64,000 bases of DNA from Bacteroidales bacterium. Lineage in GTDB: Bacteria > Bacteroidota > Bacteroidia > Bacteroidales > UBA7332. The notes under the pieces were generated by a model, which worked only from the letters and a program-made list of their open reading frames with translations, did no database searches and had not been told where the DNA came from. How positions within the stretch are numbered: position 1 is the first letter of the stretch; the number at the start of each line of letters is the position of its first letter. Made by a program: the position numbers and the translations under genes. Positions 1 through 64,000 of this stretch are shown in pieces. The stretch spans positions 186,001 to 250,000 of the forward strand of contig JAQTZA010000004.1 of assembly GCA_028687995.1 (NCBI GenBank). The letters run 5' to 3'.

Positions 1-142
1 TGCCTCCGAAACAATTGACGCCTGCATAGCCCATGTCATCTGCAAGAATTAGTATCACGTTGGGACGTTCGTGCGTAGTTTTAGCGGCCATTTGTCCTGA
101 AACGAGCAGAAGTGGAATGGCAATTTGATTGAACTTATTCAT
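1..142 (-). CDS. Sulfatase, N-terminal fragment (runs off window)
   Basis: The first 47 codons of a secreted sulfatase are visible; the rest lies before base 1. The reading starts with a short hydrophobic signal peptide (MNKFNQIAIPLLLVSG). It then enters the S1-sulfatase beta-strand PNVILILADDMGYAG, whose two Asp residues bind the catalytic calcium in this family. The formylglycine site is not in view, so Cys or Ser type cannot be told. The gene follows the SusD-linked surface lipoprotein by 24 bases on the same strand, so it is probably the next cistron of the susCD operon and would remove sulfate esters outside the cytoplasm. Confidence 0.85.
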   Translation of the reverse strand, partial: MNKFNQIAIPLLLVSGQMAAKTTHERPNVILILADDMGYAGVNCFGG

Positions 143-166
143 TATTTTTAGTTTTTAGTTTCTGAA

Positions 167-2389
167 TTAATGCGGCTTTATGGGAGGTGCAAATTCTTTG
201 AAATATGGGTAAGAAGAGGTTTCATCAATCGTCCAAATTGTATCAAAATCCCATCCGACAAACGAGGCTTTTAACTTCATATTGGTTGGTGAAAGTGTTT
301 CAGAAACACCTGCGTATTGAGCTATTGAGCCAGCTTCATTTCCGCTATTTTTGGTTATTGAGGCACCTTCTTCATGATAAATGCCTGTGATCTTACCATT
401 GGTTAGTGAAGTATTCCAGCCATATCCATTGTTGTTTCCCACAATGAAACCAGCATTTGTAGAAAGGACACCCACTATGTAGCAGTTTCGAATCTCAATA
501 CTGGTTTGTCCAGAATTTTGATTTGAGTATTGACCAACTAAGGCTGCAGCTCGATTTTCATTTAATCCCGACATATCGCCACAAAAATAGGAGTCTCTCA
601 GAATGGAGTATTGCGATCCAAAACCGAGCAATCCTCCACTATTGTATGCTGTTGTCACATTTTCAAGAGCGACTACACCTGAGGTGTAGCAACGCTCCAC
701 AACGGCGTAATTTGCACCAACCACACCACCCATTCGCATAATCGTACTTTTGATGTTTCCTTCGTGTGCACAATAGCGAACAGTTCCATAGTTGAGTCCT
801 ACCACACCACCGTTGTCATTTTTAGCACCCACCACTCCATTAGTCGATTTGTTGATACAGTATTCTACCAAAATGTTGTCTTTTCGGTTTACATTCACGG
901 CTAAATCACTGGCACAAGTACCAACTACTCCACCCGATTGTCCTCCGGTAAAGGCGAATGTGGCATAATTATTACAATGTGAAATAAGTGAATAATTGTT
1001 TGCTCTACCCACAATACAACCAGAGCCTGCACCCGAAGAGGTCACTGTGCCATAGACTGACAGATTTTTCACTTCAGCATTTAGAGTGGCAGTGCCTTCT
1101 ATAAATCCTATAAATCCGGCATTGGCAGCGGTTGATGTTATGGTTAAATCGGTAATCATTTTGTTGTTACCGTCGTAAATTCCCTTAAATCTATTGGTTG
1201 TGCTTCCAATAGGAATCCAATTACTAAACTCAGCTAATGAAATATCAGATGTTTGTTTCAAGAAAATTCCTTCATACGTATTTCCCGAATTCACGGCATC
1301 GGCAATTAGTTTTAGTTGAGTAGCATTCGCAATTGTGATGGGTCGTGCAGGAGAATCTCCGCCAAACATTTTCAGTGCGTTGTCCCAATGTTCTGAAGGT
1401 GAAATGTGATCGCTACTTGCAATAATATTTACAAATCCGCCAATATCTACTGATGTGGCATCGGTATATTTTACCGTTTTTATCACATAATTGCCAACAG
1501 CAACATTTTCGTAGAGCAAAATAGAAGTTCCGCTTCCATCCACATTGACTTCCCCTGGCATGATGAGCGCACTACCTGAAGGTTGAGGTTCGAGCGTAAT
1601 GTTGGCTTGTCCATCCTTCAAAATACCACTCATTCCTACAATTCGAATGCTTTGAGCATCAATCCTGGTGGCTTGCTTTACAGTTAAAGATGCTTGAACG
1701 GGAGAAGTCACATTAACTCCTTCTACCAATAATTTGGCACTTCGGGGATTGTCGTAAGATGGATTTCCGGTAGCGTTTATGGAAATTGAAGCCCCTTTAC
1801 TTCCCTGACTATTGGCTGGAGAAACGGCAGAAAGCCAAGTGGCCGGAGTTTCGGGTGTACTAATCTCTGAAAATGAGAATTTCCAGTCAATGTTGGAGAC
1901 AATTCGGAACCCAGAATTTCCGCCCATTCTACTAACATTTAATTCACTGATTTCATCACCATCTGCATTTACTAATTTGATAAATGGAGCACGACCTGCT
2001 TGTATGATTTTAATTTTAGAAACACCGATTGGTTCGTTGCTGTCGCCTCGATATCCAATTATAAAAATATTACCTTCACGAGGAGCCAGATCAATATTTT
2101 CTTGAAAATCAATGGGTAAAGAGAAACTTCCTGCTCCGGTTTGTTTGTCAGACGCAATACTAAACCAATCTATCCCAGTTTGAACAGTGGCTTTCCACGT
2201 AATGTTGCTAGGCGTTGTTATATCTATGTTTACTGTTGCTTGAGTTATATCTTTATCTACAAAATTAGTGCTCAATTTAAGTGTAGGTTCACCAAATTCT
2301 GTCAGCAGAAGTTTATTCTCTTTGACGCATCCTACAAGCAAAAATATTGCAATAATAAGTAGTCCTATGGGGGAAATTGTTTGTTTCAT
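167..2389 (-). CDS. BACON/GLUG surface lipoprotein, likely glycan-binding (SusE/F position)
   Basis: A 740-residue lipoprotein in the place where PULs encode a surface glycan-binding protein, directly after SusD. I chose the start at 2389 because it opens a clean lipoprotein signal ending LLVGC (Cys21). An upstream ATG at 2419 would put ten charged or polar residues ahead of it, although it overlaps the susD stop and could couple translation. Residues about 30-130 and 135-240 look like two BACON-type beta-sandwiches, each ending in a KIIQAGRAP/LTVKQATR-like strand. A linker domain follows. From about residue 340 there are repeated GLUG-type motifs (GGVVGLNYGTVRYC, GGVVGANYAVVERC, GGLLGFGSQYSILRD), expected to form a beta-helix. 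Binding to the PUL substrate is inference; an adhesive role is the alternative. Confidence 0.8.
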   Translation of the reverse strand: MKQTISPIGLLIIAIFLLVGCVKENKLLLTEFGEPTLKLSTNFVDKDITQATVNIDITTPSNITWKATVQTGIDWFSIASDKQTGAGSFSLPIDFQENIDLAPREGNIFIIGYRGDSNEPIGVSKIKIIQAGRAPFIKLVNADGDEISELNVSRMGGNSGFRIVSNIDWKFSFSEISTPETPATWLSAVSPANSQGSKGASISINATGNPSYDNPRSAKLLVEGVNVTSPVQASLTVKQATRIDAQSIRIVGMSGILKDGQANITLEPQPSGSALIMPGEVNVDGSGTSILLYENVAVGNYVIKTVKYTDATSVDIGGFVNIIASSDHISPSEHWDNALKMFGGDSPARPITIANATQLKLIADAVNSGNTYEGIFLKQTSDISLAEFSNWIPIGSTTNRFKGIYDGNNKMITDLTITSTAANAGFIGFIEGTATLNAEVKNLSVYGTVTSSGAGSGCIVGRANNYSLISHCNNYATFAFTGGQSGGVVGTCASDLAVNVNRKDNILVEYCINKSTNGVVGAKNDNGGVVGLNYGTVRYCAHEGNIKSTIMRMGGVVGANYAVVERCYTSGVVALENVTTAYNSGGLLGFGSQYSILRDSYFCGDMSGLNENRAAALVGQYSNQNSGQTSIEIRNCYIVGVLSTNAGFIVGNNNGYGWNTSLTNGKITGIYHEEGASITKNSGNEAGSIAQYAGVSETLSPTNMKLKASFVGWDFDTIWTIDETSSYPYFKEFAPPIKPH

Positions 2390-2418
2390 TGTTCCGATTT
2401 TTGTTGATAATAGATTCA

Positions 2419-4098
2419 TTAATATCCCGATTTTTGTGATAAAATAGCGTTATTTGCATCTAATTCATCTTGCGAAATGGGCCAATAATAGTACTGAGGG
2501 AGATCGCGACTGCGTGTTGATGCATTACCTCCACCAGAGATAATATGATCAGCAGCTTCCTTTATTTTTCCTAATCTTTTGGAATCAAAATAGCGGTATC
2601 CTTCCATAATGAACTCAAAAATCCGTTCACGAATAATGGCTTCTCTGAATTTCTCAAGATCGTTTGCGCCTTCGTAGCTAGATAATTCGGTTTCTGATAG
2701 CAAGGCGGTCGTGCAGCGACCACGCACTTTATTGTAATCTTCGAATCCGTCGGTGGCAACTCCTGACAATTCAACTTCCGCTTCTGCACGCATCAAATAC
2801 ACTTCTGCCGATCGCAGAACTGGCCAATTGAGCGGTGACATATTGGCTGTTGCCGTTGATGGATCCAGCCATTTGGCAACTCGCCATGCCCCGGCGTCTG
2901 ACGGTGCTTTTGCGGTGTAATTTTCGTATTCATAACGATAGGCATTTGTTCCAGTAGTTGCTTTTTTGAAAATCACTTTCCTTGGATTTTTGTTGGCATC
3001 CAGTTCAAACTTATCGATATACGAATTCATCATACCATCTATTATTCGTTTGTCGGTCGATTCAGGGGAGAATTGATAATTGGCCTGTTTGCTGTAATAG
3101 TTTGTGAAAAAGCCTAATACGCCATAAGGTCCATAGGCACTCAGTAAATTGGAAGTCGCACTTTTGGGCGTAAATAGCGCAAAATAGTTGCTTCCTTGGT
3201 TCGGTTTTGCAGAATACTGCACATCGAAAATAATCTCTTTTCCATTTTTATTCGAAGCGTTCCATATTTCTTTCCAGTTAGTCTCCAATCCAAAATCGGG
3301 AAGAGCAATCACTTCATCCAATTTCTGTTTGCAAAGAGTGTAGTAGGTGGTTGGATCATAGTTGTCTTTGTACAATTTATTGCGAACTCCATCTGATGAA
3401 CGAGCAGAGGAAGCGATGGTGAGATATACTTTTGCCAAAAGCGTTTTTGCCGCTAATACGTCGGCACGACCAATATCGTTCGTAAAATTATCCCGTGTTT
3501 CGCCTTTATTCCAGAGTTTTTCCTCTCCATATTTCAAATCTTCAATAATTAGATTGTAAATGTCTGTGATTGGAGACAAAGGAATGTTTGGATTGGCAAA
3601 ATCAGTTGCCCGTTGAGTTCGAAGAGGCACTTCGTCCCAAGCTCTCACAAGATTGAAATAGGTCAATGCCCGTAGAAATTTCGCCTCGGCAATAACGCGC
3701 TCTCGCACTGATTCAGTGATAGTGGATCCAGTCGCACCTTGCGCTCTACTGATAACTACATTAGCATGATTTATAGTAGAATAGAGTGCTGCCCACATCC
3801 CCATCAGAGTGGCATTATTCGCTAAGCCCAGTGTTGAATTTACATTCGAATAAGGCGTAAAATTAGTATTGCTACTGTAAAGCACATCGATAAATGCTTC
3901 GCTGGCTAAGGGGAAATTGGCTCCATAATATGATGTATTCCGCAGTGTGGAGTAAGCTCCATTCAGACCGTAAATCAGCTCTTCGTTGGTTCTGTAATAC
4001 TCTTCGGGGTTGACAAAATCAAGCGGTTTTTCCTTGAGATCGCAGGCCGACGTGATTAATAAAAGAGCAAAAGCGATATATTTTCCTATTAATTTCAT
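2419..4098 (-). CDS. SusD/RagB-family outer-membrane lipoprotein (PUL 1)
   Basis: A 559-residue SusD homologue, normal length for the family. It has a lipoprotein signal ending LLITSAC (Cys19) followed by DLKEKPLDFVNPEEYY, the usual SusD opening. The helical core with a TPR-like region (AKFLRALTYFNLVRAWDEVPL; TLLAKVYLTIA) precedes the conserved C-terminal segment RSAEVYLMRAEAEVEL ... IIRERIFEFIMEGYRYFD. SusD acts as the lid of the SusC pore and captures oligosaccharides on the cell surface. The gene starts 25 bases after susC ends and its stop overlaps a possible ATG of the next gene, so co-transcription is near certain. The glycan bound cannot be told from sequence. Confidence 0.96.
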   Translation of the reverse strand: MKLIGKYIAFALLLITSACDLKEKPLDFVNPEEYYRTNEELIYGLNGAYSTLRNTSYYGANFPLASEAFIDVLYSSNTNFTPYSNVNSTLGLANNATLMGMWAALYSTINHANVVISRAQGATGSTITESVRERVIAEAKFLRALTYFNLVRAWDEVPLRTQRATDFANPNIPLSPITDIYNLIIEDLKYGEEKLWNKGETRDNFTNDIGRADVLAAKTLLAKVYLTIASSARSSDGVRNKLYKDNYDPTTYYTLCKQKLDEVIALPDFGLETNWKEIWNASNKNGKEIIFDVQYSAKPNQGSNYFALFTPKSATSNLLSAYGPYGVLGFFTNYYSKQANYQFSPESTDKRIIDGMMNSYIDKFELDANKNPRKVIFKKATTGTNAYRYEYENYTAKAPSDAGAWRVAKWLDPSTATANMSPLNWPVLRSAEVYLMRAEAEVELSGVATDGFEDYNKVRGRCTTALLSETELSSYEGANDLEKFREAIIRERIFEFIMEGYRYFDSKRLGKIKEAADHIISGGGNASTRSRDLPQYYYWPISQDELDANNAILSQKSGY

Positions 4099-4123
4099 AC
4101 GAATATATTTTTATTCAATTGGA

Positions 4124-7100
4124 TTAGAAACTGGCAGTAAGACTAAATGCAAATGATCTTGATGATGGATATGAACCTAAGTCAATACCTTGACGCATCG
4201 GACTTTTCACGAATGACGACGATTCCGGATCGTATCCCGGATATTTGGTCAACGTCAGCAGATTACTTGCGCTGACAGTCATTTTCAACTCTTTAATCAC
4301 TTTGTTGAAATTGAAAGAATAACTAGTCGATATGCTTGATAACTTCACAAATGAGCCATCAAATATGCCTGACGAATTCATAATTGAATTTCGATAAACG
4401 GTAGAACTGCCAGCAATAAGACCGTCTCTGGTGCGAGCAGAAGGTAGCGTGGCATTCGCAATATTTCCTTGTGCTGAACCAATGGTGTAACTTTTGCCAT
4501 CGGGGCCAGCGAATGTGTATTGCATTGGAGCAATCCACGAATCACTTAATACTTCTGTCAGAGCATTGTAGTTTTGGTTCTGTGCAATCATCAGCATGTG
4601 GTCGTTCCAATATATATCACCACCAATCTGACCATTGATTAGCATGTTAACATCTACATGTTTGTAATGGAAATTGGTATTAAATCCAAATGTAAAGTCA
4701 GGATTCGGATCACCAATGATGGTCATATCATTGTCGTTAATGGTTTGAACGGCATCGTCGGTATAGAGATTTGCAAACTTATATTCTCCAGGAACTGCCT
4801 TTGGCTGGGTTGTTGTAGCTAATGCCTCGTCCCATGTTTTTATCACGCCTTCTGTTTTGAGTCCCCAAAATACGCCGAGCGGTTCTCCTTCGATAAATCG
4901 ATTGACACGGAAACTCCCGACATTTGGACCTAAAATGTACTCTCTTCCGCCACCAATTTTGACTAACTTATTGCGATTGACGGCAATATTTGCACCAACG
5001 TTCCACGATATATCCTTCATTTTCAGAATTGGAACGGTGATATCCAGTTCAATTCCTTTGTTTTCAATTTCACCCAAATTCATAATTTTGGAACCATAAC
5101 CAAAACTGGGTGGCAGAGGTACATTTTGAAGCAGGTTGGAGGTGTATTTGTAATATAAATCGAGAGTTAATAATAATCTGGAATTGAACAACGTGGCATC
5201 TACTCCGAAATCGTACTGATCAGTTGTTTCCCACGAAAGATTGGGATTGGGGATATTCGATTCGATAAATCCGGGAACCGTCACATCTTTGAATGTGTAT
5301 TGATTTTGTCCTAAAATGCCTAACGATCGATATGGATCAATGCCGCTTTCACTACCTGTTCGACCAGCCGAAATGCGCATTTTGAGGTTATTCACCAGAT
5401 TGTTGTTTTCTAGAAACTTCTCTTCTGAAACTCTCCACGCAAATGCAGCCGATGGAAAGAGTCCCCACTTGTTGTTTTGCGCAAATCTGGTAGATCCATC
5501 AGCACGTAAGGTTGCAGTGAAAAGATATTTGTTCCTGATTTTATAATTCAACCGCGAAATGTAAGAGTTGAGTTTGTATTGCAAATAATTCATTTCGGTA
5601 GGGAAAACACTCAACGCCGATTGTACTTGGTAATAGGTCAAATCATCGCTTGGGAAGTTTTCGTATTTGTTGTATTGTTCTTTGCGATCATTACTCTCGT
5701 AAGTAGTGGCAACCATCAAGTCAATGTTTTGATGTTTTCCGATCTTGTGAGTATAATTTAGTCGGACTTCACTAAGCGATTTGAATAATATATTGCTCGA
5801 TTGAGCTGCCACACCCAAAGCTGTTTTTCCGCGTGTGGTGGTTCGAGGCCAATATTGAGCTCGTTCAGATGAGTTATAATTCACACCCAACTTCCCGCTT
5901 AAAATCAGATCTTTCGAAATGTTATACGAAAAGCCAACTGACTCAATAATTGAATAATACTTTTTATCGTCCAATAACTTGGTAGCCATTGTGTACGGGT
6001 TGTTGATTCGTTGATTGTTGTTGATGGAAGCGTATTCATCATCTTCATTTGGATCTTGATAGGTTTCATCTAGTAAAAAAATGGGTTGGAGAAGTAGTGC
6101 GCTGGTTATTAATCCTCGATTGCCAAACACTTCACCGTTACTCACCGTTGCCCCTGAAGAGTTGGCATAAGAAGAGTTTAGGTTATTCGTGATTTTCAGT
6201 TTTTTATTAATGGAATGTTGGATATTTGAATTAATAGAGTAGCGATTGTAGTCGGTACTGAGTATAATTCCTTGTTGTTGGCGAACTCCCAGATTGAGTG
6301 AATAATTGGTCGAGGCAGTCGATCCTTGAATCTGCAAGGAGTGATTGGTTGTATTTGCCGTTCTATAAATCGCATCTTGCCAATCAGTATTAATTGGCAT
6401 TTCCCAAGGTAACGGTGCTTTTACCCCGTCATACGGCAAATCGATTGGAGCAATGGTTCCCGACCAATAGGTTGATGGGGCAGTTGATTCCAAATAATAG
6501 CGGTTAATTTCCCGCTGATTCATATTGGTAGCCCATTGCATTGCATTCATCACTGGTAGTTTCTTTGCAATGGTGGAAATCTCGTTATGAAAATTATAAG
6601 TTATTTTACTTCCCGATTGTTTCCCCTGTTTGGTAGTAATCAAAACAACGCCATTGGCTCCCCGTGCACCATAAATGGCGGAAGCGGAGGCATCCTTCAA
6701 TATCTCAATATTTTCTATATCGTCGGGATTGATAAACGACATTGATGATTGAATCTGCGATTCTCCGGCATCATTATTTCCTTGCGCATCAACGATTGGT
6801 TCAAGCGGAAATCCATCGACCACGTAAAGCGGTTCTGTGCCTCCCAGCATCGAGTTCGATCCTCTGATTTGGATGCTGATACTTCCTCCTGGTGAATTGT
6901 CGGAGGATACTTTCACTCCCGAAATACGACCTTTAAGAACGCCTTCGAGACTCCCATTCATTTGGGTCTCAACTTTATTCATGTTCACCCCAGCGGTAGA
7001 TCCTGTTATATCGCTTCGTTTCAAAGAACCATACCCAATAACCACCACTTCGTCTATTAATTTGGTGTCGTTTTCTAAAATGATTTGAATATTTGTTTTG

Positions 7101-7414
7101 CTATTCACCGCAATGTGTTTCTCTGTCATTCCAATGTAGGTGACTTTTAGTATGGAATTTTCATAAACATCGGTTAGCTTAAAGTTTCCGTTGAAATCGG
7201 TAGCTGCACCTTTTTGTTCGCCAATGACCCATACCGTGGCACCAATCAGCGTTTCACCTTTAGCATCGGTGACTTGACCTGTGATGGTAATCTTCTTCCG
7301 GGTTTTATTCTGCGCAGTCACTTCGAGCACAGAAGAGCTAAGGATGGAGATACAAAGAATTTGAAGTAGAATTACGTAACGAAATTTACTAATTCGCGAG
7401 ATAATGTGTTTCAT
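4124..7414 (-). CDS. SusC/RagA-family TonB-dependent outer-membrane transporter (PUL 1)
   Basis: A 1096-residue SusC-type importer. After the signal peptide comes a carboxypeptidase-regulatory-like domain (ITITGQVTDAKGETLIGATV, about residues 42-120). Next are a TonB box region (DEVVVIGYG) and the plug domain with the SusC signature EPLYVVDGFPL and NIEILKDASASAIYGARGANG. The long C-terminal beta-barrel ends in an aromatic strand (RSFAFSLTASF). It imports glycan fragments across the outer membrane using TonB energy and works as a complex with the SusD encoded just downstream. A TAnnTTTG site lies about 45 bases upstream. HTCS1 at 9707-13768 is the likely activator, though a defence module separates them. 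Confidence 0.97.
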   Translation of the reverse strand: MKHIISRISKFRYVILLQILCISILSSSVLEVTAQNKTRKKITITGQVTDAKGETLIGATVWVIGEQKGAATDFNGNFKLTDVYENSILKVTYIGMTEKHIAVNSKTNIQIILENDTKLIDEVVVIGYGSLKRSDITGSTAGVNMNKVETQMNGSLEGVLKGRISGVKVSSDNSPGGSISIQIRGSNSMLGGTEPLYVVDGFPLEPIVDAQGNNDAGESQIQSSMSFINPDDIENIEILKDASASAIYGARGANGVVLITTKQGKQSGSKITYNFHNEISTIAKKLPVMNAMQWATNMNQREINRYYLESTAPSTYWSGTIAPIDLPYDGVKAPLPWEMPINTDWQDAIYRTANTTNHSLQIQGSTASTNYSLNLGVRQQQGIILSTDYNRYSINSNIQHSINKKLKITNNLNSSYANSSGATVSNGEVFGNRGLITSALLLQPIFLLDETYQDPNEDDEYASINNNQRINNPYTMATKLLDDKKYYSIIESVGFSYNISKDLILSGKLGVNYNSSERAQYWPRTTTRGKTALGVAAQSSNILFKSLSEVRLNYTHKIGKHQNIDLMVATTYESNDRKEQYNKYENFPSDDLTYYQVQSALSVFPTEMNYLQYKLNSYISRLNYKIRNKYLFTATLRADGSTRFAQNNKWGLFPSAAFAWRVSEEKFLENNNLVNNLKMRISAGRTGSESGIDPYRSLGILGQNQYTFKDVTVPGFIESNIPNPNLSWETTDQYDFGVDATLFNSRLLLTLDLYYKYTSNLLQNVPLPPSFGYGSKIMNLGEIENKGIELDITVPILKMKDISWNVGANIAVNRNKLVKIGGGREYILGPNVGSFRVNRFIEGEPLGVFWGLKTEGVIKTWDEALATTTQPKAVPGEYKFANLYTDDAVQTINDNDMTIIGDPNPDFTFGFNTNFHYKHVDVNMLINGQIGGDIYWNDHMLMIAQNQNYNALTEVLSDSWIAPMQYTFAGPDGKSYTIGSAQGNIANATLPSARTRDGLIAGSSTVYRNSIMNSSGIFDGSFVKLSSISTSYSFNFNKVIKELKMTVSASNLLTLTKYPGYDPESSSFVKSPMRQGIDLGSYPSSRSFAFSLTASF

Positions 7415-7455
7415 GTAGATAAAGGTTATGTCTAATAATAGACGGTTTCTCGATA

Positions 7456-7463
7456 CAAAAATA
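7456..7463 (-). promoter_or_regulatory. Candidate -7 promoter element of PUL 1 susC
   Basis: On the minus strand this reads TATTTTTG, matching the Bacteroidota -7 consensus TAnnTTTG. It would give a leader of about 35 nt before the susC ATG. No good -33 TTG is visible at the usual 18-20 base spacing, as expected for an activator-dependent promoter. Confidence 0.4.
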
Positions 7464-7690
7464 GACGATAGGACAAGAATCTATGACTAACATGCAGTCA
7501 AATTGGATGGTTTTGAAATCAATCTGATAATTTTGAGAAAAAAGGAGATGTAATAGCTAACAATCGCCAATCGAGCAACCAATAATTTTGTTTAATTGGC
7601 TCAACATGTGGCTAATTAAGTAATGAATTCAAAAGAAAAGTCTTATGACAAGAGCAGTAGAAAACGGAAGAATATAAATGAACGTATGTT

Positions 7691-8311
7691 CTAGTGATTG
7701 TTTATTGTTTCGAGAAAAATGAAAAGTTTATCAAAATCGGTATACGATTTTAATTCGTAGGGTTGAATTCCAGATTCAATATCAGGTTTATTTGTAGCGT
7801 GCAGCAACTTAGCATTTTCTGAAGCCGTTGCTGATTTATCACGTAATTGATCGTAATAGTTAGTTTTGTGATAGGTTAAGTAATTCTTTCTATTGATGTA
7901 AGATAAAATCTCATCGCAATTTCTGAATCCTCTACTCGTGGTCTCAAAATGTAATAGAATCCAATATTCAAAACAGACTACAGAAAAAGCTATGTTTATG
8001 TCTGAATCAGCACTCTCTTCAAAAGTTTTAGGAATGTTTTGATGCCCGTCACGATCAAATACAATCCAAACAGATTCGTATGGTAAACCATCATCTTCTG
8101 CCTCAGTCTTTCGTTTTTTTGCTTCTGTCAAAAGTCCATACGGTGAATAGTTGTGAGGTTGATAAACTTCTATTTCCACTTTTGAAAGTCGATCCCTATT
8201 TCGTGGTTCGGATTTATAACCATTGATGTAAATCTTCTCTGATAAACCTTCGCAGAGAATGAGCACTCTTTTATCAAAAGAAATATTACGACTGACTCTT
8301 CGCTTGCTCAT
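7691..8311 (-). CDS. RloB-like / AbiLii TOPRIM-type protein of a two-gene phage defence module
   Basis: A 206-residue RloB-family protein, the usual size. VLILCEGLSEKIYI (acidic Glu21) and VWIVFDRDGHQN (Asp86, Asp88) are the glutamate and DxD of a TOPRIM-like fold, and AFSVVCFEYWILLHFE is the conserved RloB core. I start at ATG 8311; the longer frame needs a TTG at 8320. The start lies inside the end of the upstream ATPase gene (26-base overlap), so the two are translationally coupled. RloB proteins paired with an AAA ATPase form the RloAB/AbiL type of abortive-infection system; nuclease activity here is inferred from the fold. No link to polysaccharide use is evident. Confidence 0.82.
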   Translation of the reverse strand: MSKRRVSRNISFDKRVLILCEGLSEKIYINGYKSEPRNRDRLSKVEIEVYQPHNYSPYGLLTEAKKRKTEAEDDGLPYESVWIVFDRDGHQNIPKTFEESADSDINIAFSVVCFEYWILLHFETTSRGFRNCDEILSYINRKNYLTYHKTNYYDQLRDKSATASENAKLLHATNKPDIESGIQPYELKSYTDFDKLFIFLETINNH

Positions 8312-9569
8312 TTTTATCAAAATTAAATTCTAAATCATACTGATTTATAACTGGCGTACCACCAAAAGCATCATTCATATAATATTTTTCGTACGAGATG
8401 GTACTCCTAACCCCTTTAATATCTGCCAACGAATGAAATTGAGAAGCGCCACCGATGTTTTTTTCAGCAAACCAGATTTGATCTCTTCTAAAAAGCTGGT
8501 TAGAAAGAAGCGAAACATCATGTGAGGCGAATATAAGTTGCGCATTATTTGGATTTGACTTTGGATTATTAAATATCTGTATCAACGCTTTTGTTAATTT
8601 GGGGTGAAGACTTTTGTCTAATTCATCTACAATCATCACATCACCGTCATTAAGACAATCGAGCATCACCGATCCAAAAGAAAGAAGTTTTTTTGTTCCT
8701 TCAGATTCTTCTTCTAAGGAGAAATCTATTGTTCTGACAATATTATTTCCTTCACAAATATTATGTGTCGTAAATATCTCAATTGGATTCTCTTCAATAA
8801 TTTTCTTTTTTAAGTTTTTACTCATTTGCACAGGTAAATCTTCTTCAATATTACTTTTAACTTTAATATTTGAAATCCCAGTGTCCGCTACAGAAAGTAA
8901 TTTACTTAGATTTAATAATTGGTTAGGTAAATTCGGATTGTCAAAATTATTCTCCAAATGAGAATGAAGATTTATGTCATTTCCAAAAAAGGTCTGTGTA
9001 ATGAAATGTCTATTAAAAAACTGATAGATTGGGATTAATGAGTCTATTTTTTGTGTTGAAACTTTTGAAATAATGCTTTGATTAGGATAAAGGCCATTCT
9101 TAAGCAATTCAACACTTCCCCGAAATGAAGGACCAGTTTTAATATCGTCAAATTTACGGTTGAAAAGAAGTGTTTTCTTTCCGTTTGGAAAAAAATATAA
9201 AATTTCCTTTACTACTAGTTTTTCATCAAACTCAATTGAATAATTGTATTTTATTTTAAAAACAATAAAATTGATTTCGAAAGTTGTAGAAGTGAGTGTT
9301 GATTCTGTATCCAATTTATATGGTTTGTAGGCCTCCTTCGTAAAAAAGGCAGCATCAGTAGTTAGATTTTGGAGTGTATCCATTGCCAACAAAAGATTAC
9401 TTTTTCCTGATGCATTACGTCCGTATATAATAGCAGAGCGAACCAGTTCTTCATCATCCGTTTCAATAGTATTTTCAATTAACTCGTCAATTCTTGCAAC
9501 GGTTTGCATCGAGAATTCTTGACGCTCTTTAATGGAACGAAAATTTGTGACAGCAAAATCTATTAGCAT
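8286..9569 (-). CDS. AAA (ABC-type) ATPase, RloA/AbiLi-like
   Basis: A 427-residue cytoplasmic ATPase of the AAA_15/AAA_21 (OLD/RecF-like) group. It starts with the typical MLIDFAVTNFRSIKERQEFS strand. Walker A is GRNASGKS (residues 50-57), a signature-like stretch is SEGTKKLLSFGSVML, Walker B is DVMIVDELDKSLHP, and the switch histidine is in FASHDVSLL. It is complete and has no membrane segment. With the overlapping RloB-like gene it matches the RloAB/AbiL architecture, in which ATPase sensing controls a TOPRIM effector. A promoter with both elements lies just upstream. The pair sits between HTCS1 and susC of a PUL, which suggests insertion of a cargo module, although no recombinase or flanking repeat was found. 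Confidence 0.82.
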   Translation of the reverse strand: MLIDFAVTNFRSIKERQEFSMQTVARIDELIENTIETDDEELVRSAIIYGRNASGKSNLLLAMDTLQNLTTDAAFFTKEAYKPYKLDTESTLTSTTFEINFIVFKIKYNYSIEFDEKLVVKEILYFFPNGKKTLLFNRKFDDIKTGPSFRGSVELLKNGLYPNQSIISKVSTQKIDSLIPIYQFFNRHFITQTFFGNDINLHSHLENNFDNPNLPNQLLNLSKLLSVADTGISNIKVKSNIEEDLPVQMSKNLKKKIIEENPIEIFTTHNICEGNNIVRTIDFSLEEESEGTKKLLSFGSVMLDCLNDGDVMIVDELDKSLHPKLTKALIQIFNNPKSNPNNAQLIFASHDVSLLSNQLFRRDQIWFAEKNIGGASQFHSLADIKGVRSTISYEKYYMNDAFGGTPVINQYDLEFNFDKNEQAKSQS

Positions 9570-9606
9570 AATAGTCTTTTTAGTATGCGTATTCGTTTAT
9601 TTTTTA

Positions 9607-9636
9607 CAAATATATAAATTAAAAACGTTTTATCAA
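9607..9636 (-). promoter_or_regulatory. Promoter of the AbiL/RloAB-like module
   Basis: On the minus strand TTG (9634-9636), a 19-base spacer and TATATTTG (9607-9614) match the Bacteroidota -33/-7 promoter well. This gives the defence pair its own transcription start, independent of HTCS1 upstream. Confidence 0.6.
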
Positions 9637-9706
9637 TGCATTTGTTCGCTATTTTCGTCATATAATCACAATTTAGCACAAATGTAAGTTTATTTGAAGT
9701 GCGCTT

Positions 9707-12700
9707 TTATTTATGGTAGCGAGCCATGTATTCGGTCGGTAGAACACCGAATTCTTTTTTGAAGCAGGTACTAAAATATTTTGGATCGTCAAATCCAACC
9801 GCATAAGCCATTTCTGAGACAGAAACTTTCTTTGTTTGCATGATCTGACAGGCATTTTTGAGTCGGATGTTTTTGATAAAATCGGAAGTTGTCATACCGG
9901 TCAAAACTTTGATTTTGCGGTATAAGGTGGATTTTGTCACGTTCATTTCTGCCACAAAGTCTTCGAACGTAAAATCTGCATTATCTAAGTTTTTATCTAC
10001 AATGGAGATCGCTTTTGTCAAGAATTTTTCGTCGATAGAGGAATAAATTGTATTTTCTTGTGATCGAAACTCCTTGATGTATGATTCGCGTTTTTCCAAT
10101 AGATTTTTGATTCTGGAAAGAAGCACATTCAAATTGAAAGGTTTCAAAAGATATTCGTCTGCACCTGATTCGTAACCCAAAATACGATCTTCTTCTCCAC
10201 TTTTAGCGGTTAAGAGCAACATTGGAATGTGAGAAAGATTGACGTCTGATTTCACCCGTTCGCAAAGAGTGAATCCATCCATAATAGGCATCATTACATC
10301 GCTCACAATGACGTTCACTAAGTTTTTGTGTAGCACCTCAAGCGCCTGTTCGCCATTTTCAGCCACTAAAACGTTGTAAATTTTCGATAGAACTTCTTTC
10401 ATCATCAGATTGAGTTCAATACTGTCTTCTACAATCAATAAGGTATATTCATGCGTAAAATCTTGATTAGTTGGAATTTCGTCACTTGTTTCTTCAACTA
10501 TTTCAACTTCATCGATTTCGGATGATAGATATTCTTTCTCATCAATCGGAAAACGCACAATAAATTCGGTGCCTTTACCAATTTCACTGATCAGATTAAT
10601 CGTTCCGTGGTGCAATTCGACCAATTCTTTTGTGAGAGACATCCCAATACCCGTACCAGTTGTGTTGAATTTTCGATAATCTCCATCAAAGTAACGGTTG
10701 AAAATTGTCTGCTGTTTCTCTTTTGCAATGCCCTGTCCATTATCTTTCACCGAGAGTTTGAGCAACCGTTTTTCATTGATTACCTCTTCTGATAAAACAA
10801 CCTGTACATATCCATTTGGGCGGTTGTATTTGAAAGCATTCGAGAGCAAATTATAGATAATTTTATCGATTTTGTCGCTATCGAAATAGCCAAAAATTTC
10901 CTTTTTCATTGGCAAAAATGAAAAGTGAATTTGGCGTTCGTGAATAAGCGGTTTAAAGTTGTTTTGACAAATATTTTCGATAAATGAGACCATGTCGCCG
11001 TATGAAACCATTAGTTTAAGATTGCCCGATTCTGCCTTTTTGAATTCCAGAACCTGACGAATCAAGCGAGTCAAGCGGTTAATATTACCACGGACTATGC
11101 GCACGCCTTCCTCTTCATTTTGTCCTGATTTCGAAACCAAATCCTCCACGCCACACGATATGATGGAAAGTGGCGTGAGTAGTTCGTGTGAAATGTTGGT
11201 GAAAAAATTGAGTTTTAATTGATTGAGTTCTTCAGATTTCTCTTTTTCTTGCAGTGTGAGCTGTTGAATTGCTTTGATTCTTGCATTTTTACTGACCAAA
11301 TAGAGAATGATGCCAAAAATGATGGATAAAATTATAAAGTAAATAATATATGCCAACGTAGTATCAAAGATTGAAGGTTCAACGGTTATATCAATATAGG
11401 TTGGAGTTACGTTCCACTCTCCGTTTTCGTTTGAGGATATGACCTGAAAGGTATAATTTCCTTTTTCCAAGTTGTTGTAAGAAGCGAAATTCCGATTGGC
11501 ATCCACATATTGCCACTCTTTGTCAACACCAATCATCTGATAAGCGTATCTGTTTTGCCCCGGATTATTGAAACACATCGCCGAGAACTCGATGCTTAGG
11601 CTATTATCGGAATGCAACAGTTTTATAGCCATTCTGCCCTCTGTTTGCGAAATTAATCGTTCGTTTTTGGTGCCAAAAATAGATCGATTTGCAATCTTAA
11701 TGTCTGTAATTGTAGTTCGTGAACCCATCGACTTTTCGAAAGTTTGTTTGGGATCAATCGTCACATATCCTTTGTGTCCGCCGATTATTAGCTCACCTCG
11801 GTTTCCTTTGGCAAAAGCACCAATGATAAATCCATTATCGAAAAGACCGTCCGACGAAGAGAGTGTTGTTTGTGAAAGAAGCTTGCCAGATCGATCGAGA
11901 ATTAATTTTACAACGCCATTTTTACCACAAATCCATAAATCATTTTTATTGGATTGACTAATGTTGAAGACTTCGTCGTACGGAATATTGAACTCTTTGT
12001 TGAGCGATTCAAATTTATTTAGAGTTGGATTGTATCGATTTAATCCTCCGGCATTGGTTCCTGCCCAAATGTGACCGAGCGAATCACAGAATATTGAAAT
12101 TATATTATTATTGTTGATTTTTCCATTTTCGACGTTGTAATCTTCGAAAAGATATTCGTTGTTTTTTCGCGACACTTTGATGACGCCTGATTGCAAAGAG
12201 CCAAACCAATAGTTCCCATTACGGTCTTCAGCAAATGTCTGTATTGGACTCTCAATCGATTCGTTTCCTCTGCTGCTCAACGAAATAGTGTCGTTTGCGT
12301 TTGTGTAGATATTTACACCTTTGGAGGAGGTGATAATCAGATTTGTCTCACGATCGGTAAAGCAGCGGATATTGTTGTTGCTTTCTATTCGGGCACCCGT
12401 CTTTTTTACGAAATGCTGCACACTAATTGGCTTTTGATTCTTATCAAGGTGAACTACGAAATAACCTCCATAACGAGTTCCGATCAGGATTTCATTTTTA
12501 TGGGGAATAGGACAAATTGATGTCGCAGTATTGATAAAACGTAAAGATTCCATTCCAGGATAGGTCTGTACTCTTCGATAGATTTTCGTTTCGGGATTGT
12601 ATTCCACTATTCCATTTGTGAAAATACCCATCCAAATTCGTCCATCTTTAAATTGATAAATCGAATAAATAGCTTTTCTGGTAATTACATCTGTGTTTTC

Positions 12701-13768
12701 TAGTTCGTTAGCTTCTACTTTTGCTCGATTTTGATTGATTTTGATTAAGCCTTTTCCATAAGCTCCAATCCACAAAAGTCCTGATTTATCAAAAAGTAAT
12801 GTATTTATTTCAGTATTTGAAAGCAGATCATTTTGATTAGAAAAGTCATAATGTTTGAATGAATTCGGATTGTTTTTATCCGTCAGAGAAGAAATACCTG
12901 AGCGTGTTGCTGCCCAAATATGCTTGTTTTTTGGGTTCTGGGTGATTTCGTACACAATATTGTGTGGTAAAGAATTGGGCTCTTCTCGCACGTGTCTGAA
13001 GTTTTGATACTCAACACTGCTTGGCGAATTCTCGTTGATTAGTTTGAAAATACCATGCTCTCTGCAAGTCATCCAGATAGTGCCGTTTTCATCCTCCATC
13101 AGTGATTGAACAGCATTTATTTTGTCTGGTCTTGGGTAGCGAATGAAAGTTTGTTTGATTTTGTCAAATCGATAAAGCCCTTGTCCCCAAATGGTGAGCC
13201 ACATTCTGTTTTTGCTATCTAATAGAATGTCCTTGGTTTCACCATTGTTGTGTTGATCTGCGTTAATTTGATAGGGGAAAATACGAACAGAATCTCTCTT
13301 GATGAAATATTTTATGAGACTTTTATTCGTTCCAATCCAAAGGATGTTATTTTTATCGGGAGCGATTTTGAAAATCTGTTTTTTTTGTAACTCTTTGTTT
13401 CCTATTTTCTCAATAATACCCGTTTTTTTGTCCATCCGGTTGAGACCACTCATGGTCCCAATCCAAATATTTTGGGCGTCTTCGGCAAGCGATAGTACTT
13501 TGTTGTTGCTCAATCTATCGGGTGAATCAATGCCAGATTTGTAACAGCGAAATTCATTCCCATCGTATCGAATTACTCCATTGTCAGTACCAATCCAAAT
13601 AAAACGTTGATTGTCTTGCAACAAACAGTTTATTTCGTTTGAGGGTAAAGTATTAGAGTTGTCGAAAATCTCTAACTTGTAGTTGTTGTGGGCATTCGCT
13701 TGTGTAGAAATGAGAAATGGCGAAAGGAAGAATATAGGTGTAAGCAAATAAAACCAGAAATGCTTCAT
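9707..13768 (-). CDS. Hybrid two-component system regulator (HTCS1) of PUL 1
   Basis: A 1353-residue one-protein sensor-regulator. A signal peptide is followed by a periplasmic sensor of repeated Reg_prop blades (FIWIGTDNGVIRYDG, IWAGTNAGGLNRYN and others). A Y_Y_Y domain and one membrane helix (about IIYFIILSIIFGIILYLV) come next. The histidine kinase has phospho-acceptor His861 in NISHELLTPLS and an ATPase domain with DNGQGIAKEKQ. The receiver carries Asp1157 (VSDVMMPIMDG), and an AraC-type HTH ends the protein. It would bind a released oligosaccharide and activate the PUL. I start at 13768: the longer frame uses a TTG at 13819 that lies on a TAnnTTTG promoter site. The H-box reads HELLTP rather than the usual HELRTP, a mild change. 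Confidence 0.96.
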   Translation of the reverse strand: MKHFWFYLLTPIFFLSPFLISTQANAHNNYKLEIFDNSNTLPSNEINCLLQDNQRFIWIGTDNGVIRYDGNEFRCYKSGIDSPDRLSNNKVLSLAEDAQNIWIGTMSGLNRMDKKTGIIEKIGNKELQKKQIFKIAPDKNNILWIGTNKSLIKYFIKRDSVRIFPYQINADQHNNGETKDILLDSKNRMWLTIWGQGLYRFDKIKQTFIRYPRPDKINAVQSLMEDENGTIWMTCREHGIFKLINENSPSSVEYQNFRHVREEPNSLPHNIVYEITQNPKNKHIWAATRSGISSLTDKNNPNSFKHYDFSNQNDLLSNTEINTLLFDKSGLLWIGAYGKGLIKINQNRAKVEANELENTDVITRKAIYSIYQFKDGRIWMGIFTNGIVEYNPETKIYRRVQTYPGMESLRFINTATSICPIPHKNEILIGTRYGGYFVVHLDKNQKPISVQHFVKKTGARIESNNNIRCFTDRETNLIITSSKGVNIYTNANDTISLSSRGNESIESPIQTFAEDRNGNYWFGSLQSGVIKVSRKNNEYLFEDYNVENGKINNNNIISIFCDSLGHIWAGTNAGGLNRYNPTLNKFESLNKEFNIPYDEVFNISQSNKNDLWICGKNGVVKLILDRSGKLLSQTTLSSSDGLFDNGFIIGAFAKGNRGELIIGGHKGYVTIDPKQTFEKSMGSRTTITDIKIANRSIFGTKNERLISQTEGRMAIKLLHSDNSLSIEFSAMCFNNPGQNRYAYQMIGVDKEWQYVDANRNFASYNNLEKGNYTFQVISSNENGEWNVTPTYIDITVEPSIFDTTLAYIIYFIILSIIFGIILYLVSKNARIKAIQQLTLQEKEKSEELNQLKLNFFTNISHELLTPLSIISCGVEDLVSKSGQNEEEGVRIVRGNINRLTRLIRQVLEFKKAESGNLKLMVSYGDMVSFIENICQNNFKPLIHERQIHFSFLPMKKEIFGYFDSDKIDKIIYNLLSNAFKYNRPNGYVQVVLSEEVINEKRLLKLSVKDNGQGIAKEKQQTIFNRYFDGDYRKFNTTGTGIGMSLTKELVELHHGTINLISEIGKGTEFIVRFPIDEKEYLSSEIDEVEIVEETSDEIPTNQDFTHEYTLLIVEDSIELNLMMKEVLSKIYNVLVAENGEQALEVLHKNLVNVIVSDVMMPIMDGFTLCERVKSDVNLSHIPMLLLTAKSGEEDRILGYESGADEYLLKPFNLNVLLSRIKNLLEKRESYIKEFRSQENTIYSSIDEKFLTKAISIVDKNLDNADFTFEDFVAEMNVTKSTLYRKIKVLTGMTTSDFIKNIRLKNACQIMQTKKVSVSEMAYAVGFDDPKYFSTCFKKEFGVLPTEYMARYHK

Positions 13769-13808
13769 AGTGTGATCTGTGTTTTCAAGGTTAAGTGCTT
13801 GGGATATA

Positions 13809-13816
13809 CAAATATA
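13809..13816 (-). promoter_or_regulatory. Candidate -7 promoter element of HTCS1
   Basis: Minus-strand TATATTTG matches TAnnTTTG and would give a leader of about 35 nt before the ATG at 13768. It argues against the upstream TTG (13819) being the start codon. Confidence 0.45.
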
Positions 13817-13901
13817 CAAAAAATATCAATTTGAGAACTTTAAATATTTATAGTAAAGAGCCTTACAGTTACATAAATCAACAATAACTTAAAACAAATT
13901 T

Positions 13902-16037
13902 TCATTGTTTGTAGCGCACTTCGTAACGAGTATTGGTTTTTTCTAATCTGATATTGTATTGATCGAGCCCAATTTTTTCGATTAAGCCTTGCTTACACAC
14001 TGGCTTGGTTTTGGAACGAAATTTCAACATACCACCCACGCTACCGCCTGTGGTAATTACTATTTGCTTTGAATCCATTGCCACCGACACGTCGCCATGA
14101 GGAGTTGGCACCACACCTTTCATATTCTTCAATCCGCCGAGGTTTGGTTCTACTATATACTCTTTATATCCTGATGCAATTGGGTAAACGCCTAAAAAAT
14201 AGCGACCAAAAAGGTAAACTGGATTTGCACCCCAAGCATGACAAAGACTTTTGCCAAACGGGCGGCGATACATTTCGTAATGCTTGTCTGCAGGTAGTTT
14301 TGGGTCGTAAGTTTCCCAAAATGTGGTAGCTCTCAATTTCAACATACCACCCCAATACGATTTAACAAAATCGAGTACTTTGGCTTGCTCTCCCATTTCG
14401 CACAAAGCAGCCAATTCGTAGAACTTCATATACGGAGTGGTAATATCTGGAATTGAATCGTTTAGCAAGACCGATTGTTTGATTTCTGCTTTTCGCTCGT
14501 CATCTACTAGATTGTAGAGAATGGCAAATACATTGGTGTAGCGTGTGACGGCTTGTGAAAGCCTTCCGTTCAATCGATTATGCAAAAAAGCCTTTTTGTC
14601 TGGTGACCAGAATGTGGAATCAAATTGCTTCAAATTGCAAACATAGAGCTCTTGCATGCGCCGAGCCATTGGTTCATCACCTGCCAGAGTTGCGCTGTTT
14701 TTCATGGCCATCAGACTTTTGATAAAAAGTAACTGAATAAACGAAATTTCACCTTTCTTATCGATTGGTGCCCAGTCCACGAAAGTCCAATCACCCTCTT
14801 TGCCTTGTGCCATTCCGTTTTTATTGAGACGATTGAGACAAAACTCCATGGTTTCTTTCATTCGAGGATAAATCTGTTTTACAAAAGTGGTATCGCCCGT
14901 ATATTGGTACTGATAATCAACGCCTATCATCCAGTAGAACGAGTAATCGACAATCGTATTCACATCTTTGTTTACAGGCGAATGTCCTCGCAATCCCCAA
15001 AGTGTACGCTTGTTGACATCTTCATCGAAGAAGGTATAGAAGTTCATCATATAACTTTGCAATGCATCGCCACTCCACACCCACCGATCTCGCTTTATGC
15101 CGTCGATATGGCATTCGCGTGTGGTGAGATGCAGTGTATAAAGTGCTGTCTGATAAATCTGATTGATGGTGTCGTCGGAACAACTGAAACTTCCGCGATA
15201 TGTGACAGGTAAAAACTCATACAGCAGCGAAAAATCGTTATATAGTGCAGTTCCAGATTTGACTATTTTGACAAACCGAAATGCTTTTGTGGCTAACGTA
15301 TCGTTTCTGACAGACAAATGATTCACGTCCAATTCATCCCAAGTTTCGGCAAGTTTTCCAGCCATTGCTTCGTCTTTGCTTTCACCATAACAAAGCAGAA
15401 TTTTGCCATTCCCATTTACGCCTTTAAGCAAAGGATAACCAAAGCTGTTTTTGCCAAAATCGTAAAGTCGATAATCAACTGTTTCTTCGATCAGTTTGCA
15501 TTCTTGCGGTACAGTCTTCAACCGAAATGATGATGGCGGTTGCGTAGGCGAAGAAGAGTTGTATTCGGATGCCTCTACGTGGTCGTCGTTAAATGAACTC
15601 GCACTCCACGAACTATTCGATGGATAACTCTCACTTTCGAACAGGATTGATGGCACAGTTTGATAATTTTCAACAAAGACGCTCAATTTGTAATTTCCAG
15701 CCGGAAGAGTAAAGCTTTTGGGATTGTATTCATACATAATTGCATTGTTCAACCCTCGAATAAAATATTTCCCATCGACTGCAATTGATGCTTTCTCGGG
15801 CTTCATCAACGAAATACGTTTCGAAAAAACCACCGTCCCATAGGCCGGATCAACACGCCACATGGGAGGATAGGGTTGGTTACGCTCTGTTCGTCGGAGC
15901 GCGATGTTTTTTGTGAGCCAAATCTCGAAATCTCCTGGATAATAGATCCATTTGGCCAACGAAGTGCCCAACATTGGAAGAATGTCGAAGGAAAAGCTGA
16001 GTAGCAGGGCAAGAAAAAAAATACGAAGTCGGTTCAT
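13902..16037 (-). CDS. GH78-type alpha-L-rhamnosidase, secreted
   Basis: A 711-residue protein with an N-terminal hydrophobic signal (IFFLALLLSFSF). An N-terminal beta-sandwich (about 60-275, with YDFGKNSFGYP) precedes the (alpha/alpha)6 catalytic barrel from about residue 285. The hallmark segment ECHIDGIKRDRWVWSGD (308-324) corresponds to the GH78 motif around CPQRDERLGWTGD. A C-terminal beta-domain has the usual FKEYIVEPNLGG-like and TPHGDVSV strands. GH78 enzymes remove terminal alpha-L-rhamnose. In this variant the residue after the conserved Asp is Arg, not Glu, and the loop is one residue shorter, so the catalytic acid may differ from characterised members. It lies between a T9SS protein gene (114 bases upstream) and HTCS1. 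The family is secure, the exact substrate is not. Confidence 0.85.
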   Translation of the reverse strand: MNRLRIFFLALLLSFSFDILPMLGTSLAKWIYYPGDFEIWLTKNIALRRTERNQPYPPMWRVDPAYGTVVFSKRISLMKPEKASIAVDGKYFIRGLNNAIMYEYNPKSFTLPAGNYKLSVFVENYQTVPSILFESESYPSNSSWSASSFNDDHVEASEYNSSSPTQPPSSFRLKTVPQECKLIEETVDYRLYDFGKNSFGYPLLKGVNGNGKILLCYGESKDEAMAGKLAETWDELDVNHLSVRNDTLATKAFRFVKIVKSGTALYNDFSLLYEFLPVTYRGSFSCSDDTINQIYQTALYTLHLTTRECHIDGIKRDRWVWSGDALQSYMMNFYTFFDEDVNKRTLWGLRGHSPVNKDVNTIVDYSFYWMIGVDYQYQYTGDTTFVKQIYPRMKETMEFCLNRLNKNGMAQGKEGDWTFVDWAPIDKKGEISFIQLLFIKSLMAMKNSATLAGDEPMARRMQELYVCNLKQFDSTFWSPDKKAFLHNRLNGRLSQAVTRYTNVFAILYNLVDDERKAEIKQSVLLNDSIPDITTPYMKFYELAALCEMGEQAKVLDFVKSYWGGMLKLRATTFWETYDPKLPADKHYEMYRRPFGKSLCHAWGANPVYLFGRYFLGVYPIASGYKEYIVEPNLGGLKNMKGVVPTPHGDVSVAMDSKQIVITTGGSVGGMLKFRSKTKPVCKQGLIEKIGLDQYNIRLEKTNTRYEVRYKQ

Positions 16038-16151
16038 ACGTTACTGATTTCAGCTTAGAAATTCGTGTAGGAATTAGCTTAGATAAATCTTTGAATGTAA
16101 ACTTTGAAAAAGGGAGTTTAGTCGATTTGAGCAAATTTTAAGATTACCCGA

Positions 16152-16922
16152 CTACAAGATTGTGATTTTCTTCACAAAGACGGAATTAGTGTTTTTTATT
16201 CTCACAATATACAGTCCTTTGGGCAGGTCTATAGATTTTGAGCCAATGATAGCGGATTCTTTTGTCAGTTGACCATTGATATTGAAAATTGTCAATTCTC
16301 CAGCTACGTCTGTGTGTATAGTAATACCTGAGCTCGTTACAGTATATTTTACATTAAGAGTATTGCTAGTCGTAATTCCGGTTGGTTGATAAGGAATAAA
16401 CTTGATAACATAATCAGCGGTTGCCGGATAAGCAGCTGGTGTTGTTGTCAACGATAAATTTGAATTGGTGATATTCCAAAATTTCGCACTGTAAGTTGTC
16501 GTTGCATCAGCCACGCCTGCGGCCACTTTAACGGCATAAATGTCACCAATCCGATAAAAAGTGTGTGCATGAAATTTTCCGTCAGCAACCGGAATACCAC
16601 CCGATGCGGTAAGCTTTAGCACACCTTGCGTGTTGATAGGGATTCCTTCGTTTTTCGATTTAATGAAATATTTGTCGGTAGCATTTCCACTGGCGCCTTT
16701 CGTGACATTCCATACCTGTATATCAGAGGCTGGTGAAATAAGCGGTGCAAAAGTCAGTGTTGTGCCGGTCAGTGTGGCAAGACCACCTGTCAAATAGAGA
16801 GAATCGGAGGTGGTTGCAGTCGATATTTGATATTGACCGCTTGTTACATCTGTGTTGGCAGTTTGTGCATGTGTAAAATTTATGATACAGAATGTAAGAA
16901 GAGCAAATATGGTTTTTTTCAT
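16152..16922 (-). CDS. Secreted T9SS protein of unknown function, DGDY family copy 1
   Basis: A 256-residue protein that I do not recognise. After a signal peptide ending THAQ there is a domain of about 150 residues rich in Thr and aromatic residues (SGQYQISTATTSDSLYLTGG, IQVWNVTKG, TDKYFIKSKNEGIPINTQG). A C-terminal sorting tail ends in GLYIVRIKNTNSVFVKKITIL, typical of T9SS cargo. It is clearly paralogous to the protein at 18648-19427. Repeated Trp/Tyr strands flanked by Gly could be a beta-trefoil (ricin-like) binding fold, but that is only a guess. The start at 16922 gives a clean signal; the longer frame begins at TTG 16979. It sits between a sulfatase and GH78 genes, so a role in binding or displaying PUL 1 substrate is plausible. 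Confidence 0.8.
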   Translation of the reverse strand: MKKTIFALLTFCIINFTHAQTANTDVTSGQYQISTATTSDSLYLTGGLATLTGTTLTFAPLISPASDIQVWNVTKGASGNATDKYFIKSKNEGIPINTQGVLKLTASGGIPVADGKFHAHTFYRIGDIYAVKVAAGVADATTTYSAKFWNITNSNLSLTTTPAAYPATADYVIKFIPYQPTGITTSNTLNVKYTVTSSGITIHTDVAGELTIFNINGQLTKESAIIGSKSIDLPKGLYIVRIKNTNSVFVKKITIL

Positions 16923-17045
16923 AGAAAAGTTTGTGTTAATATTAAACTGAACATTTGAATCTATAAATATCTGCCTCAATGATGATGCAATTTACATACA
17001 AAAATCGAAACATAGCCTTTGAAATCAATCATTTATATTTTGTAT

Positions 17046-18551
17046 CTAGTTTTTGCTTTCATTCATCAGATTGTCTTCGTCGTCATACTCTTTTTTCAAA
17101 TTTATGAGTTCAGATTTCAGATTCTTTATAATCGTTTTATATCGCGGGTTTTTGTACAAGTTATTCATTTCAAGCGGATCTTTGTGTAAATCGTACAATT
17201 CCCAAGATGTGGAAGCGTATTCATCGCCAGAGCCACTCATTCGCAACGGTTTATTATAAAAAAAGATAAGTTTGTATCGTTGGGTACGTATTCCGTAATG
17301 TCCAGGTACATGATGCTCCTCATCGTTGTGCATCCAATATCGATAATAGATGGCATTTCTCCAGTTTTTAACCTCTTTGCCCGAAAATAATGAGCGAAAA
17401 CTTTTGCCTTGCATCTTCGGGTCTGGTTTGATTCCTGCAAGATCCAACAAAGTTGGCGCAAAATCGAGATTGAGCACCATGTTTTTTTTGTTTACGGTAT
17501 GCGGTTTTATCTCCTTTGGATAACGAATTAATAGAGGAGAATGTAATGACTCTTCGAACATAAACCGTTTATCAAACCAACCGTGTTCTCCTAGGTAAAA
17601 CCCCTGATCGGAGGTGTAAATTACGATGGTATTTTCGGATAATCCCGATTGATCCAAATAATCCAACAATCTTCCGACATTTTCGTCAACACCCGCAACG
17701 CAACGCAAATATTCTTTCATGTAGATTTGATAAGCCCATTTCCGTTGCTCGTCTCTGGTTAATCCTTCGGGAATTGGAGTCTTGAGATCTGATGGTTTTA
17801 AATTTTCCAATCCCATTCTTAAATGTGTTACGTAGTCACCTTTCCCTTTGTAGGTATCAAGCATATTGCTTGGCTCTGGAATCTTCACATCCTTCAATAA
17901 ATCTTTGAATCGCTCATCAAATTGCCAAGGACGATGCGGTGCTTTGAACTGACACATCAACATAAAGGGTTTGTTTTTGCCTAGCCCTTTCATCCAATCT
18001 ATGGATTGTGAAGCAATAATGTCGTCGCAATAACCATTGATTACTAACTTTTTAGCAAATTCAAATTTTGTTCCCACTTTGTCACCCATCTGATAAAAAT
18101 CAGGATTTTGATAAACACCTTGAGCGGGGAAAATCGAATAGTAATCGAAACCCTGCGGCTCGCTACCTAAATGCCATTTGCCGATTATAGCCGTTTGGTA
18201 GCCGTTTGCCTGCACAATTTTAGCGATGTTGTTTTGATGAGGATCCAATCTGTCTTTCAGGGTATATACACCATTTTTATGAGAATATTTGCCTGTCAGA
18301 ATCACCGCACGACTGGGTGTGCTGATTGAATTGGTGCAAAAGGCATTTTCAAAACGGATACCTTCATTCCCAATTCTGTCGATATTCGGCGTGGGAAGTA
18401 TGTCCTTCAATTTCCCTCCGTAACAACTGATGGCTTCAGATGAGTGATCGTCACTCATGATGTATAAAATGTTAGGCGCCTTTTGAGCTACTAATTGAAA
18501 AACATTTAGCAACCCAATAGAAATGGATGTTACAGAACTCAATACCTTCAT
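17046..18551 (-). CDS. S1-family sulfatase, serine type, secreted
   Basis: A 501-residue sulfatase with a weak N-terminal signal and the start PNILYIMSDDH carrying the calcium-binding Asp pair. The active-site motif is S77-T-P-S-R inside STPSRAVILTG, so the residue converted to formylglycine is Ser. By family knowledge, Ser-type sites are matured by a radical-SAM anSME in the cytoplasm before export. Further conserved sites are IIGKWHLG, APHRPW and TSDQGFYLGEHGWFDKR. The last resembles iduronate-2-sulfatase-like members, but the sugar and linkage cannot be assigned. It removes sulfate from PUL 1 substrate or its fragments. Its neighbours on both sides are the two paralogous T9SS proteins, which suggests that this trio moved or duplicated together. 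Confidence 0.93.
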   Translation of the reverse strand: MKVLSSVTSISIGLLNVFQLVAQKAPNILYIMSDDHSSEAISCYGGKLKDILPTPNIDRIGNEGIRFENAFCTNSISTPSRAVILTGKYSHKNGVYTLKDRLDPHQNNIAKIVQANGYQTAIIGKWHLGSEPQGFDYYSIFPAQGVYQNPDFYQMGDKVGTKFEFAKKLVINGYCDDIIASQSIDWMKGLGKNKPFMLMCQFKAPHRPWQFDERFKDLLKDVKIPEPSNMLDTYKGKGDYVTHLRMGLENLKPSDLKTPIPEGLTRDEQRKWAYQIYMKEYLRCVAGVDENVGRLLDYLDQSGLSENTIVIYTSDQGFYLGEHGWFDKRFMFEESLHSPLLIRYPKEIKPHTVNKKNMVLNLDFAPTLLDLAGIKPDPKMQGKSFRSLFSGKEVKNWRNAIYYRYWMHNDEEHHVPGHYGIRTQRYKLIFFYNKPLRMSGSGDEYASTSWELYDLHKDPLEMNNLYKNPRYKTIIKNLKSELINLKKEYDDEDNLMNESKN

Positions 18552-18647
18552 CTTTTTACTTTGTGCTTATTGAACGGAATTTTCATTTGAAATAATGAAA
18601 GTGAAATCAGATTGTTGTAGCTACACTGAAAAATATTAGTAATTTGA

Positions 18648-19427
18648 TTACAAAATAATCACTTTTTGAGTCGAAGTTCCGCAATTACTCTTGATTCTGA
18701 CAAGGTAGATTCCTTTTGTGAGTGAAATGTTATCATTCCCACGTATAGATATCTGTTTTACAGATTTTCCTACAGAATTGTAGACTGAAACTACGCTTGA
18801 TTCATTGGATATAATTTGAATGCCTGAAGCAGTTACAGCGATTCTCTTATTGTTTTCGTTAGTTGCATTTATTCCAGTCCATTGATCTTGTGGAATAAAT
18901 TTCACGATATAATCTGCGGCTACTGGCACAGCTGCAGTAGTAGTGGTCACACCCAATGTTGATCCGTTTAACAACCAGAATTTTGCAGTATAAGTTGTGG
19001 TGGCATCAATAACACCAGCTGCAACTTTTATAGCATAGGTGTCCCCATTCATATAAATCGTATTAGCATGGAATTTTCCATCTGCAGTTGGTTTCGCTCC
19101 GGCAGCAGTTAGTTTCAAAGTGCCCTGAGCATTGATTGGAATAACTTCGTTTTTCGATTTAATGAAATATTTGTCAGTTCCATTTCCTGTTGTTCCTTTG
19201 GTTAGTGTCCATATTTGAGTATCAGAATTTGGAGTAATCAATGCCGAGAATGTAGGTGCCAGCCCAGCAATCGTAGCAGTTCCACCAGTCAGATATAGTG
19301 GAGAACTATCCAATGTGGCAATACGATAATCGCCATCCGCTAAACCTGTGTAGGCCGTTTGAGCAATTGCAGGTAGTGTCATAAATAAACACGTCAATAA
19401 CGTAAATAGGTAGAATTTCGTTTTCAT
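18648..19427 (-). CDS. Secreted T9SS protein of unknown function, DGDY family copy 2
   Basis: A 259-residue protein with signal peptide FTLLTCLFMTLPAIAQ and the mature start TAYTGLADGDYRIATL. A domain of about 150 residues is shared with the protein at 16152-16922, with nearly the same stretches KYFIKSKNEVIPINAQG, ADGKFHANTIY and KVAAGVIDATTTYTAKFW. The T9SS tail ends GIYLVRIKSNCGTSTQKVIIL. The first mature residues resemble those of the GH128 protein two genes upstream (AYTSLPDGDYII), so the family leader is shared within the operon. No catalytic motif is visible; a carbohydrate-binding or surface-display role is inference. Confidence 0.8.
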   Translation of the reverse strand: MKTKFYLFTLLTCLFMTLPAIAQTAYTGLADGDYRIATLDSSPLYLTGGTATIAGLAPTFSALITPNSDTQIWTLTKGTTGNGTDKYFIKSKNEVIPINAQGTLKLTAAGAKPTADGKFHANTIYMNGDTYAIKVAAGVIDATTTYTAKFWLLNGSTLGVTTTTAAVPVAADYIVKFIPQDQWTGINATNENNKRIAVTASGIQIISNESSVVSVYNSVGKSVKQISIRGNDNISLTKGIYLVRIKSNCGTSTQKVIIL

Positions 19428-19483
19428 AATGATTAGTTTTAGATGGTTAGTTATTTTTTAATTATTTGATTCTAAATGTCGAT

Positions 19484-19837
19484 TTATTCACTTTTCTCTT
19501 TTTGTTTGTTTTCTTGTTTCATTTTAGCTAAAAGCTCTTTTTGAGTCGAGGTTAACAGTCCTTTGAGCTTTCCTTGAAATTTGCCGTGCGTTTGATTTCT
19601 TTTTATCTTTTTTTGATCATCCGTCAAAGCGTTGTTCGAATTGATTGCTTCAATTGTGTTTAATTTCTCGAGAATAAGTCCTTTAAATGCCGTTGTTTGT
19701 TCATCATTGAGTTGTAGAGCGGTTTGAAATTTCTTCAAGTCACGGTCAACTTTCTGATTAATCGTTAATGTCTCTTGAGCTGAAACGGTTGTTGCAGCAA
19801 AAATCAAAAAAAGGAGAATCATGCGAATTGTTTTCAT
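19484..19837 (-). CDS. Small periplasmic Spy/CpxP-like helical protein
   Basis: A 117-residue protein with a signal peptide (MILLFLIFAATTVSA) and an almost entirely helical, Lys/Gln-rich body. LQLNDEQTTAFKGLILEK and LTSTQKELLAKMKQE resemble the LTxxQ helices of Spy/CpxP periplasmic chaperone-like proteins common in Bacteroidota. There is no membrane segment after cleavage. It lies 31 bases after the esterase gene and 56 bases before copy 2 of the DGDY family, so it is probably in the same transcript. It may help fold exported enzymes of the operon, but that is only suggested by family and position. Confidence 0.7.
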   Translation of the reverse strand: MKTIRMILLFLIFAATTVSAQETLTINQKVDRDLKKFQTALQLNDEQTTAFKGLILEKLNTIEAINSNNALTDDQKKIKRNQTHGKFQGKLKGLLTSTQKELLAKMKQENKQKEKSE

Positions 19838-19868
19838 AAGGTCTAAGGTTTAAATGAATAATTGATTT

Positions 19869-20705
19869 TTATTTTTTGATGTAATTGAGCGATACTAAGA
19901 AATCATCGACCACCTGCATCGTTTTGTCGTAATATTCTTTGTTACTAATGTTGAAAAAACCGTGCTTTTGACCTTCATAGAAATGTAGATCGCAGCGAAT
20001 ACCGAGTGAATCCATTTTTTGTTTATAAAGTTCTATCGTTTTTACTGGAATCAAATTGTCGCTTGTACCTTGCATAATTACAGTTGGAGGAACTCCCTTT
20101 CGTAAATTATAATAAGGCGAAAATTTTAGATAATATGCCCCAACTCGTTCAAATCCATAATTGTCGGGACCATTGTTAATCACCGGATTGAATAATATTA
20201 ATGCGTTTGGATTCGCAGAAATAGTAGTGTCATCGCTGCTGTTGTTATATTCGTCAATGGTAGCACAAGCTGCAGCTAAATGTCCGCCGGCTGAACCTCC
20301 ACCAGCCGCGATCATATCAGAATTGATATGAAGTCGTTTGGCATTCACCCTGATATAGCGCATTGCACTTTTTGCATCTTTTACAGCCTCTTCAGGCGGA
20401 GTTCCAAATACACTAGATGTGCGATAATCTGCCAAAATGACGACTAATCCACGTTTCTTGAAATAGTCAGCATGGTGCTCGAATGCTTTAGGAGCGCCTG
20501 TGCGCCAACCTCCTCCAAAAAATAGCATCAATGCAGGATAATTTGCTGTATCGATTTTCGAATCTGGATAATAGAAATAGAGTTTTAAATCTGGATTGTT
20601 TCGATAAACTTCTGACGAACTGACCCCTTGTGGTTTCCGTTCGTCTGTTTGAGCTTGTGCGGTTGCACCAATCAACAGAATTAACCCAATCAATAATTTT
20701 TTCAT
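19869..20705 (-). CDS. Secreted alpha/beta-hydrolase (HSL/BD-FAE-like esterase)
   Basis: A 278-residue hydrolase with signal peptide IGLILLIGATAQAQ. FFGGGW stands where HSL-type esterases have the oxyanion-hole HGGG, with Phe in place of His. The nucleophile is Ser138 in GGGSAGG. The acid and base are probably the Asp in GTSDNLIP and the His in GQKHGFF. It would remove acyl (acetyl or feruloyl-type) groups from glycans; the exact ester is unknown. I start at 20705, where ATG follows GGGAAAA and opens the signal; the longer frame would overlap the end of the GH128 gene. The gap to GH128 is then 19 bases, indicating one operon. Confidence 0.85.
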   Translation of the reverse strand: MKKLLIGLILLIGATAQAQTDERKPQGVSSSEVYRNNPDLKLYFYYPDSKIDTANYPALMLFFGGGWRTGAPKAFEHHADYFKKRGLVVILADYRTSSVFGTPPEEAVKDAKSAMRYIRVNAKRLHINSDMIAAGGGSAGGHLAAACATIDEYNNSSDDTTISANPNALILFNPVINNGPDNYGFERVGAYYLKFSPYYNLRKGVPPTVIMQGTSDNLIPVKTIELYKQKMDSLGIRCDLHFYEGQKHGFFNISNKEYYDKTMQVVDDFLVSLNYIKK

Positions 20706-20724
20706 TTTTCCCAATGTAAAATCT

Positions 20725-21687
20725 CTACTTTCTGTAATATTGTCCTTCCAGAACTGATTTGTGATTAGCATAATATTGTCCTACGCGTGTTAACTCGCCA
20801 GTTTGCGGATCGAAAAGTTGCGATGAGGTCAATCCATATTTGTTTGCCGGTGGAGCACCAAACCAAGAATACCTTTTTACATACGGTTTCGAATCAAGCC
20901 AAGGCAATACGTCTGCCATAAAAGCAATCACATCATCTTGAGTGAATTTATTTGGAACAGTTTCTGTGGCAGCAGGATCATTCAAACAGAATTCTGTAAT
21001 CCAAATGGGCAAACCATACCGATTCCATACACTATCTACCAATGCTTTGAAATTCTCTGCTTTTGAAGGATACATGTGCATACATAGAAAATCAACCCTG
21101 TAGTTTTTCTCCTTGACAAGACTCATAAATTCATCCATCCAAATTGCTCCACTGTTTCCTTTCATTATACCGGCTGGTGCAGGCGATCCAAGAGGGATGT
21201 TAAATGACATTAAATATGGCCAATAATCTATTGCCTCCTGAGGTGTCATATCGGCTTGTGACGCTCCGTTGGGTTCATTAAAGCCGAGTAAATAATTAAC
21301 CTTCTTATTGGCAATTTCCCATTCGATTGTTTTCTTTGCAGCTATACCTATCGAAGTAGTTGTATCAGCTTTGCTGGTTCCCCAAATCATAGGAGCAAAC
21401 TCTTCTAACGATAAAAAATCGTTTCCTTCATCCCATTCTGGACCCCAAGTGTAGTACCAACCAACGTTGATGCTTCTGTTTCGTTCGTACCACATTTTTT
21501 TTGCAGGATCGGTCCACGTATTTCTTGATACTGCGGCTCCTTTTTTGATAACTTCCTTCCGAATAGGTTGGTCAGTCAGACGTTCTACTTTAATAATATA
21601 ATCTCCGTCAGGAAGGCTGGTGTAGGCTTCTTGAGCAAACCCAGTAACTGCAAGTGAAAGCAGAAAAGATGAGAATAGTTTTTTCAT
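20725..21687 (-). CDS. GH128-like glycoside hydrolase (Glyco_hydro_cc family), secreted
   Basis: A 320-residue enzyme with signal peptide FLLSLAVTGFAQ. A 20-residue leader (AYTSLPDGDYII) matches the mature start of the DGDY-family protein downstream. A TIM-barrel typical of GH128 follows: INVGWYYTWGPE, LLGFNEPNG with candidate acid/base Glu138, VDFLCMHMYP, and IWITEFCL with candidate nucleophile Glu232, then RYSWFG. Characterised GH128 members cut beta-1,3-glucans; that activity is inferred here. It is the first gene of a minus-strand run through esterase, T9SS proteins, sulfatase and GH78, with a promoter-like site 40 bases upstream. A laminarin-type enzyme in a sulfatase/rhamnosidase operon is unexpected, so its substrate may differ. 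Confidence 0.85.
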   Translation of the reverse strand: MKKLFSSFLLSLAVTGFAQEAYTSLPDGDYIIKVERLTDQPIRKEVIKKGAAVSRNTWTDPAKKMWYERNRSINVGWYYTWGPEWDEGNDFLSLEEFAPMIWGTSKADTTTSIGIAAKKTIEWEIANKKVNYLLGFNEPNGASQADMTPQEAIDYWPYLMSFNIPLGSPAPAGIMKGNSGAIWMDEFMSLVKEKNYRVDFLCMHMYPSKAENFKALVDSVWNRYGLPIWITEFCLNDPAATETVPNKFTQDDVIAFMADVLPWLDSKPYVKRYSWFGAPPANKYGLTSSQLFDPQTGELTRVGQYYANHKSVLEGQYYRK

Positions 21688-21724
21688 GAATTAAATAATT
21701 GTTTTTTGTTTTTCTAGCTGACCA

Positions 21725-21732
21725 CAAAGTTA
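21725..21732 (-). promoter_or_regulatory. Candidate -7 promoter element of the GH128 operon
   Basis: Minus-strand TAACTTTG fits TAnnTTTG, about 40 bases before the GH128 ATG. The rest of the 362-base divergent intergenic region (21688-22049) is AT-rich and holds no gene that I can see. Confidence 0.4.
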
Positions 21733-21950
21733 AATGGTCGGGGTAAAGAGTAAGAGGTGTTGGAATTCAATAATGTGGAAAATGAATTCAACGTATTAAA
21801 TCTCCCCTTCCTCCCCTATTCGAACATCTCTCTTTTCTAGCTTTCAATTCTTATTCTGAAGTTTTTTTATTTTTTATTTATTTAAGTAATCTAAAATTCG
21901 ATTTGTTTCGAATTGAATTTAGATTCAACCTTTTTAAATTTTGAGCGGAA

Positions 21951-21979
21951 TTGGGTTGCATTTGATATATCTAAATTTG
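21951..21979 (+). promoter_or_regulatory. Candidate promoter of the large T9SS surface protein
   Basis: TTG at 21951-21953, an 18-base spacer and TAAATTTG at 21972-21979 fit the Bacteroidota -33/-7 pattern. The leader to the ATG at 22050 would be about 65 nt. Confidence 0.45.
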
Positions 21980-22049
21980 TACTTATCAATTCTGGGTTTT
22001 TGAAATCCACTTTTATCAGTTTAATAAAAAACACCTTAAATCAATCATT

Positions 22050-24839
22050 ATGAAAAATCTAAACACACATCTTTCAAAAAAAGCGAAAAGTTCGATATGG
22101 ACAAATCGTTATTTCGGTTATGTAATTTTGCTTTTTAGTCTAATTCCGATTAGCTCTGTTATTGGACAAACCACTGTTTTTACGGATGATTTTAACAGAG
22201 GTGCTGTAGTCATTCCTTTAGGTAATGGGGGAACTCCTTCAATGACTTACACTACAGCAACCACAAGTACAGGAACAGGTGTATTATCTACTGGAGCTTA
22301 TTCCAGATCACAACAACTAAGTGGAAGCGATTATGTGGCAAATATAGTTCCGGCAAATAGTACTGCTTCTCAAACAGCTGGAAGAACATTTATCACAGCT
22401 CCATTATCAACTTATTCATCACCATTTGTTTCAACCTTGTCAAGCAATACTGGTCCGATCACTTGGACATTCAATATGCGGACGAACAGAACGACCGCGC
22501 TTTCTGGATTTGCAGGAAGTGCGTATGCTGCGGCTGTTGTTCTAGCTGCTACAAGTTCAGACTTTATGACTGCCAACGGATATGCTGTAGTTGAAGCTAA
22601 AGGAACAACAAGAAATGCAATTTCTTTAGTCCGATTTGCAGGTGGATTGGGTGCAACACCTACCACTATCATTGGTCCATCGACTGACTTGGCTACAAAT
22701 AATGTCAATTTCTTTAGTGTAAAAGTAGTTTATACTCCTGCAACAAATACTTGGCAACTTTATGTGAGAGACGATGCCAGCGCAACTGTAAAAGGAGATC
22801 CAACAACAACAGCAACACAAGTTGGATCTGATATGACCGACAACACATATACCGGATCTACAATGACTCATTTTGGATTCTTTTTGAATCACAGCACCCT
22901 CTCAGCAGCCAATATCACAAGCAATATGGGAGTATTTGATGATTTCAAAGTGACAGTTAATCCTGTACTTACACCATCATTGAGTATATCATCCTCAACT
23001 CTGACAGGATTTACATACATTACTGGATCTGGACCATCAGCTTCTCAAACATACAATCTCAGTGGTTTGAATTTGACCGGATATCCGGGAAATATTGCTG
23101 TAACAGGTTCTGCGAATTACGAAGTTTCGACAGATAATTTCTCATTTTCAAGTTCTGTAAACGTAGCTTATACCAGTGCTACTTTGAGTAGTACACCTAT
23201 TTATGTTCGTTTGAAAGCTGGATTAGGCGCTGCCAATTACGATTCAGAAACATTAGGAGCAAGTGGAGGCGGCGCTACGGCTTCAATTGTAACATGTAGT
23301 GGTTTAGTAGTTAATCCTCCCACCACTTACACTTGGCAGGGAGCAGATTTGGGTGATTGGACAGTTGATGCCAATTGGACACCAACTCGCACTTCACCTG
23401 CAATTAATGACATTCTTCAATTTACTGATGGTACTACTAAAGCTATTACTAATGTACCGACACAAACTATTGCTCAAATGGTTGTTTCCAATAATACTAC
23501 TGTTGAATTGCAATCTTCAGCATCAGCAGTTTTAACTATTGCAGGAAGTACAGGTGTTGATTTCGATGTGCAAAGTGGTTCGTCTCTCAAAATTATCCAA
23601 GCTACCAATACCATTGCAATTTCGTTGAATACTGGTGCTACGGGTTCAGTAGCAGGAAACATCACGTTCACTACAGCGGCTCACACGTTGACCTCACCAG
23701 ATGCAAGTGGAATTACTTTCCAAAGTGGATCGACATTCAACGAAGCTGCAGGTTGCGGTAATCCATTTGGAACAACAAACTTAAATTCAGTAGATTTTGC
23801 CAATGGATCAAGATTTATCTATCAAGGTGGAAGTAATCCTTTTGGGGCAACAGCTCCAAATTCAGTAGTGATTTGGAGCACTGGAAGCACTTTTGTTCAT
23901 CAATCAAGTGGAAATCCGGCTTTAGCAAATCGTACTTATGCAAACTTCGAATTGGATCAAACGGGTGTTAATTTTGGTTCTGCTTCACCCGTAACAATGG
24001 ATAATCTGACAGTCATTTCTGGAAATTGGGGAATGAATTTCCGTGCAGATTTCAATATCAAAGGAAATGTCAATGTAGCTTCTGGAGCGACTTTGAGATT
24101 TGAACCTACCTCTGCAGGGACTGTTATTTTTAGTGGTTCTTCTCCTCAGGCGTTTACCAATAATGGTACATTTATTAATGGATCGTTCTCTACTTTTAGT
24201 GTGACGAATGCTAGTCCGTTGGTATTCAATAACAATTCAGGTGCCGCACTTTCTAGTTCCGGATCAATTGCTGCAACTTTAAATAATCTTGGAACTCTCT
24301 ATCCAGGTGGAAATGCTGTGGTTGGAACATTTGATTTGACAGGTTCGTCAATTAATTTAGGAGGTACACTAAGTATGGATGTTACTAATTTGTCAACGTT
24401 TGATCAGGTGACTGCTTCATCTGCATCTACTTTAGATGTGACAGGCTTAGCATTGAATGTTTCTCAAGATCCAGCATTTATACCTGTTGATAAGGATAGC
24501 GTGATATTGATAACTGCTACTTCGGGCACCGTAACAGGCCCAGTAGCGAGCTATACTTTGCCTTCGGGTTGGTATTTGGTTTATTCACCCAATCGTATAA
24601 GTATGAAGTTTGATCTTGCTACCACACTTTCTGAAAAGAAAAAGGATAGATGGATTGCAGTTTCAGGTAAAGATGTGATTCTTAAATCAGATTTAGATCA
24701 ACCATTTATGGTTAATTTAATAACTGGACAAACGGTTAAAACTGGTGTCCTTAGGTCTGAAAATCAACGTATAACATTATCGAATGGATTGTATATTGTG
24801 AGCGTTGGGAATCAAAAAATGAAAGTGGTCATAAAGTAA
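22050..24839 (+). CDS. Large Ser/Thr-rich T9SS-secreted surface protein
   Basis: A 929-residue exported protein with a long N-terminus and signal (YVILLFSLIPISSVIGQ). Residues about 40-310 form a beta-sandwich-like domain (TVFTDDFNRG ... MGVFDDFKVTV), similar in layout to LamG or concanavalin-type modules. Next is a region of about 110 residues (LSGLNLTGYPGNIAVTGSANYEVSTD). A long Gly/Ser/Asn/Thr-rich stretch with short repeated strands (about 430-780) suggests a beta-helix. The T9SS tail ends GLYIVSVGNQKMKVVIK. No catalytic motif was recognised. It is monocistronic, with a promoter upstream and a strong hairpin terminator 41 bases downstream. Adhesion or glycan binding is the most likely role. 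Confidence 0.78.
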   Translation: MKNLNTHLSKKAKSSIWTNRYFGYVILLFSLIPISSVIGQTTVFTDDFNRGAVVIPLGNGGTPSMTYTTATTSTGTGVLSTGAYSRSQQLSGSDYVANIVPANSTASQTAGRTFITAPLSTYSSPFVSTLSSNTGPITWTFNMRTNRTTALSGFAGSAYAAAVVLAATSSDFMTANGYAVVEAKGTTRNAISLVRFAGGLGATPTTIIGPSTDLATNNVNFFSVKVVYTPATNTWQLYVRDDASATVKGDPTTTATQVGSDMTDNTYTGSTMTHFGFFLNHSTLSAANITSNMGVFDDFKVTVNPVLTPSLSISSSTLTGFTYITGSGPSASQTYNLSGLNLTGYPGNIAVTGSANYEVSTDNFSFSSSVNVAYTSATLSSTPIYVRLKAGLGAANYDSETLGASGGGATASIVTCSGLVVNPPTTYTWQGADLGDWTVDANWTPTRTSPAINDILQFTDGTTKAITNVPTQTIAQMVVSNNTTVELQSSASAVLTIAGSTGVDFDVQSGSSLKIIQATNTIAISLNTGATGSVAGNITFTTAAHTLTSPDASGITFQSGSTFNEAAGCGNPFGTTNLNSVDFANGSRFIYQGGSNPFGATAPNSVVIWSTGSTFVHQSSGNPALANRTYANFELDQTGVNFGSASPVTMDNLTVISGNWGMNFRADFNIKGNVNVASGATLRFEPTSAGTVIFSGSSPQAFTNNGTFINGSFSTFSVTNASPLVFNNNSGAALSSSGSIAATLNNLGTLYPGGNAVVGTFDLTGSSINLGGTLSMDVTNLSTFDQVTASSASTLDVTGLALNVSQDPAFIPVDKDSVILITATSGTVTGPVASYTLPSGWYLVYSPNRISMKFDLATTLSEKKKDRWIAVSGKDVILKSDLDQPFMVNLITGQTVKTGVLRSENQRITLSNGLYIVSVGNQKMKVVIK

Positions 24840-24879
24840 TAGTAAGTGTGTTTTAATTAAGTAGTTTTTTACTAAGATT

Positions 24880-24917
24880 CCCCTAGTTTTCGTGTGGTTC
24901 GAAAACTAGGGGATGTT
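24880..24917 (+). terminator. Rho-independent terminator of the large T9SS protein gene
   Basis: A perfect 13-base stem, CCCCTAGTTTTCG (24880-24892) with CGAAAACTAGGGG (24900-24912), has a 7-base loop and is followed by TGTTTTT. It also separates this gene from the convergent MBL-fold gene that ends at 24919. Confidence 0.92.
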
Positions 24918-24918
24918 T

Positions 24919-25641
24919 TTATATCTCCACACTTTCGCCTTTTTTCGTCCACTCAACTATTTTACCGCCTTTACTTTCGGCAAACGGCTTTATGGCCGCC
25001 GCGCTTTCGAAATATTTGCCAAAGTGCATGGGTGCGAATAAATCGGTTTTTATGGCAGAAAGAAACTGCTCAGCGCCACGCATATAGTCTTTACCAAGAC
25101 GTTTGTCTATAGGGAACATTGCAACATCAAGATGTGAAATTCGAGTGGAAATATCGCAAAGCTCCGATAAAAAATAATGTTCGGCTGACTCTACCTCTTC
25201 GGGTGTTGATTCTTCTTTCCAGTGCCAATTATTGAGATCGCCTGCATGAAAAATACGTTTTCCATCTATTTCAATTAGAAGCGAAACGCCGATATCTGTT
25301 GAGCCAAACGCGGTGATTTTAAGTAAATCATCTTCGAATATTTCAAACTTATCGATAAAATAGGCGTCATCGGCTTTTGCTTTATGACACAATAGAATGT
25401 CTTTCGAGAGAATATATATGATGTCAAGTCTTGTTTCTCGCCATTTTAGAATTTTCTTAGAAAAATGGTCGTGATGCGAATGAGAACTTAAAACATACAA
25501 ACGATTGTTCCTCGTTAAAAGCTGTTGATTGACATATCCCGAATTGAAATCACCCTCTGTATCTTTGAAGAAATCGATTAGAATAGTGAAATCTTCGCTT
25601 TCGATTGCAAAACAGCTATGATATATGTAGGTTAGTTTCAT
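24919..25641 (-). CDS. MBL-fold metal-dependent hydrolase
   Basis: A 240-residue cytoplasmic protein of the metallo-beta-lactamase fold (UlaG-like beta-lactamase_2 group). It begins MKLTYIYHSCFAIESEDFTILID and has the metal motif HSHHDHF, a later RIFHAGDLNNWHW (His and Asp ligands) and APMHFGKYFE near the end. The start at 25641 is preferred because the longer frame (TTG at 25674) overlaps a TAnnTTTG promoter site. It stands alone between convergent and divergent neighbours and has no obvious link to the PULs. The substrate is unknown; many relatives are annotated only as Zn-dependent hydrolases. Confidence 0.88.
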   Translation of the reverse strand: MKLTYIYHSCFAIESEDFTILIDFFKDTEGDFNSGYVNQQLLTRNNRLYVLSSHSHHDHFSKKILKWRETRLDIIYILSKDILLCHKAKADDAYFIDKFEIFEDDLLKITAFGSTDIGVSLLIEIDGKRIFHAGDLNNWHWKEESTPEEVESAEHYFLSELCDISTRISHLDVAMFPIDKRLGKDYMRGAEQFLSAIKTDLFAPMHFGKYFESAAAIKPFAESKGGKIVEWTKKGESVEI

Positions 25642-25671
25642 TTGATTATTGTGAATTTTTTCTTTGAAACG

Positions 25672-25679
25672 CAAATATA
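25672..25679 (-). promoter_or_regulatory. Candidate -7 promoter element of the MBL-fold gene
   Basis: Minus-strand TATATTTG fits TAnnTTTG and would give a leader of about 25-30 nt to the ATG at 25641. A -33 element is not clear. Confidence 0.4.
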
Positions 25680-25821
25680 GTGGTTGTTGTTTGAGTAACG
25701 ATTGAGTACAACTATTTTAGTGCATTAATTTCGATAATCAGAAAAGATTTGGTAAAACCGGAAAACTTGACGAAATTTGTCCCATAAAAGAATTTAAAAA
25801 TCAATAAATAGAAGGATTATA

Positions 25822-26262
25822 ATGAAAACAGCAAAAATGGTTACCGCAAAAGGCGAAATGAGTATCGTTTTTTTTGAAGAAGATGCACCGAAAGCAGTCG
25901 CTAATTTTATAAAATTATCAGAAAGTGGATTCTATAATGGATTAACTTTTCACCGTGTGATTCCAAATTTTGTGATTCAAGGTGGTTGTCCCAAAGGTAA
26001 TGGTGCTGGTGGTCCCGGTTATACTATTCCATGCGAATTAACGGGTGGTAATCAGTATCACGATCGTGGTGTTTTGTCGATGGCACATGCTGGACGCAAT
26101 ACGGGTGGTTCTCAGTTTTTCATCTGTCATTCACGCGAAAATACAGCCCATTTGGATAGAAATCACACCTGTTTTGGGAATGTGGTTGAAGGACTAGAAG
26201 TGATAGATGCGATTCGTCAGGGAGATAAAATTATCTCAATCACCATTGAAGATAAAGAGTAG
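25822..26262 (+). CDS. Cyclophilin-type peptidyl-prolyl cis-trans isomerase
   Basis: A 146-residue single-domain cyclophilin without signal peptide, so cytoplasmic. It has the family signature [13 protein letters not shown] (catalytic Arg in HRVIP), then [29 protein letters not shown] and [12 protein letters not shown]. It speeds cis-trans isomerisation at X-Pro bonds during folding. AGAAGGATTATA just before the ATG is a plausible ribosome-binding region. It is monocistronic, with a strong terminator 18 bases downstream, and has no functional tie to the sugar loci. Confidence 0.97.
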
Positions 26263-26280
26263 AATCTACTAGAATATTCA

Positions 26281-26321
26281 AAAATGGTTACAATTCAAAT
26301 TGAATTGTAACCATTTTTTGT
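26281..26321 (+). terminator. Terminator after the cyclophilin gene
   Basis: A perfect 17-base inverted repeat, AAAATGGTTACAATTCA (26281-26297) with TGAATTGTAACCATTTT (26301-26317), has a 3-base loop and is followed by TTG. The A-run on the left would make it work in both directions. Confidence 0.9.
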
Positions 26322-26801
26322 GTGGTCCCACTTGGATTATATTTGATTTTATTTTATCAGATTGTTGAGTTTTTTTAGAATTCTTGAAATGAAAAATTGG
26401 TTATTTTTCAGCCAAAACTGTTTTACACCTAATATTTTTAAGAAAACTGAACTTTTATTTCAATAATAAGATAATAGGTCTAAACATTGAACCCAAAAAC
26501 AGTGAAAATTGTTGAATTCCCAAATTATTTGATGTCTGATTGACGTTTGGGGTATTGCATATTATATTATTCGTTTTTGTTTGATAATAGTTTGACTTTT
26601 AGAAGAAGAAGTTCGTTAAATTTATCGACATAGTCCAAAATCTTGTGTAAACTCAAAAAACAGGATTCTGATTTTTTAATTTTGAATAGTCGCTATAAGA
26701 TCTGATATTTGCTTAAAAAATAAGTTTATAAGAGACAAAATTTGCAATTCATTGTTGTAGACTTCATTAAATGAACTATGATAATTTGTATGACTAAAGA
26801 A

Positions 26802-26843
26802 AAGAGCACTTGATTTCTCTGTCAAGTGCTCTTCGTATTTTAT
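26802..26843. terminator. Orphan hairpin, terminator-like
   Basis: A 12-base perfect stem, AAGAGCACTTGA (26802-26813) with TCAAGTGCTCTT (26822-26833), has an 8-base loop and is flanked by T-rich sequence on both strands. It could end the minus-strand FGE-like/PQQ transcript (gene stop 330 bases away) or an unseen small RNA. No adjacent gene explains it. Confidence 0.55.
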
Positions 26844-26890
26844 AAAATTTAGGGATTTGCAATATATAAATGTATACCTATTTTTCTATT

Positions 26891-26932
26891 TAGATTTAGA
26901 TTTAGATTTAGATTTAGATTTAGATTTAGATT
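26891..26932. repeat. Tandem hexamer repeat, seven TAGATT units
   Basis: Seven exact head-to-tail copies of TAGATT are followed by a degenerate copy (TAATTT). There are no spacers, so this is not CRISPR. It lies in non-coding DNA, 235 bases beyond the 3' end of the FGE-like/PQQ gene, and is a candidate variable-number locus. Confidence 0.97.
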
Positions 26933-27166
26933 TAATTTCACTATGAGACATTCCGCAACTTTATGCATTATATTTTATTTTTCATCTTTAGATTAGATTT
27001 TTTTGCAAATTTGATCTTCCAACCTAAGTTTGATCTTCATCCTTTTTTTGTCTGAATAATCATGCTTCAAATTCTTTCGCTCGCCTTCTTTCCTAAAAAT
27101 ACCCCAAAAGTTTTGTGTATAGCTTTCGGGATACGTTTACGTTTCAATCTATTCTAAACAAAAAAT

Positions 27167-30100
27167 CTACTTCTTAATAAATAATCTCTTACCAATAGAT
27201 TTTGTTCCAGATAGCACCTCAAGGGTATAAACACCTTGATTTAAGCCACCAATATTGATCATTTTTAAATCTTCGCCATCAGAGGTTATCTTCACCACTT
27301 GTCCCATAAGATTACAGATTCTTACCAATGAAGGTTTTTCTTCAGAGCTATTAACCGTAATGTAATTGACCGCAGGATTTGGGTAGATTGTGATATTTTT
27401 GCCGTACGTTGGTGTAATTGTCGAAACATCAGAACCAATAGCATACACTTTTCCATCGTTGCTACTAAAATAAACAGCACCATCTTCTACCCAAGGAGAA
27501 CATTGAATTGTTCCACCTGTGGTATACGACCAGATAGTACTTCCATCTTCTGCATTTAAAGCATACATCTTATTGTCATCGCAACCGACATAGATAACGT
27601 TATTTGCTACAACAGGAGCAGAATTAAACGGTGCAGCAAAATCTGTACGATGCCAAAGCTGCGTACCATTTGCTTTTAAAGCCATAATAGAATTTTTTAG
27701 CGTTGCCCAATAAATCATCTGGGTAGGTACACCCGCTATATCCACCGTTGCAACAGCAGGAGTAGATAAAGGAGAGGCATCCAAATCTTTTCCAATGCCA
27801 ACATTTACCGTCCAAACAGCACTTCCTGTGGTCTTGCTGTAAGCTCCAATTGCTGTTTCTCTTGCATAAAGGACTTTAGTATCATCCAATACGACCATTG
27901 AACCCTTATTGTGGTCGCCTGTTTTGTAAAAAATATTTTGTTCGGTTGCTACATCTGCAGAAGCAATCATATTATCGGCGGCTGCGGCATAAAGCTGGGT
28001 GGAATCGGCGGCAATAGCTCCTTCATTTAAACGAGAGGCTCTGTATCTGAATTTCTCAATCTGACCAGTTTTGATATCCAGACCGACAGTATTTGTAGCT
28101 TCAAACATACCATGCCACGTAGCAAACACAGTGTTGTACATTACTGTTGGGCATGCTTTTACCGATCCTGAGGTATACGCTTTTTTCTTCCAAATTAATG
28201 TCCCATCCGATGCTTTCAAACAATACAAGTAGCCATCGTTACTACCAATAAATAAACTATCGTTGAGTATAGTAGCCGAAGAACGAACAAAATTACCAGT
28301 AGAATATTTCCATTTTTGAACACCCGTATTTGCATCAATTGCATAAACATTTTTGTCGTCACTGCCAATGTATAAAATGCCGTTTACAACCACTGGCGAT
28401 GAAGTTACTGCAGCCCCTGTCGTAAATGTCCATTTTTCTTTTATATTTGGAACTGATACACCTGTTTTCGTAAATTCACCGGTACGCATCAGATTGTTTC
28501 TGAATGTTTGTCCTGTCAATGGATTAAAATTGGCCTTATTGAACTTGATTACCGTATCAGGAACAAATACATCAAATTCTGGATGTTCACTTGAATCACA
28601 ACGTACCACTCTGAAACCTGTCCAATAACGAGTAGCACTAGCTTTATCTGTATTGACATCTTTAATAAGTTGGTAATCTGAGCCGAAGCTTCCACCTCTG
28701 ATGGCAATTCCAAAAAGTCCTTCCACATTATCATCTTTCGGATTATGACTCAAATAATAACTGATTCCTTGTGCTCCAGATACATATTCACTTACATTTC
28801 CATGCAAATTATATATTCCCAAGCTATTGGGTGTACCTGTTGCTACATCCCACGTGTGGTTATCAGAGTTCGACAGATTTTTACTTGCGCCTATACTCTT
28901 GGGATAAGTACCCGCAACGGCTTTGGTTTCTAATCCACTACGATACGCCACTTCCCATTCAGCATCGGTAGGTAGTCGGTATCCATCTTTCTCATATCGA
29001 GCGTAGTACATGGTATTGGTATAAGTTGGATAGTTTGTGTATCGTTGCTCCATTGCAATACGCCATTGCAATCCTGTTTTAAGTACAATAGTACGATTGG
29101 GATCTGCGTAATAAACAGGAGTTTTCCCTTCGTATTCAGAGAGTGCATTGCTCCACAATAAAATATCATTCCAGTTTGGTTCAGTAACTGGTTCGGTAAT
29201 GTCATGCGAAATTGCACCAACCCTATAATCCATGCATCCCATATCTCCATCACCATCAAAAGTATAACCGTTTATTTCTGCCCAGTTGTATATTTCGCGC
29301 CATTTGGAGTATGATGTTTCGTATTTCGACATACGGAAAGGAGATATAGTTACATTTGCATCATCAGTGCGTACAAAGCCCGTATTGTCATTTTCGTATA
29401 ATGAATCACCTGGAGTCTTGTAGGTTTTTGTTCCCTTGATTAACTGTAAGTCTGCTTCTAAAATATTATTTACTTTTGAAGGAGCAACTTCTGGGGTTAT
29501 TTTTACGCCTTCCGTAATAGTCCAAATTGGCATACTAGCTGTATTTTGTGACGAAGGAGGCACTGCTCCGGTGGCAGATTTTACAATACGGAAACCAATA
29601 TTCGGATTGCCTTTGAATGGAATATCACCCCATTTTTTGATTGGAGTAGTTGGATTGTTGGCAGTTCCACTAAAAGCTCCCCCAACAACTGTGTGTGTAT
29701 TTTGTGATACCGGATTGAAGTAGTCGCCCGCAGAATTTGTATCCCAGCAGTATTCCCATACATTGCCTATCATATCATAAACACCGTAACTATTTGCTGC
29801 AGATGTACCTACTTCTTTTGTAGATTCTCCGCTAACCCATCCTGATGATGCACTCCCAGCAGCAGCTGTCCATTCTGCTAATGTTGGAAGTCGGTATCCA
29901 TTTTTTGTATAATCAACGTAAATATTAAATTTGGTAGTATATTTCGTTAGATCTGTCCGGTCTTTAATTATCTTTAAAGGAATTGTTTTGGCGGCATCAG
30001 CATAATAACAAGGGGTTAATCCTTCCAAATCAGACAGCGCATTACACCAAAGCACTGCATCGTACCAAGTCATGTCAGTTGCAGGTTCATAAGCAGTATG

Positions 30101-31201
30101 TTGAACGTTCCCCACATCCATACTTCCCATATCTCCATCTTTATCAAAAACATAACCACCTTTTGTAATATCCGAAAAGCTACAATACTGATTACTTACC
30201 GCCCAACGATAAATTTTCTGCCAAAGTTCAAAACTTACTTCAGTTGTAGAGATATTAAATGCGTTAGTAATTGTACCATTAGCTGGAATTTCGACCATAT
30301 TTGTATAAAAACTGGTTTTCTCCGGGCGTGTCACCACAGCATTTACTTCAAAAGCATGCCATTTCAACTGTGAGTTACCGGAACTAAGATCATCACGCGC
30401 AACATACGCACCTACAGCCGTAACATTGGTAAAAACATGATCTGAAAATGTAGCAGTAGAAGGGTTTTTAAAACGTATATCGTACGGAGCTACCGGATTA
30501 TATTCCGCCCACTTGGTAGTTGTTGGGTTTAATATCTGTGTAGAGCGTCCTGTGATGCTAGTTAAGCCACCTGTAGTAGTAGTTCCAAACTTTGCTTCCG
30601 AAATGTAAAATTGAGTGCCATCTCTAACCACCCATCTACCATCTAGAAATTGAGTTGACAGACGAAAGTTACTAAAAGAAATAGTACTGTTCGCATCGAA
30701 CGTAACGGTATTTGTATTTCCACCATTTAAGAAATCGGCCTTATCCCAAAACCAGAATCCATAGGCACGCTCCATAAGTCCGGTAGAGGAATGAACACTC
30801 ATTATATTCCAGTCATCTCTTAACTCGTGATTGGTGTTAATCATTCCTTCAGTAAATGCCATACCCGTTTTGTTAAAAAACGCTGTAAGCCCTCCATAAA
30901 ACCGAGCGTTTGTAGCTTCATTATCATAGGTAATAGCGGTTGGGCTTAATGGAGATAACGGATTTGAGGCATCCTTGTATTCCCAAAAAGCAATGCAGTC
31001 ATCAGTACTACTGCCATCTCCGTCCACATCTTCTTTATAGGTGGTTTGTGCCGTGCCTGCTTTGTCGTTGTAATAACCACTACCCATATCGGCACCATAG
31101 TCTACTATACGACAAGGATAAGCTTTGTCAGCACTCCAACTTTGTGATATGGAGAAAACAATGAATAAGAATAAGTTTCCAGCGAGTTTGTGTGTTTTCA
31201 T
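27167..31201 (-). CDS. Secreted protein: two FGE-like domains, PQQ propeller and T9SS tail (copy 1)
   Basis: A 1344-residue exported protein. After the signal, residues about 25-290 form an unrecognised N-domain that begins CRIVDYGADMG and has a DVDGDGSSTDD calcium-loop-like stretch. Two FGE-sulfatase/SUMF1-like domains follow, at about 300-541 (NGYRLPTLAEW, GNVWEYCWD) and 600-870 (DGYRLPTDAEW, GNVSEYV, RGGSFGSDY). A PQQ-type beta-propeller at about 890-1264 has repeats such as SSPVVVNGILYIGSDDKNVYAID. A T9SS tail begins ITIYPNPAVNYITV. The cysteines expected after RGGS in true formylglycine-generating enzymes are absent in both domains, so they are probably binding modules. The start at 31201 is chosen because the longer frame's TTG overlaps a promoter site. 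The paralogue is at 54154-58173. Function unknown. Confidence 0.85.
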   Translation of the reverse strand: MKTHKLAGNLFLFIVFSISQSWSADKAYPCRIVDYGADMGSGYYNDKAGTAQTTYKEDVDGDGSSTDDCIAFWEYKDASNPLSPLSPTAITYDNEATNARFYGGLTAFFNKTGMAFTEGMINTNHELRDDWNIMSVHSSTGLMERAYGFWFWDKADFLNGGNTNTVTFDANSTISFSNFRLSTQFLDGRWVVRDGTQFYISEAKFGTTTTGGLTSITGRSTQILNPTTTKWAEYNPVAPYDIRFKNPSTATFSDHVFTNVTAVGAYVARDDLSSGNSQLKWHAFEVNAVVTRPEKTSFYTNMVEIPANGTITNAFNISTTEVSFELWQKIYRWAVSNQYCSFSDITKGGYVFDKDGDMGSMDVGNVQHTAYEPATDMTWYDAVLWCNALSDLEGLTPCYYADAAKTIPLKIIKDRTDLTKYTTKFNIYVDYTKNGYRLPTLAEWTAAAGSASSGWVSGESTKEVGTSAANSYGVYDMIGNVWEYCWDTNSAGDYFNPVSQNTHTVVGGAFSGTANNPTTPIKKWGDIPFKGNPNIGFRIVKSATGAVPPSSQNTASMPIWTITEGVKITPEVAPSKVNNILEADLQLIKGTKTYKTPGDSLYENDNTGFVRTDDANVTISPFRMSKYETSYSKWREIYNWAEINGYTFDGDGDMGCMDYRVGAISHDITEPVTEPNWNDILLWSNALSEYEGKTPVYYADPNRTIVLKTGLQWRIAMEQRYTNYPTYTNTMYYARYEKDGYRLPTDAEWEVAYRSGLETKAVAGTYPKSIGASKNLSNSDNHTWDVATGTPNSLGIYNLHGNVSEYVSGAQGISYYLSHNPKDDNVEGLFGIAIRGGSFGSDYQLIKDVNTDKASATRYWTGFRVVRCDSSEHPEFDVFVPDTVIKFNKANFNPLTGQTFRNNLMRTGEFTKTGVSVPNIKEKWTFTTGAAVTSSPVVVNGILYIGSDDKNVYAIDANTGVQKWKYSTGNFVRSSATILNDSLFIGSNDGYLYCLKASDGTLIWKKKAYTSGSVKACPTVMYNTVFATWHGMFEATNTVGLDIKTGQIEKFRYRASRLNEGAIAADSTQLYAAAADNMIASADVATEQNIFYKTGDHNKGSMVVLDDTKVLYARETAIGAYSKTTGSAVWTVNVGIGKDLDASPLSTPAVATVDIAGVPTQMIYWATLKNSIMALKANGTQLWHRTDFAAPFNSAPVVANNVIYVGCDDNKMYALNAEDGSTIWSYTTGGTIQCSPWVEDGAVYFSSNDGKVYAIGSDVSTITPTYGKNITIYPNPAVNYITVNSSEEKPSLVRICNLMGQVVKITSDGEDLKMINIGGLNQGVYTLEVLSGTKSIGKRLFIKK

Positions 31202-31237
31202 AGTTAAATTATTAGTATTGACAATAAGTTTCAAAAG

Positions 31238-31245
31238 CAAAATTA
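31238..31245 (-). promoter_or_regulatory. Candidate -7 promoter element of FGE-like/PQQ copy 1
   Basis: Minus-strand TAATTTTG matches TAnnTTTG, about 37 bases before the chosen ATG. It suggests that the gene has its own start in addition to read-through from GH27. Confidence 0.4.
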
Positions 31246-31340
31246 TTTGAATTCAGAGTGTTAAACGGAGAAAAGCATTCCATTTGTAAGCAATATTGTT
31301 CCAAAAGAGGATTACTCTCCGTCAAAAGAAATTTACAGTC

Positions 31341-32558
31341 CTATTTCAAATATAATTTTAGACAAAAGACATCTCTTGCAGCAATTGAAACAGAATGTTT
31401 TCCAATTGTGTTTCCAATCTCCTTATTTAACCAAAGATCTTGAACCAAAAATTTGGATCTCCCTGTTAGGTTTAGGGTGTACCCAAAATCTGGATCTTTT
31501 ATATTCATTGACCTCCAATCAATAACAACTTTCACACTTTGATGTGATCTGTTAAAATAGGTAATTGCCCATTCGCCATTTTTTAAAGGCTTCAACCACA
31601 TCTCAACACTATCTTTAGTTTCATAACGAAATCCCTGTATCCCTAATGAATCTTGATCAACAGAAATAATAGCTTTGTTTGTCAATACTGAGATTGTCTC
31701 TTTATCCATATTTCTCAAATCATTGCCAGAGATCAACGGAGCGGCCATCATACACCAGAGCGAGAAGTGCGCTCTTGCTTCGTTTAACGCCATACCGTTT
31801 CCGACTTCAAGCATATCCGGATCGTTCCAACATCCAGGACCAGCATATTTCCGAAGTTTTTGATTCATTTCTGTTATTTGTAACACTCCGAATGCTTTCC
31901 AGTTTCCATGATCGTCTATACAGTCGAAGCAATTATATATATCACCGGTAGTTCTCCACAGATGTCCCACGTTTTGCGCCCATTCCCATGGGTGAGTGCT
32001 TCCCCATTCGCATAAGCTGAAAACCATTGGACGACCGGCTTTTTTAATCGCACTGCTCATTGTTGTATAAGCCCCTATCGAATTAAGATTCTTTGTGGAA
32101 CACCAGTCATACTTAAGATAATCGACTCCCCATTTTGCATACATATAGGCATCTTGATACTCATATCCTCGACTTCCAGGTTGATGGCCGCAGGTTTCGT
32201 GACCGGCACACGAATATATTCCAAACTTAAGCCCTTTTTGATGAATGTAATCGGCTAAAGCTTTGATGCCCGATGGAAAACGATCTTTATTTGCTTGAAT
32301 AAAGCCTAAACTATCACGTTCTCCATGCCAATAGTCGTCAATTACAATATATTCGTAGCCTGCCTCTTTCATCCCTGTCGAAATCATAGCATCGGCTATT
32401 TCCCGAATCATCTTTTCATCTACATTTTGAGCAAACTTATTCCAACTATTCCAACCCATTGGCGGTGTAAGCGCCAATCCTTCAAATTTCTGAGCGGAAG
32501 CATGCTGACAACTACAAAAGACACAAATAAGGAGAAATATCTTTAATATTGTTTTCAT
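31341..32558 (-). CDS. GH27 alpha-galactosidase, exported
   Basis: A 405-residue GH27 enzyme. The signal peptide ends CQHASAQ; a Cys in FCSCQ could alternatively be lipidated. The TIM-barrel opens with LTPPMGWNSWN and continues YEYIVIDDYWHG and KFGIYSCAGHETC. The nucleophile is Asp151 in YLKYDWC and the acid/base Asp206 in WRTTGDI, with CWNDPDMLEVGNG after it, followed by a C-terminal beta-domain. It releases terminal alpha-galactose with retention (some GH27 members act on N-acetylgalactosamine or beta-arabinopyranose). It follows the esterase gene by 79 bases on the same strand and probably trims side chains of the PUL 2 substrate. Confidence 0.95.
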   Translation of the reverse strand: MKTILKIFLLICVFCSCQHASAQKFEGLALTPPMGWNSWNKFAQNVDEKMIREIADAMISTGMKEAGYEYIVIDDYWHGERDSLGFIQANKDRFPSGIKALADYIHQKGLKFGIYSCAGHETCGHQPGSRGYEYQDAYMYAKWGVDYLKYDWCSTKNLNSIGAYTTMSSAIKKAGRPMVFSLCEWGSTHPWEWAQNVGHLWRTTGDIYNCFDCIDDHGNWKAFGVLQITEMNQKLRKYAGPGCWNDPDMLEVGNGMALNEARAHFSLWCMMAAPLISGNDLRNMDKETISVLTNKAIISVDQDSLGIQGFRYETKDSVEMWLKPLKNGEWAITYFNRSHQSVKVVIDWRSMNIKDPDFGYTLNLTGRSKFLVQDLWLNKEIGNTIGKHSVSIAARDVFCLKLYLK

Positions 32559-32637
32559 TAATATTTTGTCAATTAGTTTAAAATCTGGTGTTTATTATTC
32601 TATTTATCTATCTTGGAGTTCTTTTTATATCAAAAAT

Positions 32638-34788
32638 TTAATTTCTGTGGTTTCCTTGAACTATCAGTTTAATAGTTTTATAATTATTACGTTGCGAATA
32701 TTTGATTATATACACTCCCTTTTCAGCAGGTATTTGGATTAATTGAGTTGGCGCTAACTTAAACTGTTCAATAAATCTTCCCATCACATCGAAAAGGTGG
32801 AATGTTGTATTACTATTTGAATTGTGTATATTTAAATACCCGTTCGTTGACGTTAGAAGAGGTTCTTCAATCTTTTGCTCTGAAGAACTGGTTATCACCC
32901 CATTCAATTTCAATACTAATTTGTCAGCATATCGACTGCCAAAGAGTTTAACACTTGGTTCATCGAAATGGAGATTATCACTCAACCGCAATAAATTTTC
33001 TGTTGTTACATAGTCTGAATTTGTAACAATACTTCCTACATTTCGAATAACTTCTGTATTAAATGTTGTATGCTCTGTGCCTACACCTGAATATAATTCA
33101 CCTGCAACAAAATACAAACCAGGCTCATTCAGGTCGGCTCTGAAGTTTGCCACCATTTGTGCCAACTTCGATTTATAGGTGGTAAAAACAGGTGTTTCTG
33201 CTAGTCCGGCAACTCGATCAGCCTCTCCTTGATGCCAAATAATGGCTCGGATTGTACCGAAACGTTGTGCTTGTTTCGCACGAATAAGTGTAGCATCATA
33301 ATTTGCTTTTGTCGGTTTATACCACAAATCGATAGCCGACCCTCCTTGTGAATTGACGACAAATCCGAATGGAGAGGTAAAAGAGTCACGAAGCGCTAAA
33401 GCACAGGTGTATGCCGGACTAAGCCCCTGCAAACTCAAATCTTTTCTAATATTAGAATATTTATTCATCGGGTTTGACGCGATTTCCATTTCAGCTTCAG
33501 GAGTTAATAGATAGATATTTTCCATCGAAGCTGTTACATCTGCAAATGGAGCGCGCCCCGACATGTTTGATTGTCCGATTGCCAGAATGATATCAAGTTT
33601 GGGTAATTGTATAAATTCTACGGAATATATTTTCGAAACCAATCCATTTGCCGAAGTCACTGTAATAACCGTTGTTCTATCAGATTGACTTGCCGATGAA
33701 CTAAGCGATGTCGCAGCCACCATATTATAAGTTGCAGAAGGATCGTTTAATGTAGGAGTAATCAATGGAATGGATGTTGCACTATACGGCACGTAAAAAG
33801 TATAAGTTAACCTTGTTTTGTCAAAGAATTCAAGAGCTTTTCCATCAACTGTTAAATTTGATAATTGCGCATCAGTAGGAGAAGGTAATAATTCAAAAAC
33901 AACAGAATAGACAAGCTGATCGATCCCGCCACTGTTCATTGTTACTTTTGTAGTTCGGGTAGCTTCCGTTCCGGTTAAACTTGTGGCAGGTGTAATGGTA
34001 GCGACAGTCGTTGCCGGATATTTGGGTGTAGCAGTAATCGTTGGGATAGTAGTTGCAGTGTATGGCAAACGCACAACATAGCGATAGGTCGATTCAGTAA
34101 ATCCTGTTAATGACGCAGCATCAGATTGAATATCCGACGCTCTATAGGGTTCTACATTTTTTTCTACAATTCTCAATTGTGGGCCATTGCTATTTTCTTT
34201 GGATTGAAAATCAACAATCTGCGCGACAGTGCCCACCTTTACCATATTTGATTCTGCCAGACGAAAAGAGATATATTCGCATCCTTTTGCGATAGAATCA
34301 GCAACGATCTTTGTCAAAACCGGATCAGAAAATTCAATATATCCAGCACTTAATGCTACCCCAGCGGCAACACTATAAGATGCTAATATAGTCGTATTTT
34401 GCGCACCCACTATTGTGGTATAATTGTTATACGTTAAACCATCTTCCGCCCAGCTATTTTTGGTCACCGGATAGATATTGAATTTGTGAATTGCACCACC
34501 TCCTGAACCAAAACCAGGAGTATATAATCGCAATTTAACAGAATCGAGATAAGAAGATATTCCTCTAATATCAAATTTGATATACGCCACTCTTGAAGCT
34601 GAATTAGTCTGACTGCTAAAGAAATAGGTTTTAAACGTATTTTCCCAGCCAAAGTTCGTACCGGTAGTTGTAGCTCCACCTATATAAGTGTCGTCTGTTG
34701 GAGAGAGCGTGTAAGTGGTTGAACTGTACATATTTATAAATCCACTGAATACAATGGATACAATAATGGAAATGAAATATGCCTTCAT
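32638..34788 (-). CDS. Multidomain carbohydrate esterase: DNRLRE-like module, beta-repeats, SASA domain, T9SS tail
   Basis: A 716-residue exported protein. After the signal, residues about 22-210 are a DNRLRE/CBM96-like module (TYTLSPTDDTYIGG ... RVAYIKFDIRGI). Two repeats of about 90 residues follow (YVVRLPYTATTIPTITATPKY and FYVPYSATSIPLITPTLND), cadherin-like beta-sandwich in type. A sialate-O-acetylesterase-like (SASA, CE20-like) domain covers about 398-640, with nucleophile Ser in AIGQSNMSG near residue 407, NSQGGSAID and IIWHQGEAD. A T9SS tail ends the protein. It should remove O-acetyl groups from surface-bound glycan. It lies between the GH130 and GH27 genes of PUL 2. Confidence 0.87.
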   Translation of the reverse strand: MKAYFISIIVSIVFSGFINMYSSTTYTLSPTDDTYIGGATTTGTNFGWENTFKTYFFSSQTNSASRVAYIKFDIRGISSYLDSVKLRLYTPGFGSGGGAIHKFNIYPVTKNSWAEDGLTYNNYTTIVGAQNTTILASYSVAAGVALSAGYIEFSDPVLTKIVADSIAKGCEYISFRLAESNMVKVGTVAQIVDFQSKENSNGPQLRIVEKNVEPYRASDIQSDAASLTGFTESTYRYVVRLPYTATTIPTITATPKYPATTVATITPATSLTGTEATRTTKVTMNSGGIDQLVYSVVFELLPSPTDAQLSNLTVDGKALEFFDKTRLTYTFYVPYSATSIPLITPTLNDPSATYNMVAATSLSSSASQSDRTTVITVTSANGLVSKIYSVEFIQLPKLDIILAIGQSNMSGRAPFADVTASMENIYLLTPEAEMEIASNPMNKYSNIRKDLSLQGLSPAYTCALALRDSFTSPFGFVVNSQGGSAIDLWYKPTKANYDATLIRAKQAQRFGTIRAIIWHQGEADRVAGLAETPVFTTYKSKLAQMVANFRADLNEPGLYFVAGELYSGVGTEHTTFNTEVIRNVGSIVTNSDYVTTENLLRLSDNLHFDEPSVKLFGSRYADKLVLKLNGVITSSSEQKIEEPLLTSTNGYLNIHNSNSNTTFHLFDVMGRFIEQFKLAPTQLIQIPAEKGVYIIKYSQRNNYKTIKLIVQGNHRN

Positions 34789-34868
34789 AGATATATGCGT
34801 TTAGTCATTTGATATTTAATTATAATTCAACTATTTCACTCTCGTCATCTTCATCATTACGCGCCAGC

Positions 34869-36038
34869 CTATTTATTCTTCTTTATGAGTTGAAGAATGG
34901 TATTAACTGATGCTGAAGATCTGAAACCATCTTCCGGCGTATTCAGACAATAATCAACCAGTTTTTCCACAGTTGAAGTCGCCACATGCATTCGTGTATC
35001 AGAAGATGCATAATAGATAAAAACCTCGTCATTTTCGTTGCGAATCCAACCATTCGTAAAGAGCACATTCGATACATCACCCACTCTTTCTTCCCCATGC
35101 GGTGCCATAAAATGACCGCCGGGTCTAGCGATTACACGCCATGGCTCGTGGAGATCTGTCATAAACATGTAGAGAACATAACGTAATCCAGCAGCACAGC
35201 CTCTCACTCCATGAGCTAAATGCAGCCAACCTCTAGACGTTTTGATAGGCGCAGGACCTTGTCCATTTTTCACCTCTTTAATAGTATGATAAATACGCTC
35301 TTCGATGATTAGTTCATCTTTGACTTCGGCTTTCGTAATGTCGTCGACCAACGCCCAGCCCAATCCACCTCCTGATCCAGCATCAATAAATCCATCTTGT
35401 GGTCGGGTATAAAGTGCATATTTCCCATCTACAAATTCGGGATGAAGAACCACATTGCGTTGTTGGCTTTTCGACTTCAAATCGGGAAGTCGTTCCCATG
35501 TGATCAAGTCTTTAGTACGCACAATACCCGCTTTCGCAATTGCTGAAGATAAATCTCCTGCAGGAGCATTCGGATCTTTGCGTTCACTACAAAATATACC
35601 GTAAATCCAACCATCTTCGTGCTTCGTCAAACGCATATCATATACATTTGTTTCTGTTGGTTCTGTATCTGGTAAAACAACCGGATATTCCCAAAAACGC
35701 CACTGATCAATTCCATTCGAGCTTTCGGCAACAGCAAAAAACGATTTACGATCCCACCCCTCTACTCTTACCACGAGTAAATATTTACCATTTAACAGAA
35801 TAGCACCTGAATTTAGCGTGGCATTTATCCCGATTCGTTGCATTAGGTGAGGATTCGATTCGTAGTTAAAGTCATACTTCCACTCTAAAGGAGCATGAGC
35901 TGCTGTTAAAATAGGATATTTGTATTGAGTATAAAATCCAAAATAGGAATCAATCTCTTCATTCTTTCTCTGAATCAGAGATTCGTGAATGGCTTTTAGT
36001 TGTGTAACTTTTAAATCAAATTCAATCTTGCTCATCAT
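34869..36038 (-). CDS. GH130 phosphorylase, 4-O-beta-D-mannosyl-D-glucose phosphorylase-like
   Basis: A 389-residue cytoplasmic protein without a signal peptide, of the length of subfamily-1 GH130 enzymes. Five-bladed-propeller motifs match mannosylglucose phosphorylase: [38 protein letters not shown] with the probable general acid Asp134, and [21 protein letters not shown] with phosphate-site residues. The reaction is beta-mannosyl-glucose plus phosphate giving alpha-mannose-1-phosphate and glucose. The ATG lies within the end of the sulfatase gene (17-base overlap), so the two are translationally coupled. As the only intracellular enzyme of the run, it probably handles the imported disaccharide. 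A second ATG at 36035 is equally possible. Confidence 0.9.
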
Positions 36039-37509
36039 TATTTTTGCTGTTATTTGTATGTTTTGAATTCTTTATTTTTCTGTAATTTGGATTCGGAATT
36101 GGTAACTCTGCATCCACTCGTTTCTTCCAGTTTTTTAGCGCAGAATATAGTTGTGATGTCTTTTCTTTTAAACTGTTTGACAAGTCTTTTTTCTCCCCAA
36201 TATCATTTTTAATATCGTATAGTTCTACCTTGTTGGACTCGTAGAATTCGATTAATTTGTAGTCTCCAATGCGAATGGCACTTGACGGTCGGCCTCCTTG
36301 ATTTGAAAAATGGGGATAATGCCAGTATAATGTGTCATTTTGATTCGTCAAATGCTCTGGATTTAAAAGAATATCCTGAATACTTTTACCATCTATTGTT
36401 TTTTTTGGTGCCTCCACACCAGTTAATTGACAGATCGTCGGTACATAATCTATATTCGAAAAATAATAATCAGATATTTCTTTTTTACTAATTTTAGTTG
36501 GCCATGATACAATTGCAGGAATTCTTACGCCTCCCTCATAAAGAGACCCTTTCCCTCCTTTAAGCGGTAATACTGATGTAGGAATTGGACCCATTTCATC
36601 TACTATAACGCCGCCATTATCAGAAGTAAAAACGACAATGGTGTTTTCAAGTAATCCATTCTCACGTAATGTTTTTATAATTTGACCAACCCCATCATCC
36701 ATGCTCTCAATCATCGCGGCGTAATATGGATTGTTCCCTACATTTTTCACCTTATCATATTTTTTTAGATATTTACTTTCCATACCCGCTTTTGGTACAA
36801 GCATAATATGTGGCGCTGAGTAAGCTAAATACAAGAAAAAAGGATGCTGCTTGTTCTGTTCAATAAAATCAACTCCATATTGAGTCAGTTTATCAGTTAG
36901 ATACTCCGTTCCGTTGTCTTTAAATTCCTTTTCGTACGAATCAATAAATATCGAGTAGTTGTAGTAATCGAGACCGTTTTTGCCAATTACACGTGAATAA
37001 TCAAATCCTTGTCCCCAAGGTGTTTGACTATCGTCACTACCCAAGTGCCATTTACCAACCATTCCCGAGGTATAACCAGCGGTTTTGAGCATTTCGGCAA
37101 GCGTTGTCTCTTTCGTATCCAAAAAAGGTTGCCATTTTGCAGGTAAAACAGGGGAATCTTCAACCGTTTTATTCCCAATTAGATAGTTAGTTAATTTCAA
37201 TTTCGCGGAATGTTTTCCTGTAAGGATTGATGCACGAGATGGCGAGCTGACAGGGCTTGAAGAGTAGGCTTGGGTAAAAAGTATACCTGTATTCGCAAGG
37301 GAGTCTATATAAGGAGTCTCATTGAAATTATTTCCATAACATCCTAAATCTTTCCAGCCTAAGTCATCTGCCAAAATAAAGACTACATTGGGTTTGATAT
37401 TTGTTTGTCCACCAACCGAAGCGAACGAAAGAGGAATGAGAATTGAGATACAAGTACGCTTACTAAAAGTCAATTCGATTGGCATTTTATATTTCGAATC
37501 AGAATTCAT
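36022..37509 (-). CDS. S1-family sulfatase, serine type
   Basis: A 495-residue sulfatase. It begins with a signal region ([17 protein letters not shown]); an internal ATG at residue 9 may be the true start. [21 protein letters not shown] carries the metal-binding Asp pair. The formylglycine motif S88-S-P-S-R, in [10 protein letters not shown], is serine type. [14 protein letters not shown] and TSDNGG complete the active site. There is a Lys/Asn-rich C-terminus. It acts in the periplasm or on the surface on a sulfated sugar that cannot be assigned here. It ends inside the start of the GH130 gene and lies 132 bases after the next sulfatase, within one minus-strand run of PUL 2 enzymes. Confidence 0.94.
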
Positions 37510-37641
37510 ATTTTATTTTGTTTTAAAATGCATTTATCTTTTTTTGAGATTGATTCTTATATCGGAGTTGAGATCAAATATTTTTCGATATTGGTATATT
37601 TGTGACGAGTCTACTTGTTGACAATTCAAACTACTTAAAAT

Positions 37642-39213
37642 TCATTCAAATTCAACAACACCTACCTTCTTTTCCCATCTTTCATACTCTTTAATAAGTT
37701 TAATAGCTTTGTGGGGATATTTCGAAATCAAATTAAAGCGTTCGGCTCTATCTCTTGAGAGATTATAAAGCTCCCAGTTTCCATGCCGCTCTTTTACACA
37801 TTTCCAATCGCCCGCCATGATAGCTTTGTTCCCTTCATGTTCCCATGCCAGGTATTTTCGATTAGAAGTTTTCTCTCCTTTCAAAACAGGCAGTAAACTT
37901 ACCCCATTGGAAGGAATTATTTCGTTTCCGTTATAGGTTTTAGGATATTTGATGTTTGTCACATCCAATATAGTCGCCATAACATCCATCAAATGAGCTC
38001 TTTCTTTGGTTACAAAACCTTTTGGCTTAATATGCTCCGGCCAATAAAATATGGCAGGATTAGAAATTCCTCCTTCGTGTGTAAATTGTTTGAAATATCT
38101 GAATGGTGCATTACATACATTTGCCCAAGATTCTCCATAACTCTGAAAAGAGTTTGCGCCACCAACTGGCTCTCCATTGTTGAATCTATCAAATCCCAAT
38201 ACGCCATCTTCGTGACATGCGCCATTGTCTGATAAAAAAATCACCAATGTATTTTGGTCGAGGTTTTGCTGTTTGAGGTAGTTCAATAATTTGCCAACTT
38301 CTCGATCCAGACTGTGAACCATTGCTGCATAAACCTCCATTTTACTTGCAGCCAAAGATTTATCGGGTAGTGAATCCCAAAGAGGAACATCCTCATTTCG
38401 ATCTGAATAACCTGGATCTTTATCAAAAATATGTATTTTCAACTGTTTTTGATAGCGTTCTTGTCGAATTTTATCCCAGCCGATATCGTATTTACCTTTA
38501 TATTGATCAATATCACTTTGTCGGGCCTGAAGAGGCCAGTGCGGCGCCGTGTAAGACAAGTACAGGAAAAAAGGTTTATCGTCTGCAATACTATTTATCA
38601 TTGCCACAGCACTATCGGTGATGGCTTCTGTCATATAAAAGTCGGAAGAAACAGTTGCTATTCGCTTTTCATTGGAGGCTAATATACGTTCGGATCCGGC
38701 ATTCGCTTTTTTTGAAATATTAAAGTAGTTGGAAGCACCACTGATTAAGCCAAAATACTTATCGAAGCCTCTTCTTGTTGGCCAACCAGCAATTGAGTCT
38801 CCCAAGTGCCACTTCCCCGACATCAGGGTATGATATCCATTACCTTTCAACACTTCTGCTATTGTCACACATCTATTGTTGATTTTGCTTTGGTATCCGG
38901 AAATATTTTTCTTATTCATGGCAGAATAAACCATATCGCCCATACCAGCCTGATGGGGATAAAGACCCGTGAGCAACGAAGCCCGTGATGGACAAGAACG
39001 TGCACTATTATAGAAATTAGAGAAACGAATGCCGTTGTTTGCCAAGCTATCGACAATCGGCGTGTTTATTTCGCTCCCGTAGCATCCCAAATCAGAAAAG
39101 CCCAAATCATCTGCCAAAATAAGCACAATGTTTGGCCGATCATTCTTAGCAGCAAGCACGGTTGCAAATGGGATGAAACACAACGAACCTTTCTTTATAA
39201 TATCTTGTAGCAT
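37642..39213 (-). CDS. S1-family sulfatase (arylsulfatase-like), serine type
   Basis: A 523-residue sulfatase starting at the ATG at 39213, 18 bases after the GH78 stop. The longer frame (TTG 39318) runs back into the GH78 gene and has no signal. The N-terminus ends SLCFIPFATVLAA, then RPNIVLILADDLGFSDLGCYG. The active site is S73-C-P-S-R within NSARSCPSRASLLTG. By alignment with the usual NSARCSPTR the converted residue is Ser73, with Cys at the next position. LMSGKWHLGD, TAPHWPLQAR, LSDNGACHEDG and WEHEGNKAIMAGDWK resemble arylsulfatase A-like enzymes of marine and gut Bacteroidota. It belongs to the PUL 2 sulfatase pair. Substrate unknown. Confidence 0.92.
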   Translation of the reverse strand: MLQDIIKKGSLCFIPFATVLAAKNDRPNIVLILADDLGFSDLGCYGSEINTPIVDSLANNGIRFSNFYNSARSCPSRASLLTGLYPHQAGMGDMVYSAMNKKNISGYQSKINNRCVTIAEVLKGNGYHTLMSGKWHLGDSIAGWPTRRGFDKYFGLISGASNYFNISKKANAGSERILASNEKRIATVSSDFYMTEAITDSAVAMINSIADDKPFFLYLSYTAPHWPLQARQSDIDQYKGKYDIGWDKIRQERYQKQLKIHIFDKDPGYSDRNEDVPLWDSLPDKSLAASKMEVYAAMVHSLDREVGKLLNYLKQQNLDQNTLVIFLSDNGACHEDGVLGFDRFNNGEPVGGANSFQSYGESWANVCNAPFRYFKQFTHEGGISNPAIFYWPEHIKPKGFVTKERAHLMDVMATILDVTNIKYPKTYNGNEIIPSNGVSLLPVLKGEKTSNRKYLAWEHEGNKAIMAGDWKCVKERHGNWELYNLSRDRAERFNLISKYPHKAIKLIKEYERWEKKVGVVEFE

Positions 39214-39230
39214 TTCTGTAGAGGCGTTTC

Positions 39231-41567
39231 CTAGTTTTCTATTATATTCTGACCCTCTTTTAAATCCAATACTTGCTCTTTGTATTTCCAAATACCCGTC
39301 ATAGTTTTGGGAAGCCAAATCTTTGCGTAGAGTTTTCCATTTTCTTTTCGATATTCCAGATTTATCTCTCCTTTTGGGTGAGGAATAGTAGCTCGAACGT
39401 ATTTGAGAGAACCCAAATGTGGCTCAATAATTACATGTTTAAATCCAATATCTGATGGTTTTACGCCACAAACGCTATTGTGTAAAAAGTATGCTGGATG
39501 TGCACTCCACGCATGACAGTCGGATCTATCTTGCGCTGAAAATCCTGTTTCTCCACAAGTTGTATATCCTTTGTCGATAAATTGGTACCAGAACTGAAGA
39601 TTATCTAAAAATAGATCTTCATTATTTGTTTTTCCCATAGCTTTAAAGAGAAAAAATGAAAAATACGAACTGGCTTTTTCGTTGAACTGGGTATACGAAA
39701 TAATCTTATGTAAAAGAGAATCCTGCTGTTCTAACGGAATAGCATTACTCAATATGGCAAGCAAATTCGTTTGTTGCGAATAGATTTTTTTGTTTGGATA
39801 ATCTCTGAATAATTTAAGATTTTTGTCCCAACACGAATTATAAACCGAAGTGCTTATTTTGTCGGCTAATGCTTGCCATTTCGTTGCTTTCTGATGCTCA
39901 CCAATATTGTGATAGAGATTTGCTGCACAATCCAATGTGTAGGCGTAATACAATGAAAGCATGGCTGATTGGATAATTTTTTTATCTTCATTTTTAAAAG
40001 GTAAACTCTTAGAGTTCATACTCCAGTCGATAAAATTCTTACTCTCCACAGTTCCAAGAAGTCCATTTTTTTTGTCCATCCGATTATTGAAATAAGTCAA
40101 TATTCGTTCTATATTTGGGATAAAAGGCAAAATGAAACTTGTATCACCACGCATAGAATGATAATCATATAAGCCCTGTATCCATGCCAAAGACCAGCTA
40201 CCCATGTCTGAGTCGAATCTTGATGGATAAGCTGATTTAAAAAGGCCCGTTTCAGGATTTTCAGATTGAGGATAAAGCCTCATCATCTCTCTGTAGAGTC
40301 GATCGTCTGTTGAATTGTACATAGATATCGCTCCAATTGGCCGATTGTCTCCACCGTAGCAAAGCTGCTCATAGTAGGGCGTGTCGTAATATGTTTCTGC
40401 CGAGCACAATTTGAATGTACGCAGGCTCATTTCGAATATTTTGTTTACAATGGGCTGATCGCAAAAAAAAGATGACAAATTCGTGTACGGATATCCAGAA
40501 TATTCATTTCGTAAAGAAAGAATATGGATAGGATCATCCTTGGTTTCAATCTCTAGCTGAATATATCTGAAAGCTCGCTTCCATAGAGGTCTGAATAGCC
40601 GATTAGAGTGACCGTCGGGTCTAAATATATCCCAAACACCATACATTTTTTTTCCTTCAACTGAATCTCTGTTTGCTTTTATATTCACATCATTGTAGAG
40701 CGATTCAGCATATTTTATCTTTATTTTACTGTTCTGTCCTTTCGATACAAGCAGTTCGGGATATCCCATTGTCATATCTTCAAAATCGTATAAAATAGAG
40801 GTTTTGGTGTTCTTTCCAATCAAAATAGAATCTCGTCCAAACAGAAATTCATTAGATCCTCTCTCTCTTTCAGTTTTTCTGATTCTTTTAGGCAGAACGA
40901 TATGATTATCCATAAAAGGAATATTCCGTGGAACGAGATTCCAAGGAGATTTCCCTTTGAATTTTAACTCTTCGGCAGCGATCCAATCTTTGTCGTTATA
41001 AGAATTTTTCTCCCAATCCCACGGATATTTTGATGCGGTGACATCGTCTCCACCGCCGCATGCGTAAAAGCCATAAAACCAAGCCGGGCTCAGTAACTCG
41101 TCATATCCGATTATCCTATACGAATTATTTTTATACGTTCTCCAGGTTGAGTCTGATACCAATTTTATGGGTGCATTGATTGTAAAAAAACAAAACCCAG
41201 TTTGAGATCCAACAAACGATAAAGGTTTGTCGACTCCCCCATTATACACGAGTGCTGCAAATGTGTTTGACCCCTTCTTTAAGTAAGGACTGAGATCAAT
41301 AATATCATATTTGTAGGTTTTCAGATCTCCTTTGGCCGGACCATAACAGACTCTTGTTCCATTCACAAAAAAGTTGTATCGATTATCGGCAGAAATTCCA
41401 ACTTCGAAAATCATGGGTACTGAATCTAACTCGATGGTCTTCCTAAAGTGATAGACACCATATTCGTTGTTGTTGTTTGACGGATAGCTAATCCACGTCA
41501 CAGCCCCAATTGTAGTGCAAAAGAGTGACATAATAAGTAGGAATGTGACAATCTTCGTGTTTCTCAT
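39231..41567 (-). CDS. GH78-type alpha-L-rhamnosidase, CPYYE subgroup
   Basis: A 778-residue exported enzyme. The signal peptide is in TFLLIMSLFCTTIGA; I start at 41567 because the longer frame (41624) adds 19 residues and overlaps an otherwise intergenic region. An N-terminal GH2-like beta-sandwich (FRKTIELDSVPMIFEVGISADNRYNFFVNG, first part given) is followed by a second beta-domain. The (alpha/alpha)6 barrel carries SAETYYDTPYYEQLCYGGDNR, where other GH78 enzymes have DCPQRDERLGWTGD. The C-terminal beta-domain has HPKGEINLEY. It would cleave terminal rhamnose, but this CPYYE-like subgroup is poorly characterised and may accept other 6-deoxy or uronic sugars. It is the first gene after the PUL 2 terminator and has its own promoter-like site. 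Confidence 0.85.
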   Translation of the reverse strand: MRNTKIVTFLLIMSLFCTTIGAVTWISYPSNNNNEYGVYHFRKTIELDSVPMIFEVGISADNRYNFFVNGTRVCYGPAKGDLKTYKYDIIDLSPYLKKGSNTFAALVYNGGVDKPLSFVGSQTGFCFFTINAPIKLVSDSTWRTYKNNSYRIIGYDELLSPAWFYGFYACGGGDDVTASKYPWDWEKNSYNDKDWIAAEELKFKGKSPWNLVPRNIPFMDNHIVLPKRIRKTERERGSNEFLFGRDSILIGKNTKTSILYDFEDMTMGYPELLVSKGQNSKIKIKYAESLYNDVNIKANRDSVEGKKMYGVWDIFRPDGHSNRLFRPLWKRAFRYIQLEIETKDDPIHILSLRNEYSGYPYTNLSSFFCDQPIVNKIFEMSLRTFKLCSAETYYDTPYYEQLCYGGDNRPIGAISMYNSTDDRLYREMMRLYPQSENPETGLFKSAYPSRFDSDMGSWSLAWIQGLYDYHSMRGDTSFILPFIPNIERILTYFNNRMDKKNGLLGTVESKNFIDWSMNSKSLPFKNEDKKIIQSAMLSLYYAYTLDCAANLYHNIGEHQKATKWQALADKISTSVYNSCWDKNLKLFRDYPNKKIYSQQTNLLAILSNAIPLEQQDSLLHKIISYTQFNEKASSYFSFFLFKAMGKTNNEDLFLDNLQFWYQFIDKGYTTCGETGFSAQDRSDCHAWSAHPAYFLHNSVCGVKPSDIGFKHVIIEPHLGSLKYVRATIPHPKGEINLEYRKENGKLYAKIWLPKTMTGIWKYKEQVLDLKEGQNIIEN

Positions 41568-41652
41568 GTGCTTACTTAGATAGCTTGAACGCAAATTGAA
41601 AATTTGTAATCTATTCGATGACATTCTCAGAAAATTTCTAAATCAACGTTTA

Positions 41653-41660
41653 CAAAATTA
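41653..41660 (-). promoter_or_regulatory. Candidate -7 promoter element of the GH78/sulfatase/GH130 run
   Basis: Minus-strand TAATTTTG fits TAnnTTTG, with a TTTTA-like -33 about 16-18 bases upstream beyond a C-rich spacer. It lies between the terminator at 41816-41848 and the GH78 ATG at 41567, so the enzyme run can be transcribed apart from susCD2. Confidence 0.42.
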
Positions 41661-41815
41661 CTTTTAAACAGGGGGGTAAAACCGCAGGGATATTCCTTTT
41701 TTAGAGATAATTATTCCACAACCAGTCGAATTCGGTTAATTTATTAATGAATTTTGATTTGTCTATTTTTTGAGATTATTTTCCCTAAAATATTAGTTTT
41801 GAGGACAAAAAAAAT

Positions 41816-41848
41816 AGGAAAAGCCAACAATGACTTTTCCTGTTTTTT
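41816..41848 (-). terminator. Terminator of the PUL 2 susCD operon
   Basis: An 8-base stem, AGGAAAAG (41816-41823) with CTTTTCCT (41834-41841), has A/T runs on both sides (8 T on the plus-strand side, 8 A on the other). It sits 27 bases beyond the CBM9-like gene stop and should work in either direction. Confidence 0.75.
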
Positions 41849-41874
41849 TTGAAAACAAATACAAACTATCTCAA

Positions 41875-42993
41875 CTATTTAATAATCTTTTTGGTTTCAC
41901 CTTTCGCAGATACAAAATATACACCTTTCGATAAATTGCTTAAATCTACCCTGTCAGTTTTACTCACTTTTTTCATCTCTTGACCCACCGAATTGAATAT
42001 CGCAACATCAGCTATTTTTGTAAGTGTAATTTGACTTGGTGTAACTTTTCCAAAAATAGATGATTCTAATTTAGGTGTGTTAATACCATCTTCTTTAGGT
42101 AAACCCATAAAACCCGCATACCAATTGTATGCATAACATTCGTTGGATTTTGAATTCCACCAATATTCAGCTCTCTTCCCTGAATCATCTGTGTCTTCAT
42201 CGTTCACTTTTATATCAAAAGAGATTCCTTTTTCATTATTCAACAATCTCCACGTCGCTAAATCGAATTCAGGTCGTGCGCTACCAGTTAAAGCTGGATA
42301 TCCAATTGTAATGATCCACTTAACAGTATTGGAGCCTACTACAGTTTTATTATCTACAAAAATGTTGTTTGTTAATATATCGTTTGTTCCATTCCAATTC
42401 ACAGCACCGTGTAAACCACCATCTTTGTTAGCGAAATCGATTGTCATCGCATCCACAAAACCTGTTTTCTTTATCGTTGCTTTGTATGCTCCAAAATCTG
42501 TAAATCGACAATACCAGATGTAAGGATACTCTTTTCCATCATTTCCAATTTTATCAAGTGCATTCAATTTAAAGTAGGGTGCCCAGCTCAGCTCTGCCGA
42601 TTCGTTGCCAGTCACATAGTCATCATCGAATTTTAGCAACACATACATATTGTAATTGTCTGCTAAAACTTTGAATGATCCTTTGAAATCTGTTACACCA
42701 TGATCATTTGACGAGCCTGTTATAGGATTTAGATTTGCAATAGGGTATTCAGCTGATTTACTGCTATCCCAGATAGCATCAAAATTGCTTCCCTGCGCAT
42801 CGAACGACGAAACTACTTCTGCATATCCCTGCATATTATCAGAAGGTACGAATGCGGGTAATCGCCCCATCGTAAAGTTGTTATCAATAGGAATCTGCCA
42901 GTATTTCACAAAAAGTGAATCGGTCTCTCCAATAGCAAAAAGATTAGATAAGCATAATGCCATCACTACAATTAGGGAAAATAGTTTTTTCAT
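41875..42993 (-). CDS. Secreted CBM9/DOMON-like glycan-binding protein with T9SS tail
   Basis: A 372-residue exported protein with signal peptide SLIVVMALCLSNLFA. A beta-sandwich of about 250 residues has CBM9-type strands (FDAIWDSSKSAEYPI, FKVLADNYNMYVLLKFDDDY, WIITIGYPALTG, and conserved acidic residues in KVNDEDTDDSGKR). Its Trp-rich end (AEYWWNSKSNECYAYNWY) could stack on sugars. The tail FNSVGQEMKKVSKTD ... GVYFVSAKGETKKIIK is a T9SS sorting domain. It is the last gene of the susC-susD-SGBP operon, so it most likely binds the PUL 2 glycan at the surface. No catalytic residues are seen. Confidence 0.83.
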   Translation of the reverse strand: MKKLFSLIVVMALCLSNLFAIGETDSLFVKYWQIPIDNNFTMGRLPAFVPSDNMQGYAEVVSSFDAQGSNFDAIWDSSKSAEYPIANLNPITGSSNDHGVTDFKGSFKVLADNYNMYVLLKFDDDYVTGNESAELSWAPYFKLNALDKIGNDGKEYPYIWYCRFTDFGAYKATIKKTGFVDAMTIDFANKDGGLHGAVNWNGTNDILTNNIFVDNKTVVGSNTVKWIITIGYPALTGSARPEFDLATWRLLNNEKGISFDIKVNDEDTDDSGKRAEYWWNSKSNECYAYNWYAGFMGLPKEDGINTPKLESSIFGKVTPSQITLTKIADVAIFNSVGQEMKKVSKTDRVDLSNLSKGVYFVSAKGETKKIIK

Positions 42994-43057
42994 GACTCTT
43001 CGTTTTTAGTTATTACTAATTTAATTTTAGAACTATATTGTTTAATGATATTCCTCA

Positions 43058-44335
43058 TTATTTGACATTAACAGTCACTGTATATTTATCTCCAGATACC
43101 AATCCGCTTGATGTTGTCCCTTTGTAGAAGGTATAGACTTTTGGAGTTGTAAAATCGGTTACTGTTACTCCATTAGCTTGAGCTAAAGTTCCAATTTTAA
43201 CTGTCCCTACAGAGCCCTCCCACGAAGCTACCAGTTTGGTAATATCTGTTCCTTTCAGTACATCTATGGTAACCGTTTTCGCCTCAATATCAATTTGTGC
43301 TTCCGGCATCGGATTTAAACCAATAAATGTAAATTTTGTAAGTGCTGGTAATTGACTTATATTTAGAGTATAGGTTTGTTCCGATCTATTTTGTGCAACT
43401 ACTCTTATGGCCGAAACTTGATTCGATCCTGTTTTGGAAAGATTGTATTTTTTAGGACTACCACTGGGATTGTATTTGTCCCCATTAATGTAGACAATAC
43501 TATTCACAGAATTGTCGATTACCAGATTTGATTGACTCAAGTTTGAAGCGTAATTAGCTACGATAGAAATTGTTTTATTTGGCTCATCAATAGTAGCTAC
43601 TTCCTCAAAATTACTTATTTTTCCAAGTCTAAGAGCTTTAATTTGCTTCTCTGATGAAGAAATATATGTTTTTACGTTGATAGTATAGGTATTGGTTGTG
43701 TTGGTAGCCGATTTGATTGTATATACAAGATCGTTTTTGAAATTATTCCTCGAAACGTTCGAAAACTGTTGTTCTGTGCCAATAAATGCTTTTGCACTAC
43801 CAGAAGACATCATAAAAATAGATAACGCATTCGATAACGAATCGGCATAGATATCCGGAACAGATACTTCCACTCGATTATCACCTCCGATTATGCCTTT
43901 ATACTCTTCGTTGTTGATAAATAGGCTAAAATTACTCAATTGATTACGTCTATCCAAGACAACAATTTTCTCAGTTTTAAAATCTCTTTCAAATTTATCT
44001 GCGAAGTTTTTGGTGCTTGTCGCTACAACAGTAAGATTGTACACGCCAACTGTACTGTAAAGAACTTCTACTGAGTCCATGTGGTTAAAATCTACTCCCA
44101 ATGCACCTGATGCTCCAAAAACCTTTCCTGTAGTTCCTTCATAGAGAGTATAAAACTCTCCTGATCCTTTCCTGACCACTTTAAACGACTCTCCAACAAA
44201 GGCGACATAAGCCGTATCATTTCGCTCTAAACCTGAGAGTTCAAACATAGCTTTGGGCGTTGGTTCCGATTCGTTTATACAAGAATATGTCGTTGCCAAA
44301 ATTGCAATAAAGACAAATAATTTTGCGATTTTCAT
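43058..44335 (-). CDS. Surface glycan-binding lipoprotein (SGBP, DUF5018-like)
   Basis: A 425-residue lipoprotein with signal ending ATTYSC (Cys19). Residues about 30-125 resemble an Ig/PKD-like domain (VYNLTVVATSTKNF). Three consecutive beta-rich repeats of about 95 residues follow, each with a strand like YTIKSATNTTNTYTINVK or YNLSKTGSNQVSAIRVVAQN, typical of DUF5018-type proteins beside susCD. It sits directly after SusD in the position of SusE/F. Its likely job is to hold polysaccharide on the cell surface for the SusCD complex. The ligand cannot be deduced. Confidence 0.82.
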   Translation of the reverse strand: MKIAKLFVFIAILATTYSCINESEPTPKAMFELSGLERNDTAYVAFVGESFKVVRKGSGEFYTLYEGTTGKVFGASGALGVDFNHMDSVEVLYSTVGVYNLTVVATSTKNFADKFERDFKTEKIVVLDRRNQLSNFSLFINNEEYKGIIGGDNRVEVSVPDIYADSLSNALSIFMMSSGSAKAFIGTEQQFSNVSRNNFKNDLVYTIKSATNTTNTYTINVKTYISSSEKQIKALRLGKISNFEEVATIDEPNKTISIVANYASNLSQSNLVIDNSVNSIVYINGDKYNPSGSPKKYNLSKTGSNQVSAIRVVAQNRSEQTYTLNISQLPALTKFTFIGLNPMPEAQIDIEAKTVTIDVLKGTDITKLVASWEGSVGTVKIGTLAQANGVTVTDFTTPKVYTFYKGTTSSGLVSGDKYTVTVNVK

Positions 44336-44362
44336 AATAGTGATATTGTTGTCGTTAAAGTA

Positions 44363-46024
44363 TTACCAATTGGGATTTTGAACCAAGAAACCTCTGCTAA
44401 TACTTATTTCGCTCTGAGGTATTGGGAAATAACAGTGCTTATTTACATTGAAACGATTATTAAACAGAGTCGCCAAATCAATGTTTAAATTAGAATCAAA
44501 AGACCATCGTACAATATCGTTAAATCGATGACCTTCTGTTGCCAATTCAACATTACGCTCATGGATAATTGCTTGAGAGGTTAAATCTGTAACGACAGGC
44601 ATATCTACACGTGTTCTTACGAGATTGAGTGCAGCCAGCCCTGATCCGTCGGCATCGCGGTCATATTGGTAGCAGGCTTCTGAGTACATCAATAACACGT
44701 CTGCATATCTGATTACGCGAACGTTAAAAGGGGCTGATAAAGTAGTGCCCTTTTCATAAAACTGAGGATAATTGTACTTTTTCAGGCCAATAGCAACGCT
44801 TGGCGAAACACCTGAGTAGAGATTGTATAGTTTTACAGTCGTTTTGGTGTGAGCATTACTCGAAAATGGGATATTGAAACCTGATTCTTTGCGCCAATCG
44901 AGAGTATCTCCATCAAGATAGCAAGTAGCATACGCTCGTGGGTCTCTTGTATATCCACCGGGATGACCAGAGACTGTTTCGAATTCGTACCAAAGGGATG
45001 GATCTATCTCAAAATTACGATAACCGCGAGGCGAGAAGTAAGCATACAAAAGATTACCACCCCATGTTGAGCCTGGATTATAAGCGGTGCTAGTTCTGTC
45101 ATCGTCATTGTATTGAACTTCCCAAACAGACTCTTTATTATTTTCTGCTCTATAAGTCACATTACCGACAGGAATATCGACATAAGAGGAATTTGAAAGT
45201 AATGCTGCTTCGTAATTCTTTTTGTTCTTAATAACTGGTTTAATCAGTTCATAATCGCCACTGTCAATGACTTTTTTTAGAGCTTGTTTAGCCTTCAATA
45301 AATTTGCTTTTGTCTCATCTTGGGGTTTGTTGAAACGCAAATAGTAGTGGTAGTGTTTATAGAGCAGGGCTTTCCCCAATTGTGCGTATGCCGCTCCTTT
45401 GGTGATTCGTCCCAAATCGTTATCTCCCCAACTTGCAGGTAAATGTTCGGCAGCAAAGTTCAAATCACTTTCAATTTTATTCCAAAATTGCTCAGGCGTC
45501 CCGTTCTTAAAAGGTTCGTTAGCGTCTGTCTGAATATTTGTCTCATCGTAGTATGGCGGTTTATTAAACCAAGTGACTAAATAAAAATAATACATTCCTC
45601 TTAAAGCCTTCAGTTGGGCTTGGTATATGTTGAAATTTTCAGTACCAATAGTTGACTCGAGTGGTTTCATTTTGGAAATCACATCAGATGTTCTGAAAAC
45701 ACCAATATACAAGTCGCTCCATGTCGAAATATAACTCTGTAAATCAAAGTCTGTTGCACTATATGCCATCACGTCAAAACCCGTCTCTGGGTTTTCAAAC
45801 CAAATATATGGATCCAATGCATTCAACATTTTAAAATATTGGAGACCAAACATACCGCTATGTGCTAAAGGTGTGTACGCAGCGTTGACAGCTAATTTTA
45901 ATCCAGTTTCGTTTGTCAGTAAGGAAGAAGACTCAAGATTATTCTTATTTTCTGTTTCTAAAAATGAGTCTGAGCAACTTATTGATGTAGAGACTATGAT
46001 TAGATAAATTATCCAGTTTTTCAT
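44363..46024 (-). CDS. SusD/RagB-family outer-membrane lipoprotein (PUL 2)
   Basis: A 553-residue SusD homologue with lipoprotein signal STSISC (Cys17) then SDSFLETENKNNLES. The core is helical with TPR-like segments (QLKALRGMYYFYLVTWFNKPPYYD, first part; GAAYAQLGKALLYKHYHYYL). The conserved C-terminal part is IRYADVLLMYSEACYQYDR ... IHERNVELATEGHRFNDIVRW. It forms the lid of SusC2 and recruits glycan chains. It starts 24 bases after susC2 ends. It differs strongly from the SusD of PUL 1, in line with a different substrate. Confidence 0.96.
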   Translation of the reverse strand: MKNWIIYLIIVSTSISCSDSFLETENKNNLESSSLLTNETGLKLAVNAAYTPLAHSGMFGLQYFKMLNALDPYIWFENPETGFDVMAYSATDFDLQSYISTWSDLYIGVFRTSDVISKMKPLESTIGTENFNIYQAQLKALRGMYYFYLVTWFNKPPYYDETNIQTDANEPFKNGTPEQFWNKIESDLNFAAEHLPASWGDNDLGRITKGAAYAQLGKALLYKHYHYYLRFNKPQDETKANLLKAKQALKKVIDSGDYELIKPVIKNKKNYEAALLSNSSYVDIPVGNVTYRAENNKESVWEVQYNDDDRTSTAYNPGSTWGGNLLYAYFSPRGYRNFEIDPSLWYEFETVSGHPGGYTRDPRAYATCYLDGDTLDWRKESGFNIPFSSNAHTKTTVKLYNLYSGVSPSVAIGLKKYNYPQFYEKGTTLSAPFNVRVIRYADVLLMYSEACYQYDRDADGSGLAALNLVRTRVDMPVVTDLTSQAIIHERNVELATEGHRFNDIVRWSFDSNLNIDLATLFNNRFNVNKHCYFPIPQSEISISRGFLVQNPNW

Positions 46025-46048
46025 ATATGATTTAATTTAAAATTTTAA

Positions 46049-49000
46049 TCAAAAACTTACTTGAAAGCCCACGGTGAAAGAGCGTGGAAGTACATAGCTT
46101 CCTAAATCGATTCCTGACACAAGAGGTTCATCCGATATAAATGACTCAGGATCTCTACCTTTATATTTCGTAAAATTGTAAACGTTCGAAGCATTTATGT
46201 ACGCTCGAAGACTTTTAATTCCAATTTTGGCGGTTGTTTTTGAAGGCAGCGTATAGCCCATTTGAATGTCTTTAATGCGCAAAAATGAACCATCTTCAAT
46301 CCAAAATGATGATATTTGATCATTTTTATTAGTATTAGCGGGATCAGCCCTCACATACTCGGTAGAAGGCCTATCTACTGTCCAATAGTTCAATCCATAA
46401 TCTCGCAGCTTGTTGTGTGCTGCATCTTGCGCATTTAAACTCGACAAACTTGCCCTTTGCGCATTGAATATGTCAAAGCCTGAAATGCCATTAAGGAATA
46501 AGCTAAAATCAAAATTTTTATATGAACAATCAAAACCTAGTGTATAGGTAAAACTAGGAATCGTTTTCCCTAAAATTGTTTTGTCTTTTGAATCAACAAT
46601 TCCGTCAGCATTTAAATCCTCGTATCGAATATCGCCTGGCTGAGGAATCGCCCCTTCTTGATTTCCAAACTTATAACCGATGTAATTTCCTGCAGCATCT
46701 TTCACGAAACTTCCACTTCCATCTTTCGCATAATATTCATCAGTTAATTGAATGATTCCTTGAGCCATGTAGCCATATAATGCTCCGATTGACTGTCCAA
46801 CCGTTGTTCTGTTCGTTTCATTAACATTAAGCGAATTTGATTTACCAATAATATAAGGTACTGGAAGATAAGTCACATCATTCATTATCGTTGTGAAATT
46901 TGAATTTATTCCATAACTAAAATCTTTGTTCACCTGATCTCTCCATTGCAAAGATATTTCAACTCCTTTATTCTGAATTTTCCCTGCATTTACCCAAGGT
47001 TTGCCTGCATTTTTGCCTGTGTTATAGCCAAATGTATACGAAATAGGCATTTGGATTAATAAGTCTCTATTATCTTTTACATAATACTCCACGCTAGTAA
47101 TCAGACGGTTTTTAAACATGTTTAAATCAAATCCAATATTCAACATCTGAGCTGTCTCCCAGTGAATTTCTTTCGAGGGAAACTCCATATATGAGTATTG
47201 CGCATTTGCTATAGTCTGATTAGTGCCAAAGACAGGAGAAAACCAAATAGATTCTGAAATCTTATCTAAGTATTGGAATCCTCCACCAATGTCTGAGTTT
47301 CCGGTTTGTCCCCAACCTACTCTCACTTTCATAATATCAATCTCTTTGATATCTTTGAAAAAATCTTCGTTAATCTTCCATGCCAACGAACCAGAATAGA
47401 AACTACCTCTACGATACTTCGGCGCGAAAATAGAGACACCATCTGATCGATAAGATGCTGTGACAAAATATTTGCTTTTGTAGTCATAGATTACTCTACC
47501 CAAATAAGAAAGCATTTTATAGTCGGAGGTTGTCCCTTTGAGACTTGTAGACGCCGTACCTCCATTTGTCAATGTATTTAACACTTCATAATTAAAGCCA
47601 TTTGCAGCTCCGCTGATTTCATTTGAGCTAGTTGATTTAATACTATGAACAAAAGTAGCTTGAACATTATGAGTCTTGTTAAATATTTTTTTGAATGACA
47701 ATTGATTTTCCACTGTGTAGCCAAAATAATCCGTGTATTTTTCTTTTAACTCTGCATTGCCACTACCTCTATTGTCATCGAAAGCTGGCAACCAGCTTTT
47801 GGTGCGGGAGCTAGCCATGTCGATTGAGGGTGTAAATTTGTATTGCAACCAATTTGTGAAATCAATCTGAGCATAAGCACTTGCTGATGTACCAAATCCA
47901 AATTTCCTATAACTACCCAAAGATGGCGCACAAATTGGATTTGCTTTGTCATTTGATAATGTATTTGTAAATAAGTCAACTTGCCCATCACCATTAACAT
48001 CTGTTCCTTCTAAAGCGTTTCTGGTCGTTTCTCCATTCGCTTTTAAATAGTATCCTTCTTGAAAAGATTCATACCCTCCTTTTAAAAATGGATTATATAC
48101 CTTCATCAGTGGCGATACACTCAAATCATACAAAGAAGATTGGACAGTGAGGGGAAGTTCTTCTATACTTTTATTCAAACTTATGTTTTCTCCAATCTTG
48201 ATGTATTTACTCAAAATAAAATCTGAATTAGCTCGTAATCTAAAACGCTCCATACTATTTTTGATTATCGTACCATCTTCTTTGGTATAGCCACCCGAAA
48301 CGCTAAAATTATTACTTTCACCACCACCTGAAATCGAAAGATTGTAGCTTTGATTAAATCCGTTTTTAAATGCGTAATCTTGCCAGTTCGTACCATGTTC
48401 CCACCCAGTACCATAATAGCTCTGACGGAATTCGGGTGTTAACGCGTATCCGGGATTTACTTTAACTTTATTATCTACTATATCCAAATAAGTTTTGCCT
48501 AATCCGTACGCTTTATATTTAGTGGATGCGAGAAAATTTGAATATTCGTCAGCATTCATCATGTCATACTGCTTGGGTGCTAAATTGAAAGTTCCAAATG
48601 TATTGAAGCTAACTTGCGTTTTACCTGATTTTCCTCTTACAGTAGTGATGATGATAACACCATTAGATCCATCGGCTCCATAGATAGCAGCTGCCGATGC
48701 ATCTTTAAGCACCTGCATACTTTCTATTTCTTGAGGTTGAATTCCATTTATGTTACTAACTTTAATCCCATCAACTATAAAAATAGGATCGGCTCCTTTA
48801 CTGATTGAGCCTACACCACGAACTCTGATGTTTGCATCACCCCCTGGTGCGCCACTTTGCGTCACCAAAACACCAGGAGCCTTACCTTGAAGAGCTTGAG
48901 CTGCGCTTGGCGAGGGATTTTTCGTTAAGTCTTTCACTGTTACTACACTAACAGAGCCAGTTAAGTCTGATTTCTTAACCGTTCCATAACCTATGGCTAC

Positions 49001-49330
49001 AACTTCAGAAAGTTCATTGACAATAGGTTTTAGTGTTACATTGATTGTTGTTCTATCACCTACCGTGACTTCCTGCTTTTGCAATCCAATGTAAGAAAAG
49101 ATCAATACATCTGATGGAGACGCGATGATTGAATATTTACCGTCTATATCAGTTACAGTGCCACTTGTTTTACCTTTAACTAAAATATTGGCTCCAATAA
49201 CCGGAAGATTTTCACCTCCGTCCATCACAGTACCCGATATTTTCTTTTGGGAATAACCCTCCAGATTAAATGAAAAGAAGAGGGAGATTAGAAAAAATAG
49301 CTTTACTAATTTGAAGAATGTGTTATTCAT
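46049..49330 (-). CDS. SusC/RagA-family TonB-dependent outer-membrane transporter (PUL 2)
   Basis: A 1093-residue transporter. The signal is followed by a carboxypeptidase-regulatory-like domain (KISGTVMDGGENLPVIGANI), a TonB box region (SEVVAIGYG), and a plug with SKGADPIFIVDGIKV and SMQVLKDASAAAIYGADGSNG. A 22-strand-type barrel ends LPRSFTVGFQVSF. It imports oligosaccharides together with SusD2. It is divergent from HTCS2 across 283 bases that hold promoter-like sites for both, so HTCS2 almost certainly controls it. It is the first gene of the susC-susD-SGBP-CBM9 operon, which ends at the terminator near 41.8 kb. Confidence 0.97.
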   Translation of the reverse strand: MNNTFFKLVKLFFLISLFFSFNLEGYSQKKISGTVMDGGENLPVIGANILVKGKTSGTVTDIDGKYSIIASPSDVLIFSYIGLQKQEVTVGDRTTINVTLKPIVNELSEVVAIGYGTVKKSDLTGSVSVVTVKDLTKNPSPSAAQALQGKAPGVLVTQSGAPGGDANIRVRGVGSISKGADPIFIVDGIKVSNINGIQPQEIESMQVLKDASAAAIYGADGSNGVIIITTVRGKSGKTQVSFNTFGTFNLAPKQYDMMNADEYSNFLASTKYKAYGLGKTYLDIVDNKVKVNPGYALTPEFRQSYYGTGWEHGTNWQDYAFKNGFNQSYNLSISGGGESNNFSVSGGYTKEDGTIIKNSMERFRLRANSDFILSKYIKIGENISLNKSIEELPLTVQSSLYDLSVSPLMKVYNPFLKGGYESFQEGYYLKANGETTRNALEGTDVNGDGQVDLFTNTLSNDKANPICAPSLGSYRKFGFGTSASAYAQIDFTNWLQYKFTPSIDMASSRTKSWLPAFDDNRGSGNAELKEKYTDYFGYTVENQLSFKKIFNKTHNVQATFVHSIKSTSSNEISGAANGFNYEVLNTLTNGGTASTSLKGTTSDYKMLSYLGRVIYDYKSKYFVTASYRSDGVSIFAPKYRRGSFYSGSLAWKINEDFFKDIKEIDIMKVRVGWGQTGNSDIGGGFQYLDKISESIWFSPVFGTNQTIANAQYSYMEFPSKEIHWETAQMLNIGFDLNMFKNRLITSVEYYVKDNRDLLIQMPISYTFGYNTGKNAGKPWVNAGKIQNKGVEISLQWRDQVNKDFSYGINSNFTTIMNDVTYLPVPYIIGKSNSLNVNETNRTTVGQSIGALYGYMAQGIIQLTDEYYAKDGSGSFVKDAAGNYIGYKFGNQEGAIPQPGDIRYEDLNADGIVDSKDKTILGKTIPSFTYTLGFDCSYKNFDFSLFLNGISGFDIFNAQRASLSSLNAQDAAHNKLRDYGLNYWTVDRPSTEYVRADPANTNKNDQISSFWIEDGSFLRIKDIQMGYTLPSKTTAKIGIKSLRAYINASNVYNFTKYKGRDPESFISDEPLVSGIDLGSYVLPRSFTVGFQVSF

Positions 49331-49376
49331 ATAGTTAGAACTTAAAAATTATTTCCGGTTAATAGGCATGATGAAT

Positions 49377-49384
49377 CAAAGTTA
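49377..49384 (-). promoter_or_regulatory. Candidate -7 promoter element of PUL 2 susC
   Basis: Minus-strand TAACTTTG fits TAnnTTTG, 47 bases before the susC2 ATG. TTCG lies about 20 bases further upstream as a poor -33, consistent with dependence on HTCS2. A second match (TAATTTTG) lies about 40 bases further upstream. Confidence 0.4.
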
Positions 49385-49550
49385 CTGTTATTCTGTTTTA
49401 CGAATTTCATCACTGCAAAATTAGCTTCTCAGGGTCTTTGTTTAAAGCATATACATTCCATTAATTAGTAGAAATGTTCCATTATACGATAAGGATCAAC
49501 GCGATTGATATTTATCTTTTCGTACCAAATATAAAAATAAAAAAAAACAT

Positions 49551-49558
49551 TATATTTG
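49551..49558 (+). promoter_or_regulatory. Candidate -7 promoter element of HTCS2
   Basis: TATATTTG at 49551-49558 fits TAnnTTTG and gives a leader of about 50 nt to the GTG start. The -33 region is an A-tract without a clear TTG. Confidence 0.4.
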
Positions 49559-49613
49559 CAAATAATAAAAAAATTAATCTCCTTCTACCACACACTATTT
49601 TACTGTCTTTATT

Positions 49614-52600
49614 GTGAATAGAATTACGCAAATAATTATACTTTTTGTCATATTCCTAAGCTCTACTTTTTTAGCAAAAGGCAACAACTTCATTTTCAGA
49701 AGTATATCTACAGAGCGCGGGTTGTCATGTACTCAAGTGCATACAATCTTACAAGATAAAAAAGGTTTTATTTGGGTGGGAACTACAGATGGTCTTAACA
49801 GATATGATGGGTTCTCGTTTAAGAAATATTTACCCAATAATCAAAATAGTGGAAGCATTCAGGGCTCAAATATTAAGTCTCTCTATGAAGATCAAAAGGG
49901 ACATATCTGGATTTTCTTCTCTTCTGGGGAAATAAGTTTATATAATGCCCAAAAAGATGAATTTACCAACTTTTCATCCCAATTTATAGGCTCATTATTG
50001 AGCAATTATTCAGCAGCCACTAGCTTTTGCGTTGGGAACCATAATGACGTCTACATTGGTACAGATGCGGGATTACTATGTTTTGACGATTCCACAATGA
50101 CACTTAGTGCTTTTACTCAGAAGCAATATCTAACATCTCACTCACGAATCAACAATATCCAAAAAGTAAAAAATGTCTTGTGGATTTCGAGCAACGATGG
50201 GTTTACAAAATATGACTTGTTAACAAAAAAATGGTCAGACTTTGTTTCCAAAGATAAATCTTATTTGCAAGTGAATTTTGTTTTCTGTGATAGCAAATCT
50301 AATATTTGGATTGGAACGCAGTCAAATGGACTATTCAAACTCAATAAGACTCGAGGAGGGAAATCGATTATTCAATCGGTAGCAATTTTCAGCAAAAGAA
50401 TTTACAAAATTACGGAACGTGTGCCTGGCGAAATTTGGGTGTCACACAATAAAGGAATAAGTGTTGTCGAAAAAAATGGAACTAAGTTTAAGGAGGTAAA
50501 TCGCTATTTCAATTCTCCATTTTTCTACAGACCATCAGGCGATTTTCATAATGTTAATTTGCTGACAGATAAGGCGGGGAATGTATGGTTTGGTGATTTA
50601 AAAATTGAATCTGGACTTTACTATTACTCCGCTGCGTCTAAATCTATTGAGGCCATAAAAATCGATCTGGAAAATCCATATACGATTCACCAATATGGAA
50701 TTAGCGCAATGTATATAGATCGGTCGAATAACTTGTGGGTTGGTCATAACAATGCAGGATTAAGTATTTGTAGTTTGGCGAAAAGCCCTTTCAATATTAC
50801 TGTTCGCCAATCGTTGACAAATAATTTATCTTCAAACCATATCCATGCGTTGTGCGAAGATCATAATCTAAATTTATGGATTGGAACAGATAAAGGAATT
50901 GATTTGCTCAATAGTAAATTGACTGAGATCATTAAACATTATTATTATAATGTAGCAGATAAAAAGCTAAGCCTCTCGGGTCGTGTAGCTGGGAGTATCG
51001 TTGAAGATAATAGTGGAAAGATATGGATTGGGTATATAGATTCAAATCCAGATCTGCTAAACCCTGCCAATGATGAAATACACTCTTTCCAATTCAATCC
51101 TAAAATAAATAATTCGGCATATATCTGGAGAACATTGAGTATCGCAATAGATAAAAGTCAGAATGTGTGGTTTACAACTGGTGAATCTGGGTTAGCAAAA
51201 TACAACAACGATGGCGCAACTTTTACCTATTATTCGCCTGGCCCTAATTCAGAGCGCTCCAATAAGCCTATTTTCAGTAAAAAGAATCATATATCAGGAT
51301 ATTCTCTCTACAGCATTTGTGAAGATCACAAAGGTAATCTTTGGATCGGCTCAGACGTTGCTGGATTAAGTCAATTCTATATCAAAACAGGTGAAATTAC
51401 TAATTTTACTCATTCGCCCAACGACAATGAGTCGCTCACCTCCAATTTTGTTCGCTATGTGTTTTGCGATCATGCTGGGACGATTTGGATTGGCACAAAT
51501 ATGGGTTTCAACAAATATATTGAGGAAACTCATAAATTTGTGAGATACACAACGAATGAAGGCTTGGTAGGGAATACCGTGCAAGGAATCGTTGAGGCAG
51601 AAAATGGAATATTATTTATTAGTACCAACAGCGGAATATCACGCTTCGATGTTAACACTGAGACATTCACCAATTTTTCTACACAAAATGGATTATTGTC
51701 AAACGAGTATAGTACTGGAGCTTGCCTAAAACGTAAATCTGGAGAATTGGTTTTTGGTAGTGTAAATAGTGGACTAGTCTCATTTAATCCGAAGGAGTTA
51801 TTAATCAAATCGTCTAATCCATCAGTATTGATCTCTGATCTTAGAGTAGGGAATAATGAACTCAAAATTGGTCCTGATGAGATACTGAATCAGCACATAT
51901 TATACACAAAAAAAATTGTACTTCCGTACGCAAAATCGAAAGATCTGACCATCGAATTCTTAGCAATAAATTATGCACTGCCCGAAAGCAATGTCTATCG
52001 ATATATGTTAAAAGGCAATGATTTGGAGTGGAAAACAGTAGATTATACCCGTAGATTTGCGGTATATAACCAATTAGAACCCAGAACTTACACATTCTTG
52101 GTTTCTGCATCAGTAGACGGTAAGGTCTGGAGTACACCTACAGAGTTAGAAATAGCAATTTTACCTCCTTGGTGGGAAACATGGTGGTTTTTGACACTTG
52201 CCTCATTATGTATTTTACTCATTATTTATTATATCTATCTAAATAGAATTAAAGCGTATAAGAGGCAACAAGAAGTACTTGAGAAAGAGGTTGCTGATCG
52301 TACTTTCAGACTCGAAGAGGCTAAACAAGATGTTGAAAATAAGAATATTGAATTAGAGAAATTCAATCATAAACTAGAAGATCAAAATGCTGAAATTTCT
52401 GAAATCTCAAATCGGCTGAAGGAGTTGAATGAACTTAAAACAGATTTTTTCACCAACATATCGCATGAGTTGCGCACTCCTCTCACAATCATTAAAGGTT
52501 TGTCTGAGAATATGAACGACAAATTGGATAAAAAAGAGTCGAAAAAATTGAGTGAACCTTTAAGTGTAATACAGAAAAATATATTATTACTTATCCGATA

Positions 52601-53996
52601 TGTAAACCAGTTATTGAATATTTCCCTCTTGGATAAAGGCAAAATGCAGCCTAAAATAGTGGAACAGGATTTATCTGCATTTTTGAATGAGTTGGCTGAA
52701 ACTTTCTCAATCATATCTGAACAATATAATGTGAGCTTTTCATATCACTTCTCGGGACAAATTGCTATCGGATACTTCGATAGAGATATTATTGAGCACG
52801 CAATCTTCAATTTATTATCCAATGCTTTCAAGTTTACGGCTGATGGTGGGCAGATTAATTTCTTTGCATCAACCTATACATTAAAAAATGTGCAATGGGT
52901 TCAAATCAAAATTGAGGATAATGGTATTGGAATAAAGAAAGATGAAATTGATAAGATTTTTGATCGTTTCTATAGAAATAATCGTCAAGAATTTCAACGA
53001 TTTGAAAGTTCTGGAATTGGATTAGCCTATTGTAAAGAAATTATTACCAATCATCTGGGATCAATAAATTGCGTAAGTGAATATGGAAAAGGCAGCACCT
53101 TCACCATTGACTTCTCTACTGCAAAAGAAGCCTATCCTGCGGAATGGATTTCGCTCGACAATACCGCATCACCTCACATCGCCGATTATGCCAAAGAGCT
53201 TTTACTTACGTCTCCGATCACACCACAAAAAAGCGAAACTGTAGATTTTGAGAACAAAGTAACACTGTTGATTGTAGAAGACAACCTTGATCTTTGCTTA
53301 TATCTAAAGGATATTTTTAGCGATGGATTCAGGATTACGGTTGCGCATAATGGAAAAGAGGCTTGGGATATGCTCTCAGAGAAAATGCCTGACCTGATTA
53401 TTTCAGATATTATGATGCCAATTATGTCGGGATTGGATTTATGCAAAAAGATCAAATTAAATGAGCCTACCTCACACATTCCAGTTCTATTATTAACTGC
53501 GCGCTCAAGCGAGAAACAACAACTCGAAGGATTTGAAACTGGAGCTGATGATTACATCACCAAGCCATTTAATGCTGATTTATTAAAGGCAAAGGTGAAT
53601 AGCCTTTTGAACCAACAACGACGGTTAAAGAGCTATTTCGCAAATGTTTTTGATCTTGATGAGCCAGGGCCTGATTTACCTGAAGATGAGAGACTCTTTC
53701 TGGAGAAAGCAACGAAGGTTGTTCTTGAGAATATGTCGAACCAAGATTTTGACGTAGATTTATTCTGCTCTTTGATGTTTATGAGTCGGACAAACCTGTT
53801 TCGAAAATTAAAATCAACAACAGGGCTTTCTGCCACAGCATTTACAAGAAATATAAGGATTAAGCAGGCTGCAACCCTCATAAAGAAACGGAAATACTCC
53901 ATCAACGAGATTTCATTGATGGTTGGCTTTGTCGACCCGAACTACTTCTCACGCTGCTTCAAAGATATGTTTGATATAGCACCAAGCAACTATTAA
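49614..53996 (+). CDS. Hybrid two-component system regulator (HTCS2) of PUL 2
   Basis: A 1460-residue HTCS starting at GTG (49614); no upstream in-frame ATG gives a better signal peptide than IIILFVIFLSSTFLA. The sensor has many Reg_prop blades (FIWVGTTDGLNRYDG, LWIGSDVAGLSQFY, TIWIGTNMGFNKY) and a Y_Y_Y domain. A membrane helix (WFLTLASLCILLIIYYIYL) and a coiled coil follow. The kinase has His951 in NISHELRTPLT and an ATPase domain with EDNGIGIKKDE. The receiver has Asp1265 (ISDIMMPIMSG), and the AraC HTH ends with FVDPNYFSRCFKDMFDIAPSNY. The HTH is slightly clipped after the last helix but should be functional. It is divergent from susC2 and probably activates PUL 2 on both sides. Confidence 0.96.
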   Translation: MNRITQIIILFVIFLSSTFLAKGNNFIFRSISTERGLSCTQVHTILQDKKGFIWVGTTDGLNRYDGFSFKKYLPNNQNSGSIQGSNIKSLYEDQKGHIWIFFSSGEISLYNAQKDEFTNFSSQFIGSLLSNYSAATSFCVGNHNDVYIGTDAGLLCFDDSTMTLSAFTQKQYLTSHSRINNIQKVKNVLWISSNDGFTKYDLLTKKWSDFVSKDKSYLQVNFVFCDSKSNIWIGTQSNGLFKLNKTRGGKSIIQSVAIFSKRIYKITERVPGEIWVSHNKGISVVEKNGTKFKEVNRYFNSPFFYRPSGDFHNVNLLTDKAGNVWFGDLKIESGLYYYSAASKSIEAIKIDLENPYTIHQYGISAMYIDRSNNLWVGHNNAGLSICSLAKSPFNITVRQSLTNNLSSNHIHALCEDHNLNLWIGTDKGIDLLNSKLTEIIKHYYYNVADKKLSLSGRVAGSIVEDNSGKIWIGYIDSNPDLLNPANDEIHSFQFNPKINNSAYIWRTLSIAIDKSQNVWFTTGESGLAKYNNDGATFTYYSPGPNSERSNKPIFSKKNHISGYSLYSICEDHKGNLWIGSDVAGLSQFYIKTGEITNFTHSPNDNESLTSNFVRYVFCDHAGTIWIGTNMGFNKYIEETHKFVRYTTNEGLVGNTVQGIVEAENGILFISTNSGISRFDVNTETFTNFSTQNGLLSNEYSTGACLKRKSGELVFGSVNSGLVSFNPKELLIKSSNPSVLISDLRVGNNELKIGPDEILNQHILYTKKIVLPYAKSKDLTIEFLAINYALPESNVYRYMLKGNDLEWKTVDYTRRFAVYNQLEPRTYTFLVSASVDGKVWSTPTELEIAILPPWWETWWFLTLASLCILLIIYYIYLNRIKAYKRQQEVLEKEVADRTFRLEEAKQDVENKNIELEKFNHKLEDQNAEISEISNRLKELNELKTDFFTNISHELRTPLTIIKGLSENMNDKLDKKESKKLSEPLSVIQKNILLLIRYVNQLLNISLLDKGKMQPKIVEQDLSAFLNELAETFSIISEQYNVSFSYHFSGQIAIGYFDRDIIEHAIFNLLSNAFKFTADGGQINFFASTYTLKNVQWVQIKIEDNGIGIKKDEIDKIFDRFYRNNRQEFQRFESSGIGLAYCKEIITNHLGSINCVSEYGKGSTFTIDFSTAKEAYPAEWISLDNTASPHIADYAKELLLTSPITPQKSETVDFENKVTLLIVEDNLDLCLYLKDIFSDGFRITVAHNGKEAWDMLSEKMPDLIISDIMMPIMSGLDLCKKIKLNEPTSHIPVLLLTARSSEKQQLEGFETGADDYITKPFNADLLKAKVNSLLNQQRRLKSYFANVFDLDEPGPDLPEDERLFLEKATKVVLENMSNQDFDVDLFCSLMFMSRTNLFRKLKSTTGLSATAFTRNIRIKQAATLIKKRKYSINEISLMVGFVDPNYFSRCFKDMFDIAPSNY

Positions 53997-54116
53997 ACAA
54001 GGTCGGACTATTTATTAAAGTTTAACCCTTCTTGGACTTTCAGCTCCGTTTTATTGTTTGGATTAATTCTGCTAGTTATTGGAATATACGTCAAGTTTCA
54101 GTAAGCAAAGAGATTT

Positions 54117-54124
54117 TATGTTTG
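54117..54124 (+). promoter_or_regulatory. Candidate -7 promoter element of FGE-like/PQQ copy 2
   Basis: TATGTTTG fits TAnnTTTG, 29 bases before the ATG at 54154. TTTC lies 17 bases upstream as a weak -33. Confidence 0.42.
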
Positions 54125-54153
54125 TATCATAATTACATCTTAAAATCTGACTT

Positions 54154-57100
54154 ATGAATAAACACAGAATCACTCTATTCGTATTTGCTCTCAACTGTTT
54201 TTTTTATGTTGGTGCTGTAAATAAAACATACACCTGCCGTGTAGTAGATTTTGGACATGATTTAGGTGATGGAACCTATCGTGATAAAGCGAATTCCCCC
54301 CAAACAACTTACAAAATTGATGTAGATGGCGATGGAAACACAGCTGATGATTGTATCGCATTCTGGGAATTTAGTCTAACTCAGCCAATCAATTCTCAAT
54401 CGTACAAATATCTAAAATCAGCCACCAATTCGAGATTCTTTGGAGGAATAACTGCATTCTATGATGCCACTGGAAAGTTTATTAGCGAAGGAATGCTTAA
54501 TGCAAACCATGAGTTGAGAGATGATAATAACTTTATGGATATTCAAGGTTCTTCCGTCAAACATCGAAACAATGCATTTTGGTTTTGGAAGAAAGAAGAT
54601 TTTCTGAATGGAGGAAATACAAATCCGGTAAGTTTTGATGCAAAAAGTACGATTACTGTTCACATATCGCGGTTTTGGAGCGGAATAGAGGGCGGACGAT
54701 GGGTTGTACAAGAAGGATCTCAATTCTACATCTCCGAAAAGACATTTGGATCGAATGGAACTGCTTCTGGTTTAAGATTATCGCACACGCTCTATCCTAC
54801 AATGACGCGGTGGGCTCTTTATAATCCAGTTGAGCCATGGGATGTTCGTTTCAATGCGACAACCGCTGTATATGAAAATCACAATTTCAATGATGTATCT
54901 TCTGTTGGATTTTATGTTTACCGCGACAATCTTGTTGTAGGTAATACGCAAATAAAATGGCACGCTTTTGAAGTTGTCGCAAATGTCACTCGCGAGGAAA
55001 AACCAAGTTTTAATGCCACAATGACGCAAGTGCCCGCATCGGGAGAAATTTCATCACCATTTTATATTTCAACAAAAGAAGTAGATTATGCACTTTGGCG
55101 TAAGGCATACAATTGGGCTGTAAGTAATCAATATTGTCTATCTTTAGGAATCCCCGGTTATGTTTTCGACCGTGATGGTGATGTTGGGAGCATGGATGTT
55201 GCCAACTTTACACACAATGTTAACGAACCTGTTACTGACATAAGTTGGCATGATGCCGCTTTGTGGTGTAACGCGTTGTCGGAAATGGAAGGGCTAGAAC
55301 CCTGCTATTATTCTGATGCCGCCAAAACAAAAGTGCTAAGAGAAATCAAAAACCGCATAGATTCAACAAAATACGCTCAAAAATATTCAGTCTATGTCGA
55401 TTATACAAAAAATGGTTATCGACTACCGACTATGTCTGAATGGAATGCAGCTTCAACCGGCTCTACTATCAACGAATCGAATGCTTGGATAGGTGCAAAT
55501 TCTGGTGGAACGACAAAAACAACGGCAACAAAAACTGCAAACAATCTGGGAATATATGATATGTTTGGAAACGTTTGGGAATACTGTTGGGATACGAATA
55601 TGGCTGGCGACTATTACAATCCTGCCACTCAAAACTCCCACACTGTTTTAGGAGGTGGCTTCAACTACCCTACTCCAACTACTGTACCAATAAAAAAATG
55701 GGGAGATATACCATCTAAAGGCAATCCTAACATCGGCTTTCGCATTGTAAGAGCAGATGCAGGTGCTACACCACCAACTACACAAAATTCAGGAAGCGTA
55801 CCTACTTGGACAATTGTCGAAGGCGAAAAAATTCTTCCCTCAATTGCTCCTGAGAAAATACAAAGCTTAGTGCAAACCGCTAAAATTTCAGGAAGCAAAA
55901 CCTACAAAACATCAGGGGATCCTCTTTATGAAAATGACAATGTAGGCTTCACTCGTACAGATGATGCAGTAATCACCATTACTCCATTCCACATGGCTAA
56001 ATATGAAACATCATACGCAATGTGGCGTGAGATTTACAACTGGGCAGAGATAAACGGATACACCTTTGACGATGACGCAGCCATGGGAGCCCAAAACTAC
56101 CGTGTGGGTGAACTTACGCATCAAGCAAATGAGCCTGCTACTGAGACAAATTGGAATGACATTATGCTATGGTGTAACGCATTATCGGAATATGAAGGTA
56201 AAACACCCGTCTATTTTGCAGACGATGCAAAAACCATTGTCATAAAAAAAGGACTCCAGTGGCGGATTGATATGGAACAACGCTACGTGGATTATCCCAC
56301 ATACACAAATAATGCGATTAAAGCGCGTTTCGAAAATGACGGATATCGTTTGCCTACTTACGCTGAGTGGGAAGCTGCTTATCGCGCTGGAAATGAAACG
56401 AAAAATCTGTCGTTTCCATCCAGCATCGGCACTAGTTGGATTAACACGAACTCAAACGACTCAATCCACAGCGTATATGCGCCTGGAGATCAGCCAAACA
56501 GTTATGGAATTTATCACTTATATGGTAATATTTCTGAATATACCATGGGCGCGCGTTTACTAGATTATTACAGATACCACAATCCAAAAGACGATTCGGA
56601 TGAATTTATGTTTGGAATAGATACACGTGGCGGTTGTTTTGTGTCGGAAGCCAGAAAAGCTGCCGAAAGTGAAAGCGAATCGTACAAGAATAGAGCATCT
56701 GCGCCAAGACATTTTATTGGGTTCAGGGTTGTACGTTGCGACGCTGGAAGACACAATGGATATGAACCGCCGATTGACATTAAAGTCCCTGTTGACATAT
56801 CGAAATACAACGATAATTCGGGTCAAACATTCCATAACAACAACAAAAGAACGGGTGAATTCTTGAAAACAGGTGTACCATCGCCAAAAATACAGACCAA
56901 ATGGACTTATACTACTGGAGGAAAGGTACAATCTTCGCCTGTCGTTATTAACGACACTTTATATGTTGGTTCTGATGATGCCAAAGTCTATGCGATCAAT
57001 GCAAAGACAGGAGCCTTAATCTGGTCATACACCACAGGGGGAGCGATTGAAACCTCTTCGCCTACAATCTACCAAGGAAAGCTCTTCATCGGGAGCAAAG

Positions 57101-58173
57101 ACACCTATTTGTATTGTCTAAATGCAAAAACAGGTACATTAATCTGGAAAAAGAAAGGATATACCACTGCCTATGTGAAGTCATCCCCAATGGTTGCTTA
57201 CAATACTGTTTTTGCGACTTTCCATGGAGAATTCAATGCAACGAGCACTATAGGATACGACATCAATACGGGAGCCGAAGTGTGGCGTTATCGCGATTCT
57301 CGATGCAATGAAGGGTCAATATCATCAGATGAGACAACCATGTTTTTCCCTACCAAAGATAATGTATGTGCTGGAACAGATATAGCAACTGAGATAAAGA
57401 AGTGGGAATATATTGGAGTACATAGCGCTGCATCAATGCCAATAGTTAATGGAAATTCGGTTTTGTATGTTGCAGAACATTTTGCCCGTTTGCAGAATAA
57501 GACTACAGGATTACCTATTTGGACACGAACTGTCGGTCAAAATACAGATGGAAAACCTTGGTCAACACCTGCAATTGGAACAGTTAATAACTCTGGAACA
57601 ACCAGTCAGTCTATATTCTGGAGCACACTGAAACTAAAGGCTGGTAAAGCATTACTCATGTCTTTGAATCCAGCCGATGGAAGTATAAATTGGCAGAAAG
57701 AGTATGATTTATCATTCAAATCTTCGCCGGCTCTAGCGAATAATATGATTTATGTTGGAAATGACGATTCATATTTGTATGCCGTGAATGCAGTCAATGG
57801 AGATCTAATTTGGTCATTTAAAACAGGAGATATCGTTATGTCATCTCCTTGGATTGAAAATAATGTAGTCTATGTTGGTAGTAACGATGCTAATGTCTAT
57901 GCTGTTGAAGAAGATACTACTACAGCAATTATGGATCCTACAACCAAGCGATTTGTCGTGTATCCGAGCCCTACGTCCAATTATTTGACCATAAATTGTG
58001 ATTATAAAATTCACAAAGTAAGAATCACTAATTTATTGGGCCAAAGCTACAATTTCGGCATTGATTATGAGTTAAACAAGGTGGATGTCAGCTCCTTACC
58101 AAGTGGTGTGTACAGTATCGAGGTGTTCTCCAACACTCAACTTATCGGAAAAAGCTCCTTTATTAGAAAATAG
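54154..58173 (+). CDS. Secreted protein: two FGE-like domains, PQQ propeller and T9SS tail (copy 2)
   Basis: A 1339-residue paralogue of the product of 27167-31201, with the same order. Signal (LFVFALNCFFYVGA); N-domain beginning CRVVDFGHDLGDG with DVDGDGNTADD; FGE-like domain 1 at about 289-534 (NGYRLPTMSEW, GNVWEYCWDTN); FGE-like domain 2 at about 605-864 (DGYRLPTYAEW, RGGCFVSEARK); PQQ propeller at about 889-1254 (SSPVVINDTLYVGSDDAKVYAI and further blades); T9SS tail from FVVYPSPTSNYLTI. A Cys follows RGG in domain 2, but the two-cysteine pattern of true formylglycine-generating enzymes is missing. It starts 157 bases after HTCS2 and ends with a strong terminator. A role in glycan binding or as an exported scaffold is inference. 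Confidence 0.85.
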   Translation: MNKHRITLFVFALNCFFYVGAVNKTYTCRVVDFGHDLGDGTYRDKANSPQTTYKIDVDGDGNTADDCIAFWEFSLTQPINSQSYKYLKSATNSRFFGGITAFYDATGKFISEGMLNANHELRDDNNFMDIQGSSVKHRNNAFWFWKKEDFLNGGNTNPVSFDAKSTITVHISRFWSGIEGGRWVVQEGSQFYISEKTFGSNGTASGLRLSHTLYPTMTRWALYNPVEPWDVRFNATTAVYENHNFNDVSSVGFYVYRDNLVVGNTQIKWHAFEVVANVTREEKPSFNATMTQVPASGEISSPFYISTKEVDYALWRKAYNWAVSNQYCLSLGIPGYVFDRDGDVGSMDVANFTHNVNEPVTDISWHDAALWCNALSEMEGLEPCYYSDAAKTKVLREIKNRIDSTKYAQKYSVYVDYTKNGYRLPTMSEWNAASTGSTINESNAWIGANSGGTTKTTATKTANNLGIYDMFGNVWEYCWDTNMAGDYYNPATQNSHTVLGGGFNYPTPTTVPIKKWGDIPSKGNPNIGFRIVRADAGATPPTTQNSGSVPTWTIVEGEKILPSIAPEKIQSLVQTAKISGSKTYKTSGDPLYENDNVGFTRTDDAVITITPFHMAKYETSYAMWREIYNWAEINGYTFDDDAAMGAQNYRVGELTHQANEPATETNWNDIMLWCNALSEYEGKTPVYFADDAKTIVIKKGLQWRIDMEQRYVDYPTYTNNAIKARFENDGYRLPTYAEWEAAYRAGNETKNLSFPSSIGTSWINTNSNDSIHSVYAPGDQPNSYGIYHLYGNISEYTMGARLLDYYRYHNPKDDSDEFMFGIDTRGGCFVSEARKAAESESESYKNRASAPRHFIGFRVVRCDAGRHNGYEPPIDIKVPVDISKYNDNSGQTFHNNNKRTGEFLKTGVPSPKIQTKWTYTTGGKVQSSPVVINDTLYVGSDDAKVYAINAKTGALIWSYTTGGAIETSSPTIYQGKLFIGSKDTYLYCLNAKTGTLIWKKKGYTTAYVKSSPMVAYNTVFATFHGEFNATSTIGYDINTGAEVWRYRDSRCNEGSISSDETTMFFPTKDNVCAGTDIATEIKKWEYIGVHSAASMPIVNGNSVLYVAEHFARLQNKTTGLPIWTRTVGQNTDGKPWSTPAIGTVNNSGTTSQSIFWSTLKLKAGKALLMSLNPADGSINWQKEYDLSFKSSPALANNMIYVGNDDSYLYAVNAVNGDLIWSFKTGDIVMSSPWIENNVVYVGSNDANVYAVEEDTTTAIMDPTTKRFVVYPSPTSNYLTINCDYKIHKVRITNLLGQSYNFGIDYELNKVDVSSLPSGVYSIEVFSNTQLIGKSSFIRK

Positions 58174-58180
58174 TTTTTTG

Positions 58181-58215
58181 GAAAAGAGTCATATCAAACA
58201 AATATGACTCTTTTC
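58181..58215 (+). terminator. Terminator after FGE-like/PQQ copy 2
   Basis: A perfect 14-base stem, GAAAAGAGTCATAT (58181-58194) with ATATGACTCTTTTC (58202-58215), has a 7-base loop. T-rich sequence follows. The remaining bases up to the GH78 start at 58369 show no further gene. Confidence 0.85.
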
Positions 58216-58368
58216 TTATATGTAAAAGAAAAATTACTGTCGGAATACTTATCTTACTAAACAAGAAAAATAGGAACTCTCTACCTTCACATTATTGAAT
58301 TTTTCCGATGATACATGTGATTTACTGATTCTTTCTGACAACCATTTAAAAAAATTATAAATTAAAAT

Positions 58369-60768
58369 ATGGTGTTCGATAGTTATTTTCTGAGAAGATT
58401 GGTCGTATTATTTTTCTCTTCTAGCTTTGCTTGGTTATATACATTCAGTGAAGCCAAAAAACCATTTGTTTCTGACCCATCTCAACTTAACGATAATTCA
58501 TTTGCTGAATGGATAAAACCATCAAGCAATGCTAATGAAGGCGTTTATTACTTTCGAAAAGATATCGCATTAAGTGAGAAGCCAAAGGATTTTATAATTT
58601 ATATTTCAGCAGATAATAAATACAAATTGTACGTCAACGATAGCTTAATTGGGCGAGGACCTTCTATTGGCGATCTACACGCATGGAATTATGACACCTA
58701 CAATTTGGGGGCATTTCTCCACAAAGGAGAAAATATTGTCGCAGTGCAAGTTGTAAATATGGGTAGAATGAAACCAGCTAATCAGATATCACACACTTCA
58801 GCACTAATCATTCAGGGAAATTCGTCGTTAGAACAGATTCTCAATACTGATAAATCGTGGTTAACCGCTAAAGATTCTGGCTACTATTTTATGAAAATGA
58901 AATCTGAACTCGTGGGCGGTGGATATATTGCCGGGGGTACAGATAGTCTAGTTTTAAGCAAAAATTATCAGAATTGGACAAGCTGTCAATACAATGACTC
59001 AACGTGGGAACATCCAATTGAGTTAGGCAAAGGAAACCACTTTGGACTGAATACATGGGTTGGAACACCATGGTTTCTTAAAGAGAACAAATTGCCGATT
59101 TTACGACCGGAGAAACAACGATTTGCACAATTGCTATCAGCAAATGGTGCTCACATTGAATTTGATAATAATTCAGGAAAGATTCAAGCGTTGATTCCAG
59201 CAAATTCACATGTTGAGTTTCTGATTGATAATCGAGTTCTAACGATTGGGTATCCTCAATTACTTGTTTCAGGAGGAAGAAACAGCAAGATTAAGATTCA
59301 GTATCAAGAGGCTATGTTTGATAATTCTGGGCATAAAGTGAATCGTAATCAATGGAAAGACATGGTTATGAAAGGATATTATGATGTAATCATAACAGAT
59401 GGGACAGATTTTATTTTTGAACCAGTTTCCTTAAGAACATTCAGATTCATAAAAGTGAGTATCGATACCAAAAATGAGGAACTACGAATAAATGATTTCT
59501 ACAATAATTTCACAGCTTATCCTTTTCAACTGACAGCAAAATTCACGACAGATAATCAATTGTTGACTGATATATGGAATACATCTTGGCATACATCTCA
59601 CTTATGTGCGTCAGACACATATATGGATTGTCCATACTACGAACGGTTACAATATATTGGCGATACCCGTTTGCAAGCATTAACCTCGTTGTATGTAACG
59701 AATGATGATAAACTCGTCAGGAACGCTATCGAACAATTCTATAATTCGATGCAACCGATGGGTTTAACAAGGAGCAGTTATCCTTGTGGTGGCGTTCAGA
59801 TAATTCCACCATTCTCGCTAATTTATATTAATATGATTCATGATTATTATACATTAAGAGACGATTCTGCTTTTGTGAAACAGTTTATTCTAGGAATGAA
59901 ATTTATACTTGAATGGTTTATCAATAAAATTGACAAATCGGGTATGCTCGGTCCATTGCCTTACTGGAATTTCACAGATGGAGTTGCACAATTCAGGAAT
60001 GGATCTACCCCAGGTATAAGCGAAGGAAACTCCGCACTTATATCAATTTTACTAGCTCACACGATTGATAATGCAGCCGATATTTTCGAGCATTACGGAT
60101 TGACTTGCGATGTTGTACGCTACAAAGCTCTCTCAGACTCATTGAAAGCAAGTACTTTTAGACTTTGCTATGACAGTCAGAAGCAATTATTGGCAGAAAC
60201 TCCATCGAAAGAAATGTTTACGCAACACACAAATAGCTTGGCAATCCTATCCAATATGTTTGACCAAAATATGACTCATAAAGTTGCAAGAAAAATTATT
60301 GCTGATACAAGTCTGGTTCAAGCAAGCTTATACTTTGATTTTTATGTTTTTCAAGCATTGAAAAAAGCGAATTTAGGTGCCGAGGTAATACATTTAATGA
60401 ACAAGTGGAAGGTCTTTCTAGATAATGGCTTTACAACGTTCCCTGAGCATGGTATAGAAAGCCGTTCTGATTGCCACGCGTGGGCGGCTCATCCAATGTA
60501 CGATTTTCTTAATATTACATGCGGAATTTCATCACTATCAGCAGGATTTAAAACAGTCGAGATACGACCTCAACCCGGTGATTTGGACAGTTTTGATGCT
60601 ATCTTTCCGCATCCGAAAGGCGAGATTAAAGTTTCGATGAAAAGGCAAATACAAAAAATCATATTTGAAGTTGATTTTCCTAAAGAAATCAATGGATATT
60701 TTATTCACAAAAATGAAAAAATGACTTTGAACTATGGTCGAAATCACTACGAATTCAGCACACATTGA
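58369..60768 (+). CDS. GH78-type alpha-L-rhamnosidase, CPYYE subgroup
   Basis: A 799-residue exported enzyme. The hydrophobic N-terminus is LVVLFFSSSFAWLYTFSEA. A GH2-like beta-sandwich (YYFRKDIALSEKPKDFIIYI) is followed by the barrel with SDTYMDCPYYERLQYIGDTR, the subgroup form of the GH78 active-site segment. GIESRSDCHAWAAHPMYDF lies near the barrel end and the C-terminal strand is HPKGEIKVSMK. It is closely similar in layout to the enzyme at 39231-41567 and much less so to the one at 13902-16037. It should release terminal alpha-linked rhamnose or a related sugar. Its last 35 bases overlap the next gene, indicating coupled translation. Confidence 0.87.
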   Translation: MVFDSYFLRRLVVLFFSSSFAWLYTFSEAKKPFVSDPSQLNDNSFAEWIKPSSNANEGVYYFRKDIALSEKPKDFIIYISADNKYKLYVNDSLIGRGPSIGDLHAWNYDTYNLGAFLHKGENIVAVQVVNMGRMKPANQISHTSALIIQGNSSLEQILNTDKSWLTAKDSGYYFMKMKSELVGGGYIAGGTDSLVLSKNYQNWTSCQYNDSTWEHPIELGKGNHFGLNTWVGTPWFLKENKLPILRPEKQRFAQLLSANGAHIEFDNNSGKIQALIPANSHVEFLIDNRVLTIGYPQLLVSGGRNSKIKIQYQEAMFDNSGHKVNRNQWKDMVMKGYYDVIITDGTDFIFEPVSLRTFRFIKVSIDTKNEELRINDFYNNFTAYPFQLTAKFTTDNQLLTDIWNTSWHTSHLCASDTYMDCPYYERLQYIGDTRLQALTSLYVTNDDKLVRNAIEQFYNSMQPMGLTRSSYPCGGVQIIPPFSLIYINMIHDYYTLRDDSAFVKQFILGMKFILEWFINKIDKSGMLGPLPYWNFTDGVAQFRNGSTPGISEGNSALISILLAHTIDNAADIFEHYGLTCDVVRYKALSDSLKASTFRLCYDSQKQLLAETPSKEMFTQHTNSLAILSNMFDQNMTHKVARKIIADTSLVQASLYFDFYVFQALKKANLGAEVIHLMNKWKVFLDNGFTTFPEHGIESRSDCHAWAAHPMYDFLNITCGISSLSAGFKTVEIRPQPGDLDSFDAIFPHPKGEIKVSMKRQIQKIIFEVDFPKEINGYFIHKNEKMTLNYGRNHYEFSTH

Positions 60769-62596
60769 AAAAAACTTCAAATTCACCAAAATAAATACAG
60801 GAATAAGATTATTATTGATTTGCATCAGTGTGCTTTTCAGTATTTCGATTACAAAAGCACAATATGTAGTCAAATCTCCAAATATCTTAAATCCGGATTT
60901 AAACATTGAATACGTCAAGAAGAACATGGCGTTTTGGGCGAGAAACTCGTACGATCCGCTTTACGGAGGTTTCTTCTCAAGTGTTGGGCAAACTGGGAAT
61001 CTATTAAATACAGATCAAAAATCGTTGATTGTGCAAACACGACATGGTTATGGCTTCACAAGAGCTTTTATGTTAACTGGAGATGAAATTTATCTCGATT
61101 ATGCCAAAAGTGCCTTGGATTTCCTGTTTAAATATGGATGGGATAGCACCAATGGAGGATGGTATTGCTTCGCAAATCGAGATGGGTCGATTGATAATGA
61201 CAGGGCTTGGAATCCAAATACAAAAAAATGGGGATTTCAACAACAGTATGCGCTGTTGGGTATTGTGGCAAATTACGAAGCAACAAGAAATTCGGAAGTA
61301 AAAAAGTGGATGGACAAAGGAGTTAATTCACTGTACACCAATATGTGGGATACCCGTTCTGGATTTGAAGGATATTATGAAGATGCGTCATTAACATGGG
61401 GTAGTAAGACAGGGAAAGGATTTGCATGTACTGTTGATGCCATCTCTACAAATACTGAGACTTGCTTTTTGGTAACTCGTGAAGAAAAATTTCAAACCAG
61501 ACTGACTCAACTTGCAGATATTATCATCAATAGGTTTATTCCGGAGATGAGTAATCCTTTATGCAAGGTCACCTACCCTAGTATTTTTAGCTCTGATTGG
61601 ATTCCTGATTATTCGACAAAAAATTCGACATCCAGTGTTGGTCATTTCCTTAAAACAGCTTGGTGTCTGGGGCGAGTTTATTTGTGTAATACTTCAAAAA
61701 CAGAATACCGAGATGCTGCCATCAAAATATTGGATCAAACCTGGAGCTATCAGAAAGGAGCATATTCATTATGGGATCATCGCAATGGAGGTCCTTTCTT
61801 TTCGGTCAATATTTTGACGGGCGAAGGAACCAAGGATTACAACAACAAAGATTATTGGATGTTGGAACAAGGATTTACAGGGCCTATGCTTAACTACCAC
61901 ATCACCAAAAATCCAATTTACCTGCAAATGGCTGACGAGAGCTTAGGTTTCTTCATGACACATCAGGTAGATTCGGTTTATGGGGAAATATTTAGCCAAG
62001 TGGATTCTACTGGAACATTAATTAAGAATGGAGTAAAAGGAGACGATTTTAAGGCCAGTTATCACTCTACCGAGATGGGATATTTTGCTTATTTATATAG
62101 CAATTTATTCTACTTAAAACAACCTGTCAACCTCTACTACAAATTTGAGCCAACCGACTCAATTCAGCATATTCGGCTTTCGCCACTTTCAGTCGAAGAC
62201 GAATATCTAAAGATTAAATATGTGACATTGGATGGTATACAATACACCCAATTTGATTCAGATTCACGCGTAATAACTGTTGAACCTAATCAAAGTGGAA
62301 AATTCAAAGTTACATTTGAGCTAAACGATGCTTCTGCAAATGCCATTCAATCCCTTCAAAAAGAGAAAATCAAGGTCTATCCAAATCCGACAAAAGGCGA
62401 TTTAACCATCACAGGTTTGATGAATTGCAAAGCTATTACCATTATTGATGTTAACTCAAAAGTACTATTTGAACAAACGATTAATAATCAAGAATCCATT
62501 CAATTAGATCTACAAAATCAAAAACCGGGAGTCTTATTTTTATCAATCACTGATGGCTTCGGACACAAAATCGTTAAAAAAATCATTAAACTATAA
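60734..62596 (+). CDS. Secreted AGE-family (N-acylglucosamine/cellobiose 2-epimerase-like) protein with T9SS tail
   Basis: A 620-residue protein. A 43-residue N-terminus includes a signal (LLLICISVLFSISITKAQ). Residues about 55-465 form an (alpha/alpha)6 barrel of the AGE family, with QTRHGYGFTRAFMLTGD (Arg103 in the place of the conserved active-site Arg), SVGHFLKTAW (His304) and ASYHSTEMGYF (His444). Cellobiose epimerases have a third His in an HLHxxEA motif; here the matching stretch is STNTETCFLVT without His. A short beta-domain and a T9SS tail from about 547 (IKVYPNPTKGDLTI) follow. It may isomerise, bind or hydrolyse a sugar outside the cell. The gene overlaps the GH78 stop by 35 bases and precedes the CE7-like gene by 12. 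Confidence 0.8.
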   Translation: MVEITTNSAHIEKNFKFTKINTGIRLLLICISVLFSISITKAQYVVKSPNILNPDLNIEYVKKNMAFWARNSYDPLYGGFFSSVGQTGNLLNTDQKSLIVQTRHGYGFTRAFMLTGDEIYLDYAKSALDFLFKYGWDSTNGGWYCFANRDGSIDNDRAWNPNTKKWGFQQQYALLGIVANYEATRNSEVKKWMDKGVNSLYTNMWDTRSGFEGYYEDASLTWGSKTGKGFACTVDAISTNTETCFLVTREEKFQTRLTQLADIIINRFIPEMSNPLCKVTYPSIFSSDWIPDYSTKNSTSSVGHFLKTAWCLGRVYLCNTSKTEYRDAAIKILDQTWSYQKGAYSLWDHRNGGPFFSVNILTGEGTKDYNNKDYWMLEQGFTGPMLNYHITKNPIYLQMADESLGFFMTHQVDSVYGEIFSQVDSTGTLIKNGVKGDDFKASYHSTEMGYFAYLYSNLFYLKQPVNLYYKFEPTDSIQHIRLSPLSVEDEYLKIKYVTLDGIQYTQFDSDSRVITVEPNQSGKFKVTFELNDASANAIQSLQKEKIKVYPNPTKGDLTITGLMNCKAITIIDVNSKVLFEQTINNQESIQLDLQNQKPGVLFLSITDGFGHKIVKKIIKL

Positions 62597-62608
62597 AACA
62601 ATACAATC

Positions 62609-64000
62609 ATGAAACGTACAGTACTCATGTTATCTCTCTTTATTGCTATTGCAGCACAATCACAAGATTTACTTGATAATAGTTGGCAAATTGCTCTTGG
62701 AGACAGCTCAATTTGGAAAGACCCATCATACAACTCGTCTCATTGGAAGAACATCAAATCGGGAGCAGTATGGGAAGAACAGGGATTCAAAAACTACGAT
62801 GGGTTTGCATGGTATCGAAAGAAAGTGTATATCCCCGTAGAGCTTAAAACCGAAGCACTCGAAAAGGGAGGTCTAGAGCTAAGCCTTGGTACTGTAAACG
62901 ATGTTGATCAAACCTATTTTAACGGAAAAATGGTTAGTACAACAGGAAAATTTCCACCAGCCTACGACACTGCCTACGACAAAGAAAGATCCTGCACAAT
63001 AGAAGTTGGTGATATCCTTTGGGGAAAAGAGAATGTAATTGCTGTCAGAGTTTACGACGGCGCAGGTGGCGGTGGAATCACGGGTCAAGATGTGGTTTTA
63101 AAGGTTAGAGGCGCACCTTCTTTTTTCAAAATTGAACCTAAATTCCCAAACCCAAATCAAATTATTGACAACGGAGCTAAAACATCTTTTGCCCTGTCAT
63201 TCAACAACTCTTCAAATATTGATATCAAAGGAACGGTTGGTTTGTTGCTAGTAAATGATTTCAAAGATACAATTTCATTTTGGAGTACTTCGATGAACAT
63301 ACCAGCGTTAACTAATAAACTTTTCCCAATTAATAAATTGAAATTGCCGCCAGGATTTTATTCATTATTGATTGATTTTAAGAGTAAGTTGAGCAATGTT
63401 TCAAAATCGTTCAATTTTGGAGTGGAACCCGAAAAAATTGTCTCGCAAACAACTATTCCTGCTGACTTTGACGACTTTTGGATGAGGGCTAAACGTGAGC
63501 TGGCATCCGTTGATCCGCAATACAAATTGACTTTAATCGATTCGCTTTCTTCCACGAAACGTAATGTCTATTCATTAGAGATGCGATCGCTATACAACGT
63601 ACTGATACGAGGATACTATATTCGTCCGAAAGCAGAAGGAAAATTTCCAGCAATTCTCCATCTTCAAGGCTACAGCACCGATCCTAAGATTGGATGGGGA
63701 TATCCGGGTGATGATATGGCAGTGCTAATACTGAACGTACGAGGACACGGAAATAGCCGCGACGACATCAATCCCGGATTCCCTGGATTCTTAATGTACA
63801 ACTTAAAAGACAAAGAGAGATACATCTATCGTGGCGCCTATATGGATTGCGTTCGAGCGGTTGATTTCCTGTGCAGCAGAGAAGAAGTTGACTCAAGGTA
63901 TTTGGTGGTGGAAGGAGCAAGCCAAGGTGGAGCCATGAGTATCGCCACAGCCGCACTTGCCAACGACAGAGTGAAACTTTGCATTCCTGCAGTTCCATTT
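62609..64000 (+). CDS. CE7-like acetyl esterase with N-terminal sugar-binding domain (cut by window end)
   Basis: The first 464 codons of an exported esterase; the 3' end is beyond the window. After the signal (VLMLSLFIAIAAQSQ), residues about 20-170 form a GH2-type jelly-roll (WQIALGDSSIWKDPSYNSS, WYRKKVYIP, LSLGTVNDVDQTYFNG). A linker beta-domain leads to a CE7/acetyl-xylan-esterase-like alpha/beta-hydrolase from about residue 285. It contains IPADFDDFWMRAKREL, LNVRGHGNSRDD and the nucleophile elbow with Ser438 in GASQGGAMS. It would remove acetyl groups from imported or surface oligosaccharides. It begins 12 bases after the AGE gene, so the GH78, AGE and CE7-like genes form one plus-strand operon of PUL 2. 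Confidence 0.88.
   Translation, partial: MKRTVLMLSLFIAIAAQSQDLLDNSWQIALGDSSIWKDPSYNSSHWKNIKSGAVWEEQGFKNYDGFAWYRKKVYIPVELKTEALEKGGLELSLGTVNDVDQTYFNGKMVSTTGKFPPAYDTAYDKERSCTIEVGDILWGKENVIAVRVYDGAGGGGITGQDVVLKVRGAPSFFKIEPKFPNPNQIIDNGAKTSFALSFNNSSNIDIKGTVGLLLVNDFKDTISFWSTSMNIPALTNKLFPINKLKLPPGFYSLLIDFKSKLSNVSKSFNFGVEPEKIVSQTTIPADFDDFWMRAKRELASVDPQYKLTLIDSLSSTKRNVYSLEMRSLYNVLIRGYYIRPKAEGKFPAILHLQGYSTDPKIGWGYPGDDMAVLILNVRGHGNSRDDINPGFPGFLMYNLKDKERYIYRGAYMDCVRAVDFLCSREEVDSRYLVVEGASQGGAMSIATAALANDRVKLCIPAVPF

Follow-up and report, generated by a model that had tools for sequence, protein, structure and literature searches.

Does a protein built on the fold of the AGE/cellobiose epimerases, a family whose members are normally intracellular, work on sugars outside the cell, and if so, by what chemistry? 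The question is raised by an open reading frame for 620 residues (60734..62596, + strand) in the window, the whole 64,000-nucleotide stretch of Bacteroidales DNA analysed here.

Fold, secretion signals and relatives

The initial annotation had taken the product for an AGE-fold protein carrying secretion signals, and the sequence supports both parts of that description. The sequence matches PF07221 (AGE/cellobiose epimerase) at E 2.4e-17 and 63.7 bits against a cut-off of 23.4, and residues 43–461 (60860..62116, + strand) form an AGE-type alpha/alpha barrel, as in the solved AGE and CE structures, in a predicted AlphaFold (AF2) model of residues 43–549 (pLDDT 96.6, pTM 0.94). The top solved match in VIA is the D-mannose isomerase 5x32 (Z 46.6, rmsd 2.3, 379 residues aligned), with the cellobiose 2-epimerase (CE) 5zig at equal Z (46.6, rmsd 2.1, 383 aligned); structures of the AGE superfamily span Z 38.9–46.6, and the next matches are at about 30. 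The N-terminal residues 1–42 (60734..60859, + strand) resemble a signal peptide by eye, being hydrophobic and ending in SITKA ahead of QYVV, and residues 548–618 (62375..62587, + strand) are a T9SS type A sorting domain, above cut-off for both PF18962 (Por_Secre_tail, 40.1 against 27) and TIGR04183 (34.2 against 23). A C-terminal beta-domain (about residues 462–531; 62117..62326, + strand), previously noted as an addition to the enzyme, is indeed present, but relatives have the same domain and it is not peculiar to this protein. PDB searches with the beta-domain gave nothing diagnostic and no confident match, the best Foldseek E being 0.12 and the best VIA match a phage portal-complex chain (Z 5.2).

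The gene stands in the GH78-AGE-CE7 run that had been described for it. It starts inside the upstream gene, for a GH78-like alpha-L-rhamnosidase (58369..60768, + strand), and shares 35 bp with the 3' end of that gene; a CE7 (AXE1) esterase gene (62609..64000, + strand) starts 12 bp past the stop codon of the target and runs off the window.

Relatives were collected from contigs with an alignment as the query, a search with the single target protein having returned no matches. Before counting, we dropped rows that repeated a locus almost identically, fragments shorter than 440 residues (L047, L073, L086, L087, L100, L101, and L108), and the partial L138, and the core branch then comprises 62 rows that span nine named phyla and all match PF07221 at E 0.001 or better; comparison is made with 16 canonical and 29 outer rows. 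Por_Secre_tail is present in 56 of the 62 core proteins, and there are fusions to CBM4_9 (two), CBM9 (one), CBM64 (one), malectin (one), and dockerin (one, L066). The core branch probably acts on sugar chains outside the cell. It is apparently an uncharacterised branch of the fold: we found no characterised member of it, and among the titles listed by searches of the open-access literature none dealt with a family of secreted AGE-fold proteins.

A set of outer relatives groups with the core in a single branch (SH-aLRT 100) and shares its YHxxE motif and beta-domain region, although their printed C-termini look, by eye, unlike T9SS tails. They include long D-H-K proteins, whose genes neighbour isoamylase-type genes, and two groups of shorter proteins, A-H-E and G-A-T, which, unlike the core, have no Asp/Lys pair of the kind described below. 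D-glucuronyl C5-epimerase (PF06662) was considered as an alternative assignment and rejected, the window protein scoring 22.8 bits against a cut-off of 23.3. PF06662 is matched at E 0.001 or better by 46 of the 62 core rows, some above the cut-off (L041, 25.7), and we read this partial match as a reflection of shared barrel repeats.

Active-site residues

The target has 16–23% identity to cellobiose 2-epimerases (RmCE 3wkf, CsCE 4z4l, 5zig) in structural alignments, and shares with them the fold (Z about 46), a His pair, an Arg, and RmCE Trp322, whereas it differs in its putative secretion signal, T9SS tail, and extra beta-domain. It scores 43.9 bits against a cut-off of 800 with the cellobiose 2-epimerase equivalog NF041848, and 44.5 against 600 with NF052547 for AGE proper. 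The D-mannose isomerase 5x32 and the sulfoquinovose isomerase YihS likewise have the fold (Z 46.6 and 38.9–40.0, respectively) and, presumably, the same His pair.

Two of the three expected histidines and the arginine had been reported as retained, and with RmCE residues numbered along the 3wkf line these are His304 (61643..61645, + strand; RmCE His259) and His444 (62063..62065, + strand; His390), both kept in 62/62 core rows, and Arg103 (61040..61042, + strand; Arg66), kept in 60/62; Trp375 is kept in all 62. RmCE Trp385 corresponds to Phe in the window and is variable in the family. The helix expected to carry HLHxxEA has no histidine, as had been noticed, but the departure is not a lone loss. 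The third His of N-x-H-L-H (RmCE H200) is replaced by Asp235 (61436..61438, + strand), the Glu of GHxxE (E262) by Lys307 (61652..61654, + strand), and the Arg of YHxxR (R393) by Glu447 (62072..62074, + strand), each in all 62 core rows, with Glu447 also in 29/29 outer rows. Furthermore, the equivalent of RmCE Glu326 is Gln379 in 60 of the 62. On the alignment, it is the family-wide swap of His to Asp, Glu to Lys, and Arg to Glu that is the distinctive trait. The absent third histidine by itself says little, since proteins of the GlcNAc 2-epimerase type also lack it: of the 16 canonical rows, 11 have the residue and five do not, one of these five (L033) being GlcNAc 2-epimerase-like (E 8e-151 to 6f04). 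N-acylglucosamine 2-epimerases (AGE proper), which are cytosolic, share the fold with the target, and AGE-like rows also have no His at this place, but they have the Glu of GHxxE and the Arg of FHxxR.

The placing of Asp235 opposite H200 is strongly suggested, at the level of sequence, by an ungapped seven-residue run that starts at a conserved basic residue (Lys in 62/62 core and 15/16 canonical rows, Arg in 1/16), and we note that one HMMER alignment of the target to 5zig shifts this helix. A third histidine elsewhere in the pocket, the finding that the initial annotation had set against its own proposal, does not appear in the window protein as judged by sequence; a relocation five residues on, to position 240, was considered and rejected, since the His found there in 49/62 core rows is an Asn in the window protein. 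We also reject the chance loss of a single residue, since Asp235 and Lys307 are always present or absent together, both occurring in 70 of 84 rows and neither in the other 14. This co-occurrence largely tracks the tree, and the rows should not be counted as independent events. The tree would fit a single origin or more than one, since 13 of the outer D-H-K rows sit beside the core and two with the other outer groups.

Two residues set the window copy apart from all other core rows, namely Ser283 (61580..61582, + strand), which is Glu in the other 61, and Ala231, where relatives mostly have Asn or Thr. The same genome encodes a second member of the branch, a 603-residue paralogue on contig C15 that keeps Glu283, and since the window copy lacks this residue the paralogue may be the more active of the two. 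These departures, together with a related outer group of six rows that has no His304, could reflect a barrel that binds carbohydrate without catalysis, or a decayed copy, at least in the window, with the paralogue active. We regard this as quite improbable, and it is opposed by the intact state of the other invariant residues, an intact reading frame within a tight run of genes, and the high confidence of the model.

The link to mannosylglucose phosphorylase

The window also encodes a mannosylglucose phosphorylase (MGP; 34869..36038, − strand; E 5.6e-196 to 3was), 25 kb from the target and on the opposite strand. In the close branch of 12 loci, MGP is the gene immediately upstream, in the same orientation, in six (L040, L041, L042, L043, L047, and L067, the last only a fragment) and does not adjoin in the others (the window, L009, L044, L045, L046, and L100); L043, L044, L047, and L100 are placed here by identity (58–65%) and not by the tree. 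This is the slot beside a GH130_1 MGP that cellobiose 2-epimerases also occupy, and in 8 of the 17 MGP-bearing genomes of the order a same-strand gene for a CE-type canonical protein lies no more than 1.7 kb from MGP. PMC6385246 reports an epimerase together with GH130_1 in B. fragilis and B. ovatus, and PMC9860051 notes an epimerase in mannan PULs; PMC5831590 makes no mention of an epimerase. A listing of PF07221 as a feature of plant-biomass degraders in PMC3585893 was given no weight, since the family is labelled GH88 there.

In the wider starred branch MGP is found at 7 of 15 loci, including L048 from another phylum, where one small ORF intervenes, and does not adjoin L055 or L083; outside the close branch the link is weak. 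The neighbours of the 36 core loci outside it number 114 (127 less 13, these being nine long ones and the four at L085, which nearly duplicates L061), and among the first 25 of their 169 families there is no recurring CAZyme family; T9SS tails occur nine times and nothing else in more than three of the 114. At the genome level, MGP is present in 10/10 genomes searched because they bear the branch, against 17/99 in the order, and in a sample of the phylum in 7/22 core-bearing genomes against 50/373 others (Fisher p 0.027, with kinship ignored). The window's genome (99.99% complete) contains MGP and only two PF07221 proteins, both of the target's branch, and no canonical epimerase. Overall, gene context leans towards an epimerase- or isomerase-type role.

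Possible reactions and their meaning

We tentatively favour, at somewhat under an even chance, a cell-surface epimerase or isomerase of the AGE superfamily that acts on reducing-end sugars. The T9SS would export the protein to the outside of the cell, where its substrate would be the reducing-end sugar of extracellular oligosaccharides. The His304/His444 pair, with Arg103, would transfer a proton through an enediol, and Asp235 and Lys307 may stand in for the His/Glu pair by which cellobiose epimerases act at O2/C2. Most likely, the enzyme of the window's branch would help to provide the MGP encoded in the same gene sets with a disaccharide of the Man-Glc type, and would do what the canonical cellobiose (mannobiose) 2-epimerase does in relatives. 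Both reaction and substrate are our inference, as are the parts played by Asp235, Lys307, and Glu447; in favour of this reading are the AGE fold, the kept His304, His444, Arg103, and Trp375, the MGP gene slot, and the lack of a canonical epimerase in the window's genome. PMC5726027 describes the two histidines as the essential acid/base pair of CEs, with the third acting at O2, and gives YihS a third histidine.

Several observations weigh against an epimerase. All three swaps fall within the canonical sugar site, and PMC6333288 places the Glu equivalent of Lys307 at 4.4 Å from the substrate C2; the same paper carries a proposal that the catalytic pair of AGEs is an Arg and an acidic residue matching RmCE 326, not two histidines, and this acidic residue is the one replaced by Gln379. 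A source of mannobiose is not obvious, since we found no GH26 mannanase and two GH5 matches in the window's genome, and it would be unusual for an exported epimerase to feed a phosphorylase with no evident signal peptide of its own. The Ala231 and Ser283 of the window copy and its distance from MGP, on the other strand, count in the same direction, as do the canonical-length PF07221 proteins in five of the ten branch genomes (G494 having two weak matches in addition).

The main rival is a new family of glycoside hydrolase (or lyase) on the AGE fold, cutting extracellular polysaccharide, which we consider rather unlikely. It could draw on the invariant new carboxylates Asp235 and Glu447 as base and acid, and in the window's branch it would release Man-Glc directly for MGP, which would explain the link without epimerisation. 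The sorting tails and CBM, malectin, and dockerin fusions are as in depolymerases, the second tier of fold matches includes glycosidases of the GH76, GH88, and GH105 type (Z 25–30), and the window's genome has MGP with neither GH26 nor a canonical epimerase. Conversely, the protein retains the His pair and the Arg of the epimerases, and a CBM is carried by few members, although fusions to CBMs and dockerin leave room for a hydrolase; none is known to us within the AGE superfamily.

More broadly, Asp235, Lys307, and Glu447 could mark a chemistry new to the superfamily, used by this secreted, multi-phylum branch on extracellular polysaccharide, a reading that is possible but has clearly less than an even chance. 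It could take the form, with the same reservation, of hydrolysis freeing disaccharides such as Man-Glc or of 2-epimerisation of polymer reducing ends, and would, if true, add a new family of carbohydrate-active enzymes. Here a branch of a well-studied epimerase fold carries export signals and an active site rebuilt around the old catalytic histidines. If the protein is an epimerase, bacteria would remodel oligosaccharides at their surface before import, which would account for some of the MGP gene sets that have no known epimerase. Whichever reading holds, the Asp/Lys/Glu set provides a precise mutational test of the role of the third histidine in cellobiose epimerases.

A secreted AGE-fold protein and its surroundings

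The 620-residue protein encoded at 60734-62596 (+) belongs to the N-acylglucosamine 2-epimerase (AGE) superfamily (PF07221, 63.7 bits against a cut-off of 23.4) and carries a T9SS sorting domain (40.1 bits in a profile search, cut-off 27). AlphaFold models residues 43-549 with high confidence (pLDDT 96.6, pTM 0.94), and the best structural matches of this model are D-mannose isomerase and cellobiose 2-epimerases (CEs) at Z about 46; AGE superfamily structures span Z 38.9-46.6, with 7tem and the GH76 structure 6u4z next at about 30. The predicted fold is clear, as are the T9SS tail and the gene neighbours; judged by eye, the N-terminus resembles a signal peptide. The first 35 bp of the ORF also belong to the GH78-like gene upstream, and a CE7 gene starts 12 bp past the ORF's stop. 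Past the window end come another CE7-like gene, of the same BLAST cluster, and a 259-residue ORF with no annotation. Still beyond the window end (L008:5392-6336 and L008:8745-10445), two short GH94-cluster ORFs precede a full GH94-like gene, and where the contig ends a GH97-like gene takes the form of two ORFs. In each of two large T9SS-tailed proteins of the window (54154-58173 and 27167-31240), a formylglycine-generating-enzyme-like domain occurs together with a PQQ-type propeller.

Active site

We compared the profile of 62 core relatives with that of 16 canonical AGE/CE proteins (probability 100, E 4e-43); numbering for RmCE, the CE of structure 3wkf, was counted along its line of the alignment. 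As the initial annotation stated, two of three histidines and the arginine are kept, with H304 and H444 in 62/62 core rows and R103 in 60/62. Around this histidine dyad the aligned sequences show a coordinated swap, in which all 62 core rows have Asp235 for the third His of CEs, Lys307 for the Glu of GHxxE, and Glu447 for the Arg of YHxxR; RmCE Glu326 is Gln379 in 60 of them. The third His is thus indeed missing, as had been noted, but this is no peculiarity of the window protein, and loss of HLH alone carries little information since five of the 16 canonical rows also lack His there (L015, L016, L023, L026 and L033, the last nearest to solved GlcNAc 2-epimerases, E 8e-151). An ungapped run from a conserved basic residue (62/62 core, 16/16 canonical) places Asp235 at the third-His site, although a HMMER alignment to 5zig shifts its helix relative to the profile alignment. 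Asp235 and Lys307 co-occur in 70 of 84 rows, and the remaining 14 have neither.

In CEs, according to PMC5726027, two histidines perform the acid/base chemistry and the third binds O2; PMC6333288 places the Glu equivalent to Lys307 4.4 Å from C2 and reports a proposal of an alternative catalytic pair for AGEs, Arg and an acidic residue. We suggest that the O2/C2 role may pass to Asp235 and Lys307.

In a related group (L012, L036, L099, L103, L111 and L113) the Asp235/His304/Lys307 sites are occupied by Gly-Ala-Thr, so that one catalytic His is gone, with YHxxE retained. Among long outer relatives with the Asp-His-Lys set, a gene of one BLAST cluster is on the contig in eight of nine loci (L104, L107, L112, L114, L115, L116, L118 and L119; exception L117, with L106 outside the count), and the four scanned are isoamylase/GlgX-like. 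The L107 protein has a weak, below-cut-off C-terminal STAS match and a GMC oxidoreductase nearby. A-H-E relatives (L092, L093, L096, L097, L098) have keto-sugar-type genes nearby: four Cyclobacterium loci share two of them, one with a 3-keto-disaccharide hydrolase domain (identified by scanning L097) and one for a PQQ/cytochrome dehydrogenase (identified by scanning L096), and a Gfo/Idh/MocA oxidoreductase lies near the L098 protein.

Family spread and paralogue

An alignment-query scan of the genome collection gave at least 80 loci. The core family is patchy, with members in 22 of 395 genomes of the phylum sample (E <1e-45) and 2 of 393 of the order (E 1e-60 or better). A phylum is named for 44 of 63 core rows, nine in all (Bacteroidota, Ignavibacteriota, Myxococcota, Calditrichota, Fidelibacterota, Chlorobiota, Fibrobacterota, Gemmatimonadota and Rhodothermota); the others are two from the window's own genome, 15 from other genomes of its phylum, and two with phylum not given. 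In a quick tree the core (32/32 sampled rows), the canonical rows (16/16), and the core with outer YHxxE relatives (61 rows) each form one branch, all with SH-aLRT 100. Among the best 25 of 33 domain families, Por_Secre_tail occurs in 56 of 62 core proteins, CHU_C in four, CBM4_9 in two, and CBM9, CBM64, malectin and dockerin in one each. No characterised core member was found in the PDB sequence search, whose matches were canonical AGE/CE/isomerase proteins and, more weakly, other alpha/alpha-barrel enzymes, in NCBIfam equivalogs, none of which fits the window protein, or among the open-access papers listed.

PF07221 matches just two proteins of the window's own genome, and both are of the secreted type. 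The paralogue is 57% identical and retains Glu283; among the 62 core rows only the window protein has Ser there, the remaining 61 having Glu. The window protein also has Ala231, at a position that is Asn or Thr in 57 of 62 rows. Judged by these residues, if one copy is less active it is likelier to be the window copy. Genes around the paralogue (L009, on contig C15) differ from the window's set, including GH92, GH97, GH43-like, fucose-isomerase-like and arabinose-isomerase-like genes and a symporter sharing a BLAST cluster with that of L040.

Mannosylglucose phosphorylase and the proposed role

The window encodes a mannosylglucose phosphorylase (MGP) at 34869-36038 (-; E 5.6e-196 to the solved relative 3was), surrounded by two sulfatases, a second GH78-like gene, a GH27-like gene and a SASA-type esterase. 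The genes at 44363-49330 group with genes that we regard, on motif grounds, as SusD/SusC pairs. CBM9_1, over cut-off, occurs in T9SS-tailed proteins at window 41875-42993 and L040:7242-8372, and L041 holds a BLAST cluster mate of the latter.

MGP is the same-strand gene immediately upstream of the AGE-fold gene in 6 of 12 loci of the window's close branch (L040, L041, L042, L043, L047 and L067), and in the wider branch 7 of 15 loci have an MGP neighbour. That of L040 resembles 3was (E 3.8e-185), that of L067 is a 254-residue fragment, and that of L048 (58% identical; E 1.5e-162 to 3was) is separated from its AGE-fold gene by one 132-residue ORF; L055 and L083 have none. In 8 of the order's 17 MGP-bearing genomes, the window's own counted, a CE-type canonical protein rather than the secreted form lies within 1.7 kb of MGP on the same strand. 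A hydrolase is a close rival, because the sugar site is changed in the core family, no GH26 mannanase was found in the window's own genome, and, of the 22 genomes in the phylum sample that carry a core member, 15 lack MGP. Many relatives are draft metagenome genomes, where absences are tentative; the window's own genome, being near-complete, is the exception. The Fisher test of MGP against core presence in this sample (p 0.027) ignores kinship. We nonetheless favour an epimerase-type role, mainly because the secreted protein and the canonical CE exchange the slot beside MGP. Mannobiose is processed jointly by an epimerase and GH130_1 in B. fragilis and B. ovatus, according to PMC6385246. The window enzyme would act extracellularly, on reducing ends.
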